From Chloranthus sessilifolius (lineage: Eukaryota > Streptophyta > Magnoliopsida > Chloranthales > Chloranthaceae): DNA of 64,000 nt. Shown in pieces: positions 1-64,000 of the stretch (position 1 is the first letter of the stretch; every line of letters starts with the position of its first letter). The notes below the pieces were generated by a model. That model ran no database searches. It saw only the letters and a list, made by a program, of their open reading frames with translations, and was not told where the DNA came from. Position numbers and translations under genes: made by a program. Location: contig CM037590.1 of assembly GCA_021018995.1 (NCBI GenBank), forward strand, positions 83,980,097 through 84,044,096, read 5' to 3'.

Positions 1-848
1 CATAGTTCCATACTTCTTGAATTTTCAGATTTGAAGTGGCCAGTTTCTAATCTTCTCTTCAATTTTTCAGTGAAATGACTTCTCATTCTCACTCTTTTGT
101 TTTGCTTTTCTGTTTTATTCTTTTCCTTTTTTTTATAGGCTTTTTGTATTTTTCTACATTTTTCTTTTTATGGGCTGGAATGTCACAACTGTACTTCTAA
201 TACACAACTGTCTTTTGATGTGTTTTCTTCTCTTTTCCACCAAATGTTGAACCAGCTCCACCTTTTTCAACTTCTTCTCCTTTACCTTCTAAAATCTCAG
301 AGTGAGGGTCAGGATGAATAAGGTTACTGAGGTTTGGGTTCAAGTACTCTATTTTTTTTCAAAGGAAGCTTGGATTTTTAAGGCTCAAATGGTGTGTATC
401 AAGGGCAGTTCAAAGGTGGGAAATTTTAAGCTCAAACTGTCCAAGGGTGGCCTTACTTCATGTCCTTAATGTCATGAATGCTGTTAAGCTGTTTCAACTT
501 GGATTTGCCTAACTTCTAGTGTGCAAAGGTAGATTCAATCAGTCCTTAGAGTAGAAGAAATTGCCAAACACTCTTCAAAGAATTTTTTTTTTTCAGGCCC
601 AAATCTCTCTGGGTATGGTCTTTCCTTAGATTTCTGGGGTGTATCCTCATAATTTTTCTCTCTTCTCAAGCTCACTAAGCATTAATTTTTGAAAATTCCT
701 GACATTTGCTTCATGAAAATGTTAGAACTATAATATGTTCCAGTTTTTAAAATATTTTAATTTGCTCTATATAAAATATCAGGTGTGAAATTATTTTATT
801 TTCTCAATTTCTATTAAAAACTAGTTGCACTACCATTAACTATCCATT
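1..848 (-). other. 3' untranslated region of Athila A
   Basis: No coding potential. The stretch aligns along its length with the 3' internal region of B' (29880-30700, same strand) and, inverted, with B (20460-21300) and C (49020-49860). This UTR is therefore conserved across autonomous and non-autonomous relatives although it codes for nothing. Confidence 0.75.
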
Positions 849-875
849 GGCAAGCCTTGCCACACCCCCAAACCT
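849..875 (-). promoter_or_regulatory. internal polypurine tract copy with hairpin (A)
   Basis: On the minus strand, AGGTTTGGGGGTG is followed by a perfect 6-bp stem (GGCAAG / CTTGCC, plus bases 849-861). The purine tract has the same wording as the terminal PPT of copy C (50659-50669) but lies far upstream of the 3' LTR. It recurs in C (48994), B' (about 30706) and, degraded, B (about 20449). Confidence 0.55.
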
Positions 876-1144
876 ATGAGGAGCAGTGTCCTGACTGCTT
901 GAAAGAGAAAGGGATGTGCGGCATGAGAAAAACATAGACAGAGAAGCAAGGAAAGCAAAACAAATAAACAACATCTAAACAAGGAACATCAATGCACAGA
1001 CAAAATAAGAACAGGTATGATTCAGAACAGACAAACAATTATAAGAAAGCAAACAGTCAAACAAAAAGACAGTAAGTGATCTACAAAGAGATTATTCAAA
1101 GACCCCCTAACTGTACAACTCTAAACATGACTATATACATCCTA
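876..1144 (-). other. spacer after ORF2 (A)
   Basis: AT-rich, A-rich on the plus strand. It lies between the ORF2 stop and the internal PPT copy. I see no ORF or repeat in it. Confidence 0.5.
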
Positions 1145-3938
1145 CTAAGAATCAGAATCTGAATTAGAGCTAGATGGGGCCCTTGGTTCCCAACTATATT
1201 TGGCAGCTATCTCATTATACTTGTCTCTCAACCTCGCCTTCCTTTGCAATTTTTCAGCTTGCTTCTCAGACTTGGTCTTTCCTTTTATGGTAGCAGCCTC
1301 ATCAGGCTGGGCAGCTATCTAGCCTTCTTCAACCTGTAGGGCAGGTTTAGCTACTTAGGCAAGCTAGCCAGTAGTCAAGTTAGCAATTTCATTCAAGGAT
1401 TTCAATCTTCTTCTCAGATAGTGCAACTTAAGTGTTATACAATTCCTAGGCTGCCTTGTTCCGAGCTTTGGAGGTAGCCAACCTTTCTTCTAATCCATCA
1501 GCTCTTGATTTCTCAGAGGCGGCAATGAGCTTTTCAGCTTCATAGTGGAGTAAAATGCGTTGTCAGCCCTTGGATATCTTTGACATTTCCTAGTTATAAT
1601 CCACAATCATTTGCTTAATCTTTGCTCTATAAGGCATCTCAATTGATCTACAGAGGGCAGCCATTCCTCGCACAACATCCCTTTTTAGGTAAGGATTCTG
1701 TTGCATGACATGGAGGAGGGTGGAGTATGGAGGGGGATGGGGAAAAGAGGAGGCAGGGAGTATGAACTGAGGGGATTGGAGTTCAGGAACTGGGTAGGTT
1801 GGGGTTGGGGTTAGGTCCTCCACATCTGTGGCAGCATCAGAGGTAGCTACCATAGGTGGGAGATTAGGTTGGGATTGTAGGAGGATGATTGGTAGAGGTA
1901 GGGGAATGATAGGAGGTTTGATAAGGGCAAGTTGGGGTTCTGGTTCAGGTGAAGTTTGAGTCGAGGCATCCTTATAGGTAGGAGAAGGGATGGCTGGTTG
2001 TTGGGGAGGTTAGTTTAAAAGTTTCAAGGTGGAGTGGATGGCTTGGAGGCTAGTTGGCAAAGAGGATTGGCTGTGGAGTGTGGAGTTCATGGTTTGGAGT
2101 GTGACCTCAATTGATGATTGGGTTTGGTTGTTGGCCATCACTTGGGACTGGAGGGAAAGTAAAAGGTTTAGGATATGGGGTAAAGGATCATGTACGACAG
2201 GGGCTGTGGGTTAGATTAATGGAATTGGTTGGAATTGGGGAGTGTGGGTATGGGTAAAAGGTGGGGTGGATGAGTGGGTAGGTTGTGGAGAGTCAGGTAG
2301 GGGAGTGTAATCATGCCCAATATTATCCACAATGGATTTTATCAGGGATGAGTAACCCTCACTGGTCAACTGATCCTGGATGTGTGGAGGTGAGATGTGA
2401 AAAGTGGGATCAAATTCAAAGGGAATGGATGGAAAGTAATATGGATGGGCTAATATGGATGAATGGAGTGGTTAATATGGATGGGATGGCTGGAATGGTT
2501 AATGAAGGTAAGGTAGGGAATGGGTCAATGGTAAAAGGGATTGATAGAGGTGTTGGCATGGTGATAGTGGAGATGAATGCTGAAGTGCTAGAAGGTATGG
2601 AGTCTGGAATGGAAGGTAGGGAAACTTGAATGGATGGTGTGATAACAGGGATGGTGCTGAGGCTGGCCGTCTCAAAGCTGACAGAGGATACAACTGGGAC
2701 AAATGGGGGCCCAAATGGAAGAGTAGCAGATGTGAGCAAAGGATCACAGGAGATTGCTGCAGAGGTTTCAGGTGGAGGTGTGGAGGTAGAGACAGCTGTA
2801 GGGTGAGGATCTGAGCTCACAGAAGCAAATGGGCCTGCAGGTGGAGCTTCTACCTCAGTATCTTCACTGGATTTATTTTTACTCTTGCCAATGAGGGTCC
2901 TACTGGTAGACCATGCCCTCTTCCCAAAAACCTTAGGGGTGACCTTTACCACTGACTCATCTACTTTGAACACAAACTCCTTTCTCTTTAACAAGGCCAT
3001 GATGAGCCTGCTATAAGGGAGCCCAGGTAGGGATTGAGCCTTCCCACACTTGTCATTCACATCCACCATGGCCTCAAACACCAAATGAGCAGCATTTATG
3101 AATTGGCCCTTGGAGAAGAAATATAGGGCATCCATTATTGGCGCTCTCCTCTCTTGTTGGTGCCCACTCACATAGATGTTTTTCCTCAAAATCGAATCAA
3201 AGAAATGCATATTAGGGTGTAAATCTCTTCTCATAATTGACTCCCCAGTCCCCATAATGCCTTGAGTGAGGTGCCTAGCCATTGCTTTGAAGGAGACATT
3301 CTCAAGTGCAGCCAGGCCATAGGCTGGATAAAAAATAGAAGGGACCCCAATGCTATCCCTATATCTCTGTAATCCACCACCAACTCCATATGATCAATCA
3401 AAATGACAAGGCAGGGCTCAATTGAATCTGGCTTGGTTTGTTTCCTGAGATTATGATACCACAGCTTAACCAGCCTTGGGTAACATTTTTCATTCAGTGG
3501 GCTCAACATGGGTGTCAAGCCTGCCTTCACCAAATAATTCAAAGTATCCTGACACTCCTCTACCTTAGAGAAATAGGGGGTGTCAACAATAGTCTCTGTG
3601 ATCAGGCTTAATGCATCCACAAATTCATTGGGTGTGGGTTCTGAGCAAAGGGACTTTAGGCTCTAATTCAAGGTTAGGCTTAGCCTCAAAAATTTCAGGC
3701 ACTAGGTTAGGTTGTCTCAGGGCCTCCTCAACAATGCCTGCACTTATTTAGGCCTTCTTAGAGTTCTTGGCCTTCTTGGTTTTAACAGTTCTCTAAGCTT
3801 CATCCATGACAAGCTTCCTTTTTACAGGTAGGGTTTCCTTAGGCTTTGTGATTTACCTATTGGACTTCCTAGTGGCTTTTGTGAGAGATTTAGAAGGCAC
3901 GCTGAAAAGATTAGCCAAGATGTCCTTTTGATCAGCCA
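1145..3938 (-). pseudogene. Athila ORF2 (so-called env-like ORF), degenerate
   Basis: The reading begins at an ATG at 3938 (MADQKDIL...), is broken by several stops and at least one frameshift near 3335, and ends in an acidic serine tail with the stop at 1147-1145. In order it shows a Lys-rich N-terminus resembling a nuclear localisation signal; a central alpha-helical domain (3620 to about 2950) that resembles what I recall as Pfam's 'putative plant transposon protein' family; a long Ser/Thr/Pro linker (about 2900-1860); and a Lys/Glu/Arg-rich C-terminal helix that looks like a coiled coil (about 1750-1180). I see no signal peptide or membrane segment, which argues against an envelope protein. 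It lies downstream of its own TATA box and motif array. The function is unknown. Confidence 0.7.
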
Positions 3939-4141
3939 TTACTCAATCAACACGATATCAATCACCACTAATTCAATAGCAATCACCACAAAGACCTCAT
4001 GAATGCTCAAATGACCTAGACAACTAAAAATTGAAATTCCAAGCTTGGAAATCACAAGGAGAAGTTGAAGAACTTACCAATAGAAGACTAGGGTTTCTCA
4101 GATCATGCTGTGCACGACGCTAAATCAACTAAGACTAGGCT
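3939..4141 (-). promoter_or_regulatory. ORF2 5' leader with telo-box
   Basis: About 200 bases between the TATA-like box and the ORF2 ATG. It contains AAACCCTAG on the minus strand (plus 4088-4096), a plant telo-box. A GTAAG shortly after it on the minus strand could be a splice donor, but I see no convincing acceptor. Confidence 0.45.
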
Positions 4142-4150
4142 TAAAATATA
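4142..4150 (-). promoter_or_regulatory. TATA box of the internal ORF2 promoter (A)
   Basis: Minus strand reads CTATATTTTAAG, about 200 bp before the ORF2 ATG and 180 bp after the last motif of the array. The layout array, then TATA, then leader repeats that of the LTR of the same element. Confidence 0.5.
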
Positions 4151-4330
4151 GCCCTGAAGAAATTAAAGCAGTTAGAGTAGTGGCAACGTGTTTAGAGTAG
4201 CAACAAGTGAGGTAGAGAGAGAAAAATAAAAAATGGAAAAATCACTAGAGAAGCCTTAAAACTCGGAGAGAAGCTGTTGAATGGCAAAAGTGGAGTTGTC
4301 GTTAGGTTAAAAAATAATGAGGAATGAACT

Positions 4331-4770
4331 TCGATAGGATTGGGGCAAGTCGTCGGCAGGTTGATGCATCCTGTTGAGAAGTGCAAAGTGATAGATCCTC
4401 GTGAGAGGTCCACACAATCCTGTCGACGAGTTCAAGATGACAGAAGCCAGCTTTTCGAGATGTTCATTCCATTGTATAGACAGGTTCAAGGTTATAAAGA
4501 GGATCATTTCGAGAGGTTCACAGAACCTCTCGACGGGTACTTTAAATCCAACACATAAACCTCTTGATAAGTATTCTTATCCTGTCGAGAATTCAACTAA
4601 AACCATCAGAACATGTCGAAACCTTCACAGATCCTCTCGATAATCAACTTTACAGCTTCAGAACCTATCGAGAATTAATTTACACCTCTCGACATCTTCT
4701 AGATCTTATCAAAATGCAGACTGGGAACTCTCAGAACCTGTTGACATGTTCATAGAATCTATCGACAGGT
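4331..4770 (-). promoter_or_regulatory. phased TCGA-core motif array upstream of ORF2 (A)
   Basis: About eighteen copies of a quasi-palindrome related to AACCTGTCGACAGGTT, many as half sites. Core starts on the plus strand: 4331, 4353, 4374, 4399, 4423, 4455, 4477, 4509, 4530, 4564, 4585, 4616, 4637, 4668, 4689, 4709, 4741, 4762. From 4423 on the gaps are 32, 22, 32, 21, 34, 21, 31, 21, 31, 21, 20, 32, 21 bp. Spacers between cores are mostly unrelated. Decayed cores read TTGA or TCAA, as expected from CpG deamination. The same motif fills the LTR of this element. Confidence 0.8.
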
Positions 4771-5012
4771 TGTATTTCAGTTGAAAGAGGCTTGTAATCA
4801 GTTCCCAATTCATTCCCCAACAGATTTGATACTCCAACTTTGTTCACTTCACGACTTTGACTCATTTTCCTACTCGAGGTACTAACACACATGAAAAATT
4901 TATGTACAATGCTTCACAGAATTGAAATAAAAATAGAAAAAAATTAGCAAAAATAAATAACCAAAGACATAAGTTATTATACATATTATACATTAGTTGA
5001 AACTCAGTCATG
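4771..5012 (-). other. pol deletion scar and AT-rich spacer (A)
   Basis: In copy C about 3 kb of RT-RNase H-INT coding follows the equivalent of 5013. Here the pol reading runs into AT-rich sequence and within 250 bp meets the ORF2 promoter array. The bulk of pol has therefore been deleted or was never present in this subfamily. Confidence 0.6.
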
Positions 5013-5207
5013 TCATGGAGGTTCATGATAGTGAATGGTCGATACAGGCTCCACCACATTTTCAAAAACATCACCAAAATCGTCACAAAGAATATTACAA
5101 TGCAGTAGCTTAGGCAAAGCCTCTTTCACAAGCTCATTAAAAACATCAATTAAAAAACAATCCTCATTATTCAACTTGACTTTCATATTGCCAAAAGTTA
5201 CCTCCAT
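5013..5207 (-). pseudogene. N-terminal remnant of pol (A)
   Basis: 64 codons starting MEVTFGNMKVKLN, which match the linker between protease and RT in copy C (MVVTFGHMKVELN at 44840). It ends before any RT motif. The reading frame is distinct from the protease frame just upstream. Confidence 0.6.
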
Positions 5208-5222
5208 TTTCCCTGATCTACA

Positions 5223-5669
5223 TTATATACATGCATTTGCAATGGCCAAAAATAGCCTGCCCAAGATCACGGGGATGGAGGTAGCACACTTGCTTGGTTC
5301 CATATCTAGCATCAGAGAATCAGCTAGGTAAATGAATTTATCAACTCCCACTAACACATCCACTATAATCCCCATTAGTTTCCTCTCAGACCTATCAGCT
5401 AGTTGCAAGACCACATGTGTGGGCGTCAACTCTCCTAGGCCCAGCTTCTCATAAACTGAGTATGGAAACAAATTCACACTAGCTCCTAGGTCTAGTAAAG
5501 CTTTTTCAATGGTGTGATCCCCAATGATGCAGGGGATTGTAGGGACTCCAAGGTCTTGAAGCTTGGTTGGAGTTGCAATAGACAGCGCAAGGTTCACTTT
5601 CTCAGCACAAAAAACCTTCTTGGATAAGTGTATCCTAGACTGTCTTTTGTGGGTGCACAATTCTTTCAA
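5223..5669 (-). pseudogene. Athila retropepsin-like protease domain (A)
   Basis: 148 codons. The aspartic protease active site appears as DLGA at residues 60-63 (ALLDLGASVN), followed by a conserved hydrophobic block and a late ILGR motif near the C-terminus. It corresponds closely to the protease of copy C (44422-44871). In an intact element it would be part of a gag-pol polyprotein and cleave it in the particle. Here it is cut off from gag by stops and from pol by a frame change. Confidence 0.78.
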
Positions 5670-5887
5670 TATTTTGTGTAGGCTGAAACTTGCATGATGG
5701 CATCAAGTAAAGGCAAATTGATCTTTACTTGTTTGAAAGTTTCCATCATTTCCTCAACCTTAGCATTCCCCTTGTCAAAAGGAGAAGCTGCTTTCAATGC
5801 ATTAGGAAATGGTAAATGGGGAACTGTCCTCCCATTTGCAACCTTAGCAAGTTCATCATATTTTTCTTTATTTTTGTTTTCGATTTT

Positions 5888-7522
5888 TTATAGGGGCACA
5901 TTACCCCCCTTATTTTTTATATGTTGCTCCTGCTGCATATTTTCATGGGTTGTTTCTTCATTTTCTGTACTTTTCTCATCAAGATCATTACCAACTTGAT
6001 TATCAATCAATCTCCCATTCCTCAAGGTGGTGACGAATTTTGCTTCTTCATGAGAAGAAGTCTCACCAACTATGTACTGCTCCTTTGAATTGTTCATGGG
6101 CTAACCGGGCAATCTCCCCTCTTCTCTCCTAGCCAAAGAATTAGATAGCTGACCAAGGTGGTCCTCTATCTTCTTGATGCTTTGACTGTGGGATTTAATA
6201 GTTTGAGATAAAGGGCCTAAATTCTGCAGTGAAGCCAGAACTTGCTCTTCAAATGTAAGGGACCTAGAGGGTGCTGGGGCTGGTGCACTTTGATGCAAAA
6301 ACTGAGCCATAGGTTGTTGGTATTGGGACCTTGGAAAATAATTCTGTTAGTATGGCTGGGTATTCCTATAGGGCATGGACTGTAGTGGCTGCTGCTGGTT
6401 TTGACAATTATCTTGTCTCCACCTCAAGTTGGGGTGATTTCTCCAATGATAGCCAACAGTAGGCTGTTGTCCATAGGACTGAGCAGCATTCACATGTTCC
6501 ATCACAAAATCTGGAAATTGGGCAGCTGAAGGATATTCCTCAAGGGAGTGAGTGGGGGACTGGCATATGACACATGCCTCCTCCACTTTAGCAGCCATTG
6601 GAGACTGCATTGCTGCCATAAGATTATCAAACTTTAGGGTCAAGCTGCCCACTTTCCTCTCCAAATCATTATCTCCACTCACCTCATACATCTTCTCTCT
6701 GGTAGTATTCTCTCTCACCAATCTAGGGGTCTTAACATCTCTTGCCCCCAGGTCTCCCTTTGCATGGAGTTTTTACTGATGATATCAAATAACTCCCAAG
6801 TCTCATCTGCTGTCTTGTGGAGGTATGTACCACCACAAGAAGCATCAACCATATCCCTTCTTTTAGGATCAATTCCTTGATAGAAACTTTGGACAAGTTT
6901 CCATTCAGGAATTTGATGATGGGGACATTGCTTTAGGAAGTCTTTAAATCTCTCCCAAGTTGGTGAAAGACTTCAGTTGGGGCTTGAGCAAATGAGATAA
7001 TGCTCTTCCTCAATTGACTTGTTTTAGACTTGGGGAGAAACTTAGCCAAAAACTGACATTGAAGATCATTCCAGGACTGAATACTGTTGGGTGGGAGCAT
7101 TGACAACCAAGTTCTGGCTCTATCCTTTAGTGAAAAAGGAAAGAGTCACAACCTGGTTGCTTCCCCCCCAAACGTACAATATTGAAGGTAGTACATAGTC
7201 CCAAAAATTCATCAATATGCTTATATGGGTCTTCTTTGCTCAGGCTATGATATGAGGGTAACATTTGTATGATAGAAGACTTGATCTCATAGTTTCCTTG
7301 AACAACAAATAATTGAATGCGGAAGGGAGAATCGTACACCCCTGGTGCATTGAATTCCTTTAGTGTTCTATGTTGTTCACCCATTGTAGGATTATCAGCC
7401 ACAGAAGTGTGTACAGGATGCTTAGGTATGAGAAGTCTTTTGACTTCAAGATTCACAGGAGCAATCTCGGGATTAAGAGATCTCCTCCCAAGCATAGACA
7501 CCACAGAAATCAAGTACAACAC
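5888..7522 (-). pseudogene. Athila gag, degenerate (A)
   Basis: Gag similarity starts at MGEQHRTLKEF (ATG at 7384) and follows copy C gag: the YEIKSSIIQML block, then after stops and frame changes the YEVSGDNDLE block and the zinc knuckle region (6347-6721), and finally a linker to protease (5888-6310). The nucleocapsid knuckle reads C-x2-C-x4-H-x4-Y, so the last zinc ligand is lost; copy C keeps the full CCHC. Frame is lost around 7130 and 6760. Identification is by direct comparison with C. Confidence 0.75.
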
Positions 7523-7816
7523 CGAAAATCATAGTACAAAGATCAACAAAATAATCATAAGATAGACAACTACAAAACTACAGATCTACTCAACTACATA
7601 TCTAGGAATGTGAACAAAGTTAATAGATGCAAACTTAAGCAATGATTGTTCTTCCAAGTGATACAGAGCTCCTCTTAGCTCCACAAATCTAGATTTGAAA
7701 CATAGGGAAACTACAACAAAAACTAAAGTAGCAATTAATCAAACACTTAACAGTCAATGAAAAATCTAAATCTAAAAAATGAGAAAACTTAGATCTACCA
7801 CTTTTAAAAACACAGA
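7523..7816 (-). other. 5' leader of Athila A
   Basis: Noncoding stretch between PBS and gag, A/T-rich. It aligns loosely with the leaders of B and B' near the PBS (the GATCTA-rich segment). Confidence 0.5.
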
Positions 7817-7834
7817 TCCCCGACAGCGGTGCCA
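7817..7834 (-). other. primer-binding site of Athila A
   Basis: Minus strand TGGCACCGCTGTCGGGGA. It differs at three positions from the tRNA-Asp complement TGGCGCCGTTGCCGGGGA, which is present without change in B' (25616-25633). It lies six bases inside the LTR end, as in B and B'. Confidence 0.82.
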
Positions 7835-8838
7835 AAAACTTGTTGTTCTGCCAACCATGTAATTATTATATGATTAAAACAGTAGATTAACTATACAAAC
7901 TATAGCAAGGTTGAATTAAGGTGAGCAGCCAGTCCTGTAAGAACTAGGGCTGTTGCAGCAAGTTTTGATAGGTAAGTAAGGGTATGCCCACAGGGAAATG
8001 TGCTCTAAAGGATGGTAAATCTCCAGATCTATGGTAAATCTGGCACTCTATCCTAATTTAAACTAAACTAAAGCAGGAAAGAAGAGAGGTTTTATGGTTT
8101 TATCACTTTAACTACAAACTACAAAAGATAATTGCTATTGATCCGAACTTGATTAAACACAGAGATGAGAAAACAAAAATAAAGTGAAACTCAAAAGATG
8201 GAGAGCAGCAGCTAGGGGTTTTGGCCTTTTACTGAAAATCAAAAGAATCAAAAGTAGTGCATAGAATAGATTTGCTACAATCCTCCATCTGGCTACAAGC
8301 TCCCCAATTTTGGAAAATGCAAGGTATAGGAATCCAATCTCAACTAGAGAATTGAAGAAATCCTAAGGCTATGATCTATCCACTTTAATGGTCATAGACC
8401 ATCCCAGAGATTATTCCACTCTAAGGATCTTGATTAGAACAGGAAAGCTATTGTAGATGCTGCAAGTGCCTGGCTACCAGCTCCCCATTTCTAGCTGGCA
8501 TCCATAGGAATATCTGACCCAGGGAAATCAAATACGAAAAAGTGAAATGTAGATCAGAATCACCTTTAAAATCCATAATTACATTAAAATCATAAAACTT
8601 ACAATCCTATTGTACTCAGATCTGCAATCTATGCAACATACAATCCTTTACAAGTCTCTGAAACTCTTAATTTACAGCTCTAGACCTCACCCTAACTACT
8701 GAAAAGAGTTTAGCCAACCATGATTTGCTAAAGAGAATGGGAGAAGAAGGAAGAGAGAGGGAGTTTAGAGAAGATGGATCTGAAATTAGGCTCTGGTTCT
8801 CTCGAATTCTGGATGGTTACTCTGTATTTTCTTCAAGC

Positions 8839-8845
8839 TTTTATA
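8839..8845 (-). promoter_or_regulatory. TATA box in LTR A
   Basis: Minus strand GAGAGTATAAAAGCTTG, about 280 bp downstream of the motif array. A telo-box (minus AAACCCTA, plus 8991-8998) lies between the array and this box. Confidence 0.6.
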
Positions 8846-9126
8846 CTCTCCTCCTCTATCGTCAGATTCGTTTCAGCCAATCAGAGATCCAGGGAATAAT
8901 TTTATTATTCTAGGCTGCTGATGTGGCTGATTTCTCTTCTAGAAGCACTTCTCCTATTAGTTCTCAAATGGCAGGAATCTATGATGCAGTTAGGGTTTCA
9001 ATTCGTGCTCAGTTGAATACCAAAAATTCCCCCAGGGGGGCGCTGACGTGCTTTGGAACTCTTGCATAAAACTTTGGAATTGGTAGTTGCTGAGGAAAGA
9101 AAGCTGAGAAGTTGCCAGTTCGATTG

Positions 9127-9572
9127 TCGAGAGGTTCAGGGAACCTCTCGACAGGTTGCATTGGCTTTTGACAACTTCGCAGACTTCTCGATAGGATTAA
9201 AGAAGCTAGTTGATAGGTTTGGCAGTATCTCGATAGGACTGGGAGTAGCTCTCGATAGGATTGGAAACTAAATTAATCCTGCTATCTAGTTTTGCATTCA
9301 TCTTGTTGCTAGGTTATAAGAAACCTGTTGACTTATTATACATTCTCTAGTGAAGTGCTCGACAGGTTGGCTCAATCCTCACAAGAATGAGCCTTGCTTC
9401 AGGTAAGTTGTCGATAGGTTATCTTGCACTGCTCAACAGGTTCAGTTGAACCTCGCGATAAGTATCTGGAACCTCTCGACTTCATCTTTACCTTGAAGTA
9501 TCCTCTCGACAGGTTCTTATGCACATGTTCAACCTCTCGACTGCTTCATTCCTTACTCTCAGAACCTCTTGA
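9127..9572 (-). promoter_or_regulatory. phased TCGA-core motif array in LTR A
   Basis: Same motif as at 4331-4770. Core starts: 9127, 9148, 9188, 9210, 9230, 9252, 9285 (weak), 9306, 9328, 9359, 9379, 9411, 9433, 9454, 9476, 9506, 9537, 9569. Gaps fall at 20-22 or 30-33 bp, with one of 40. The pair at 9127/9148 contains the clearest full palindrome (AACCTCTCGACAGGTT). Confidence 0.8.
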
Positions 9573-9849
9573 CAGCTCTGCTTTGTGCTTCCACAACTAG
9601 CACACATCTTGGGTGTGTTGTTCTTCCTTTGTTTAACACCCAGCAACCCCTTAGTAGGTTTAATCTTTATTACTTGTAGCTGGACTTGGTCTCAAGCATT
9701 TCCTGTTGGGTAGCACAGTGCTTTTTGGGCTCTTTTAAGTGAATATATGCACTAAGCTGTAATTTATTGCTTATCTATAAAACACACTTAAAACACCTTA
9801 TTAGTCAGCTCAAGGGTCCACCAAAGGTCAGGTTAGGAGGTGAAAAATG

Positions 9850-9901
9850 GTATTTTTCACTGCTTAACAAACCCCGTATTTTTCACTGCTTAACAAACCC
9901 C
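9850..9901. repeat. 26-bp tandem duplication across the LTR A outer edge
   Basis: Two exact 26-base copies side by side, starting GTATTTTTCACTG at 9850 and at 9876. Each contains the outermost LTR bases plus CCCC from the flank. The LTR end is therefore present twice, and the target duplication cannot be read simply. Confidence 0.85.
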
Positions 9902-12030
9902 TCCAACTTCCCTACCTTATACCCAAGCCCAGCAAAGCCCAAACCTTGGGTCCTCATACCCATACCCTCCACAATTCTCCTAATATTTCCCTCACACACA
10001 AACTTCCCACCTGACCCAAGCCGGAAGCCTGACACGTACCCTCCATCAACCCCAATTCACCCATGTCCCAACACCCCAAAGCCATATCCAAGCTTTCCCT
10101 CAAACACAGTGGCCCCCTCAGGGCCCAACCCAAAACCTAAATTCCACTCATCCAATCACCCCACAAAGCTTCCCTCACCTCTAATGGTACCACCCGACAC
10201 CTATCCAACCCAGCCAGCATCAGCAAGAAAATCTCACCCTCACGGCACCATATGTAGACCCTCAATATGAGGAAGATGAGATTAGGAATAGTGGGGCTTA
10301 CATCAACGAATTTGTCAGCATCAATCCTCCAACCATAATCACCAACCCCTCGGTAGCACAAAGTGAATCAAGGCCTACCGCTGAAAAATAGCCCCACTAT
10401 CTAAAGGTTCTGAGTAGTTTAAAGAACAACTGGACAAAATCCAAAAGCAGCTGTTGAAGATGGGTGGAGCCAACATCCATGCCACGAACTTCTTAGACTT
10501 GTGTTTCTTTGCTAAAGTCCCCTTGCCCCCAAAATTCAAAATGTCGGTCTTTGATAAATATAATGACACAGGCAACCCCATCACACACCTTAAGTCCTAC
10601 TATGGGGACATGTGCCAATATGGCAGAGATGAATGCCTTGTCATCAAAGTGTTCCAGAAGAGTCTTACGGGCCCAGCTTTGAGATAGTTCACTTCTCTTA
10701 AATCATCCATGATTAAAATATGGAAAGATCTGACCCACCTATTCCAAGAATAGTATATCTACAACATAAACATTGAACCCCGCAAGTCAGATCTAGCCCG
10801 ACTAAAGTAGAAACCCGATGAAGCATTCAGTGACTACCTTGGGTGGTGGAGGGCATTGGCAGGTCAAGTCTGAAATAGAATATCCGATGATGAGCAAATC
10901 GAGATGATCTCGAAAAATACTCTGCTAGTCATCTCAGACTTCTTAGTATACCAACAGCAGTCTAGCTTCGCTGATTTGGTAAGAAATGCCAACCATTGTG
11001 AGGACGCAATTAGAGAGGGATGTTTGAGCAAGAATGTGTCCAGTGGGGCCAGTGGGGTCTGAAAAGTTCACCGAACAGAGGACTGAGAGAGGAGCAGGGG
11101 CAGAGGTACAAAATATAATGAACACACAGCCCAACACCAATATGGTTCCCTTTTATTTCACGACAGTACAACCAACACCAACGCCAACAAATCAGGCTCT
11201 AAGATAGAACAATGTCCCCTGGGGGAAAATGACCCTCAAGTAGAGAAGGGCCCGATATGACCGAGTATTCACTCCCTTAGGACAATCCCTAAATGTCCTC
11301 TTACCGTTGCTGATCAAGATGGGTTTGGTTACTCAGCTTCAACCAAGACCCCCACTGAATTCGATCTTAAAGAATTATGATCCCAGTACACATTGTAATT
11401 TCCATCAAGAATCGGGACATCCAACTGATCGGTGCTTTCCTTTGAAACACGCGATAGAGGATTTGATAGAGACAGGGAAACTCATACCCCCAGCACCCCC
11501 CCAAACTAATCATCACACTGATATCATGCAGGCACCATTACCACTGCACCTGCAGGGAGGAATGGGCCCAAGGGCCACCATTAAGATATTGGAGGAAGGG
11601 ATGAAAGAATTCGATCCCTCTGAATCCATCGCTAAAACAAAGAGTTTCATGCCACCCTGGCAACAAGGTCATAAGAATGAGATCATAGGGGTGATCGAGC
11701 CATTAAATTTCGTCGATTATTTCCCAAACCCTACACCGTAACCAACAACCCTAGATTTGAGGATGTATTTCCCTACACTCGTGTTTTTCAACCATGTGGA
11801 GCCTAATTTTTACTCACCCCAGATATTTCAGCCATTCCCAACACCAATAGCCAATCACTATGTGTCACCCAATCAATCGCCAGCACCAATCCAATACAGT
11901 TGGCCTAATTTTGTCCCACCCCCAATCAATCCACCTCTAGTACCACTCCATTACAATGGGCTTAATTTTTCCATACCCCCACAAGTTTACCCATCTCCAG
12001 TACCAGTCAACTAGATTTGGTCCCGCTCTA
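9902..12030 (+). pseudogene. Tat gag, degenerate (Tat-2)
   Basis: It starts in the proline-rich part, carries the capsid-like block (PPKFKMSVFDKYNDTGNPITH, broken here for length, at 10454-10687), then DEQIEMISKNTLL (about 10890) and an intact knuckle-like motif at 11307-11741 (C30, H33, H38, C43: C-x2-H-x4-H-x4-C), followed by a second proline-rich stretch. At least a dozen stops interrupt it. Tat-1 36664-38640 is the better preserved copy. The first ORF reading of this stretch begins inside LTR A and crosses the insertion edge, so that start is not real. Confidence 0.72.
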
Positions 12031-12478
12031 TTGTGCCATCAATATAGGCACCTACGATACCCTCACCCACCCCATTTTGGATCCTAGGGCCGACCTACGA
12101 CCCCCATCAAGTCCTGCTCAATTATGAACATGCAGGCATCAATGCAGGTAGCGGCAGAGAAGGGGTCATTGATTTCATTACTTGATCAGGAAGAATCTTT
12201 AAATAACTTGAAGTATCGGTACTAACCCGGCCAGAAGATGGTAGCCAGTAGTCATTATTCACCCAACCAATCCCCAAATCATTCCCCCCGATATGGAAAT
12301 AGACATGGCATCCTTTTCCCTCTTCAAGAGGGAAGTTCCCCCATCAATGTACCCCCCTGCCATAAATCACCACAAACCCATGCTGACATTTGAGGATAGG
12401 GTCCCGAATGAGCCCAAGATAAATATGATGGAGGCTAACTCCCAAAAGTCATCTCAATCAGCCTCCTCCATCAAACAA
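12031..12478 (+). pseudogene. end of the Tat PR exon, protease deleted (Tat-2)
   Basis: Sequence matching Tat-1 near 38550-38640 passes directly into sequence matching Tat-1 53480-53685, so roughly 1 kb with the protease and G-patch is gone. 12293-12478 still reads HHKPMLTFEDRVPNEPK and a Ser-rich tail up to the intron donor. Confidence 0.6.
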
Positions 12479-12800
12479 GTAAAAGAGCAGCACCACAAGT
12501 ACGAAATTGGGTGACTAGGCCCTTAACACTGAAAGAAGTAATTGGCCTGAAATCTGGCACTCGCTTCCCCCAAAAAAAATAACCTATAAAAAGTGAGGTG
12601 AGCCATTGGCAGGCAATACCATGTGTATGTAGAGACCTGCCTTACCAAGGGCCCATTTTCAAAGCAAAAGAAAAATCCAAAAAATAAAAGAAATTGCAAA
12701 ATCCAAAAATATTGTCTTTCAAAATTCCTTATAAAATCAAAGAAAATGATGTCTTAATAAAAAAAAAACTGTCCCATGTGAAATCGACCCCTTTCCTATA
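12479..12800 (+). other. Ogre-type intron, acceptor lost (Tat-2)
   Basis: Homologous to the intron at 53686-54004. The donor GT is kept (AA|GTAAAAG). The acceptor, CCTTTCCTGTAG in Tat-1, reads CCTTTCCTATAA here, so the AG is gone. The body is AT-rich and noncoding. Confidence 0.6.
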
Positions 12801-13593
12801 AAAATACAAGAAGAGGTAAGAATCATGAGTCTGGACGAGGAGATCCCCTCTGAGGAGTGTCCCAGTGAGCTCGTTAACCAATTTGCCAATTTTGAGCATG
12901 GCCCTACCCGATCGTTGAATAGACTAAAGATGTCAATCTGGGTACCAAGGAGGTTCCTAGAAACACTAAGATCGGAGCGTCGTTGTCTCCTCTTTGCATG
13001 GTCGTATGAGGAGATGCCTGGTTTGGATACCGATTTGGTCGAGCATGAGCTGTTAATGTATCTAGAGTTTAAAGCAGCCGTCTGCATCCTTGAGAAGATG
13101 GTTGTCACATATCGAGATTGGAGTGAAATGCTACCATTTGCACTATGGGCCTATCGAACGTCTATCTGTACCGCTACAGGGGCAACATCCATTCTCCCTT
13201 GTGTACGGAACTGAGGTCATCTTACCGGTAGAAATTAAAGTACCGTCACTCCGTATCCTCATGGAATCAGGCCTATTTGAAGCTAAGAGGGAGAGGTCCC
13301 GCTTCGAGCAGTTGAATCTACTGGACAAGAAAAGGCTCCTAGCCTTGTGTCATACCAAAGTTTATAAGGGGCAAATCGCACACGCTTACAACAAATGTGT
13401 TCATGGTCGAGATTTGAAGGTGGGTGACATAGTACTGAAGAGGATCTTCCCATCCCTCCACACTGATCCAAGAGGGAAATTCAAGCCTAATTAGGAAGGA
13501 CCCTTTGTCATCCGAGAAATACTCCTGGGATACGTAATCTGCTTCGCCATCATGGACGGAGATCACTTTCCTGAGCCCATCAATGCTAGATAA
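12801..13593 (+). pseudogene. pol N-terminus joined to integrase C-terminus (Tat-2)
   Basis: The pol start (SLDEEIPSEE, 12826) and the conserved SYEEMPGLD block run to about 13070, where the text jumps to the integrase C-terminal part (ILEKMVVTYRDW onward), matching Tat-1 56770-57278. RT, both RNases H and the integrase catalytic core are absent. The end (FPEPINAR then stop at 13591) corresponds to the Tat-1 stop at 57278. It contains stops and a frame change near 13100. Confidence 0.7.
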
Positions 13594-15646
13594 GTACGCC
13601 GATTTTACTCTTAGTCTCTGCGGCAAGGTAAGTATTGATAAAATAGATATGTGACTACTTAATAATTTCACAAAAGAGGCCATCATTTCAAAGCCAAGTA
13701 GCCAAAAGCATCCCTGAATACTCATACCCTTGCTACACCCATTGAGCCATTGGCCTTTCTTTCTCACCCCCTCCCAGAAAATAGAAAAATGTGTATATAT
13801 ACCAACCAAATAGGAGAAAATGAGTTACCTTTTTTTTAAAAAAAAAAAATTGGAAAAACAAAACCCAAAAAAAAAAAGAGAAATTGTCTGAAAAAGCTAA
13901 AAGAACAAAAAGAAAAAGAAAAAGTGGGGCATGTAAAGTCAAAATTTCTCAAGGAAGAAGTGTATTACGGTAACTGAAACCCAATCAAGGAAACCTTCTT
14001 AAACCAAGAATACCTTCAAAATTCCTAACCTTACCCATGGCCAAGGTACATCCCAAGAAAAAGCCCTCTTAAGGTCTACGAGCAGTCACAATATCCGTTA
14101 AGTCAGCACGAGCCAAGTTGAGAGACAACAGAACTCCATCTAGTCAGCTATGACGAAGTCAACGTCTATGTCGTGGCCTTTGAAGTAAAAAAGAAAGGAA
14201 AACGAAAATATACACGCTCAAAGCAAAATGGACATGGTGAAAACCTGCAAGGCCACCACGGGTAAAAGCAGCGAGCTTGTGCGGACCAAGTGAAAACCTG
14301 AAAAGGCGCCTGGGTTAAAAATGCATACCCATGGACTTAGTGAAAACCCGAAAGGACGCTACGGGTAAGAAAGAGGGTAACAACGGGAATGACGTACCCA
14401 CCTTGGGCATTGTGAGTAAGAAAGTTGAAAAGTAAAAGAAAGAAGAAAAGAGAAAGAGAAGAAATCCTTCGGTCACCTACCCATGCCATCCTATCTCCCG
14501 ACTAAGGCGCTCATGTTAGCTCAAATCAGATCCTGATCAGGTGTATCTTTAGACCGCACTGTCAAATTTATGACCCGAGGTAAGGATAAAGGGTTAATTC
14601 GATCCGAAAGAATGGACGTTCTAACCTTAGTAAAATTTTGAACCTCACTCAGGTTCGACCACAGGAAAGGGTCCGACTATGCTCAAAATGGGACATGTTG
14701 CTTCGCCTCATTGTTAAGGCATCAAACAAAAAAAGAGAAGAAAAGAAAAAAATAATAATAAAAACAACAAATCCAAAAAAATATATGAACTCTTTCCATG
14801 TACATATTTACAGCATTTTACCTCCATTTCAAAAATGAAGAAAAAGAATAAAAAATCTCTAAAGACAAAAATTCAAAAAAAAATATATAAATCTTGAAAA
14901 TGAAAAAGTATAGGTAAAAGTTTGTTGCTCTTTCTATTACTTAGGATGCATAGTTATTACCTATATAAACAAAAAAGGGATTGACGTTTTCTTGAGAAAG
15001 AAGGAACATCAAATGGCCCAAAACCTCGAGCCAGGCAACCTCTCGACAATGGACAGATCAAATAAAGCATCTCTCCACAGATGATCGGTCTATTCAAAAA
15101 AATATATATATATGAAAAAAAAGCAATCATTTTAAAAATAAAAAAGATAGCTGAGTTTTTATGGTACTTTTTGCTATGCACAGCTACGCACATATGTGTT
15201 TCAATTCGGTGAAATGTCAATATTTTATCGGCAATACAGTGATGCTAAAATAACATCCTAAGTCTAAGGTTTGCCTTGGATCTTTGGATCCTACTTTAAT
15301 GTAGGAGCAACGGTGTCAATCCCGGTCAAACGGACAATGCTTCGATCGGGTCGACTCCATTGCTAAATCTTTGCAATGAGCTCTCTGTTTGTGGATTTAT
15401 AGGAACATGAGTGTCTAACTTCATATTAATCACGAGGTGTGGACTCTTGGTCTGCACTATCCGAGTGTGCGCCCTATGAGGTTTGAGGTCCGAGTAACTC
15501 TGTTATGAAAAAGGTCAATCGTTGGTTGAGACCGACCTGTTGAAAATGAAACTACATATTAATCAACTATGTGAAAACATGCATGCAGAAGGGTTCATTT
15601 CTCTTATTTCCGTAGGCTTAAAACCTGTATTGGCATGGTATCCCTG
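13594..15646 (+). other. 3' UTR of Tat-2
   Basis: 2 kb of noncoding sequence aligning with Tat-1 57279-59300. It contains A-rich tracts, three repeats around GTGAAAACC, and a conserved tail. It stops at the LTR of B, so PPT and 3' LTR are missing. Confidence 0.65.
14226..14375 (+). repeat. three ~51-bp repeats in the Tat-2 3' UTR
   Basis: GTGAAAACC(T/C)G followed by an AAGG(G)CG-type block and GGGTAA recurs at 14237, 14290 and 14340. The counterpart in Tat-1 is at 57886, 57939 and 57990. Tandem repeats in the 3' UTR are a known trait of Tat/Ogre elements. Confidence 0.75.
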
Positions 15647-16285
15647 TGTTAGTCAATGATTTTTACCACATTTTACCCTTTAAACCTTACTTTTGCTAAG
15701 CCTCAGAGTATTTAATAATTGCTTTTTAGTGTTGATTTGCAATAATGAGGTAATTGCAGGCTTAGTGCAATTTTGTAGATTAAAGGTGCCATTAAGGAGG
15801 AATTTAAGAGTAGAGAGAGAGAGATGTGCTTTCACACATGAGGAAGAAGTGCAGCAATAGGTTCTTGGACCTCATGAACCATAGCAGCCATCACATTGAG
15901 GACTTATGCAATCAGGAGGCTCAACAACATTTGAAATGGGAACATTGCAGCAATCAGCTCAACAACATTTTGAGCTATGTACACAATCATTTGGTTCCCC
16001 ATTTCAAGCAACAGAAAAATGTGGGGAGCTGTGTGCACACGCACATTAGTTGCACACTGCAGAAAGCAACTCGAGATAGAATAGCTGCACACTAAACAGC
16101 TAGGTGCATGATAGAAACAATGCAGGATGCTGAATATAAATTCCACTGATGAAGAAACGTATTCAAGCAGTTCAAGCTTCAAGTTCCTCCCAAATCGAGT
16201 AGCTCTTCATCCTCTTGAAAGGTATGTTGAAGACCAGTAGTAGAACCTGGCAAATTGAAGTAAAAATAGTAGAATATGATGCAAA

Positions 16286-17240
16286 CCTGTCGAGGTTCAA
16301 CCTCTTGAATTAAGCTCCAGCAATCTGCTCGAGCACCTGCACTCCAACCCACCATCCTCTCGAAGAGTGCAGCTCCCAAAACTCCAACCTAGCGAAGGAA
16401 AAAAGCTGCTTTTCAGCAACCTATCGAATGGAGAAGTAGAGCTTAAAAACCTATCGAGTTGCACCATTAAAGAGCAGCAACCTGTCGACTCTCTCAGCTG
16501 CAAACCATACCTATTGATTGGTATATGCTTCTGCTTCAAAGTGCAACCCTAAAGCAACTGAACCTGTCGATGTGCATTTAAAGCCTACCTATCAACTTAT
16601 AAAAGCAGCAGCATCAGAACCCATCGAAGAGAACAAATGTGCACTAGAACCTATCGACTAGTTAAGCTTAAACTTGTCGAAGTGCAGCTTCCCCACCTTC
16701 AGAACCTATCGAGAACTCCAAGGAAAATCGCTGAGAACCCCACTTCATCCTGTCGACACCTTCATGGGAGCATAGCAGAACCTATCAACTTGAAGCACCT
16801 TCCAATCCTGTCGACATCTAAAAGCTTCAACAAACTCCCAAGCTTCATCCTGTCGACCTCTGTCTCTAAACCATCCAGCAACCTCTCAACTCCTCAGCTC
16901 TCTATGCCCACTACTTGTCGACTAGCAAGCTTCCAAACCATCAAATCTGTCGACACCTTTGCAGCCCCATTCACTAACGTCTTGACATCTTGCTGAAGCT
17001 GCTACACTCCAAACCAACCTCTCGAATCACTCCTCCAATCCTCATGAAATCTTGCTGAAGCTGCTGCCTATAACCCACATCCTCACGAACAGATCCTCTA
17101 CACCACCTTTATCCATTCGACATCTTACTGAAGCTGCTGCCCTTTTAACTTCCAACCATCACTTATCGACCAACAAACCCAAGCACCCATCAAACCTGTA
17201 GAGGACTTCTTTTCAGCAGATTTTATCCTCTCGACTTCAT
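16286..17240 (+). promoter_or_regulatory. TCGA-core motif array in LTR B (5' copy)
   Basis: More than 25 copies of AACCTGTCGA or a close variant, almost all in one orientation. Core starts include 16360, 16392, 16424, 16454, 16485, 16514, 16567, 16592, 16624, 16654, 16677, 16709, 16753, 16785, 16811, 16853, 16886, 16918, 16950, 16982. Gaps cluster at 29-33 bp (32, 32, 32 at the end). Confidence 0.8.
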
Positions 17241-17907
17241 CTTCCCCACCTCACTGTTGAAGAAGCAGTTGGCATATATGCCTGCAATTGATCCAGCTCA
17301 GGCCCATCAAACTCTATTGAGTTTCAACTGACAATTTATTGAGGTTACTAAAATTGCAGCCATTTGATTGAATATTTTCAAGACCCTAGCAGTTTATCAA
17401 ATCAGATTCTATTTGGGGGCTGTTTTGGAAATAAACAGCAGCAGAAGATACATTGGGCTGCAGTTGGAAATAATAATGGACAACAGGAGTAATAACAGTA
17501 GCTTGGGTTCATTTTGTTGACAGCAATTATAAAGAGGTGCAGCTAGGTATTTCTAGTTGACAAGGGCATTTTGGGGAACTCCAAGGCATGAAAGAGGTAT
17601 GCACATGGGCAATTGATTTGCAGAAATTAAATGAATAATGCAGTTGGAGTTATATTTTTGGGTAAAATATTATTGATTGGCAGGGGTAATTTTGAAACTC
17701 CACAGTAGGGATAGCTGCCCACATATGCAGACTATTTTTAAGAGAAATTCTTGGCGAGAACAAACTACTTCAGCTAAGCACAACAGACTTGGACCCCTCT
17801 CTTCTCTCTGATTGGCTGAAATGCTAAGCACATGGATTAGCATAAACTAAAATTAGATTCTCTCCTCTGATTGGCTGCAATCCAAAGCACTTGGATCACT
17901 GCATGTG

Positions 17908-17915
17908 TATAAATA
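17908..17915 (+). promoter_or_regulatory. TATA box in LTR B (5' copy)
   Basis: GCATGTGTATAAATAAAAC. The same box is at 24290-24297 in the 3' LTR and, inverted, at 26655-26662 in B'. Confidence 0.65.
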
Positions 17916-18937
17916 AAACTCATTGCTGCTGTAATTTCTTAGTAAGGAATCCATAGAATAACTTTGGTTCTCCTTAGCTCATTTAGGTTTAGTTTAGTTT
18001 TATTTTTCTTTTTTTCTTCCCCCTTCTCTCCCTAATCTAGCTTGTTGGATTAGATCTAAGTAGTAGCTCAGATCTGGTTTTTAATTGTAATTTGGCATGA
18101 AGGCCTTGTGGATTGATGCACAGACTATAGATCTGAGAACAAGGACATTGTAAGTAATTTTTGATTCAATAAATTGTTGATTTTAATGTCCAATTAAAGC
18201 TAAAGATTTTGTGGTTTCATTATATGTCTATAGGATCTATGTATTTGGGAATACCCCATTCAGTTTCTAGTAGATCTATTGTTTACCATCTGATTTTCCT
18301 TGGTTTAATATCCCTGTGGATGCTTGAGCTTGTAGCCTTGCATCCATAGCATCTGTAGTGATTTTACTATTTCAATCTGAACCATTAGATCGGATGAAGT
18401 CTATAAGATGATCTGTGACCATTCAAGTGGATAGCACATACCCTTATGATCAGTCTAAGCCATTGGTTTGGTTTGAATTCTTCTACCTTGCACTTGAGCT
18501 TGTAGCCAAGTGAAGGAAAGCTATAGATTCACATACCTTGATCTGTTTTGCAAAAGAAAATCAGGCCCTAGCTGTCTATTTCCCATCATTTTCTATTTTA
18601 TTTCACCATCCATCTTCCTCAATCTTTTAGTTTAGTTTTATATTTCAGTTTTATAAATTAGATCTAGTGACACCCGAAGAACTCTCTTTCTTCTTAGATT
18701 TAGGCTAGAATTGCCAGATCTATAGCCAGATCTAGAGGTCTACTATGCACCTTTTATGATTTAGAGCACTACTCCCTGTGGGACAAACTCTTATTAAAAC
18801 TTGCTACAAATTGACCCTGTATCTTGCAGGTCTAGGATAATTTTAGTGTGCTAATTCCATCCTCTGTTTTACTTTGATTTTAAATTGTTTTTATCACACA
18901 CAATAAATCAGTACATGAAATATCCGTAACAAGTTTT

Positions 18938-18955
18938 TGGCACCGTTGTCGAGGG
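18938..18955 (+). other. primer-binding site of B
   Basis: TGGCACCGTTGTCGAGGG, six bases after the LTR end. A diverged form of the tRNA-Asp complement seen intact in B'. Confidence 0.82.
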
Positions 18956-19497
18956 GTTTTGATCTAGTTAGTAGATCTGAGTTTTTCATTTTTATAGATT
19001 TAATTTTTTTTTAGTTTTATTGTTGTTTTTGTTTTAAACATGCACATTGCATTCCAACTGTTTGATTAAATGTTTGCTGTAGTTTTTGTATAGAAAACCT
19101 ATTTTGAACTGCAGTAATGTGAATCTTCAGAGTTTTATTCTTTGCCTTCTAGCTATTTGAATAAATGTTGTTGTAGCCTTCTGCATTTGTTTGCAGAAAT
19201 GCGGCTGTGGCCTGAGTTTTTCTTTTTTGTTTTTGTCAATATGATTGAATAAGGTACTGCTGCAGTTGTTGGATTTTTGCAGATCTGGTGCAGTGGCTAC
19301 AAGTGGAGCCTATGGATTGTAGCTGGAGCTGATTTGCTTGAGTTTATATCCCCTTCTCCCTTGTTTGTAGTTTCAATTTTTCATTCGTTAAAACCATCAG
19401 TTCTGCTGTGTTTTCTGGTTATTTTTTATCTTATTTTCTACTGAATTTTTTCATTTGTGTTTGCTGAAATCTATTTTACTGCTGTGTATATATTTTT
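18956..19497 (+). other. 5' leader of B
   Basis: T-rich noncoding leader between PBS and the gag fragment. It is homologous, inverted, to the B' segments 25340-25615 and 31790-32058. No ORF. Confidence 0.6.
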
Positions 19498-19767
19498 GTG
19501 CCATTTGCAATGGGTGAGCAATTGAAAACCTTGATGGAATTCAATGCACCAGGGGCATACACATCTCTCTTTTGCATTCAATTCCCTGCTATTCAAGGGA
19601 ATTATGAGATCAAATCATCCATTATCCAAATGATGCCCTCATACCATGGACTGAGTAAAGAGGACCCCTACAAGCACATTGATGAATTTTTAGGACTGTG
19701 CACCACTTTCACATTTCAGGTTTGGGGGAGGAAGCCACAAGGCTGGGACTCTTTCCTTTTTCACTAA
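19498..19767 (+). pseudogene. gag N-terminal fragment (B)
   Basis: 89 codons. The natural start is probably the ATG at 19510 (MGEQLKTLMEF), because A and C gag begin MGEQ/MGEE at the same place. It covers the first block of Athila gag (YEIKSSIIQMM, HIDEFLGLCTTF) and ends in a stop just after it. No nucleocapsid, protease or pol follows. B' lacks even this fragment. Confidence 0.72.
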
Positions 19768-22060
19768 AGGATAGAACCCGAACCTGTGTAATCCTAGGGG
19801 ATTACCTCATCTAGAACTGCTGAGATCATGGTTCTTGAATTTTAAATCATGAAGGCTAATGAGCAGTGGATCATATTTTTGCTTTGAAAATTCATTGGAG
19901 CATTTGCATTCATTCACTTTCAAGATTTTTTTAGCATACATGGGTCTTAGCTGTGTATGAATCCTATTTTTAACTGTGTACATTAAGGCTTACATCACTT
20001 GGAAATTCTTATTGATTCATACACATTCTCAGTAATTTTTTAGTACAAAACACACTCCACAACACAGAGGGCTTTCTCTTAGCATAGGTGACTCAGGGTT
20101 GATTCTTAGGATTTTCTGTTTTAGGATTTTTAGTTTAATTTCTATTTTTAGATTGCTGATTTTTCTTTCTTAGGTTAATGTGTGTCCTAGTTTTACTGTT
20201 TTTCTTCAATTTTTGTAGTTTTGTATTCAGTTCTAACTTTGTTTTCCTGATTTTGTATATGTTCTTCTATTTTTGCAGTAATTTTTTTGCATTTGTATGT
20301 CATTTTTTCCAGTCTTCTGATCCTATATTCAGTTTTGCACTTTTATTTTCAGCTGCATATAGTTTTTTTCTACTTATTTTTCTTTCTCATTTTTATCCTG
20401 TTGCCCCTGGTTACTCAGTGTGTAAACATTGAGGATAATGTTCATCATAGGTTTGGAGGTATGGTAGGTATGACAATGAAATAAGTTAATGCTAGTGCAG
20501 CTTTGTTGAATAAATTTTTTGAAAATAAAGTGATTTCCCACCTGATTTTTGAAATAGAGGAAATTAAAAACCTTTTAAAACTGAAATGTGCTGTAGTTCT
20601 AACATTTTTCATGAAGAAAATGTCAAGAATTTTTTAAAATTGATGCTTAGTGAACCTGAAAAGAGAGAAAACTGTGAGGATATACCCCAGGAATTTGATG
20701 AAAGACCATACCCAATGAGATTTGGGCCTGAATAAAATTTCTTTGAGGAGTGTTTTGGCAATTTTTCTGCTCTCAGGACTGATTGGATCTAGTCTTGATC
20801 ATTAGAAGTTAGGCAAATCCAAGTTAAAATATCTTGACAGCATTCATGACATTGAAGACATAAAGTAAGGCCATCCCTAGAATAGTTTGAGCTTAAAATT
20901 TCCCACCTTTGAACCGCCCTTGATATACACCATTTGAGCCTTAAAATTTTCAATTTTTCTTTGATACAAACTAGAAAATTTGAACCCAAAACCCCCTTAA
21001 CCCATTTCAGTTCACCCTTAATTAGAGAAATCAAGAAATGGAAGGAGAAATGAGGTTAGAGGAGCTAGGTTTGACATTTGGTTGAAAGAGAAGAAAGCAC
21101 ATTTGGTGGCAGTTGTGGCATTTCAGCCCATAAAAAGAAAAAAATGGAGAAAAATATAAAAAGCATACAAAAAGAAAATAAAAATAGAAAAGCAAAACAA
21201 AAGAGTGAGAAAGAGAAGTCATTTCATTGAAAAATTGAAAAGAGGATTATAAACTGATCACTTCAAATATGAAAATTCAAGAAGTAGATGGATTTATGCT
21301 GAAATGAAGAAGGTATCATGACCACATCCTTACCTTATTGATTTCTCATCCTTCCTTACCCTTTTATTCATTATAAACCTCACCTATAAGCTACATTACA
21401 ATCCAATAAAAAGTCCTTACTGATCTGAAATGGATTGAGATGTCATGTGGAGATGAGGATTTGTGTGATCTATGGTGAAAAGAGTTAGAAAATTTCAGAA
21501 ATTAGAGCAATGCCTATGCTCATGCCTGCAGTCCTATTTGAGGGTTGTAACTGCTCTTGCGCTGTGTGGAATGATGCACCCTTCTATTTTTATTGTGAGT
21601 GACAGCCCTGGTAAGACTTGAGTCTGAAATTAAGTTTATTGGGGGCATTATCAAAACAGAATTCTCAAAATTAAGGTGAGCTTTGCATTAATTTTCATGC
21701 ACAATGCCTTGACATAAGCTGATTGATGGTGAAGAAATTACAGTAGAATTTCAGTTTTAAACTACTATTTTTTCTACTAAGAATCCTCTAAAGTTAAATG
21801 AACAAGGAGTGGAATGAATTTTATTTTACTTGCACTCTATTTTAGCATGTTGCATTAGTATTAACTTATTTTATTGGAGAAGTTTGTGGGTACCTTCACT
21901 GAAAACCCTCAGGAGACTCCACTCCTCCACTAGAGATCACCTAGGGGTTTAAAAGGCTTGGTGCATGTGCCAAATGCACCCGTGTTCCCTACAAAAGTGG
22001 TATTTAGTTTTGTAGGATAATTATTTTAAATTTCACTTTGCTCGAGGACTAGCAAAGGTT
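19768..22060 (+). other. noncoding 3' internal region of B
   Basis: 2.3 kb without coding potential. It contains a degraded internal PPT copy (ATAGGTTTGGAGGTATGG, about 20449). It aligns with the 3' UTRs of A, B', C and D, so it is the inherited Athila 3' UTR. Confidence 0.65.
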
Positions 22061-22074
22061 ATGTTTGGGGGTAT
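22061..22074 (+). other. polypurine tract of B
   Basis: TATGTTTGGGGGTA directly before the 3' LTR. Preceded by GGACTAGCAAAGG, shared with C (50641) and, inverted, B' (29100). Confidence 0.75.
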
Positions 22075-25000
22075 ATTAGTCAATGATTTTTATCACATTT
22101 TACTAAGCCTCAGAGTATTTAATAATTTCTTTTTAGTGTTGATTTGCAGTAAAGAGGTAATTGCAGGCTTAGTGCAGTTTTGTGGATTAAAGGTGCCATT
22201 AAGGAGGAATTTGGAAGCATTTAAGAGCACAGAGAGAGAGAGATGTGCTTTCACACATGAGGAAGAAGTGCAGCAGCAGGTTCTTGGACCTTATGAACCA
22301 CATCAACCATCACATTGAGGACTTAAGCAATCAGGAGGCTCAGTAACATTTGCAATGGGCACATTGCAGCAATCAACTCAGCGACATTTTGAGCTACGTG
22401 CATAATCATTTGGTTCACCATTTCAAGCAACAGCAAAATGTGGGGAGCTGTGTGCACACACATTAGTTGCACACTACAGAAAGCAACTCGAGACAGAACA
22501 ACTGCACACTAAATAGCTAGGTGCACGATAGAAGCAATGCAGGTTGTTGAATATAAATTCCACTGATAAAGAAATGTATTCAAGTAGTTAAAGCTTTAGG
22601 ATCCTCCCAAATCGGGCAACTCTTCATCCTCTTGAAAGGTATGCTGATGACCAATAGTAGAACCTGGCAAATTGAAGTAAAAAACAACAAAATATGAAGC
22701 AAACCTGTCAAGGATTCAACCTCTTGAGTGAAGCTCCAACAATCTTCTCTAGCACCTGCACTCCAACCCGCCATCCTCTCGAAGAGTGCAGCTCCCAAAA
22801 CTCCAACCTAGCGAAGGGAAAGAGCTGCTTTTCAGCAACCTATCGAATAGAGAAGTAGAGCTTAAAAACCTATCGAGTTGCACCATTAAAGAGTAGCAAC
22901 CTGTCGACTCTATTAGCTATAAACCATACCTATCGATTGGTATATGCTTTAGCTTCAGAGTGGAACCTTCAAGCAACTGAACCTGTCGATGTGCATTTAA
23001 AGCCTACCTATCGACTTATAAAAGCAACAACATCAGAACCCATCAAAGAGAACAAATGTGCACTAGAACCTGTCGACTAGTTAAGCTTAAACCTATCAAA
23101 GTGCAGCTTTCCCACCTTCAGAAACTATCGAGCACTCCAAGGAAAATCGCTAAGAACCCCACTTCATCTTGTCGACACCTTCATGAGAGCATAGTAGAAC
23201 CTGTCAACTTGAAGCACCTTCCAATCCTGTCGACATCTAAAAGCTTCAGCTAACTCCCAAGCTTCATCCTGTCAATCTCTGCCTCTAAACCATCCGGCAA
23301 CCTCTCGACTCCTCAGCTCTCTATGCCCACTACCTGTCGACACCTTTGCAGCCCCATTCACTAACTTCTCGACATCTTGCTGAAGCTGCTACACTCCAAA
23401 CCAACCTCTTGAATCAAACCTCCAATCCTCATGAAATCTTTCTGAAGCTACTGCCTATAACCCACATCCTCACAAACAAATCCTCTACACCACCTTTATC
23501 CTCTCGACATCTTGCTGAAGCTGCTGCCCTTTTAACTTCCAACCATCACTTATCGACTAGCAGACCTAAGCTCCCATCAAACCTGTCGAGGACTTCTTTT
23601 CAGCAGATTTTATCTTCTCGACTTCATCTTCCCCACCTTACTACTGAAGAAGCAGTTGGCCTATATGCCTGCAACTGATCCAGCTCAGGCCCATCAAACT
23701 CTATTGAGTGTCAGCTGACAATTTATTGAGGTTACTACAATTGCAGCCATTTGATTGAATATTTTCAAGACCCCAGCAGTTTATCAAATTGGATTCAATT
23801 TGGGGGCTGTTTTGGAAATAAACAGTAGCAGAAGATATATTGGGCTGTAGTTGGAAATAATAATGGATAGGAGGGGTAATAACAGCAGCTTGGGTTCATT
23901 TTGTTGACAGCAATTATAAAGAGGTGCAGCTAGGTACTTCTAGCTCACAAGGACATATTTGGACCAAGGCATGAAAGAAGTCTGTACATGGGCAATTGAT
24001 TTAAAAAATTAAATGAATAATGCAGCTGCAGTTATATTTTTGGGTAAAATATTATTAATTGGCAGGGTCAATTTCGAAACTCCATAGCAGGGATAGCTGC
24101 CCACATGTGCAAACTATTTTTAGGAGAAATTCTTGGCAGGAACAAACTACTTCATCTGAGCACAACAGAATTGGATCCCTCTCTTCTCTCTAATTGGTTG
24201 AAATGCTAAGCACATAGATTAACATAAACTGAAATTAGATCCTCTCCTCTGATTGGCTGCAATTCAAAGCACTTGGATCACTGCATGTGTATAAATAAAA
24301 CTCCTTGCTGTTGTAATTTCTCAGCAAAGAATCCATAGAATAACTTTAGTTCTCCTTAGCTCATTTAGGTTTAGTTTAGCTTTATTTTTCTTTTTCTCTT
24401 CCCCCTTCTCTCCCTAATTCAGCTGTTGGATTAGATCTAAGTAGTAGCTTAGATCTGGTTTTTAATTGTAATTTGGCATGAAGGCCTTGTGGATTGATGC
24501 ACAGACTACAGATCTGAGAACAAGATCATTGTAAGCAATTTTTGATTTAATGAATTGTTGATTTTAATGTCCAATTAAATCTAAAGATCTTGTGGTTTCA
24601 TTAGATGTCTGTAGGATGCATGTATTTGGGAATAGCCCATTCAGTTTCTAGTAGATCTATTGCTTACCATCTGATTTTCCTTGGTTTAATATCCCTGTGG
24701 ATGCTTGAGCTTGTAGCCTTGTATCCATAGCATCTGTAGTGATTTTACTATTTCAATCTGAACCATTGGATCGGATGACGTCTATAGCATGATCTGTGAC
24801 CATTCAAGTAGACAGCACATACCCTTAAGATCAGTCTAAGCCATTGGTTTGGTTTGAATTCTTCTACCTTGCACTTGAGCTTGTAGCCAAGTGAAGGAAA
24901 GCTACATATTCACATACCTTAATCTATTTTACAAAAGAAAACCAGGCTCTAGCTGTCTATTTCCCATCATTTTCTATTTTATTTCACCATCCATCTTCCT

Positions 25001-25316
25001 CAATCTTTTAGTTTAGTTTTATATTTCACTTTTATAAATTAGATCTAGTGACACCCGAAGAACCCTCTTTCTTCTTAGATTTAGTCTAGAATTGCTAGAT
25101 CTGTAACCAGATTTGGAGGTCTACTATACACCTTTTTGGTTTTAGATCACTACTCCTTGTGGGACAAACTCTTACTTATTAAAACTTGCTACAAATTGAC
25201 CCTGTATCTTGCAGGTCTAGGATAATTTTAGTGTGTTGATTCCATCCTCTGTTTTACTTTGATTTTAAATTATTTTTATCACACACAATAAATCAACACC
25301 TGAAATATCCGCAACA
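22075..25316 (+). repeat. 3' LTR of B
   Basis: Starts TATTAGTCAATG (TG changed to TA) and ends ATATCCGCAACA. Aligns with 15647-18931. Motif array at 22705-23625, TATA box at 24290-24297. Confidence 0.9.
22705..23625 (+). promoter_or_regulatory. TCGA-core motif array in LTR B (3' copy)
   Basis: Counterpart of 16286-17240 with scattered substitutions and small deletions. Many cores are intact in one LTR and TTGA or TCAA in the other, showing independent CpG decay after insertion. Confidence 0.78.
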
Positions 25317-25615
25317 AGAATTTGGGTTTGATCACCTTCAAATACCTTATTCAAGCATATTGACAAAAACAAAATGAAAAACTCAGGCCATAGCCTCATT
25401 TCTATAAAAATTGCAAAAGCTGCAGTAGCATTTATTCAAATAGCTAGAAGGCAAAGAATATAACTCAGAGAATTCAGGATTACTGCAGTTTAAAATAGGT
25501 TTTTTAAATAAAAACTGCAACAAACATATATTCAAACAGTTTGAATGCATTAAAAATTAAGGAAAAAATCATATCTGCAAAATGAAAAACTCAGATCTAC
25601 TATCTAGATCAAAAC

Positions 25616-25633
25616 TCCCCGGCAACGGCGCCA
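25616..25633 (-). other. primer-binding site next to LTR B' (intact)
   Basis: Minus strand TGGCGCCGTTGCCGGGGA, the unmutated complement of the tRNA-Asp 3' end. It is the best PBS of the Athila group here and is followed by only about 300 bp of leader. Confidence 0.85.
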
Positions 25634-25639
25634 AAAACT

Positions 25640-28600
25640 TGTTGCGGATATTTCATGTGCTGATTTATTATGTGTGATACAAACAATTTAAAATCAAAGT
25701 AAAACAGAGGATGGAATCAGCACACTAAAATTATCCCTGACCTATAGGATATAGGGTCAATTTGTAGTAAGTTTTAATAAGTAGAGTTTGTCCCACAGGG
25801 AGTAGTGATCTAAAACCTAAAAGGTAGTAGACCTCTAGATCTAGCTACAGATCTAACAATTCTAGCCTAAATCTAAGAAGAAAAAGAGTTCTTCGCGTGT
25901 CACTAGATCTAATTTATAAAACTAAAATATAAAACTAAACTAAAAGATTGAGGAAGATGGATGGTGAAATAAAATAAAAAATGATGGGAAATAGACAGCT
26001 AGGGCATGGTTTTCTTTTGCAAAACAGACCAAGGTATATGAATTTGTAGCTTTCCTTCACTTGGCTACAAGCTTAAGTGCAAGGTAGAAAAATTCAAACC
26101 AAACCAATGTCTTAGACTGATCTTAAGGGTATGTGCTGTCCACTTGAATGCTCACAGATCATCCTATAGACTTCATCCAATCCAATGGTTCAGATTGAAA
26201 TAGTAAAATCACTACAGATGTTGTTGATGCAAGGTTACCAGCTCAGGCATCCACAGGGATATTAAACCAAGGGAAATCAAATGGTAAGTATTAGATCTAC
26301 TAGAAACTGAATGGGCTATTCCCAAATACATGGATCCTATAGACATCTAATGAAACTACAAGATCTCTAGATTTAATTGGACATTAAAGTCAATAATTCA
26401 TTGAATAAAAAATTACTTACAATTACCTTATTCTCAGATCTGTAGTCTGTGCATCAATCCACAAGGCCTTCATGCCAAATTATAATTAAAAACCAGATCT
26501 GAGATACTACTTAGATCTAATCCAACAAGCTAGATTAGGGAGAGAAGGGTGAAGATAAAAAGAAAAATAAAGCTAAACTAAACCTAAATGAGCTAAGAAG
26601 AACCAAAGTTATTCTATGGATTCCTTGTTGAGAAATTACAGTAGCAAGGAGTCTTATTTATACAAGTGCAGTGATCCATGTGCTTTGGATTGCAACCAAT
26701 CAGAGGAGAGAATTCGATTTTAATTTATGCTAATCCATGTGCTTAGCATTCCAACCAATTAGAGAGAAGAGAGGGATCCAATTCTGTTGTGCTCAGTTGA
26801 AGCTTCCCACCAAAGATTTAGAAATCAGTTTTGCACCTGTGGGTAGCTATCCCTACTGTGGAGTTTCGAAATTGTCCCTGCCAATCAATAATATTTTACC
26901 CAAAAATATAACTCCAGCTACATTATTCATTTAATTTTTGCAAATCACTTGCCCATGTGCAGATCTCTTTCATGCTTTGGAATTCCCAAATCTTCCCTTG
27001 CCAACCAAGAACATTCGCTACTACACACGTCAAATAATAGTACCCAAACTGCTGGGAATGCCCTAAATAAAACTCACCATCCTCTGTGCTACCCAAAATA
27101 CCCCTGCTGTTATTATTTCTGAAGAGCCCTCAGTTGGAAACATGCTCAATGCCATGGCTGCACAGTAACATCAGCAGTTTTGATCGTTGAAACTCAATGG
27201 GGCCTAAGTTGGATTAGCTTGAAAAGCTATGGGCTGATGAGGGTTTAGATTTGCAGCTTTATTAAACTCTATAGCTCCAGCAGTGCAGTGGAGAAGATGA
27301 ACTTTAGAGCATGTGGTATGTACTCAAGAGGAAAGCTGAATGGGGTAGCTGTTGTTTTGTAATTCGAGAGGACCAGTTGCATTTGCTTGAGAAGTAAATC
27401 ATTGGCTTCAGCAACCATTCAATGGGTTTACTTCAAGCACTCGATAGGTACAATGGTTTCTTGGTGCAACTCGAGAGGATGGCTGATGAAGTGCAACTAC
27501 TGTTCGACAGGTTGGTGAGTGGAGTAGATGAAGGGCAGCACCTTCAGGTAACGTGTCGTGAGGATAGAAGGTGTAATTCGAGAGGTTGGTTTGGAGTGTA
27601 GCAGCTTCAATAAGATGTTGAGAGGATGGGAGTTGGAGATTCGAAAGGCAGCAGCTCCAGGTGCCTCTTCGTGAGGATGGGTGGTGTATCTCGATAGGTT
27701 GGTCGCTATTTGGAGCTGCTAGTCAAGAGGTTGGTTGAAGGTAAGCTTGGGTATCTCAACAGGTTGCATGGGAGGTTCTGAAGCTGTTGAGTATCCACTC
27801 GAGAGGATAAAATCTGCAGAAGAGATAGTTGTCGATAGGATTGGCTGGAAAGTTTTCATGCACAAGTCGACAGGATGTAGAAGAAGGCTGAAGCGGGGAT
27901 GGTCAACAGGTTTGGGAGTTTACAATGTATTTCAAGAGGTTCAAGGGGAGGAGAGGATTGATGGGAGGTTGGTTGGAGCTGGGAGTTGCTGTAGTCGATA
28001 GGATAAATGAGAATGGGTGCCGCAGCCTTAAGTTTTCAAGAGGATTGAGTGTAGGGCTGCAGCTTCATGCTGTCGACAGGTTCTAACCCCAAATGGTCGA
28101 TAGGTTCCTATGCCATTGCATGTACCACTCGACAGGATTGCTGGTGCAACTTGACATGCTGCTGAAGCTTCTAAAACAACTAGTTGACAAGTTCGAAGGT
28201 GCGAAGGAGCTCTCGAGAGGATTGATGGAGCTGTGGGAGTGGCTGCTTGAGTGTGCATTAATGCTCAAATACTTCTATTATAGCTGCTGTTGCTTTCATT
28301 CTCCAAGTTGACAGGTCCAAGCCTCCAAGCCTCCATTCAGCAGCTTATACACTTCAGGGGGTTGCTTCCAGCCTGTAGAACTTAGGTTGAATTTCAGTCT
28401 TCTTGACAAGTTGATGTACCATTGCATGGAATACTGTATTTAGGAAGGTTGCAAGGCTTGGATGAGGGGTTGCTGAAGGTGTGCAAATTGCATGGCTTGG
28501 ATGGGTGCAGCTGGTTATTTTGAGGGGTTCAAGGGGCTGCTGGTGTTTACATCCAATGTTCAAGATTTAACTACAGCAGCTACCTTGCTTTGAGGTTCAT

Positions 28601-29086
28601 ATTGCTGCAACTTGTTGATGTATGCACCAACTAATAAATGTGCAGCTGCTCCCATGGCCTGGGCTGTATATTGAAGTGTTGCATCTACTGAACTGCTGAG
28701 TTCTAATGTGTTGCTGCTGCATGCGGTGTTGAACCCTTTTGGTGGCTGCTGCAACTGAAGATAGAGTTCATGTGTGCATTCATTGCTGCTCAAGCGTGTT
28801 CATTGCAGCACTTTGAGAATGCATTGCAGCCATGTAGCTGCTGAAAGTGACCCTCAAAACACCTCCAATGTGCCTGGGCTGAAGCCATTCCATTCATCTC
28901 TCATTCTCAACTGTGGATTGATTCCAAAACCCCTCTTATTGACACTTCTAACTGCAAAACTGCACTTAAGGATGCAATTACCTCATTGCTGCTAAACAAC
29001 ATTAAAAGCAAGTATTAAATACTCTAAGTCCTATCAAAAGCCAAGTTTAAAAGGGTAGAAAATGGTAAAAGCCAATGACTGAAACA
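25640..29086 (-). repeat. LTR of B' (3.45 kb)
   Basis: Element-sense start TGTTTCAGTCATTGG at 29086 and end CCGCAACA at 25640. It aligns with LTR B in leader and 3' part. TATA box at 26655-26662. It differs from LTR B in the 26820-28000 stretch; fragment D has the same subtype (its GATTTCTAAATCTTTGG block). Confidence 0.85.
27365..28320 (-). promoter_or_regulatory. TCGA-core motif array in LTR B'
   Basis: Many copies of TCGACAGGTT, TCGAGAGGAT and TCGATAGG on the plus strand, i.e. the reverse complement of the array in B, as expected for an inverted element. Spacers do not match those of B. Confidence 0.75.
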
Positions 29087-32058
29087 GCCCCAATCCTGAC
29101 CTTTGCTAGTCCTCGAGCAAAGTGAAGTGTTTAAAACAAATAACCTACAAAGCTAAATGCCACTTTCGTAGGGAACACAAATTCATTTAGCATATGCACC
29201 AATCCTTTTGAACCCCTAGGTGATCTCTAATGGAGGAGTGGAGTCTCCTGAGGGTTTTCAGTGAAGGTACCCACAAACTTCTCCAATAAAATCAGTTAAT
29301 ACTAATGCAACATGGTAAAACAGAGTTCAAGTAAAATAAAATTCATTCCACATCTTGTTCATTTAATTTTAGAGGATTTTCAGCAGAAAAACATCAGTTT
29401 AAAACTGAAATTCTGCTGTAATTCCTTCACTATCAATCAGCTTATGTCAAGGCATTGTGCATGAAAATTAATGTAGAGCTCACTTTTAAGTTGAGAATTC
29501 TATTTTGATAATGCCCCCAACAAACTTTAATTTCAAACCCAAGTCTTACCAGGGTTGTCACTCACAACAAAAATAGAAGGCTGCATCATTTCACATAGCT
29601 CAAGAGCAGTTGCAGCCCTCAAATAGGACTGCAAGCATGAGCATAGGCATTGCTCTAATTTCTGAAATTTTCTGAACTCTTTTCACCATATATTAAACAA
29701 ATCCTCATTTCCACATGACAGCTCAATCCATTTTAGATCAGTAGGGTCTTTTTATTGGGTTCTAATGTGGCTTATGGGTGAGGTTTATAAAGAATGAAAG
29801 GGTGGAATGAGATTCAAAATTAAGAAATCAGTAAGATAAGGAGGTGGTCATGACAACACCTTCTTCATTTCAGCTCACCTTCATCTTCTTCTTGAATTTC
29901 CATATTTGAAGTGATCAATTTCTAATCTTTTTTTCAATTTGTTTCAATGAAATGACTTCTCTTTCTCACTCTTTTGTTTTACTTTTCTATTTTTCTTTTC
30001 TTTTTGTATGCTTTTTGTATTTTTCTCCTTTTTTCTTTTCATGGGCTGGAATGCTGCATCTGCCACCAAATGTACTTTCTTCTGTTTCAACCAAATGTCA
30101 AACATTACTCCTCTAACCTCACTTCTCCTTCCATTTCCTAAATTCTCAGATTGAGGATGAACTTAAATAGGGAAAAGAGGTTTTGGGTTTAAATTTTCTG
30201 GTTTTTATCAAAGAAAAGCTTAAATTTTTAAGGCTAAAATGGTGTGTATCAAGGGCAGTTCAAAGGTGGTAAATTTTAGGTTCAAACTGTCTGAAGGATG
30301 GCCTTACTTCATGTCCTCAATGTCATAAATGTTGTCAAGTTGTTTCAACTTGGATATGTATGACTTCTAGTGAGCAAAACTATATCCAATCAGTCCTTAG
30401 AGCAGAAAAATTGCCAAGACACTCTTCAAAGAAAATTTTTCAGGCACAAATCTCACTGGGTATGGTCTTCCATCAAATTTTTGGGGTGTATCGTCGTAGT
30501 TTTCTCTCTTTCAAGTTCACTAAGCATTAATTTTTGGAAAACTCTTGACATTTACTTCATGAAAAATGTTAGAACTACAACACATCAGTTTTAAAAGTTT
30601 TTAATTTCCTCTTTTTCAAAAAATCAGGTGGGAAATCAATTTATTTTAAAAAAAAAGTTTAACATAGCTGCACTAGCATTAACTTATTTCATTGGCACAC
30701 ATGCCATACCCCCAAACCTATGTCGAACATTGTCCTCAATGTTTACACACTGAGTAACCAGGGGCAACAGGGTAAAAATGAGAAAGAAAATTAAGCAGAA
30801 AAATAACAGCTATATGCAGCAGAAAATAAAAGTTCAAAACTGAATATAGGATCAGAAGACTGGAAAAAAAAAATGATATACAAATGCAGAAAAATTACTA
30901 TTAAAATAGAAGAACAGATACAAAATCAGGAAAACAAAGTTAGAACTGAATACAAAACTACAAAAATTAAAGAAAAATAGTAAAACTAGGACACACATTA
31001 ACCTAAGAAAGAAAAATCAGCAATCTAAAAACAAAAGTTAAACTAAAATTCCTAAAGCAGAATCTCCTAAGAATCAATCTTGAGTCCCCTGTGCTAAGAG
31101 AAATCCCTCTTTGCTGTTGTGTGTGTTTTGTATTGAGAAATTGCTGAGAATATGTATGAATCAATAAAAATTTTGAAGTAATGTCAGCATGGATGTACAC
31201 AGTTAAAAGTAGGATTCGTACACAGCTGAGACCTATTTATGCTAAAAAATCTTGAAAGTGAATGAATGCAGAGGCTCCAATGAATTTTAAAAGCAAAAAT
31301 ATGAGCCACTGCTCATTAACCATCATGATTTAAAATTAAAAATCATGATCTCAACAGTTCCAAATGGGGTATATGAATGTAGGCAAAGGAAAACAGCCCA
31401 TTTGGAGAAAATTTTTATGTTTCTATAATTTTTTACTTTTTATGTGTTTTTGATCAGCCTAGGCTCAACAAGAGCTCTTATTTACTACTATTGAAAAATA
31501 ATAAGAAACAAATTAGAAAAATTAATTGTTTGTGTTTACATTTTCTTTATTTTTTATTTGGTTTTGTTAAAAAAAAAAAACAGCATGCCTTAAATGACAG
31601 CAGAAATTAAAATCAAGACAAACACCAAACACAACAAAACTGCTGGTCTTAAAGAATTTAAAAATTGAAAATGAATGTAAAGGAGAAGAGGATGCAAACT
31701 CAGGCAGATCTGCTCTAGCTGCAATCCATTTGCTTCTCTTGTGGCTACTGCTCCAGATCTGTAAAAATTCAAAAACTGTAGCAATACCTTAATCAAGCAT
31801 ATTGATAAAAACAAAAAGAAAAAACTCAGGCCACAGCCTCATTTCTGTAAAAATTGCAAAAGCTATAGTAGCATTTATTCAAATAGCTAGAAGGCAAAGA
31901 ATAAAACTCAGAGAATTTAGGATTACTGCAGTTTAAAACAGGTTTTCTATACAAAAACTGCAACAAACATATATTCAAACAGTTTGAATGCATTAAAAAT
32001 TAAAGAAAAAATCATATCTACAAAATGAAATACTCAGATCTACTATCTAGATCAAAAC
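29087..32058 (-). other. internal region of B' (noncoding)
   Basis: PPT at 29087-29095 (minus GATTGGGGC), 3' UTR homologous to A, B and C, an internal PPT copy near 30706, and an AT-rich block (31390-31600) where B has its gag fragment. No ORF with recognisable similarity. Confidence 0.7.
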
Positions 32059-32076
32059 TCCCCAGCAGCGGCGCCA
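32059..32076 (-). other. second primer-binding site of B'
   Basis: Minus strand TGGCGCCGCTGCTGGGGA, two changes from the intact copy. Only 21 bp of LTR follow (to 32103) before the sequence becomes unrelated. Confidence 0.8.
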
Positions 32077-32103
32077 AAAACCTGTTGGGGATATTTCATG
32101 TGC

Positions 32104-32495
32104 ATATTTGTCATCTGAATTGAATGTGCATAGACCTGATGTTAGTGTGCATGTTTGTACTGTTGTATGGTTGAGGTGCTGTCATTATAAATTTCATGAA
32201 TCTAATATAGTTGAAAAAATTTAGCATTCTGAAATTTTGATGTATTCCAATCCAATACTCATGCTTGCAGCTATTGTCACTTGGTTGGCGCCATTTGGTT
32301 GAAACCTCCCCACAAAGGATATTGCCAGCAAGTGTTGGGCTAAGAGAGAAGAAAAAATAGAAAAAGAGATGATCAAAACCTAACCCTAGCCTGCTCGAGC
32401 TCAAAGCTAACCACTGACAGTAGCAGCAAACCGCTTGAATGGATTAATGCACGAAGGCCAGCCCCATGAAGCTCGGGCTCTCTACTTCTCACTCT
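32104..32495. other. unassigned sequence between B' and Tat-1
   Basis: 392 bp with no similarity to anything else in the window. A 97-codon open frame on the minus strand (32404-32111) has a hydrophobic start but no recognisable family. Tat-1 inserted at its right edge, and its continuation after the second CTACT is only about 20 bp. Confidence 0.4.
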
Positions 32496-32853
32496 CTACT
32501 TGTAGACACCTAAATTTTACCCAAGGCCCGATCAAAATACATTTCAAGAGAAGAGCATCACCGAGATTTTGATGGCATGTAAGGAACCCTTTCGAAACCT
32601 TAGGAATCACCCTAGATCCCTTTGGAACCTTCCCGAACCCTTAGAAACCGATCTCGACCCTTAGAACCCATTCCGGACCTGAACCTTGTTTTTTCGAGCC
32701 ATGGATGAAGAGTGGTGCATTGGGACTAGCTATGACCATCTACTATGATTGAATCTCATATCATTAAAAATAGAAGTCCTCAGCTTTCCAATGGTCCAAG
32801 AATCACCCTAATCGGAGCTGTGTACGCAAAGATATGGCGGTCTGAAGTAAGCT

Positions 32854-32973
32854 TGGTGCAACTATTAGTTGCGCTAGCATTAAGGTGGACCCCACCTCGG
32901 GGAGCCAACTTCCAGGTACTATTCATGCACTGTTTTACTGTGCATATGTCTAGCACAATTAATAGTTGCGCCA
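32854..32973 (+). promoter_or_regulatory. two 23-bp palindromes in the Tat-1 5' LTR
   Basis: At 32854-32876 and 32951-32973. Consensus is arm TGGCGCAACTA, one central base, then the reverse complement of the arm. Here both have a few mismatches. Centre spacing is 97 bp. They lie about 280-400 bp upstream of the TATA box. Confidence 0.75.
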
Positions 32974-33254
32974 AACATATGAGCAGTGACCTCTAGTTTT
33001 TTCCTCGAAAATTGATATTAGGGTTTGACTTGTTGACCACCTTGATCTTTGAGGTGCATTTTGATAGTCCTATGGCACCCTTTTAGTGCCTATTGGTAGC
33101 CCTTAAGTGATTTGAAACGCCAACCTATCATCCACCATTAAAATTACCTTCACACCTTTCGAAGCTCTCAAAATCCTAGGAAACCTTAAATTAGAGATTA
33201 CCTAATTTCTAATCCCAATTAGCACCTAAGTAGCCTCCTAACATACCCTTTTCC

Positions 33255-33262
33255 TATAAATA
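33255..33262 (+). promoter_or_regulatory. TATA box in Tat-1 5' LTR
   Basis: TTTTCCTATAAATAGAGCC. The same box is at 60951-60958 in the 3' LTR. Confidence 0.65.
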
Positions 33263-33980
33263 GAGCCCCCCTCCCCTTGGGTTAAGGGTTGAGAAAATTA
33301 TCTAAGAGAGAAAGAGCTTAAAGTGAGAAGATCTTTCTCCCTTTGGTGCACCATTTCTCATACAAATTTCAGAATTGATAATCCTCCTTTCAAGCCTTAC
33401 CTTTCATAAAAAACCTCTAGGTTAGGTGTGTGCTATCAATTTGCCTTCCCTCCCTACCTCTTAGCTAACAAGCCTTGGAAGTTAGAACCCCTTTTTCCAC
33501 CATACAAGCCTTTAAAAGGTCATCAAAGCAAGCCAACGCAAGGCTCTTCAACGGTGCAATAAGGGCCTGAGAGCTCCGGCTCTCCCCTCTATTCCTCTAT
33601 CTTCTTAGTCATTCCTCCATCCTCCCATTTGTGCCGCTACGCCGCCGAATTTTCAGTAGGAACGTAGAGGCACAAATAGGATTTTAATCCCCTTTAGGTA
33701 AAAGGAAGCCTTTTTCTTTTATATAATTTTTATTTTGGCCATAAGTAGAGATCGCATTAAGCAGGTTGATTGGGTGACTAACAGCTTCCCAATCGATAAC
33801 CGAAGCCCCTACCCAAGAACCTTTGGTGTGGACCGGATTCAGTCATATATGTGGTACTTCAGTGCTTATAAAAATGATCTAGGTTTCTCGGGACACCAAA
33901 AGCTCTGGGTGGCGACTATATTTTTGTTAGAGAGTGCATCGTCACGACAGGATCGTCAAAAAATCCTACGGTTGAACAGA

Positions 33981-33998
33981 TGGCGACTCTGCTGGGGA
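33981..33998 (+). other. primer-binding site of Tat-1
   Basis: TGGCGACTCTGCTGGGGA, two bases after the LTR. This is the form described for Ogre/Tat elements (tRNA-Arg complement). Confidence 0.88.
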
Positions 33999-34110
33999 TA
34001 GCTTGTAGAGCTTCTCCTTGAAATTTGGCCATTTACTTTTGATTTTACTAACCTTTTTGCTATTTTTTGTATTAGTTTTTATTTTTTATTTTTACTCACC
34101 CCTACTTTTT

Positions 34111-34296
34111 CGTCATTTACGTGCCTTAGCCGATCGGCGGGCCTACATGTGCATTTTCTTTTAATTTTCTTTACTTTTCAGTCATTTTAGTGTCTTAGCC
34201 GATTAGCGGGCCTACTTGCTCATTGTCTTTTAATTTTCTTTAAATTCCCGTCATTTAAAGTACCTTAGTCGATTGGCGGGCCTACTTGTGCAAACA
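34111..34296 (+). repeat. ~70-bp tandem repeat in the Tat-1 leader
   Basis: Units start at 34111, 34181 and 34250 (last one partial). Each has GTCATTT, CTTAGCCGAT(C/T)GGCGGGCCTAC and a TTTTAATTTTC tail. The first unit has a perfect GCCGATCGGC palindrome; the others have decayed forms. Confidence 0.8.
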
Positions 34297-34805
34297 TATT
34301 CTAACAATGGACGCTGGCCCGTAGTGGCGACACGGGATCATCACCCCTAATTTTTGAACTAAAGAAAGCTTTCATTAAAAAAAGGGCTTTAAAAAAAATT
34401 AATTAAAATTGAACCAAGAAAAGGGGACTTAATCAATTTGTTTTTTTTACAGGGTAGATTTTAAAGGGTTGAGTTATTTGACATACATACAACCACCCGG
34501 GTCTTAGTATGGCGGCGGCTCCTAGTGGTGATGATCCAGAAAAGTCCCAGCCCACCTAGTATCTGAGAAGGCGCTTGTGCCGGAGGTATATCAGGTGGGT
34601 CACCTATTCCTACAAGCTTAAAACCCTTTGGGGAGTGCGCTAGCGAGTTATACCGGACTCAAACCCTTAGGTTCGGTGAGGAGAGAACGATTCACTAAAA
34701 AATCAGTCAGTTTTCGGAAGCCTAGCTTCCACAAAAACCAAAAAAAGAGGCTCATTTCGGGTGTTGTTTGCTGCTATCATAAACATCTGGAGCCCCATTT
34801 TAGCC

Positions 34806-34924
34806 TGGCGCAAATATTAGTTGCGCCAGTGCAAAATTTCTGAAATTATACCTTGGCGCAACTAATAGTTGCACCAATGTAAAATAGGGGCATTTTTAGC
34901 CTGGCGCATGTATTAGTTGCGCCA
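34806..34924 (+). promoter_or_regulatory. three 23-bp palindromes, exact 48-bp period, in the Tat-1 leader
   Basis: At 34806-34828, 34854-34876 and 34902-34924, with the same motif as in the LTRs. They lie between PBS and gag, outside the LTR. The spacers (GTGCAAAATTTC..., ATGTAAAATAGG...) are only partly similar. Confidence 0.8.
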
Positions 34925-35265
34925 AGCCTGTTCTGGACAGCAGCAGCCTGAATCTGTGGCCCTTTCCACATCCCGAGTCTCCCAATACACCCCCGCAGAT
35001 CAAAAGAAGGTAACTTCCTTTTTATTCATTTTGGGGGATCGGGTTGTTCGCCTCGATTTCAGTGCCTTCAATAGATCAAAGGTCCTCCTTTGATTTTTTC
35101 GAAGCACTTCAGAATCGTCGCCGCGAGTCCTAAATTAGGGTAAGAAAGTCACCTAAGAAGGGAATTCGAAGGCCTCAGAACCTTTATTTTTTACAAAAAA
35201 ATTCTTTCTAAAAAAATTAAAAATAAAAAAAACCTAAAAACTAGAGTCTTTGTGGTGCCGGCATA

Positions 35266-36570
35266 ATGGCATCATCTTACCCTCCAGCATCCCATAGGGA
35301 AAGGAGGAAATTTTTCGGGCCTTATCCAAGGCACCCATACCCAACCCGCCAACAAACAATGTCGTGGGTAGAGGACCTGGCTTACGCCGATCCCGACTCA
35401 TCCCTGCCACATTCTCCAACCCACTCCCATTTGAGAGAAGTTTTTTCCACCATCCCCCTCACCCAATCACCTTTTACAATTATCGGGTCCTTTGGTACCC
35501 CCATTTTCCCAACCACCACTTCCAAAAATATCCAAAATCAACCCCCCCATTCCTCATCTTTTGCCCAAATCATGCCCATTTTCCCTCCCATATCCATGCC
35601 AAATCCAACACATTTCTTATCCACATCCATACAAAGCCCAACCCAATTTTCCCCACCCACATCCATATCCCATTTTCCATCTTACCCATATAGGCTTGAT
35701 CCACCCTCATTCACCTATGTCACCTCCACCTTATCCAACCCCCCACAATTCCTCCCATCTACCCAGGTCATGCCCATTTTTTCCGGGGCCATGCCCGATT
35801 TTTCTCAAACACCCATACTTTACCCATCATCATCCCTAAGCATTCCCAACCCATCCCCCTTTGCCAATGCCCCACTTCAACCCTCCAATACAACCCATAT
35901 CCCATCCGTTACCCGGGTCATTCCCAATTTTACCGGGACCATGCCCAATTTACCCACCACATTCACCCCATCTACATCTCATCACCCCTTAAATCCACCA
36001 TCTCCATCCAACCCTCTTTCCATGACCATGATGGAGGAGATGTTCCAAGCCTACTCCATGTGGAAGGCTTCCCAAAATGTCTCCTCTCCTCCACACCCCA
36101 TATTCATGAACCCATCCCATACCCTAGCCAATCTCCATGCCTCACTCCCCCATGATCCCCATCAACCCCCCATCATCCACACCACCCAAACCTCCATTTC
36201 CCACATGTCCCAAGGCCCATTGGCCCAAAACCCAACCACCCACGCATACCAAGGTCCAATGAGCCAGACCCATAAAGGCCCAATGGGCCAAACCCACCAA
36301 GGGCCCATGGCCCAAACCTGTCAATGGCCCATGGCCCAAACCTCTAATGACCAAGGCTTCATGGCCCAACCCTCCCAAGGTTTCACGGCCCAAACCCAAG
36401 CCCAAAACCAATACCCCCCACAATACCCCCAAAATGTCACCCACCCCCAACCTTCACACCCGGGTCAAACCCAAACCATACCTCAAACCCAATTTTCCCA
36501 TGGCCCCACACTCCAAGGCCATCTCCAAACCTTTCCCCATGCTCAATGGCCTCATCAGGCCCTGCTCTAA
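35266..36570 (+). pseudogene. proline-rich N-terminal part of Tat gag (Tat-1)
   Basis: 434 codons from ATG (MASSYPPASHRERRKFFG), the longest uninterrupted frame of Tat-1. Composition is Pro/Ser/Thr/Gln-rich and low in complexity. Residues about 325-375 hold an 8-residue repeat around QGPMAQTH, i.e. 24-bp units (36240-36340). The end matches the start of Tat-2 gag. It stops in the proline-rich part; the capsid-like part follows in another frame at 36664. The low complexity makes start and role uncertain; a cell-wall protein is unlikely because no signal peptide is seen. Confidence 0.6.
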
Positions 36571-36663
36571 AATCTAACTTCCACTCATCCCATCACCCAA
36601 CAAACTTTCCCTCATCCCTAATGGGCTCACCCAACCCCTACTCATGTCATTCCCACTCAGTCC

Positions 36664-38640
36664 ATGCAACACCAGCATGAGAATCCCACCCTCACTGCGC
36701 ACTATGTCGACCAGCAGTATGAAGAGGATGAGATTAGGAACAATGGAGCCTATGTTGGGGCATTGACTAGCCTTAACCCTCTCGCAATCATTTCCCCCCT
36801 AGCAGCACAAAGTGAAATCCAACCAATTGCCGAGAAAGTTGCCCCCATATCTAAGGAGTCAGAGCAGCTGAAAGAATAGTTGGACAAGATACAAAAGCAA
36901 TTGATGAAAATGGGTGGTGCTGAAATCCACGCCACGAACTTCACAGAATTATGCTTATTCGTTGAGGTCCCCCTGCCTCCCAAATTTAAAATGCCGGCTT
37001 TTGACAAATACAACGGCACCGGCAATCCTATTACACACCTCAAGTCCTACTGTGGGGACATGTGCCAATATGGAGGGGACAAAAGACTGTTGATAAAGGT
37101 CTTTCAAAAGAGTTTGACTGGTCCGACCCTGAGATGGTTCACATCTTTGGAACCATCTATGATGAAAACGTGGAAGGACTTAACGAACTTGTTCTAGGAA
37201 CAATATGTCTATAATATTAACATCGAATCGCGTAAGTCTGACTTGGCCTGATTAAAGCAGAACCTGAATGAGACCTTTAGCGACTACTTGGGGCGATGGA
37301 GAGCACTAGCTGCTCAGGTCAGAAATAGGATACCTGATGATGAGCAAATCGAAATGATTTCTAAGAATACTCTACTCGTGATCTCAGACTTTTTGGTGTA
37401 CCAGCAGCAGTCCAATTTTGTTGATCTGATAAGGAACGCCAACCGCTGTGAAGATGCCATCAGGGAGGGGCGCCTGAACAAAAATATACCAAGTGGAGCC
37501 AGTGGGGTTAGAAGGTTTTCAGAATAAAGGAATGATCAGAGAACCGGGGCCGTTGTTCAAAATATTGCCAATGCCAGGCCCAACAATAATATAACCCCTT
37601 TCCAATTTAAAGTAGCACAACCAGCTCCCATCAGGACAGGGCCAGTATAAAGAGCAGGGAATGGGTAGGGGATGCAAATGACCCCAGAGAGGAGAGCTCG
37701 TTATGATCGAGTCTTTACACCCTTAGGGAAATCTCTGAGTGTACTTTTACCTTTGTTAATTGAAAAGGGATTAATAACTGCTTTCCAATCGCTACCTCCT
37801 CCCAATCCAATCCCATATAATTTTGACCCCAATACTCATTGAAATTTCCACTAGGGTCTGGGTCACCCAACCAATCACTGCTTCCCATTGAAGCACACGA
37901 TCCAGGATTTAATCGATGCTGGGAAGATCATTCCCCCTACACCCACCCAAATGAACCAACACGTAAATATTCACTAGGTGCCTTTCCCCCACACCCTATC
38001 GGAATAGCAGGTCCCAGACCCACCATAGGGATGGTAGAGGAATCTGAAGAAGAATGGGAGTTTGATCCGTCAGACTTCATTTGTAACCAGGAAACTTTCA
38101 TGGCCCCAAGGTGGAGAGACCAAGAAGAAAAAACTGTTGGTAATTGAACCCCTAAATCTGGCAGATTATTTCCCCACTCCTACACCACAAGCTGAGCCCC
38201 TAGATCTTAGGGCCTATTTTCCAGCACCCACACCCATCAATTACATACAAATAAATGCATTCCAACCGTACACCACCACCCCCATCAATTACCCAATAAA
38301 CCAGCAGGCCCCCAATCCTCCACCGCCAATAAAATACCAATGGCTTGCGCCACCCCATTACCCCTGGTTCAACCACTCACAAGCTTCACCACCCCCGTCT
38401 GGCCCAATTTTGCCACCCAACCAGCTATCACCGAGTTAAATCAAGTGTTACCCACACCTCCGGAGCCCACAATACAAGAGCATCCGATACCAATTGCCAT
38501 GCCATTTCAGATTCTAGAACTAACCTACAATCCTCATCAGGTCTCACTGAGTTATGAGCAAACAGATGTCAACACTGGTAGCAACAGAGAAGAGGCAGTG
38601 GACTTCGTTACCCAATCTAGGAGGATATCAAAATAGCCAG
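36664..38640 (+). pseudogene. Tat gag capsid/nucleocapsid part (Tat-1)
   Basis: Broken into 36664-36879, 36880-37197, 37288-37527 and 38062-38636 by stops and frame changes. It shows the conserved block LPPKFKMPAFDKYNGTG, the LIKVFQKSLTGPTLRWF block and ISKNTLLVISDF. The zinc knuckle at about 37838-37885 has its first Cys as TGA and a nearby Gln as TAG. A second proline-rich region (38160-38500) leads to protease. The particle-forming role is inferred from the family. Confidence 0.75.
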
Positions 38641-38690
38641 AAGCACTAGCAACAGCACGAGCCCTACCAGAGGGAAAGAAAGATAACGCC

Positions 38691-39557
38691 GTGAATCCTT
38701 TTGAGAAAATGAGTCGAGAACATATACTGGAGATTCAGCTGAGAAGAATGCCTGCTCATATTACTGTATGGGATCTATTAATGACATCCCCACTCTATTT
38801 TCAAGCTTTAATGGGGGAATTAAAGAATACGCATGTGCCACTTCAGGTTAGCCGGGATGAAGTCAGACAAATAATTGGTCAAGTGATGGGTCCAAATGCC
38901 ATCTCATTTTCAGATGCTGATTTACCAAATGAAGGGAGTAGTCACTCCAAATCCCTTAACATTACTGTTGAGTCTGAAAATATGATAATTCCCTTAGTTT
39001 TAATCGATAATGGGTCTGTGTTAAATATATGCCCACTGAGAACCTCCATAAAGATCGGAGTAGATTCATGCATGTTGAGACCCACTAGAACCAATGCCCG
39101 AGGTTTTGACAATACCAGGAGAGAGATAATGGGAGAAGTTGACCTTGAGTTGTTGATTGGGCCACCAACCTTCTCCATATTATTTCAGGTAATGGACATC
39201 AAATCCTCATGTAATCTGCTGCTGAGGCACCCATGGCTACACGAAGTCGGAGCCATACCCTCCACACTTCACCAAAAACTCAAGTTTGCATCTGGGCATA
39301 AGATCATCACAATCATCGAAGAGGGGCACAGTGAGAATGAAAAGGCCACCAATATAGTTGAAAAACCCAATATACTGGATATACCGCACACCGTTGGGGA
39401 GGTCGACCTCTACAATTTTGAATACAAGGTGTCGATGATACTCTCGGAGCCCATCGACGGCATCATTCTAAGAACCGGAGGTGGAATGGTAGCAGCAGTG
39501 GCCATGCTCCAAAAGTGGGGCTATAAGAAAGGAAGGGGACTTGGGCCCAGACTATAA
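38691..39557 (+). pseudogene. Tat protease with G-patch (Tat-1)
   Basis: 288 codons. The retropepsin active site is D106-N-G-S (VLIDNGSVLNICPL), the usual form in this lineage. The C-terminal LQKWGYKKGRGLG (about 273-285) is a G-patch, an RNA-binding glycine motif reported in some retroelements. A TAA at 39555 is followed in the same frame, across the Athila C insertion, by GRKEPFTAKG at 53211. The frame can be followed through one copy of the GCAGG target site. Confidence 0.78.
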
Positions 39558-39558
39558 G

Positions 39559-39563
39559 GCAGG
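39559..39563 (+). repeat. target duplication of Athila C, left copy (GCAGG)
   Basis: GCAGG before the LTR start at 39564; the right copy is 53206-53210. Confidence 0.92.
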
Positions 39564-39756
39564 TGTTAAGACCTGAAAAGTACCACTTTTCACCCCATAA
39601 CTTAACCTTTGATTAGACCACCTAATAAGTTCTTGTTAAGTGTTTTGGGTAGGTAATAATCCGCAGTGAAATAAGGCCAAGAATCCTGTTATGGAGCCTG
39701 CTTTGGCACCAAATATCCCTCAGAAGAATGAACTCTGAATCCAGACCTGAAATGAG

Positions 39757-40490
39757 CCTCGAGCAGCTGACCCAAGCTTTAGAGGATTCAAGAGAAATAT
39801 GCCTTGCGCAGTTCAACTGAGCTTCCCAAGGCTTTACAATAACCTCTCGCGCAGATGAATGACTGAAGAGCTTTAGAAACTCAAACTTGCGCAGCCCTCG
39901 CGAAGCTCAAGAGTAGAACACATCGCTTAGTGTCGTGCAGTTCATAGCAGACATCTCTCAATCTCGCGTAGTTCACTCAGAGCGGCTGAGGAGAGAGAGC
40001 TTCAGAAGATTCCTCGCACAGCGGTCGCGCAGTCGCTGTGGGATGCAGTTATCAGAAGAAGAATGCCTCGCGCAGTTCTCACGCCATTCAAGAAAGAAAA
40101 CATCCTGGCAAAGGCAAAGCCAAAATCGAGAAGATCAAGTGAGACATAGAACCTTGCACAGTTCAGAACTCAGAAGAGCCTCGCGAGGTAACTCGCAAAG
40201 TCTAAGTAAAGAGAAGTGCTCGCAAAGTTCTCACGCAGCTGCCCAACGAAGACTGATCGATCGTGCGACTGCTTGAATTTCAACCCCGCAACACTTGAGA
40301 CTGTGTTTTCTATTCAACCTCGCAAAGCCCAATCCAGCGAGAGCTCAACTCTCTACCGCGCGACTGCCTGAAGAGCAAACCAAGGCAACCTTGCGATGGC
40401 TGAAGCTTCAGTGTCAAATCATCCTAGCGAAGAGCAAAGAGCTACCACGCGACAAGTCTTGGAAACTACAGCTACCTAGTGAAGCTCTGA
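39757..40490 (+). promoter_or_regulatory. TCGCG-core motif array in LTR C (5' copy)
   Basis: Around 20 copies of TCGCGCAG or TCGCGAAG and decayed forms. Starts include 39804, 39847, 39887, 39898, 39923, 39933, 39964, 40014, 40025, 40068, 40079, 40154, 40181, 40193, 40220, 40231. Many form pairs 10-12 bp apart (39887/39898, 39923/39933, 40014/40025, 40068/40079, 40181/40193, 40220/40231). Repeated in the 3' LTR at 50875-51580. Confidence 0.8.
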
Positions 40491-40666
40491 CCTAAACTTC
40501 CATCTCTTCAGTAGAGGGCCTTCTGGGTATTTCCAGTGATTAGGGCACGCACTCCCATGCTCAAATCTCCGTGCACGTGCCCCGAGGCATCCAAGGATCA
40601 TTATCCGACCACGTGGCATCGTTAAAATTAGGGTTTCCTAACCCTAATGCGCCGCCACCCCACTGC

Positions 40667-40674
40667 TATATAAA
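40667..40674 (+). promoter_or_regulatory. TATA box in LTR C (5' copy)
   Basis: CACTGCTATATAAACCC, 20 bp after the telo-box pair. The same box is at 51760-51767. Confidence 0.7.
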
Positions 40675-40986
40675 CCCATACCTGAGCTTAGGTTTAGGCA
40701 TCTGGGAACCCATCTCAGATCGTTTTTCTTTTCTCTTTCTTTTTAGCAGTAAGTAGTTTTCTTTTTCTTTCCTTCTCTCCATAGTCCAGCACTTGCTGGC
40801 TATGCCTTTGTATGTGTTTTTGAATTAAATCAATGGAAGTTTTGTAATAGGATCTGTACTTTGTGAGATTATTGTTTGTGTGTGAGATGCACTGTGCAAG
40901 GCTGCTGCCTTGTGATCCGCCATCGCTTTGGCTGTGTTTCAAAGCAATGGAGGACTGATTCTAAGGACCACTCAGATCCAAGTGAC

Positions 40987-41700
40987 CTATGTGTCTGGGC
41001 TGTCATGGTCCTATAGCCTTAGCCCCACCACAGGACCCACTAGATCTGAAATCCCTATGGGAGCTTGAGCTGGTAGCCTTGTGAGCATGGTGGTAGCAGC
41101 GATAATCTTGTTTTGTTTTGGGCTCCGTGAGGAGGATAACCTCTGGGATAGTCTGTGACTATTTAAGTGGATAGATTATAGCCTTAGGGTGATTCTGATC
41201 CACCAATCCAAGATGGATCCTTCTTCTTTACACCTGACCTTGTAGAAGCCTGGTGAGAGATTATACAGAGGCAGACTCCCCCATAGTGTTTAGATCCGCC
41301 ATCAGATGTTGGATCTGATCTAGTTATAGAGATTGTAGGCTGGTGACTGGACCATTGTAGCCTCGCTCAAGCAATGGACAGCTAGGTCGAAGGTTGTACT
41401 CAATCTCTTGCTGGTTCTATGTGTCTGGGCTATCATGGTCCTATAGCCTTAGCCCCACATATAGAACTTTAGAGGTTGAGGTTCCCTATGGATTCTTAAG
41501 CTGGTAGCCTGGATGAAATAGTGCCTGTAATGATTTACTTGTTATGTTCTGACCCATCCCTGGATAGTGGCTCCCCTATGGGATAATTTGTGACCATTCA
41601 AGTGGACGGGTTATAGCCTTAAGGGTAGAATCATGGCAGAGTGATGGGTTGGATCCTTTCTCCTCAGAGGTGATAATGTAGCCTCTGGATCGGATTTCTA
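40987..41700 (+). repeat. ~430-bp duplication inside the LTR C leader
   Basis: CTATGTGTCTGGGCT starts at 40987 and again at 41417, followed in both by TCATGGTCCTATAGCC, an AGCTGGTAGCC module and a TGTGACNATTNAAGTGG module. In the 3' LTR the units start at 52080 and 52511. LTRs A and B have a single copy of these modules. Confidence 0.75.
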
Positions 41701-42094
41701 TAACATCAGATCTAAATCTGAGTTACAAAACTTCTCTGACCTTGGTTCAATAACATACTTCTCACCCTTTTTATACTCATTTTCCACACTCCATCCATCC
41801 TCTCAACACTTTCTGTAGTTTAGTTATTAGAATACTTTGAATAAGTGACCTTAAACTCCCCTCCTTCTAGATCGCCAGATCAGACAGATCCGAGGACTAC
41901 TAGAGATGGCTCCCTTGGAGCTTTAGATCACCTTCGTGGGACAAACTCTACTTATCAAAACTTGCTACAAAGGACCTGATTCTTGCGTGTCTAGGACTTC
42001 CGAGTTGTGCCGATTCACCCTATTTTACTGCCTTTGATTTTTAAATAACTTTCACCACCAACCAATAATCAAAGCACAATCAAAGTAGTCAACA

Positions 42095-42575
42095 AAGTGG
42101 TCTGAGGATAGATGATCTATTAGTAGAGCCTTAATTTTTGTATTCTTAGTATTCTTTGCACATGCGAATAATTGATACTACTGACATAATTTTAAACCTT
42201 TCTTACAGATCTGGACAGCAGCAGTGAAGGATAGTTGGACTGCAATTGGAGCTTAGCTACCTCTGTTTGCAAACTCTCTGACTTTTAAAGCTCTGTCTAT
42301 CTTTCTTAAACAATTTTTTTTAGCAGTATCTAGGATAGTTTAAATGTATTCTTTGAATAGCTGTAAACTAGTTAGATAAATTTGTTAGTGTACAATTATT
42401 CTTTTGCAATGTGCCTGTAAGAAGCTTTCCTTGCTGTTGGTGTGCTTGTATGCTAGGGAGGAGATCCCTCAGCCCTGCTTTAGAGCCTCTTAACCCTGAG
42501 TTAGAAAGGGGAAGGAGACTTAGAAGAGACAGGCACACCACAGGAGAGCCCCCAAGTGAATCTGTGACAGCAATT
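42095..42575 (+). other. 5' leader of Athila C, PBS degenerate
   Basis: Where a PBS is expected the text reads AAGTGGTCTGAGGATAG. Aligned to B (GATCTA-TTAGTAGA follows in both) it looks like a tRNA-Asp PBS with an internal deletion of several bases. No ORF before gag. Confidence 0.5.
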
Positions 42576-44345
42576 ATGGGTGAAGAACAACCCAGAACCC
42601 TCAAGGAGTTGAATGCTCCGAATGACTATAACTCCCCTTTTAGCATTCAATTCCTTGATGTTCAGGGGAACTATGAGATAAAAACTTCAATCATCCAGAT
42701 GCTGCCAACTTTCCATGGGCTTAGCAAAGAAGACCCTTACAAGCATATTGACTAGTTCTTGGCCTTGTGCACCACTTTTAATATCACTGATTTGGGACCT
42801 GAGGTTACCAGGCTCAGACTCTTTCCCTTCTCTTTGAAGGATAGGGTCAGTACTTGACTGACCACTCTTCCCAACAATAGCATTGCTTCATGGAAAGACC
42901 TGCAGACCAGATTCCTAACCAAGTTCTTCCCTGAGACCAAAACTAGCCAGTTGAGGAAAGAGATTCTCGCGTTTGCTCAATCCCCAACTGAGGATTTTAA
43001 CCAGTCCTGGGATAGGTTTAAAGAGATGCTCAAACAATGCCCCCACCACAAGATCCCTGAGTGGCAGCTTGTACAAAGCTTCTACAATGGGATTGATGAG
43101 AAAAATAGAGATATGGTCCATGTCTCTTATGGTGGATCCTACATGCACAAGACTGCTGAGGAGGCATGGGAATTGTTTGAGGTGATTAGTGAGAATGCTT
43201 TTCAAAAGCCATCCCTGGCAAGAACTAGTCAGGAATCTGAGTCAAAGGTGGGGCCTACTGCTGGATCAAAAGGAAAAATTTATGAGGTGTCTGGGAACAA
43301 TGACCTGCAGCTGCAGATGGCTAACCTCTCTATGAAGTTCGATAAATTATTGACTGTGATGCAACCCAGAAGGGCTGCTCATGTGGCGGAGGCATGTCTG
43401 ATATGCCAGTGCCCACAGCACACAGTGGAGGAATGTCCATCTGCAGGACAATTTCCTGAATTGATGTTGAAACATGCTGCTGCTGCTCAATCTTATGGCT
43501 AGTAACAATCTGGGGGCTACAATAGACAGCCATATGGATACCAGCACCAAAATACTGGTTACCAATGGAGAGACCACCCAAATCTGAGGTGGAAGCAAGA
43601 CAACTATATGCAGCCCCAGCAGATGTTGGCCTTACCACAAAGGCCACAGCAGCAGTTCAATCAAGGGAATGCCCCTAGGTCTACCTTCCAGCACCATCAG
43701 CAGCCCCATCAGCAGCAAAATCAGTTGGTCTTACCCCCTTCTCAACCTAGAAATACTTCTTTCGAGGACCAGGTCTTGACATCACTGCAAAACCTGGGTT
43801 CCTTGACTCAGACTGTGAACTCTTATGGTCAGAGCCTCCATAAAATGGAAGAGCAACTGAGCCAAATGTCAAAAACCTTGGCTAGGAGAGATGAAGGCAG
43901 ATTGCCCTGCCAGCCAATTGCTAACCCCAAGGGTCAGCTTTTAATTGAGGAAGCTTCCTCAAAGTTTGAGGACACCAATGCTGTCACTACCCTAAGGTCT
44001 GGCAGGCTGGTAAACAACCAGGTGGGAAACAGACCAGCTGAGGCAATTTCCACAGATGATGCAAATGATCATGATAGAGAAGTTGTGGGACCACAAAGCC
44101 AAGAAGTGCCTGCCATCTTGCAGCAGGAGAAAAATAATAAGGCTATAGTTGAGCCACAGCAGGGAGCAAAACATGAAAAAAGAAAGAAACAGAAGTTTAG
44201 TCATGGGCTAGCAGCTGAGGAACCAGCAAAACCTCAGCTGCCATTTCCTCAGGCTTTGGATGGTCCTATCCCTTTTGATAAAGGGAATGCCCAGATGGAG
44301 GAAATGATGGAGACCTTGTGTAAAAATCAATTTACCCCTGCTTGA
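42576..44345 (+). pseudogene. Athila gag (C)
   Basis: Start MGEEQPRTLKEL (ATG at 42576) as in A and B. The same frame runs to 44343 with in-frame stops at 42753, about 42857, 43500 and 43503, and no frameshift until the end. Capsid-like blocks: YEIKTSIIQML and a helical stretch to 43200. The nucleocapsid knuckle is intact: C149-x2-C152-x4-H157-x4-C162 counted from the Met at 42951. A Gln-rich linker (43600-43740) and a helical part lead to protease, which is in another frame. Confidence 0.85.
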
Positions 44346-44421
44346 GGCAATTAAACAAGTCCCAGCCTATGCAAAGTTCCTGAAAGACCTCTGCACCCAA
44401 AAGAGAAAGGCTAGAGGCCAT

Positions 44422-44871
44422 GTGTCCAAGAAGGTCTTTACAACTGATACAGTGAATTCTGTATTTAACATATCAATGCCTGAGAAGTTGCAAGATCCAG
44501 GGATACCCACTATTCCCTGCGTACTTGGAGACCATACAATTGAAAAAGCCCTTTTAGACCTTGGAGCCAGTGTTAACCTGTTGCCATACAGTGTATATCT
44601 GCAACTAGGTTTGGGGGAGCTGAAGGCAACCCCCTTCGTGCTAATGATGGCTGACAGGTCTGAGAGGAGACCTCTGGGAATGGTTGAGGATGTCTTAGTA
44701 GGTGTGGATAAGTTTTTCTACCCTGCTGACTTTTTAGTTTTGGATATGAAAAGACTAGCCCAAACCCCATACCGTTATCTTTGTCAAGGTGCCTTTCTTG
44801 CCCACTGCCAATGCCTGCATCCAATGCAGGTCTTGAGTAATGGTGGTAACTTTTGGACATATGAAAGTTGA
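44422..44871 (+). pseudogene. Athila protease (C)
   Basis: 149 codons of a retropepsin with active site D46-L-G-A (ALLDLGASVNLLPYSVY). The last 35 codons are out of frame after about 44755, so the C-terminal flap partner region is lost. Frame differs from gag (break near 44335) and from RT. Similar throughout to A 5223-5669. Confidence 0.82.
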
Positions 44872-45889
44872 GCTGAATGTGTACAACAGTGCAAAGTACC
44901 CTCAGATGGACAATGAGGAGAGCTTTACAGTGGATGTACTAGAGGAGATTGTGGAAGAAGAATTGCCCACTCTGCTGGAGTGGGGCAACATTGTCAAGAA
45001 TTTAGTTAAAATTTGGGACATGGTGGAGGAAGAGAGCCCAGATGGGAGATCAAAAGACATGACCATATCGACGTCTCCTGTGGGCTCAAGCAAAGACTCC
45101 AGCTTGAAACCTACATTGCTACCTCTTCCTCCAACCTCCAATGCACCAATTTTGCCATCCACCCAACAGCCCCGATCCGAACTCAAGAAGCTTCCAGAAA
45201 CATTAAAATATGCTTTCCTTGAGAAAGGTGATAAGCTTCCTGTGATTATCTCTTCCTCCCTTACCAATGAGCAGGAAGAGGAATTACTCACAGTTTTGAG
45301 AAAGCACAAGAAGGCAATTGGCTGGACCATTGCCGATCTGGGAGGAATTGATGCATCAATTTGCATGCATAGGATTCATCTTGAGGAGGGGGCACTGCCC
45401 TCCAGGGAAGTGCAAAGGAAGCTAAATCCTCACATGCAGGAAGTGGTCCTTAAGGAAATCATTAAATTGCTAGATGCAGGGGTGATTTACCCCATCTTTG
45501 ATTCTCATTCGGTGGCACCTATCCAAGTGGTGCCCAAGAAATTTGGCATAACAGTGATTAAGACTAAGACTGGAGAGTTGAGGCCAGCCAGGGCAACCAC
45601 TGGCTGGAGGGTGTGCATTGATTATAGGAAGCTCAACTCTAAAACTAGAAAGGACCATTTCCCTCTCCCCTTCATTGATCAAATTCTGGACAAATTGGCT
45701 GAAAAAGCATTTTACTGTTTTCTTGATGGGTACTCAGGGTACAACCAAATCCCTGTGCATCCTCAAGACCAAGAGAAAACCACCTTTACCTATCCTTTTG
45801 GCACCTTCGCTTACAGAAGGATGCCTTTTGGACTCTGTAATGCGCTGGCCACTTTCCAGAGGTGTATGTATGTCATATTCTCTGACTGA
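44840..45889 (+). pseudogene. reverse transcriptase, fingers and palm (C)
   Basis: 349 codons. A linker (1-120) is followed by the RT fingers: HRIHLEEGALP, RVCIDYRKLNS, FPLPFIDQILDKLA, FLDGYSGYNQIPVHP and FGTFAYRRMPFGLCNA. These are Ty3/gypsy RT motifs in Athila wording. A TGA at 45887 cuts the protein before the catalytic FMDD motif, which continues in another frame at 45901. Confidence 0.9.
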
Positions 45890-45900
45890 TTGGCAAGTTT

Positions 45901-46248
45901 TTGGAGTTTTTTATGGATGACTTTTCTGTCTATGGGGACAGCTTTGGCCAGTGTCTACAGCACCTCAGCCTAGTTTTGCAAAGATGTGAGGAAACCAATT
46001 TGGTTTTAAGCTGGGAAAAGAGCCACTTCATGGTAACACAAGGCATTGTGTTGGGCCATGTAGTCTCTAAAGAAGGGCTTGAGGCAGACAAGGCCAAAGT
46101 GGACCTCATTGCCAATTTGCCCCCTCCAAAAATAGTCAAGCAAATCAGATCCTTCCTGGGGCATGCAGTATTTTACAGGAGGTTCATTAAGGACTTCAGC
46201 AAAATTGCTAAGCCATTGTGCCACACCTCTGTCGGGATGTCCCTTTAA
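45901..46248 (+). pseudogene. reverse transcriptase, catalytic FMDD part (C)
   Basis: 115 codons. FMDDF (residues 4-8) is the metal-binding pair, followed by CLQHLSLVLQRCEE, the LGHVVS thumb motif and FLGHAVFYRRFIKDFSK. The frame ends near 46245 at the start of RNase H. Confidence 0.88.
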
Positions 46249-46333
46249 CTTTTCTGAATGTCAAGGCTTTTGAAACATTAAAATATGCCTCACCTCCTCA
46301 GTACTCCAAACACGGACTATACCACACTGTTGA

Positions 46334-47992
46334 GTGATGTGTGATGCATCGACCGGCAATAGGTCCGTGTTGGGCCAAAGAAAAGATAAACCGCTGTGGT
46401 CATTGCTTATAGCGAAATCACTTGTCAAGCTCGGTGAACTATACCACAACCGAGAAAGAGCTTCTAGCGTGGTTTATGTTGTTGACAAATTTAGAGCCTA
46501 CCTACTAGGATCTAAAAGCGTGATCTTCAGCGACCATTCGACATTGAAGTACCCATCTTGTCCCAAGAGAGATGCTAAGCCGAGGCTAATTAGATGGATA
46601 CTCCTATTACAGGAGTTTGACATCAAAATCAAGGACAAAAAGGGTGTGGAGAATGTGGTGGCTGACCACTTGTCCAGAATTATCTTGGAGAAATGCCTGG
46701 ATGGCCCTACAAATGATGCCTTCCCTGATGAGCAATTATTTGCCATCCAATCCTTAGTCCCTTGGTTTGCACACATTGTCAATTATCTGGTTATAGGAAA
46801 GATTCCTCCCCACTGGACCAAAATGGATAAAGACCTGTTCTTCTCAAGGGTCAAGTATTTTTTCTGGGAGGAACCTTGCCTATACAAGTACTGTGCCGAC
46901 CAGATCATCCGAAGATGTGTTCCCGAAAGTGATATCCCCAGTATTCTGGCCATGTGCCATGAAAATGCCTGTGGAGGCCACTTTAGTGGGAAAAAAACTA
47001 CTGACAAGGTCCTGCAGTGTGGTTTTTACTGGCCATCCTTATTCAAGGATGCATACACACACTGCAAGGCATGTGAGAGATGTCAGAAATTAGGAGGGCT
47101 GTCCAAAAGAAATTCAATGCCATTACAGCCCATCCTTGTTGTAGAACTATTTGATGTATGGGGAATAGACTTCATGGGCCCCTTTCCCCCCTCCAATGGT
47201 TACCACTTCATCTTAGTGGCAGTGGACTATGTTTCCAAATGGATAGAAGCCATTGCCATAAGAACCAATGATAACCAGGTGGTCCTCAAATTCGTAAAGC
47301 ACAACATTTTCTCCAGATTTGGAACCCCTAGAGCTATTATCAGTGATGGGGGTAGCCACTTCTACAACAGGAATCTCGAGAGCTTGCTCAAGAAATATTC
47401 TGTGACCCATAGGATTGCTACTCCCTACCACCCACAAACAAGTGGGCAAGTTGAAATTTCCAATAGGGAGATTAAGCACATCCTTGAGAAAATAGTTAGG
47501 ACTGACAGGAAAGATTGGGCTGAGAAATTGGATGATGCACTGTGGGCCTATAGGACTGCCTATAAGACTCCTATTGGAATGTCCCCATTCAGACTAGTCT
47601 ATGGCAAGGCCTGCCATCTCCCAGTAGAGTTAGAACACAGGGCCTATTGGGCCATTAAGAACTTGAACATGGACCTAACTTCTGCTGGTCAACACAGGTC
47701 ATTACAACGATCAGAATTAGATGAGCTGAGGATGGATGCTTACACCAATGCTAGGATCTACAAGGAACGGCCTAAAGCTTTCTTCGACAAAGGCTTGCTA
47801 AGAAAAAGCCTCGAACCGGGTGGTAAGGTTTGGTTATTCAACTCCAAACTAAAATTCTTTCCTGGCAAATTAAAATCCAGATGGGATGGTCCCTATGTTG
47901 TCGTGAATGTTTCCCTATCTGGTGCTGCGGAAGTCAAGGACCCCAAATCTGGGAGGACCTTCAAAGTGAATGGTCAGAGGCTGAAGCCTTGA
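46334..47992 (+). pseudogene. RNase H end plus complete integrase (C)
   Basis: 552 codons, the longest pol frame. RNase H: first Asp D4 (MCDAS), a scrambled middle, FSDHSTLKY at 65-73, VVADHLSR at 108-115. Integrase: zinc finger H209/H216/C247/C250; catalytic D279 (WGIDF), D338 (ISDGG), E374 (GQVEISN), giving D-D-35-E; C-terminal [10 protein letters not shown] at 511-520. The integrase itself has no stop. 46249-46333 between this frame and RT is too damaged to read. The role would be insertion of the DNA copy. Confidence 0.92.
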
Positions 47993-48574
47993 ATTGAACG
48001 ACCTACAGATCCTTTGTGCACTATTCATTTTCATGGGACCCCTACATCTACCTGACCCGCAGTTGTGTCCATGTTGTACTATACTACTTTTGTTTCTACC
48101 TTAAGTTTTAGGAAATTTTAGGGGATATGTGGAGTTTGATATTGTTGAGCCTGATAAAGTTTATGTGGGATCGGTATGACTTATTCTTCTTCTTTGAATT
48201 GCTTATTTGGCCCTCGCGCATTCCAAATTTTGATTTGGGAAGACTCGCGCAATTCGCATGGACCATTTCTTTCGCTGTCGCGAGTTTCAATGCTCCAGAA
48301 TCTCTCGCGCACTTCCAGCGCTAACTCCCATAATCGCTGATTCGATTTCGTGATTCCTTACCCAGTTGCCTTGAGCCTAATGTATTTGTCATTTCCCACG
48401 CTGACTGCTGACTTGACGTTTCCCAACTCACTCTCATTTAATGGCGGCAACTTGGATGTTATTCAACCGTTTCATCTTCCACCATCCCTCGCCTTTAAAT
48501 ACACAGGGAGGCCCTGTTCATCTTCATCGCATCCTATCTCCTCTCACCCTAGTGGTCCTTCCCTAATCCTAATC
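47993..48574 (+). promoter_or_regulatory. putative internal ORF2 promoter (C)
   Basis: Downstream of integrase lie TCGCG motifs at 48214, 48245, 48254, 48278 and 48305 (31 and 9 bp apart for the first three), the same motif as in LTR C. A TATA-like TTTAAATA is at 48494-48501, 75 bp before the ORF2 ATG. This mirrors the order in element A with a different motif. Confidence 0.6.
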
Positions 48575-48814
48575 ATGGCAGATGACAAGCCAAACGCACT
48601 GCCTAACAAGTTTTAGCCGATGTGGTTGGACCCGCCGCCCCCTAAAGAGCCAGATCTCCTCCAACCCCTCTGGGATGAATTCGAGGAGGTTCTACAAACC
48701 CTTGCCAAGGAGGAGGAAAACCTCCAGCCGCAGCAGAAGAAGTGCAAGATAGAGCCATCCCTTGCCCCCTCCACTCCACCCTCTCCCCCTCCTTCTCAAC
48801 CCCCTCACCCCTGA
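48575..48814 (+). pseudogene. ORF2 remnant (C)
   Basis: Starts MADDKPN, comparable to MADQKD in A. A TAG follows after 13 codons. The rest (48620-48814) is acidic, then has a short basic patch (KKCK) and a Pro/Ser tail ending at a stop. The conserved central domain and coiled coil seen in A are gone, so C cannot supply this protein. Confidence 0.5.
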
Positions 48815-50656
48815 TCTTTCTCCCTTTCCCTCCTCTTTTTTTGTAATTTTCTTTTAAGCTTAATGATATCTTCCTTTTCTGATATGCTATACCATTTTCT
48901 ATTGTTGGTTACTTTATTGCTTGTTCTTGTCTTTTATGCTGTAATAACTCTGCTGCACATTCAACTTGAACCAGTGAGGACACTGCTCCTCATAGGTTTG
49001 GGGGTATGGCAGGCAAACCCTGCCAATGGAATAGTTAACATAAGTGCAGCAGACTCATCTGTGCAATATGGAAATAGACCTCTGTTCACTTAAGAATCAA
49101 GAAATTAAGAAGTTTAAAATTTATGCAAACCTTGGACATTATAAACTTCTAATATTCCACATTTCCATGATAATATCACCAAGGAAACCTACTTGTATCT
49201 GCACTTAATGAATCATTAGAGAGAGAAAAAGGTGAGGACATACTTGAAAGTTCAAAGGATGACCATAACCAGTGAGAATTGGGCCTACAAAATTTTTCTA
49301 TTCTTCGAGGAGTAACTAAGGCATTTCTTTTAAGTTCTAAGGGCTGGCTGAGTCATTGTGCTCACTAGAAGTTAGGTAACTCCAAGTTGAAACAACTGAC
49401 AGTACTCATGAGACCTAGGAAAAGATCAAGGCCTTCTCTTGGATAGTTTGAGCCTAAAAAGACCAATCCTAAAGCAACTGCCCTTGTCCATACCCCCTTT
49501 GAGCTTTAAATCCTAAATTTCTTCAAAATACACCTGAGTACTTGAACCTGAACCTATGAACCTGATTCAACCTACCCTCACTCTGAGAATTCAGAAGGTA
49601 AAGGAGACAGAGTTGAAGACGGACTAGCCATGGTCAACATTAGGCGAATGGAGAAGAAGGATCTCAAGAAAAATCTGGCAGTATGGTAACTGAGAACATG
49701 GTGGCATTTCTGAAAAGCAAAAACAAAATAAAAAGAAGAAAACTCCAGTAAAAAGAAACAAAAATAATAATGAAGAGGAATAAGAGAGAAGTCAAGAGAA
49801 ACTATCATTGGAAAATCAAAATCAAGAAGAGAAACTGATCACTTCAAATCGAAAAATCTCAAAGAAGATGAAGGGAGCTGAATCATGGAAGGTGAAGTCA
49901 TGAACCACCTCTGTGACCTACTGATTTCTCAAATTGGAACCCCTTTTCAACCTTCCATTCTTTTTAACCCTACTCCATAAGCCACATTACAGCCCAGTTA
50001 AAAGCCCTTGTGATCCAAAATTGAGTGAGTTGTCATGTGAAGATAAGGAATTATCCAATCTATGGTGAGGAACTGACAATGATGTCAGCACTTAAGAACT
50101 CTGCCTATGCTCATGCTTACAAACCCAGTTGGGGGATGTAACTGCTCTTGAGCCTGTGAGAAACTGAACCCCTCAACAAACCTTTATGAGAGTATACCCT
50201 GCAAAGCTTTCTTTTGGGTCTGAACTTGAATACATTATGTATGACCTTAACCTAATTTTCTGACATAAGGATAAGCTCAGTGCTGACACACACTTGTGCA
50301 GTTTTCTGTGATTACAAACTATCTGGAAATGCTGTGCAATCATGAGAGTTTATGCTGTTTAAGTTACTGTGCAACCAATGAATTAAATTTCTTTTGTGTA
50401 CTAATTCAAGAGTAGACTAAATCTGATTCCTTAACTGGTCATTGGATGACATTGCACTTTTGTTAACTATTTCATTTGAGAAGTTTGTGGGTGTCTTCAC
50501 TAAAAACCCTCAAGAGACTTCACTCCTCCACTAGGGATCACCTAGGGGTTTAAAAGGCTTGGTACATATGCTAAATGTGTCCGTGCTCCCTACGAAAGTG
50601 GCATTTAATTTTTAGAGTAGATTTAATGTAGCTTTGCTAAGGGACTAGCAAAGATT
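48815..50656 (+). other. 3' UTR of Athila C
   Basis: Noncoding. Includes an internal PPT copy (AGGTTTGGGGGTA, 48994-49006) with a 6-bp stem GGCAGG/CCTGCC (49008-49024). Aligns with the UTRs of A, B, B' and D. Confidence 0.7.
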
Positions 50657-50669
50657 AGGTTTGGGGGTA
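50657..50669 (+). other. terminal polypurine tract of Athila C
   Basis: TAGGTTTGGGGGTA ends directly before the 3' LTR. Wording is the same as the internal copy 1.66 kb upstream. Confidence 0.8.
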
Positions 50670-53205
50670 TGTTAAGACCTGAAAAGTACCACTTTTCACC
50701 CCTTAACTTAACCTTTGATTAGACCCTTAGCCACCTAATAAGTTCTTGTTAAGTGTTTTGTGTAGGTAATAATCCGCAGTGAAATAAGTTCAAGAGTCCT
50801 GTTAAGGAGCCTGCTTTGGCACCAGATATCCCTCAGAGGAATGAACTCTGAATCCAGACCTGAAATGAGCCTCGCACAGCTGACCCAAGCTTTAGAGGAT
50901 TCAAGAGAAATATGCCTCGCGCAGTTCAACTGACCTTCCCAAGGCTTTACAGCAACCTCTCGCGCAGATGAATGACTGAAGAGCTTCAAAAACTCAAACT
51001 CGCGCAGCCCTCACAAAGCTCAAGAGTAGAACACATCGCTCAGTGTCACGCAGTTCATAGCAGACCTCTCTCAATCTCGCGCAGTTCACTCAGAACGGCT
51101 GAGGAGAGAGAGCTTTAGAAGATTCCTCTCACAGTCGCCGCGAGATGCAGTTATCAGAAGAAGAATGCCTCACACAGTTCTCGTGCCATTCAAGAAAGAA
51201 AACATCCTGGCGAAGGCAAAGCCAATCTCGCAAAGATCAAGTGAGACATAGAACCTTGCACAGTTCAGAACTCAGAAGAGCCTCGCTAGGTAACTAGCGA
51301 AGTCCAAGTAAAGAGAAGTGCTTGCAAAGTTCTCGCGCTACTGCCCCACGAAGACCGATCGACTGCTTGAATTTCAACCCTGTGACACTTGAGATTGTGT
51401 TTTCTATTCAACCTCGCAAAGCCCAATCCAGCGAGAGCGCAACTCTATCGCGTGACTGCCTGAAGAGCAAACCAAGGCAACCTCGCGATGGCTGAAGCTT
51501 CAGTGTCAAATCATCCTAGCGAAGAGCAAAGAGCTACCATGTGACAAGTCTGGAAAACTACAGCTACCTAGCGAAGCTCTGACCCTAAACTTCCATCTCT
51601 TCAGCAGAGGGCCTTCTGAGTATTTCCAGCGATTAGGGCACGCACTCCCATGCTCAAATCTTCGTGCACATGCCCAGAGGCATCCAAGGATCGTTATCAG
51701 GCCACGCAGCATTGTTAAAATTAGGGTTTCCTAACCCTAATGTGCCACCACCCCACTGCTATATAAACCCATACCTGAGCTTAGGTTTAGGCATCTGGGA
51801 ACCCATCTCAGATCATTTTTCTTTTCTCTTTCTTTTTAGCAGTAAGTAGTTTTCTGTTTCTTTCCTTCTCTCCATAGTCCAGCACTTGTTGGCTATGCCT
51901 TTGTATGTGTTTTTGAATTAAATCAATGGATGTTTTACAATAGGATATGTACTTTGTGGGATTGTTGTTTGTGTGTGAGATGCTCTGTGCAAGGCTGCTG
52001 CCTTGTGATCCGCCATCACTTTGGCTGTGTTTCAAAACAATGGAGGACTGATTCTAAGGGCCACTCAGATCCAAGTGACCTATGTGTCTGGGCTATCATG
52101 GTCCTACAGCCTTGGCCCCACCACAGGACCCACTAGATCTGAAATCCCCATGGGAGCTTGAGCTGGTAGCCTTGTGAGCATGGTGGTAGCAGCGATAATC
52201 TTGTTTTGTTTTGGGCTCCGTGAGGAAGATAACCTCTGGGATAGTCTGTGACCATTTAAGTGGACAGATTATAGCCTTAGGGTGATTTTGATCCACCGAT
52301 CCAAGATGGATCCTTCTTCTTTACACCTGACCTTGTAGAAGCTTGGTGAGAGATTGTACAGAGGCAGACTCTCCCATAGTTGTATAGATCTGCCATTAGA
52401 TGTTGGATCTGATCTAGTTATAGAGATTGCAGGCTGGTGACTGGACCATTATAGCCTCGCTCAAGCAATGGACAGCTAGATCGAAGGTTGTACTCAATCT
52501 CTTGTTGGTTCTATGTATCTGGGCTATCATGGTCCTACAGCCTTAGCCCCACATATAGAACTTTAGAGGTTTAGGTTCCCTATGGATTCTTGAGCTGGTA
52601 GCCTGGATGAAATAGTGCCTGCAATGATTTACTTGTTATGTTCTGACCCATCCCTGGATAGTGGCTCCCCTATGGGATAATTTGTGACCATTCAAGTGGA
52701 CAGGTTATAGCCTTAAGGGTGGAATCATGGCAGAGTGATGGGTTGGATCCTTTCTCCTCAGAGGTGATAATGTAGCCTCTGGACAGGATTTCTATAACAT
52801 CAAATCTAAATCTGAGTTACAAAACTTCTCTGACCTTGGTTCAGTAACATACTTCTCACCATTTTTATACTCATTTTCCACACTCCATCCATCCTCTCAA
52901 CACTTTCTGTAGTTTAGTTATTAGAATACTTTGAATAAGTGACCTTAAACTCCCCTCCTTCTAGGACTGCCAGATCTGTAGACAGATCTGGAGAGGCTAC
53001 TAGAGATGGCTCCCTTGGAGCTTTAGATGACCTTTCCCTGTGGGACAAACTCTTACTTATCAAAACTTGCTACAAAGGACCCTGTATCTTGCAGGTCTAG
53101 GACTTCTGAGTTGTGCTGGATTCACCCTCTATTTTACTCTGTCTTTGATTTTTTAATAATTTTCACCACCAACCAATAATCAAAGCACACCGGAAGTAGT
53201 CAACA
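50670..53205 (+). repeat. 3' LTR of Athila C
   Basis: 2536 bp, aligning with 39564-42094. Motif array 50875-51580, telo-box pair 51721-51740, TATA box 51760-51767. The GCAGG target copy follows at 53206-53210. Confidence 0.93.
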
Positions 53206-53210
53206 GCAGG

Positions 53211-53685
53211 AAGGAACCCTTCACCGCTAAGGGCCGTCAAAAAGTCAGGTTTGGGCTGGGTTATAAGCCCACAGAAGAAGAAGTAAGAGAGGCTAAGGAG
53301 AAAGCCCGTGCGACGGCAGTTGTAAAAGCCAAGGGGATCCACGTAGATGAAAAACCCTGTCCCAGGCCTCACATCAGGAATTCATTCATAAGTGTCAGGG
53401 TTGTGAAGATTGACCGAAATGGGGAAACTTGATTAACCCCACATAAGCCTACAACATCAGTTCACCCCACCAATCCCTACATTATCCTTCCCAGCCTGGA
53501 GATAGATTTGGCCATGTTATCTCTCTTTGAGGAATGACGGCTAGTACTTGAACAAACTCCCCCTGTGGTGAATCACCACAAAACTGTGTTAACATTTGAG
53601 GATGTCATCTCAGATGAAATGGGGATCAACATGATGGAGGTTGACTCCAAAGAGCTGTATCAGTCAGCGTCCTCCATCCAAACCG
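53211..53685 (+). pseudogene. 3' end of the Tat-1 protease exon
   Basis: Continues the frame interrupted by Athila C: GRKEPFTAKG, RFGLGYKPTEEE, then stops, then HHKTVLTFEDVISDE and a Ser-rich tail. Ends at the predicted splice donor. Its counterpart in Tat-2 is 12293-12478. Confidence 0.65.
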
Positions 53686-54004
53686 GTAAAAGAGTGACCC
53701 CTTAAGTACACAACTAGGCATCTTTGCCCCAAACCCTAGAAGCAAGGAGTGGCCTAACATTTGGCACCTGTTTCCTAAAAAAAATAACCTATAAAAAATG
53801 AGATAAGCCCTTGGCAGGCAATACCTTGTATATACACAGACTCGCGCTGCCAAGGGTCCGTCTTCAAAGAAATACAAAACCTCAAAAACATTGAAAAAAT
53901 ACAAAGTCCACAAATATTGTCATTTAAAATTCTAGATAAAATCCCATAAAATGATGTCTTAATCGAAATACCCGTCTCACGTGAAATCGACCCCTTTCCT
54001 GTAG
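53686..54004 (+). other. predicted Ogre-type intron (Tat-1)
   Basis: 319 bp. Donor ACCG|GTAAAAG, acceptor CCCCTTTCCTGTAG|AAATAC. The last exon base G plus AA completes a Glu codon, so the frame runs on into IQEEVGVTSLDEDIP (phase 1). An intron between protease and RT is a known Ogre feature. The sequence inside is AT-rich and full of stops. Confidence 0.72.
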
Positions 54005-55095
54005 AAATACAAGAAGAGGTAGGAGTTACGAGTCTGGACGAGGATATCCCCTTAGAGGAGCTCCCCAATGAGCTCCTTGACCGGTTGGTCGAATTTGAAC
54101 ATGGTCCTACCCCCATTGTCGAGGAAACTAAGGACGTTAATCTAGCGAATAAGGAGATTCCCCAAATTACCAAAATCGAAATGTCGCTATCTCCCGAAGA
54201 AAGAAAAAGCATGATCAATTTCCTTCGGTTAAGTAGAAGCTGAGACGTCTTCGACCTGAGTGGATGTTGAAAGTCAAGGACGAGGTCATTAAGCAGTATG
54301 ATGCAGGTTTTCTCATGGTATCTAAATAACCATAGTGGCTAGCCAATATCATGCCTATGCCAAAGTAATGGAAAGTTCGCATGTGTATCGATTTCCACAA
54401 TTTGAACAAGGCAAGCCCGAAAGATGATTTCCCATTGCTGCACATCGACATCTTGGTCGATAACACTGCTAAGTACAGGATGCTTTCTTTTATGGACGGA
54501 TTCTCAGGATATAATTAGATCAAAATGGCAAAGGCAGATCGAGAGAAGACAACATTTATCACTCTGTGGGGAACCTTTTGCTACAAACTCATGTCGTTCG
54601 GACTGAAGAATGCCGGTCCAACATACCAGAGAGCTATGACTGCACTGTTTCATGACATGATGCACTGAGAGATTGAAGTGTATGTCGATGATATAATAGC
54701 CAAGTCATCGGAGCAAGATGTTAACTTGGTAAACCTTCAAAAACTATTTGAGAGGCTGAAAAAGTATAGGTTATGCCTGAATCCACAGAAGTTCACATTT
54801 GGTGCTATGTCCGAGAAACTGTTGGGATTCATCGTCAGCAGGAGAGGGATCAAGGTCGACCCTTTCAAAGTCAAAGCCATCACTGAAATGCTGCCACCGT
54901 CTACTAAGAAGAAAGTTAGAGGATTCTTGGGCAGAATATAATATATCAGTCGGTTCATTGCACAGCTAACTCCAATATGCACGTCGATCTTCAAGCTACT
55001 AAGGAAGAACTCGCCCATTGAATGGAATGATGACTGCCAGGCAACATTCCATAAAATCAAAAGCTACCTCCTTAATCCACCTATTTTGGTACCAC
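54005..55095 (+). pseudogene. reverse transcriptase (Tat-1)
   Basis: Starts with the linker SLDEDIPLEELPNEL, then RMCIDFHNLNKASPKDDFP, FMDGFSGYN, FGLKNAGPTYQRAM, the catalytic YVDD (54681-54692), and FLGFIVSRRGI-type thumb motifs. Stops occur after GYN, after DMMH and near 54940. Part of the N-terminus around 54230-54330 is out of frame. The wording is Tat, clearly different from Athila C RT. Confidence 0.85.
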
Positions 55096-55532
55096 CCGAG
55101 CCGGGGTGACCACTCTTGATGTATCTCTCCACGACAGAAGTTTTGATGGGATGTGTCTTAGGGTAGCATGACGAGATGGGAAGAAGAGAGCAGGCCATTT
55201 ACTATCTGTGCAAGAAGTTTATTGATTATGAGACGCGCTATTCTCATCTGGAGAAAGCATGCCTGGCCCTTGTATGGGCTACTCAGTGGCTCCGCCATTA
55301 CTTGCTATCCCAAGCCATTTTACTTTTGGCCAAAATGGACCTGTTGAAATACTTATTCGAAAAGCCAACTCTCACTGGGCAGACTGCATGCTGCCAACTA
55401 TTATTATCTGAGTTCGGCATCACGTACGTCACTCAACAGTCAATCAAGGGGTAGGCACTTGCTGATCATCTTGCCGACAATCCTTTACATGAGCCGTTAT
55501 GGATTGAGTTCCCCGATGAGGACATCCTATTC
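55096..55532 (+). pseudogene. first RNase H (Tat-1)
   Basis: Readable from MGRREQAIYYLCKKF (55176) through YSHLEKACLALVWA to LADHLADNP. It follows the RT connection as in all Ty3/gypsy pol. The start, with its first catalytic Asp, is obscured by stops before 55176. Confidence 0.75.
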
Positions 55533-55985
55533 ATGACGGAAGATGATACTGAAGAAGTAGAGGAATCATGGGTAATGCACTTTAACGGGGCAGTAAATGC
55601 AGAAGGTCAGGGAGTTAGTGCCATTCCACTTTTACCGAAAGGATCCCACTTATCCGTCTCTATCAAGTTCAACTTCCCTTGCACTAAAAACATGGCTGAA
55701 TACGAAGCTTGTACTGCTGGTTTACAGGTGGCTCTTGATCTGAACCTAACTCACCTACGAGTGTTTGGCGATTCGCAGTTGATCATATACCAGACGAATG
55801 ATGACTGGAAGGTGAAAGATGAGAAACTGATCTCTTACCATGAACACCTCAAGGATCTGATAACTTGCTTCCAAGATGTGACATTCTCATATATCCCACG
55901 GATAAGGAATCATTTTGCTGATGCATTAGCCACTTTGGCGTCAGTGACAGAAATCTCGTATGGTACTGAGATAAGCCAATCATGA
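55533..55985 (+). pseudogene. second, archaeal-type RNase H (Tat-1)
   Basis: 150 codons, open throughout. The motif WVMHFNGAVN has Asn18 where the first catalytic Asp is expected; the others are present: E56 (NMAEYEA), D80 (FGDSQLI), D130 (FADALATLAS). A second RNase H between RNase H and integrase is diagnostic of the Tat lineage. With D to N at the first position it is probably inactive. Confidence 0.85.
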
Positions 55986-57278
55986 TCGAGCAGAGGAATG
56001 AGTCGGCCTTCTGCCTCCAAATTGAGGAACCTATAAAGCTTGATGATGAGCCACCTTGTTTCTCAGATATCAAGAATTTCCTTGAGACACTAACTTTTCC
56101 GAAGGGTACATCCAAGACGGATCGACGAACCATTCAATATCTAGCGGTAGGCTACGTCATTTGTGGGAATACCTTTACAAGTGATCCTATAATAACATCT
56201 TACTCTAGTGCCTTACAGAAGGTGAAGCGACTAATATCATGAAGGAGATCGATGAGGGGGTATGCGGAGCCCACATCAGTGGTCGCATGCTCGCTAAGAA
56301 AATTCTATGTTAGGGATACTTTTGGACTACTATGGAATTGGATTACTGCAAACATGTTCAGAAATGCTACAAGTGTCAGGAACACTCTAGTCTGATACAC
56401 GCTCCTGCCATCAATCTTCACTGCATGACCACTCCTTAGCCATTTGCTACCTGAGCCCTTGACATCGTCGGAATGATTAATCCGAAAGCATTAAACAGAC
56501 ATCGGTTCATCCTCGTCGCCATTGAATACTTTACCAAGTGGGTAAAAGTGGCATCATATGACAATATCACGGCCAGTCACGTCGAGAAATTTCTTAAAAA
56601 TAATATTGTGTGCCAATTTGGAGTACCCAAGGATATCATCACAGACAATGGCACAAACTTTGTGAATAAGCACATCTGAGCCTTCTGCGAGCAATACAAA
56701 ATCAAGCACCATTGCTCGTCCCTTTATCAACCTCAAACTAATGGAGCCGTAGACGCTACGAACAAGATGGTCGTCCGCATCCTTGAGAAGATGGTTGTCA
56801 CTTACCGAGATTGGAGTAAAATGCTGTCGTTTGCTTTGTGGGCCTACAGAATGTCGATCCATACCACTACAGGGGCAACACCATTCTCCCTTGTGTATGG
56901 AACCGAGGCCGTCCTACCGGTTGAGGTTGAAGTACCCACGCTCCGAATCCTTATGGAATTAGGCTTACCTAAATCAGAGAGAGATCCCGCTTCGAAGAAC
57001 TAAACTTATTGGACGAGAAGAGACTCCTAGCTTTGTGTCACACTCAAGTCTGTCAGGGGCGAATCGCATGCACTTACAATAAACGTGTCTGCGGTAGAGA
57101 TCTAAAGATAGGAGACACTATGTTAAAAAAGATCTTCCTATCCCTTCACGCCGATCTAAGAGGGAAGTTTAAGCCGAACTGGGAAGGACCTTATGTCATT
57201 CGAGAGGTGCTATCGGGATACGCCATCCGCCTCGCCACCATGGGCGGAGATCATCTTTCTGAGCCCATCTATGCTTAG
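55982..57278 (+). pseudogene. integrase (Tat-1)
   Basis: Zinc-finger region around 56260-56400 with stops; core with Asp at ALDIVG (about 56460), ITDNG (about 56640) and QTNGAVDATNK (about 56750), where the catalytic Glu is replaced by Asp. The C-terminal part is open in pieces (56767-57003, 57009-57278), ending NWEGPYVIREVL, then HLSEPIYA and a stop. Several stops and a frame change at about 57000. It matches the Tat-2 remnant 13081-13593. Confidence 0.83.
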
Positions 57279-60132
57279 TCTATCGCGATAAGGTAAGTAT
57301 TGGTGAAATAGATATGTGATTGCTTAAGAATCACCCAAAAGAGGGCATCATTCCAAGCATAGTAGCCAAAAAGCATCCCTAAAAATGATAATATCCTTTG
57401 CTACCCCATTTGAGCCTGGGCCTTTCTTTCAATAAACCCCTTCCCCGAAAAAGAAAAAGTGAATACATATACAAAAAAGAGAGGAAGTATAATTACTATA
57501 AGAAAATTAAAAAATTGAAAAAGCAAAGCCTTAAAAAAGATTGCCTGAAATGTAGCAAAAAGAACAAAGAAAAGAGATAGAAGAATCACAGGGCATGTAC
57601 AGTAAACTTAAGCTATATCAAGCAAACCCTTTTAGCCCAGCATACCTTCAAATCCTAACCTAACCCATGCCCAAGCTACACCCTAAAGGAAGCCCTCTTT
57701 TTAGGTTCACAAGCAGTCATAGTATCTGTTAAGTCAACACGAGCCAAGTTGTGAGACGACACCAAACCCCGTCCAACCGGCTACGACGGAATCGATGTCT
57801 AGGTCGTGGCTTTTGAGAAAAAAAAATGAAAGAAATAAAAAGAAAAAATAAAATAAAAATACAAGCTCAAAGCAAGATGGACGTAGTGAAAACCCAAAAG
57901 GGCGCTACGGATAAAAACAACGAGTTTGTGCGGACCTGGTGAAAACTCGAAAGGGCGCCTGGGATAAGAGAGCTAAGCCCATGGACGTGGTGAAAACCCG
58001 AAAGGGCACCATGGGTAAAAAAGGAGATAGATAAAAAAAAAAGAAAAAAAAAAGAAAAGAAGAAAGGTTTGAAATAATTGATTGATGTTTGAGGAACCTT
58101 TTTGTTACCCTCCCTGTTGCCCGTTTTCCGACTGGGCCACTCATGTTAGTTTAAGACGGGTCCCAACCATAATTGTCTTTATGAAACTGCTTTGTCAAAC
58201 GTATGACTCAAGATAAGGAGAAAGGTTTGACTCAATCCAAAGGGATTAACATTCCGACCTTGGTGAAACTACTGAAACTCACTCAGGCCCAACCATATGA
58301 AGTGGTTCAACTATTCTCAAAATGGGACCCGTGACTTCACCTCACTGATAAGGCATCATCAAAAAAAAAAAAAAAGAGAAAAGCCAAAAGAGAACAACAA
58401 ATCAAGAAAAATCCAAATACAAAAAAAATGTGTGTGTATATATTTCTACTCTTTCCCATGTATATAGTTACAACATCGTACTTTCATCTCAAAAATAAAG
58501 AAAAAGAATAAAAGAATCACTGAAAATAAAAATTCAAAAACATATATATAAATCTTGAAAATAAAAAAATATAGGTAAAAGTTTGTTTCTCCTTCTGTTA
58601 ATTAGGATGCTTATTGTTACCTATATAAACAAAAAAGGGACTGACGTTTTCTCAACGATGTGTAGGAACATCAAACGGTCTAAAGCCTCGAAGCACGCAA
58701 CTTCTCAGCGATGGAAAAATCAGATGAAGCATCTCGCCACCGACGTCAGGTCTATTAAAAAAAAAGAGGAGAACGAAAATCATTTTGAAAAAGAAAAAAA
58801 GAAATCTGCGAACTTTTCATACACAGCTATGCACTTGCGTATTTTCGATGCGATAAAATATCAATATTTTATCGGCAACGCACTGTGCAAAATTAATGTC
58901 CTAAGTCTAAAGGTTCGCCTTAGATCTTGGGATCCTACTTCAAAGTAGGAGCAACGATGTCAATCATGATCAGACGGTCAATGTTTCGATCAGGATGATT
59001 CCACTGCTAAATCTTTGAGCCAAGCATTCTATCTTTGATTCATATGAACGTGAGAATCTAAGCTTCAAATTTTTCACGAACCTTTCGAAGGTGATGACTC
59101 TTGGTTTGCGTAGTCTGGGCATGCGTCCTACGGGGTTTGAGGTCCGGTTAACTTCATATGAAAAAGATCAATCATTGGTTGAAACCAATCTGTTAAGAAT
59201 GAAACTTCATATCAATCAAACTATGTGTAATTATGCATACAGAAGGGTTCATTTCCCTTATTTTCCACAAGCTTAAAACCTATGCTGGCGTGGTATCTCT
59301 GTAAAGTGTACTCCATGTGTCTGGGTATCCGTAGGATAGTCGTTTGTTCCTGTAAATTATACCCGAACGGGATCTGAGTCGGGACTTCCATTGCCTTTGT
59401 TTCTTATCTCCCCTAATTGGTGCATGTTTATGCATAGTTAAATGATGTGTAAAATCATTATTGGCAGAGACCAGGGCTGGATGTCTCTTTTGGTAGACAC
59501 CCAATTTTGGTTGGATCTATTCAACATTATTTGAAGTTGGATGCTCTAGGTCATGTGGGTGTGGGGCACGTTTTTTGAAAATGGCGCGTGCTCCCAAAAA
59601 GCGTTGCGACCTCCGTTCACCCCGCTCGGTAGTCATGCTAAATAAATTTTGGGAACAATGGGTTTGTCCAAAGACCTTGAACCCTGCTTCACACAAGGGC
59701 ACCCATGGCCAGTCAGATGAGGCGGTCAATGCCTCATACGATTGGACACAAACTGTGGAGCCTTGCGTACTTGCGTTGCACCTATCTTTAAGTGTGGGTC
59801 GATCACCCCTCTTACTTGCAAGGTTATTGTATTTAGAATAAATCTCGAACATCAAATACCTTCAAAATCATCTCGAGAAGTGAATATCTTTCCCGACTAT
59901 AGGGCATTCAGAACTCATACCACCTCGGTTATGCCCAGTAATGTCGCTATGTGCTTAGGGACCGATTACCTTGAGAAACGAATGTTTAGCCTGACATATA
60001 GGGCTTTTGTTTTCTCACCACATTACTCCTGATGTTTGAAGTTCATTCTGAATGCAACGAACCTGTTAGTAATGCCTTGGGCCTCTTCAGATGTCTCTTT
60101 TCTTTGGAATTCGATCACTAGTGATCGGATAC
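57279..60132 (+). other. 3' UTR of Tat-1
   Basis: 2.85 kb noncoding, with A-rich tracts and a three-unit repeat. Open frames here have no family resemblance and no match in Tat-2, so I leave them out. A perfect 16-bp palindrome, CGATCACTAGTGATCG, is at 60112-60127 just before the PPT. Confidence 0.7.
57875..58020 (+). repeat. three ~52-bp repeats in the Tat-1 3' UTR
   Basis: GTGAAAACCCGAAAGGGCGC-type units at 57886, 57939 and 57990 (53 and 51 bp apart), the same phase as in Tat-2 (53 and 50). Confidence 0.78.
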
Positions 60133-60146
60133 CAAAGAGGGGTATC
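60133..60146 (+). other. polypurine tract of Tat-1
   Basis: CAAAGAGGGGTATC directly before the LTR start TGTAGACACCC. Confidence 0.8.
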
Positions 60147-61683
60147 TGTAGACACCCAAATTTGACCCAAGGCCCGATCGAAACATATTTCGAGAGAGGC
60201 GCATCACCGAGCTTCTGATGGCATGTATGGAACCCTTAAGAATCCTTTTGAAACCTTAAGAACCCTTTTAAACCCTAAGAATCACCCTAGATCCCTTAGG
60301 AACCTTCCCGAACACTTAGAAACTGATCTCGACCCTTAGAACTCGTTCCTGACCTGAACCTAGTTTTTCCGAGCCATGGATGAAGAGTAGTGCACTAGGA
60401 CTAGTTATAACCTTCTACTGTAGTCGAATCTCATATCATTAAAAAGTAAAAGTCCTCAGCTTTCCAACGGTCCAAGAATCACCCCAATCGAAGCTGTGTA
60501 CGTAAAGATATGGCGGTCCGAACCTGAAGGGCTGGATGGTAATTTCATGAAAACACCCTTAGGGATTTGGCACAACTAATAGTTGCGCCAGACCATTTCT
60601 CTCTATAAATGGCTTGGTGCAGCTAATAGTTGCACCAGCATTAAGGTGGACCCCAGCTCAAGGAGCCAACTTTCAGGCACTATGCATGCACTGTTTTACC
60701 CCAAAAATTGAGATTGGGGTTTGACTTGTTGACCACCTTGACCTTTAGGGTATGTTTTGATAGTCCTATGACACCCTTTTAGTGCCTATTTGTAACCCTT
60801 AAGTGATTTGAAATACCAACCTATCACCCACCATTAAAACCACCTTCACACCTTTTCAAGCTCTCAAAATCCTAGGAAACCTTAGATTAGAGATTACCTA
60901 ATTGCTCACCTTAATTAGTACCTAAGTAGCCTCCTAACCTACCCTTTTCCTATAAATAGAGCCCCCCTCCCCTTGGGTTAAGGGTTGAGAAAATAACCTA
61001 AGAGAGAAAGAGCTTAAAGTGAGAAGATCTTTCTCCCTTTGGTGCACCATTGCTCATACAAATTCCAGAATTGATAAACCTCCTTCCAAGCCTTACCTTT
61101 CATAAAAAACCTCTAGGTTAGGTGTGTGCTATCCATTTGCCTTCCCTCCCTACCTCTTAGCTAACAAGCCTTGGAGGTTAGAACCCCTTTTTCTACCATA
61201 CAAGCCTTCAAAAGCTCATCAAAGCAAGCCAACGCAAGGCTCCTTAACGGTGTAACAAGGGCCCGAGAGCTCCGACTCTCCCCTCTATTCCTCTACCTTC
61301 TCGGTCATTCCTCCATCCTCCCATTTGTGCCGTTGTGCCGCCGAATTTTCGATAGGAACGGAGGGGCGCAAATAGGAATTTAAGCCCCTTTGAGTAAGAG
61401 GAAGCCTTTTTCTTTTCTTTTATATTGCTTTTGCTTTGGCCATAAGTAGAGACTGCATTAAGCGGGTTGATTTGGTGCCTAACACCTTCCTAATCGATAA
61501 CCGAAGCCCCTACCTAATAACCTTTGGTATAGACCAGATTCAGAGTCATATTTGTGGCACTTCGATGCTTATAAAAATGATTTAGGATTCCCAGGACACC
61601 AAAAGCTCCGGGTGGCAACTCTATATTTTTGTTAGAGAGCGCATCGTCGCGACAGGATCGTAAAAAAATCCAACGGTTGCACA
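60147..61683 (+). repeat. 3' LTR of Tat-1
   Basis: 1537 bp. 23-bp palindromes at 60568-60590 and 60615-60637 (47 bp apart), TATA box 60951-60958. Followed by CTACT (61684-61688). Confidence 0.92.
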
Positions 61684-61688
61684 CTACT

Positions 61689-63716
61689 GAGGGACCTTTT
61701 GGGGATATCCCATCAATAATATTTTACCTAAAAATATAACTCCAGCTGCATTATTCATTTAACTTTTGCAAATCACTTGCCTATGTGCAGATCTGATTTC
61801 TAAATCTTTGGCGGGAAGCTTCAGCTGAGCACAACAAAATTGGATCCCTCTCTTCTCTCTGATTGGTTGGAATGCTAAGCACATGGATTAGCATAAATTG
61901 AAATCGAATTCTCTCCTTTGATTGGCTGCAATCCAAAGCACATGGATCACTACACTTATATAAATAAGACTCCTTGCTGCTGTAATTTCTCAGTAAGGAA
62001 ACCATAGAATAGCTGTAGTTCTCCTTGACTCATTTAGGTTTAGAATTAGTTTTATTTTTCCTTTTTCTCTTCCCCATTCTCTCTCTAGTCCGGCCTGTTG
62101 GATTAGATCTAGATAAGCAGTTCATATTTGGCTTTTAATTGTAATTTGGCATGAAGGTCTTATGGATTGATGCACAGACTACAAATATGAGAATAAGGTT
62201 ATTATAAGTAATTTTGATTCAATAAATTATTGATTTTAATGTCCAATTAAATCTAAAGATCTTGTGGTTTCATTAGATGACTATAGGATCCATATATTTT
62301 GGAATTGCCCATTCAATTTCTAGTAGATCTATTGTTTACCATTTGATTTCCCTTGGTTTAATATCCCTGTGGATGCCTGAGCTTGTAGCCTTGCATCCAT
62401 AGCATTTGTAGTGATTTTACTGTTTCAATCTGAACCATTGGATCGAATGAAGTCTATAGGATGATCTGTGACCATTCAAGTGGACAGCACATACCCTTAA
62501 GATAAGTCTAAGCCTTTGGTTTGGTTTGAATACTTCTACCTTGCACTTGAGCTTGAAGCTAAGTGAAGGAAAGCTACAAATTCACATACCTTGATCTATT
62601 TTGCAAAAGAAAACCAGGCCCTAGCTGTCTATTTCCCCCCATTTTACATTTTATTCCACCATCCATCTTTCTCAATCTTTTAGTTTAGTTTTATATTTCA
62701 GTTTTATAAATTAGATCTAATGACACCCGAAGAACTTTCTTTCTTCTTAGATTTAGGCTAGAATTGCCAGATCTGGAGGTCTGCTATACACCTTTTAGGT
62801 TTTAGATCATTACTCCCTGTGGGACAAACTCTTATTAAAACTTGTTACAAATGGACCTTGTATCTTGTAGGTCTAAGATATTTTCATTTTTAATTTGCTT
62901 TCATCATCAATAAATAATCAGCACCTGAAAAATCACTGCAAGGCATCATCAATCAATTTCCACCAATCATGAAATGGAAGGAAAAGTGAGGTTAGAGGAC
63001 CAAGGTTTGACATTTGGTTGAAATAGAAGAAAGCACATTTTGTGGCAGTTGTGGCATTCCAGCCCATAAAAAGAAAAAAATGGAGAAAAATACAAAAAGC
63101 ATACAAAAAGAAAAGAAAAATAGAAAAGCAAAATAGAAGAGTGAGAAAGAGAAGTTATTTCATTGAAAGATTGAAAAGAGGATTAGAAACTGATCATTTC
63201 AAATATGAAAATTCAAGTAGATGGATTTATGCTTAAATGAAGAAGGTGTCATGACCACCTCCTTACCTTATTGATTTCTCATCCTTCCTTACCCTTTTAT
63301 TCTTTATAAACCTGACCCATAAGCCACATTACAACCTAATAAAAAGTCCTAATGATCTAAAATGGATTGAGCTGTCATGTGGAGATGAGGATTTGTGTAA
63401 TCTATGGTGAAAAGAGTTAGAAAATTTTAGAAATTAGAGCAATGCCTATGCTCATGCTTGCAGTCCTATTTGAGGGTTGTAACGGTTCTTGAGCTATGTG
63501 AAATGATGCACCCTTTTATTTTTGTTGTGGGTGACAGCCCTGGTAAGACTTGGGTCTAAAATTAAGTTTATTGAAAGCATTATCAAAAAAGAATTCTCGA
63601 ATGAAAGGTAAACTCTGCATTAATTTTCAAGCGCAATGCCTTGACATAAGTTGTTTGATTGTGAAGGAATTACAACAAAATTCCAGGTTTAAACTTATGT
63701 TTTTCTGTTGAGAATC
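61689..63716 (+). mobile_element. fragment D: rearranged B-type element
   Basis: 61705-61795 is an LTR segment in inverted orientation (matches 26885-26970 as written), then 61797-62940 is LTR in plus orientation (matches the reverse complement of 26820-25650), then 62965-63716 matches the 3' internal region of B (21035-21785). Most of the internal region is deleted at about 62940-62965. Confidence 0.75.
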
Positions 63717-64000
63717 TGTTAATCACTAAAAAGTACCACTTTTCACCTCTTAACCTAGCCTTTAATGGACCTTGAAGCTGACTAATAACTCTTCTTTTAG
63801 CTTGTTTTGTAGTTAGGAATAAATTGTGCAGCTTAACATAGTCTGCGCTTTTGGTGCCAAGAAGAGAGATAAAGCAAGCAAAAGATGACAGCTGAACCAG
63901 AAAGTGATAGAACACCATGGTGGTACACACCATGGTGACTATTTCGCATGTCATAATGGACCAAAGAAGTCTAATAGATGAAAGAAGTATAGCTGAGAGT
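63717..64000 (+). repeat. start of a further Athila-type LTR (E)
   Basis: TGTTAATCACTAAAAAGTACCACTTTTCACC wording (shown in parts: TGTTAATCAC, AAAAGTACCACTTTTCACC) aligns with the starts of LTRs C and A. It cuts D at GAATC. Two perfect CACCATGGTG palindromes lie at 63913-63922 and 63928-63937. The rest is outside the window. Confidence 0.75.

Follow-up and report, generated by a model that had tools for sequence, protein, structure and literature searches.

Matched, family-specific arrays of palindromic CpG sites in the LTRs and downstream of pol in Athila-like retrotransposons of Chloranthus sessilifolius

Retrotransposons in the Analysed Region

The stretch of DNA analysed here (the window) comprises 64,000 nucleotides of Chloranthus sessilifolius contig CM037590.1 (positions 83,980,097 to 84,044,096, assembly GCA_021018995.1) and carries elements of several retrotransposon families. 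Athila A lies on the minus strand, its parts following each other in the order 5' LTR (7832..9875, ends approximate), gag and protease fragments, a motif array (4277..4772) and a broken ORF2 (2416..3939); the other LTR, 89% identical, falls to the left of the window. Family B is present as LTR-like repeats of about 3.2 kb, and family C as a plus-strand element (39564–53205) whose frames for gag and pol (42372–47992, several pieces) run gag, RT, integrase, with RT before integrase. In addition, a distant pol at 54200–57230 shares 35% identity over 260 aa with the family C integrase frame and contains almost none of the three motifs described below.

With the RT- and integrase-bearing frames of family C as queries, the Athila A copy gave a single match, of 64 aa, at the beginning of the frame that bears RT. 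The pol remnant that the original prediction, made from the letters of this one copy, had placed beside the array consists of protease. Sites resembling what we take to be the primer-binding site of the Athila kind occur at 7817–7834 in family A (3 mismatches), once in family B (0 mismatches) and at 32059 (2 mismatches), and none was found at family C. The name Athila is used here as a probable assignment that draws on the original prediction, on a below-cut-off match to PF20167 in the ORF2 piece of the window and in L017, and on a sunflower Athila ORF similar to PF20167 which is predicted to be nuclear (PMC11728184).

Internal Array of Athila A

The internal array (4277..4772, minus strand) consists of 18 dyad sites of the form AACCTNTCGANAGGTT, most of which are separated by about two or three helical turns. 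Exact TCGA occurs 11 times within 4280–4800 of the window copy, where base composition would predict 1.9. Among 27 close copies (89–93% identical, from 39 other copies listed), the majority state has exactly 18 TCGA cores between 4277 and 4762, located at 4277, 4331, 4353, 4374, 4423, 4455, 4477, 4509, 4530, 4564, 4585, 4616, 4637, 4668, 4689, 4709, 4741 and 4762. From 4423 onwards the gaps are 32, 22, 32, 21, 34, 21, 31, 21, 31, 21, 20, 32 and 21 bp, which is the very series that had been predicted from one copy together with about 18 cores; the array is real, and only its start has to be moved, from 4331 to 4277. The 17 majority-state gaps give R = 0.80 at 10.5 bp, a value that no simulation attained when gaps were drawn uniformly from 16–56 bp 20,000 times. 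In the window copy the exact core is gone from seven of the 18 sites, which fits fast CpG decay; in the alignment of close copies, 71% of the core CpG cells are intact and 26% read TG or CA, as compared with 58% intact at nine other CpGs and 88.5% at non-CpG dinucleotides.

Alignment of 238 array sites yielded a 16-bp dyad, AACCT-N-TCGA-N-AGGTT, with little information beyond ±6 bp save at position +10 (0.22 bits) and in the neighbouring site. The two half-site centres are separated by 11 bp, roughly one turn of the helix, as a homodimer would require. Where one half-site is strong its partner tends to be weak (r = −0.16, 222 sites), as though the total affinity of a site were conserved, and the stronger half-sites tend to point toward the array centre. 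Covariation of the RNA type across the dyad gave no positive signal in 222 sites (Watson-Crick z from −3.9 to +0.5 at six inner pairs), and hairpins within single sites were rejected on this ground.

Spacers had been described as largely unrelated in sequence, and this holds in part. Once the sites are masked, spacer identity at lags 21, 31 and 52 is 0.293, 0.327 and 0.307 (mean 0.281, sd 0.020), that is, near background at 21 and 52 and slightly higher at 31; a tandem unit of about 52 bp is thus not seen in family A, and Tandem Repeats Finder at score 40 called no repeat over the internal array. On the other side, ungapped repeats of about 40 nt with 60–73% identity exist in the array, two of them 52 bp apart, and a weak CTGAAG recurs among the spacers of 30–33 bp gaps (identity 0.403 vs 0.360 for shuffled spacers, sd 0.014, 36 pairs). 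Within the arrays of L047–L066 and the window this hexamer is found 31 times, with 4 reverse complements, and never in 15.4 kb outside them; where a core lies at most 40 bp upstream, 15 of 24 occurrences sit 10 bp after it. The spacers are therefore not mere filler, and an origin of the array by duplication is likely. CTGAAG may also be a second motif, and it is visible by eye in the spacers of family D too.

Helical Phasing Among Athila A Copies

The lineage is very numerous in this genome, one ORF2 piece giving 32,585 first-look candidates, of which 150 were scored. From the scored ORF2 matches a diverged set of 20 rows (65–72% ORF2 identity) was picked by hand, and the region 250–1450 bp upstream of each match was examined. 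Between 10 and 20 TCGA were present in 18 of the 20, against about 4 expected, the exceptions being L063 with 6 (92% identical to L065) and L061 with none and no homology there. Distance statistics were computed for 20 sequences, namely the window and 19 of the diverged set, with L061 omitted and the near-duplicates L057 and L063 retained. Pair distances of 15–60 bp have their best period at 10.5 bp (scan 7–14 bp; 278 pairs, R 0.717), and so do those of 100–300 bp (731 pairs, R 0.401). For comparison, eight further palindromic 4-mers each yielded more than 10 pairs; among them CTAG reached R 0.68 at 10.5 bp with 15 pairs, and the remainder ranged from 0.11 to 0.52. Taken singly, 15 of the 20 sequences are phased at p<0.05 (failing: L058, L060, L063, L064 and L065), and jittering of the sites by ±5 bp lowers the pooled R from 0.649 to 0.065. 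As the copies are related by descent, these pooled counts are not independent. The distance distribution in family A is not flat, and the earlier reading of the gaps as alternating between two and three turns of B-DNA is borne out by the 10.5-bp period.

Changes in interval length were compared in pairwise alignments of 18 sequences (L057, L063 and L061 left out), with 655 array intervals and 655 matched flank intervals. Changes of 9–12 bp were found in 29 array intervals vs 15 flank intervals and those of 19–23 bp in 42 vs 1, whereas changes of 3–8 bp were rarer in the array (25 vs 84). Comparing the 9–12 bp and 3–8 bp classes between array and flank, Fisher's test gave 1.4e-6, a value that ignores dependence among copies; core-anchored alignment may itself favour in-phase length changes. 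Two classes speak against the keeping of phase, in that changes of 1–2 bp are commoner in arrays (196 vs 138 of 655) and those of 13–18 bp are not depleted there (14 vs 10 in flanks). The original prediction had also placed a protein on one face of the helix. Phasing across the 20 sequences, the length changes and the 16-bp dyad support a one-face arrangement, from which we infer that a protein binds there.

LTR Arrays of Athila A and Family B

The same 16-bp dyad recurs, phased, in the U3 of the Athila A LTR (9120..9580, minus strand), beginning about 300 bp into the LTR. Downstream of this array lies the LTR TATA box TATAAAAG (8838..8845, minus strand); TATAAAA is present in 10 of 13 LTR segments, including both LTRs of the window element. 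For the U3 arrays of Athila A, in a count of 9 LTRs of 6 elements that leaves out L009 (family D) and the second L014 region, 128 pairs gave R 0.786 with a best period of 10.6 bp. The matching array in the LTR and the turnover of motifs between families described below were absent from the original prediction, and they are the stronger evidence for a function.

The LTR-like repeats of family B carry mainly a one-sided half-site, AACCTNTCGA. In the first (about 15691–18940) the array spans 16195..17235 on the plus strand with half-sites in one orientation, in the second (about 22098–25325) it spans 22779..23622 on the plus strand, and in the third (about 25634–28919), next to a PBS-like site at 25616–25633, it spans 27441..28217 on the minus strand. 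These repeats are weakly phased (38 pairs, R 0.32, best period 12.3 bp).

Arrays of Families C, D and E

Other families place other motifs at the same two places. In family C, U3 arrays of the motif CTCGCGCAG, which is different from that of A, occupy 39760..40450 in the 5' LTR (39564–42094) and 50873..51580 in the 3' LTR (50670–53205), both on the plus strand and both unphased. The internal array (48215..48373, plus strand) starts 223 bp past the end of the last pol frame at 47992; its CGCG cores at 48215, 48246, 48279, 48306 and 48370 (gaps 31, 33, 27 and 64 bp) are all five found in the majority state of 16 copies, from 39 listed besides the window. No ORF2 was recognisable downstream of the family C array, whereas families D and E have an extra ORF after pol. 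Family E (L019), whose integrase is 86% identical to that of C over 203 aa, bears TCGCG at both the LTR and the internal position.

In family D, TTCGAA occurs in the internal array of L020 and also in the LTR region of L009, an element of the same family whose sequence is cut off within integrase. Of six open pol pieces compared between the two, four are 87–92% identical, one is 60% identical and one is unmatched. The contiguous DNA downstream of the L020 ORF2 (L187) contains six TTCGAA with gaps of 31, 20, 52, 20 and 21 bp, within a segment that shares 86.7% identity with the start of the L009 LTR; TTCGAA had been expected there before the sequence was fetched, though this expectation was not put in writing. 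The LTR in L187 (1175–3961) is itself a mosaic, with a 432-bp start of the D type bearing TTCGAA and a start of the C/E type from 1629 with seven CGCG at 1832–2244, which suggests recombination between Athila families.

Across 13 regions from clades A/B, D and C/E, each clade's own motif occurs at 11–26 per kb and those of the others at 0–4 per kb, so that the matrix is block-diagonal, while three control regions of pol or gag-pol do not exceed 0.6 per kb. These regions were picked after the motifs had been seen, except for the last D LTR, which lies outside the matrix. Within each of the three clades the motif of the LTR is the motif of the internal array. The top motif density in the matrix belongs to a C-like LTR (L022, 8950–9730) with 15 CGCG sites, whose gaps are unphased (p 0.76).

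Spacing is shared less widely than position. When all exact cores are used, clade D is phased, with 19 gaps from one internal and two LTR arrays giving R 0.75 (0 of 20,000 simulations as high) and a best period of 10.9 bp. The internal array of family D alone gave R 0.68 (n 9, p 0.011) with exact cores, and only 0.32 with 15 loosely scored sites; a value obtained when strong sites were chosen by hand (R 0.98, n 7) was superseded by that from all exact cores. In clade C/E, exact cores gave no significant phasing in the C LTRs (R 0.12, 10 gaps, p 0.87), in the E LTR (p 0.48) or in the E internal array (8 gaps, p 0.085), although motif-scored sites in the last gave p 0.005 with a best period of 11.5 bp. 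Spacing by two and three turns is consequently claimed as a shared property for A and D only. A dyad scan of viral contigs returned at least 120 stretches, the best count among those listed being 7, in L166; these matches are regarded as noise.

ORF2 and Its Upstream Region

The broken ORF2 of Athila A probably starts at an ATG near 3939, where ATGG is found in 14 of 18 aligned copies. Between this start and the array lie a conserved block at 4139..4150 (minus strand), which reads TATATTTT in the window copy only and TACATTTT or similar in most others, and, at 4067..4096 (minus strand), a conserved AAACCCTA (13/18) followed by a splice-donor-like GTAAG (14/18). The latter two may possibly belong to a 5' leader of the ORF2 transcript. 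With GTAAG at 4067–4078, upstream of the ORF2 start, a leader intron is also possible. The TATA box that had been proposed ahead of ORF2 did not survive comparison, since of 18 aligned copies only that of the window has TATA[AT] at this place, and it was dropped as evidence for an internal promoter in family A. In family C, on the plus strand, a TATA-like TTTAAATA at 48494 stands 81 bp before an ATG at 48575 (together 48494..48577), whose frame here has 13 codons and then a stop.

The ORF2 product is rich in lysine at its start and in Ser and Pro in its tail. A Pfam search of L024 at E 0.1 found no match, and a protein search with a 288-aa ORF2 piece screened 1,109 candidates and kept no match at E 0.001. 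Modelling by ColabFold from 11 sequences reached a pLDDT of 35 and a pTM of 0.24, with no usable fold.

Proposed Function of the Arrays and Alternatives

Arrays of a clade-specific motif thus stand at matching positions in the LTR and downstream of pol, with phasing in clades A and D. On balance, we think it probable that they serve as operators, bound by a dimeric factor particular to each family that acts on the LTR and on a promoter of ORF2, in the manner of foamy-virus Tas or of VANC. A dimeric protein would read the 16-bp dyad across its central CpG, and dimers on neighbouring sites, these being two or three turns apart, would align on one face of the helix and act together. Since U3 has these operators in front of its TATA box and the stretch from pol to ORF2 has them before the putative leader, one factor might serve both promoters, controlling the genomic RNA promoter in the LTR and a separate, presumed internal promoter of ORF2, with the two outputs coupled, presumably by activation.

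Plant LTRs are known to make use of host factors, and the sites could be those of host transcription factors, a different one having been recruited to the LTR by each family and its sites reused before ORF2. Motifs do differ between families within one genome, and clade C/E lacks clear phasing, as unrelated factors might give; yet spacing by two and three turns is common to A and D despite their different motifs, and the number of sites appears unusually high for host enhancers, so that we regard this explanation as unlikely, though it carries real weight. A history of tandem-repeat drift is a good deal less probable. The arrays would then be decayed minisatellites with units of about 21, 31 and 52 bp whose spacing was inherited and serves nothing, much as Retand elements bear family-specific tandem arrays after pol (PMC11963269). 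This would account for the weak CTGAAG common to the spacers of 30–33 bp gaps and for the spacers of family D, which by eye resemble 31-bp repeats; it sits poorly with a masked spacer identity that stays close to background for lags of 21 and 52 and is only slightly raised at 31, with the depletion of 3–8 bp length changes and with CpG cores that persist despite fast CpG decay. Duplication may well have given rise to the array, but absence of function is not likely.

It is very improbable that the palindromic sites act in RNA, as hairpins or dimer signals of the transcript. Every site is palindromic and the folding of the array beats that of shuffled sequences (z −2.64, 1 of 100 shuffles as good), but covariation across the dyad is not positive in 222 sites, and the array of the 5' LTR, being upstream of the TATA box, is presumably outside that RNA.

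Returning to operators bound by a dimeric factor, such a factor would probably be peculiar to the element and evolve together with it, a reading favoured by the joint change of LTR and internal motifs, the constancy of their places and the spacing that A and D share with different motifs. We infer that ORF2 is the leading candidate for this factor from its place, its lysine-rich start, its Ser/Pro-rich tail and the nuclear prediction of the sunflower ORF (PMC11728184); counted against it are the lack of a recognised ORF2 in family C and of a modelled fold. More tentatively, and with considerable doubt, the Athila ORF2, long called envelope-like, might be a nuclear regulator that binds DNA sequence-specifically, at phased operators centred on CpG in the LTR of its own element and ahead of its own gene. 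Each family would then possess a private circuit of activation or anti-silencing, and the recognition sequence would have been replaced as families split.

Comparison with Known Systems

In the literature accessible to us, which excludes most subscription journals and so makes for a weak negative, no earlier report of matched arrays or of this layout in Athila was found. The parts of the arrangement have precedents elsewhere, and it is their combination in Athila that would be new. The layout of boxes at two places is already known from Ty1/copia elements. In Sireviruses, numerous palindromic boxes that contain CpG lie ahead of the TATA box in the LTR and again 5' of ENV, a layout which the authors take as support for an internal promoter (Bousios 2010, PMC2829016). 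The likeness extends to the families described here, with palindromic boxes upstream of the LTR TATA and 5' of an extra gene, but Sireviruses are Ty1/copia elements whereas Athila here is Ty3/gypsy, with RT before integrase in family C. The boxes of Sireviruses keep CGG-CCG in the RM-bearing members except Tnd-1 while other letters vary, as against TCGA, TTCGAA and TCGCG here, and helical phasing, present in Athila A and D, goes unmentioned for them in the available text (PMC2829016).

Foamy viruses offer a case in which one element-encoded protein, Tas, acts by binding both the promoter in the LTR and an internal one (PMC4929722). These viruses are animal retroviruses, and site arrays are not mentioned for Tas in the available portion of that report. 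Retand elements are similar in that the stretch from pol to the 3' LTR holds an extra ORF (TRP28), which is suspected to bind DNA, together with repeats specific to the family; their extra ORF is antisense, however, and the accessible part of the source does not mention a matching motif in the LTR (PMC11963269).

Motif turnover is known from the VANC/VANDAL anti-silencing system, in which short, non-coding repeated motifs differ between families, as they do here, and an element-encoded protein evolves with the motif (PMC5735166). VANDALs differ in being DNA transposons with motifs of 8–9 bases for which binding has been shown, whereas binding in Athila is putative; the words 'spacing' and 'helical' do not appear in the main text of that study (PMC5735166). 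The function of extra ORFs such as ORF2 has been termed unknown (PMC11728184), and matched, family-specific operators turn it into a simple question, namely whether ORF2 binds the motif of its own family and no other. Were this so, LTR retrotransposons would have a counterpart of the VANC of DNA transposons, a rapidly evolving regulator encoded by the element.
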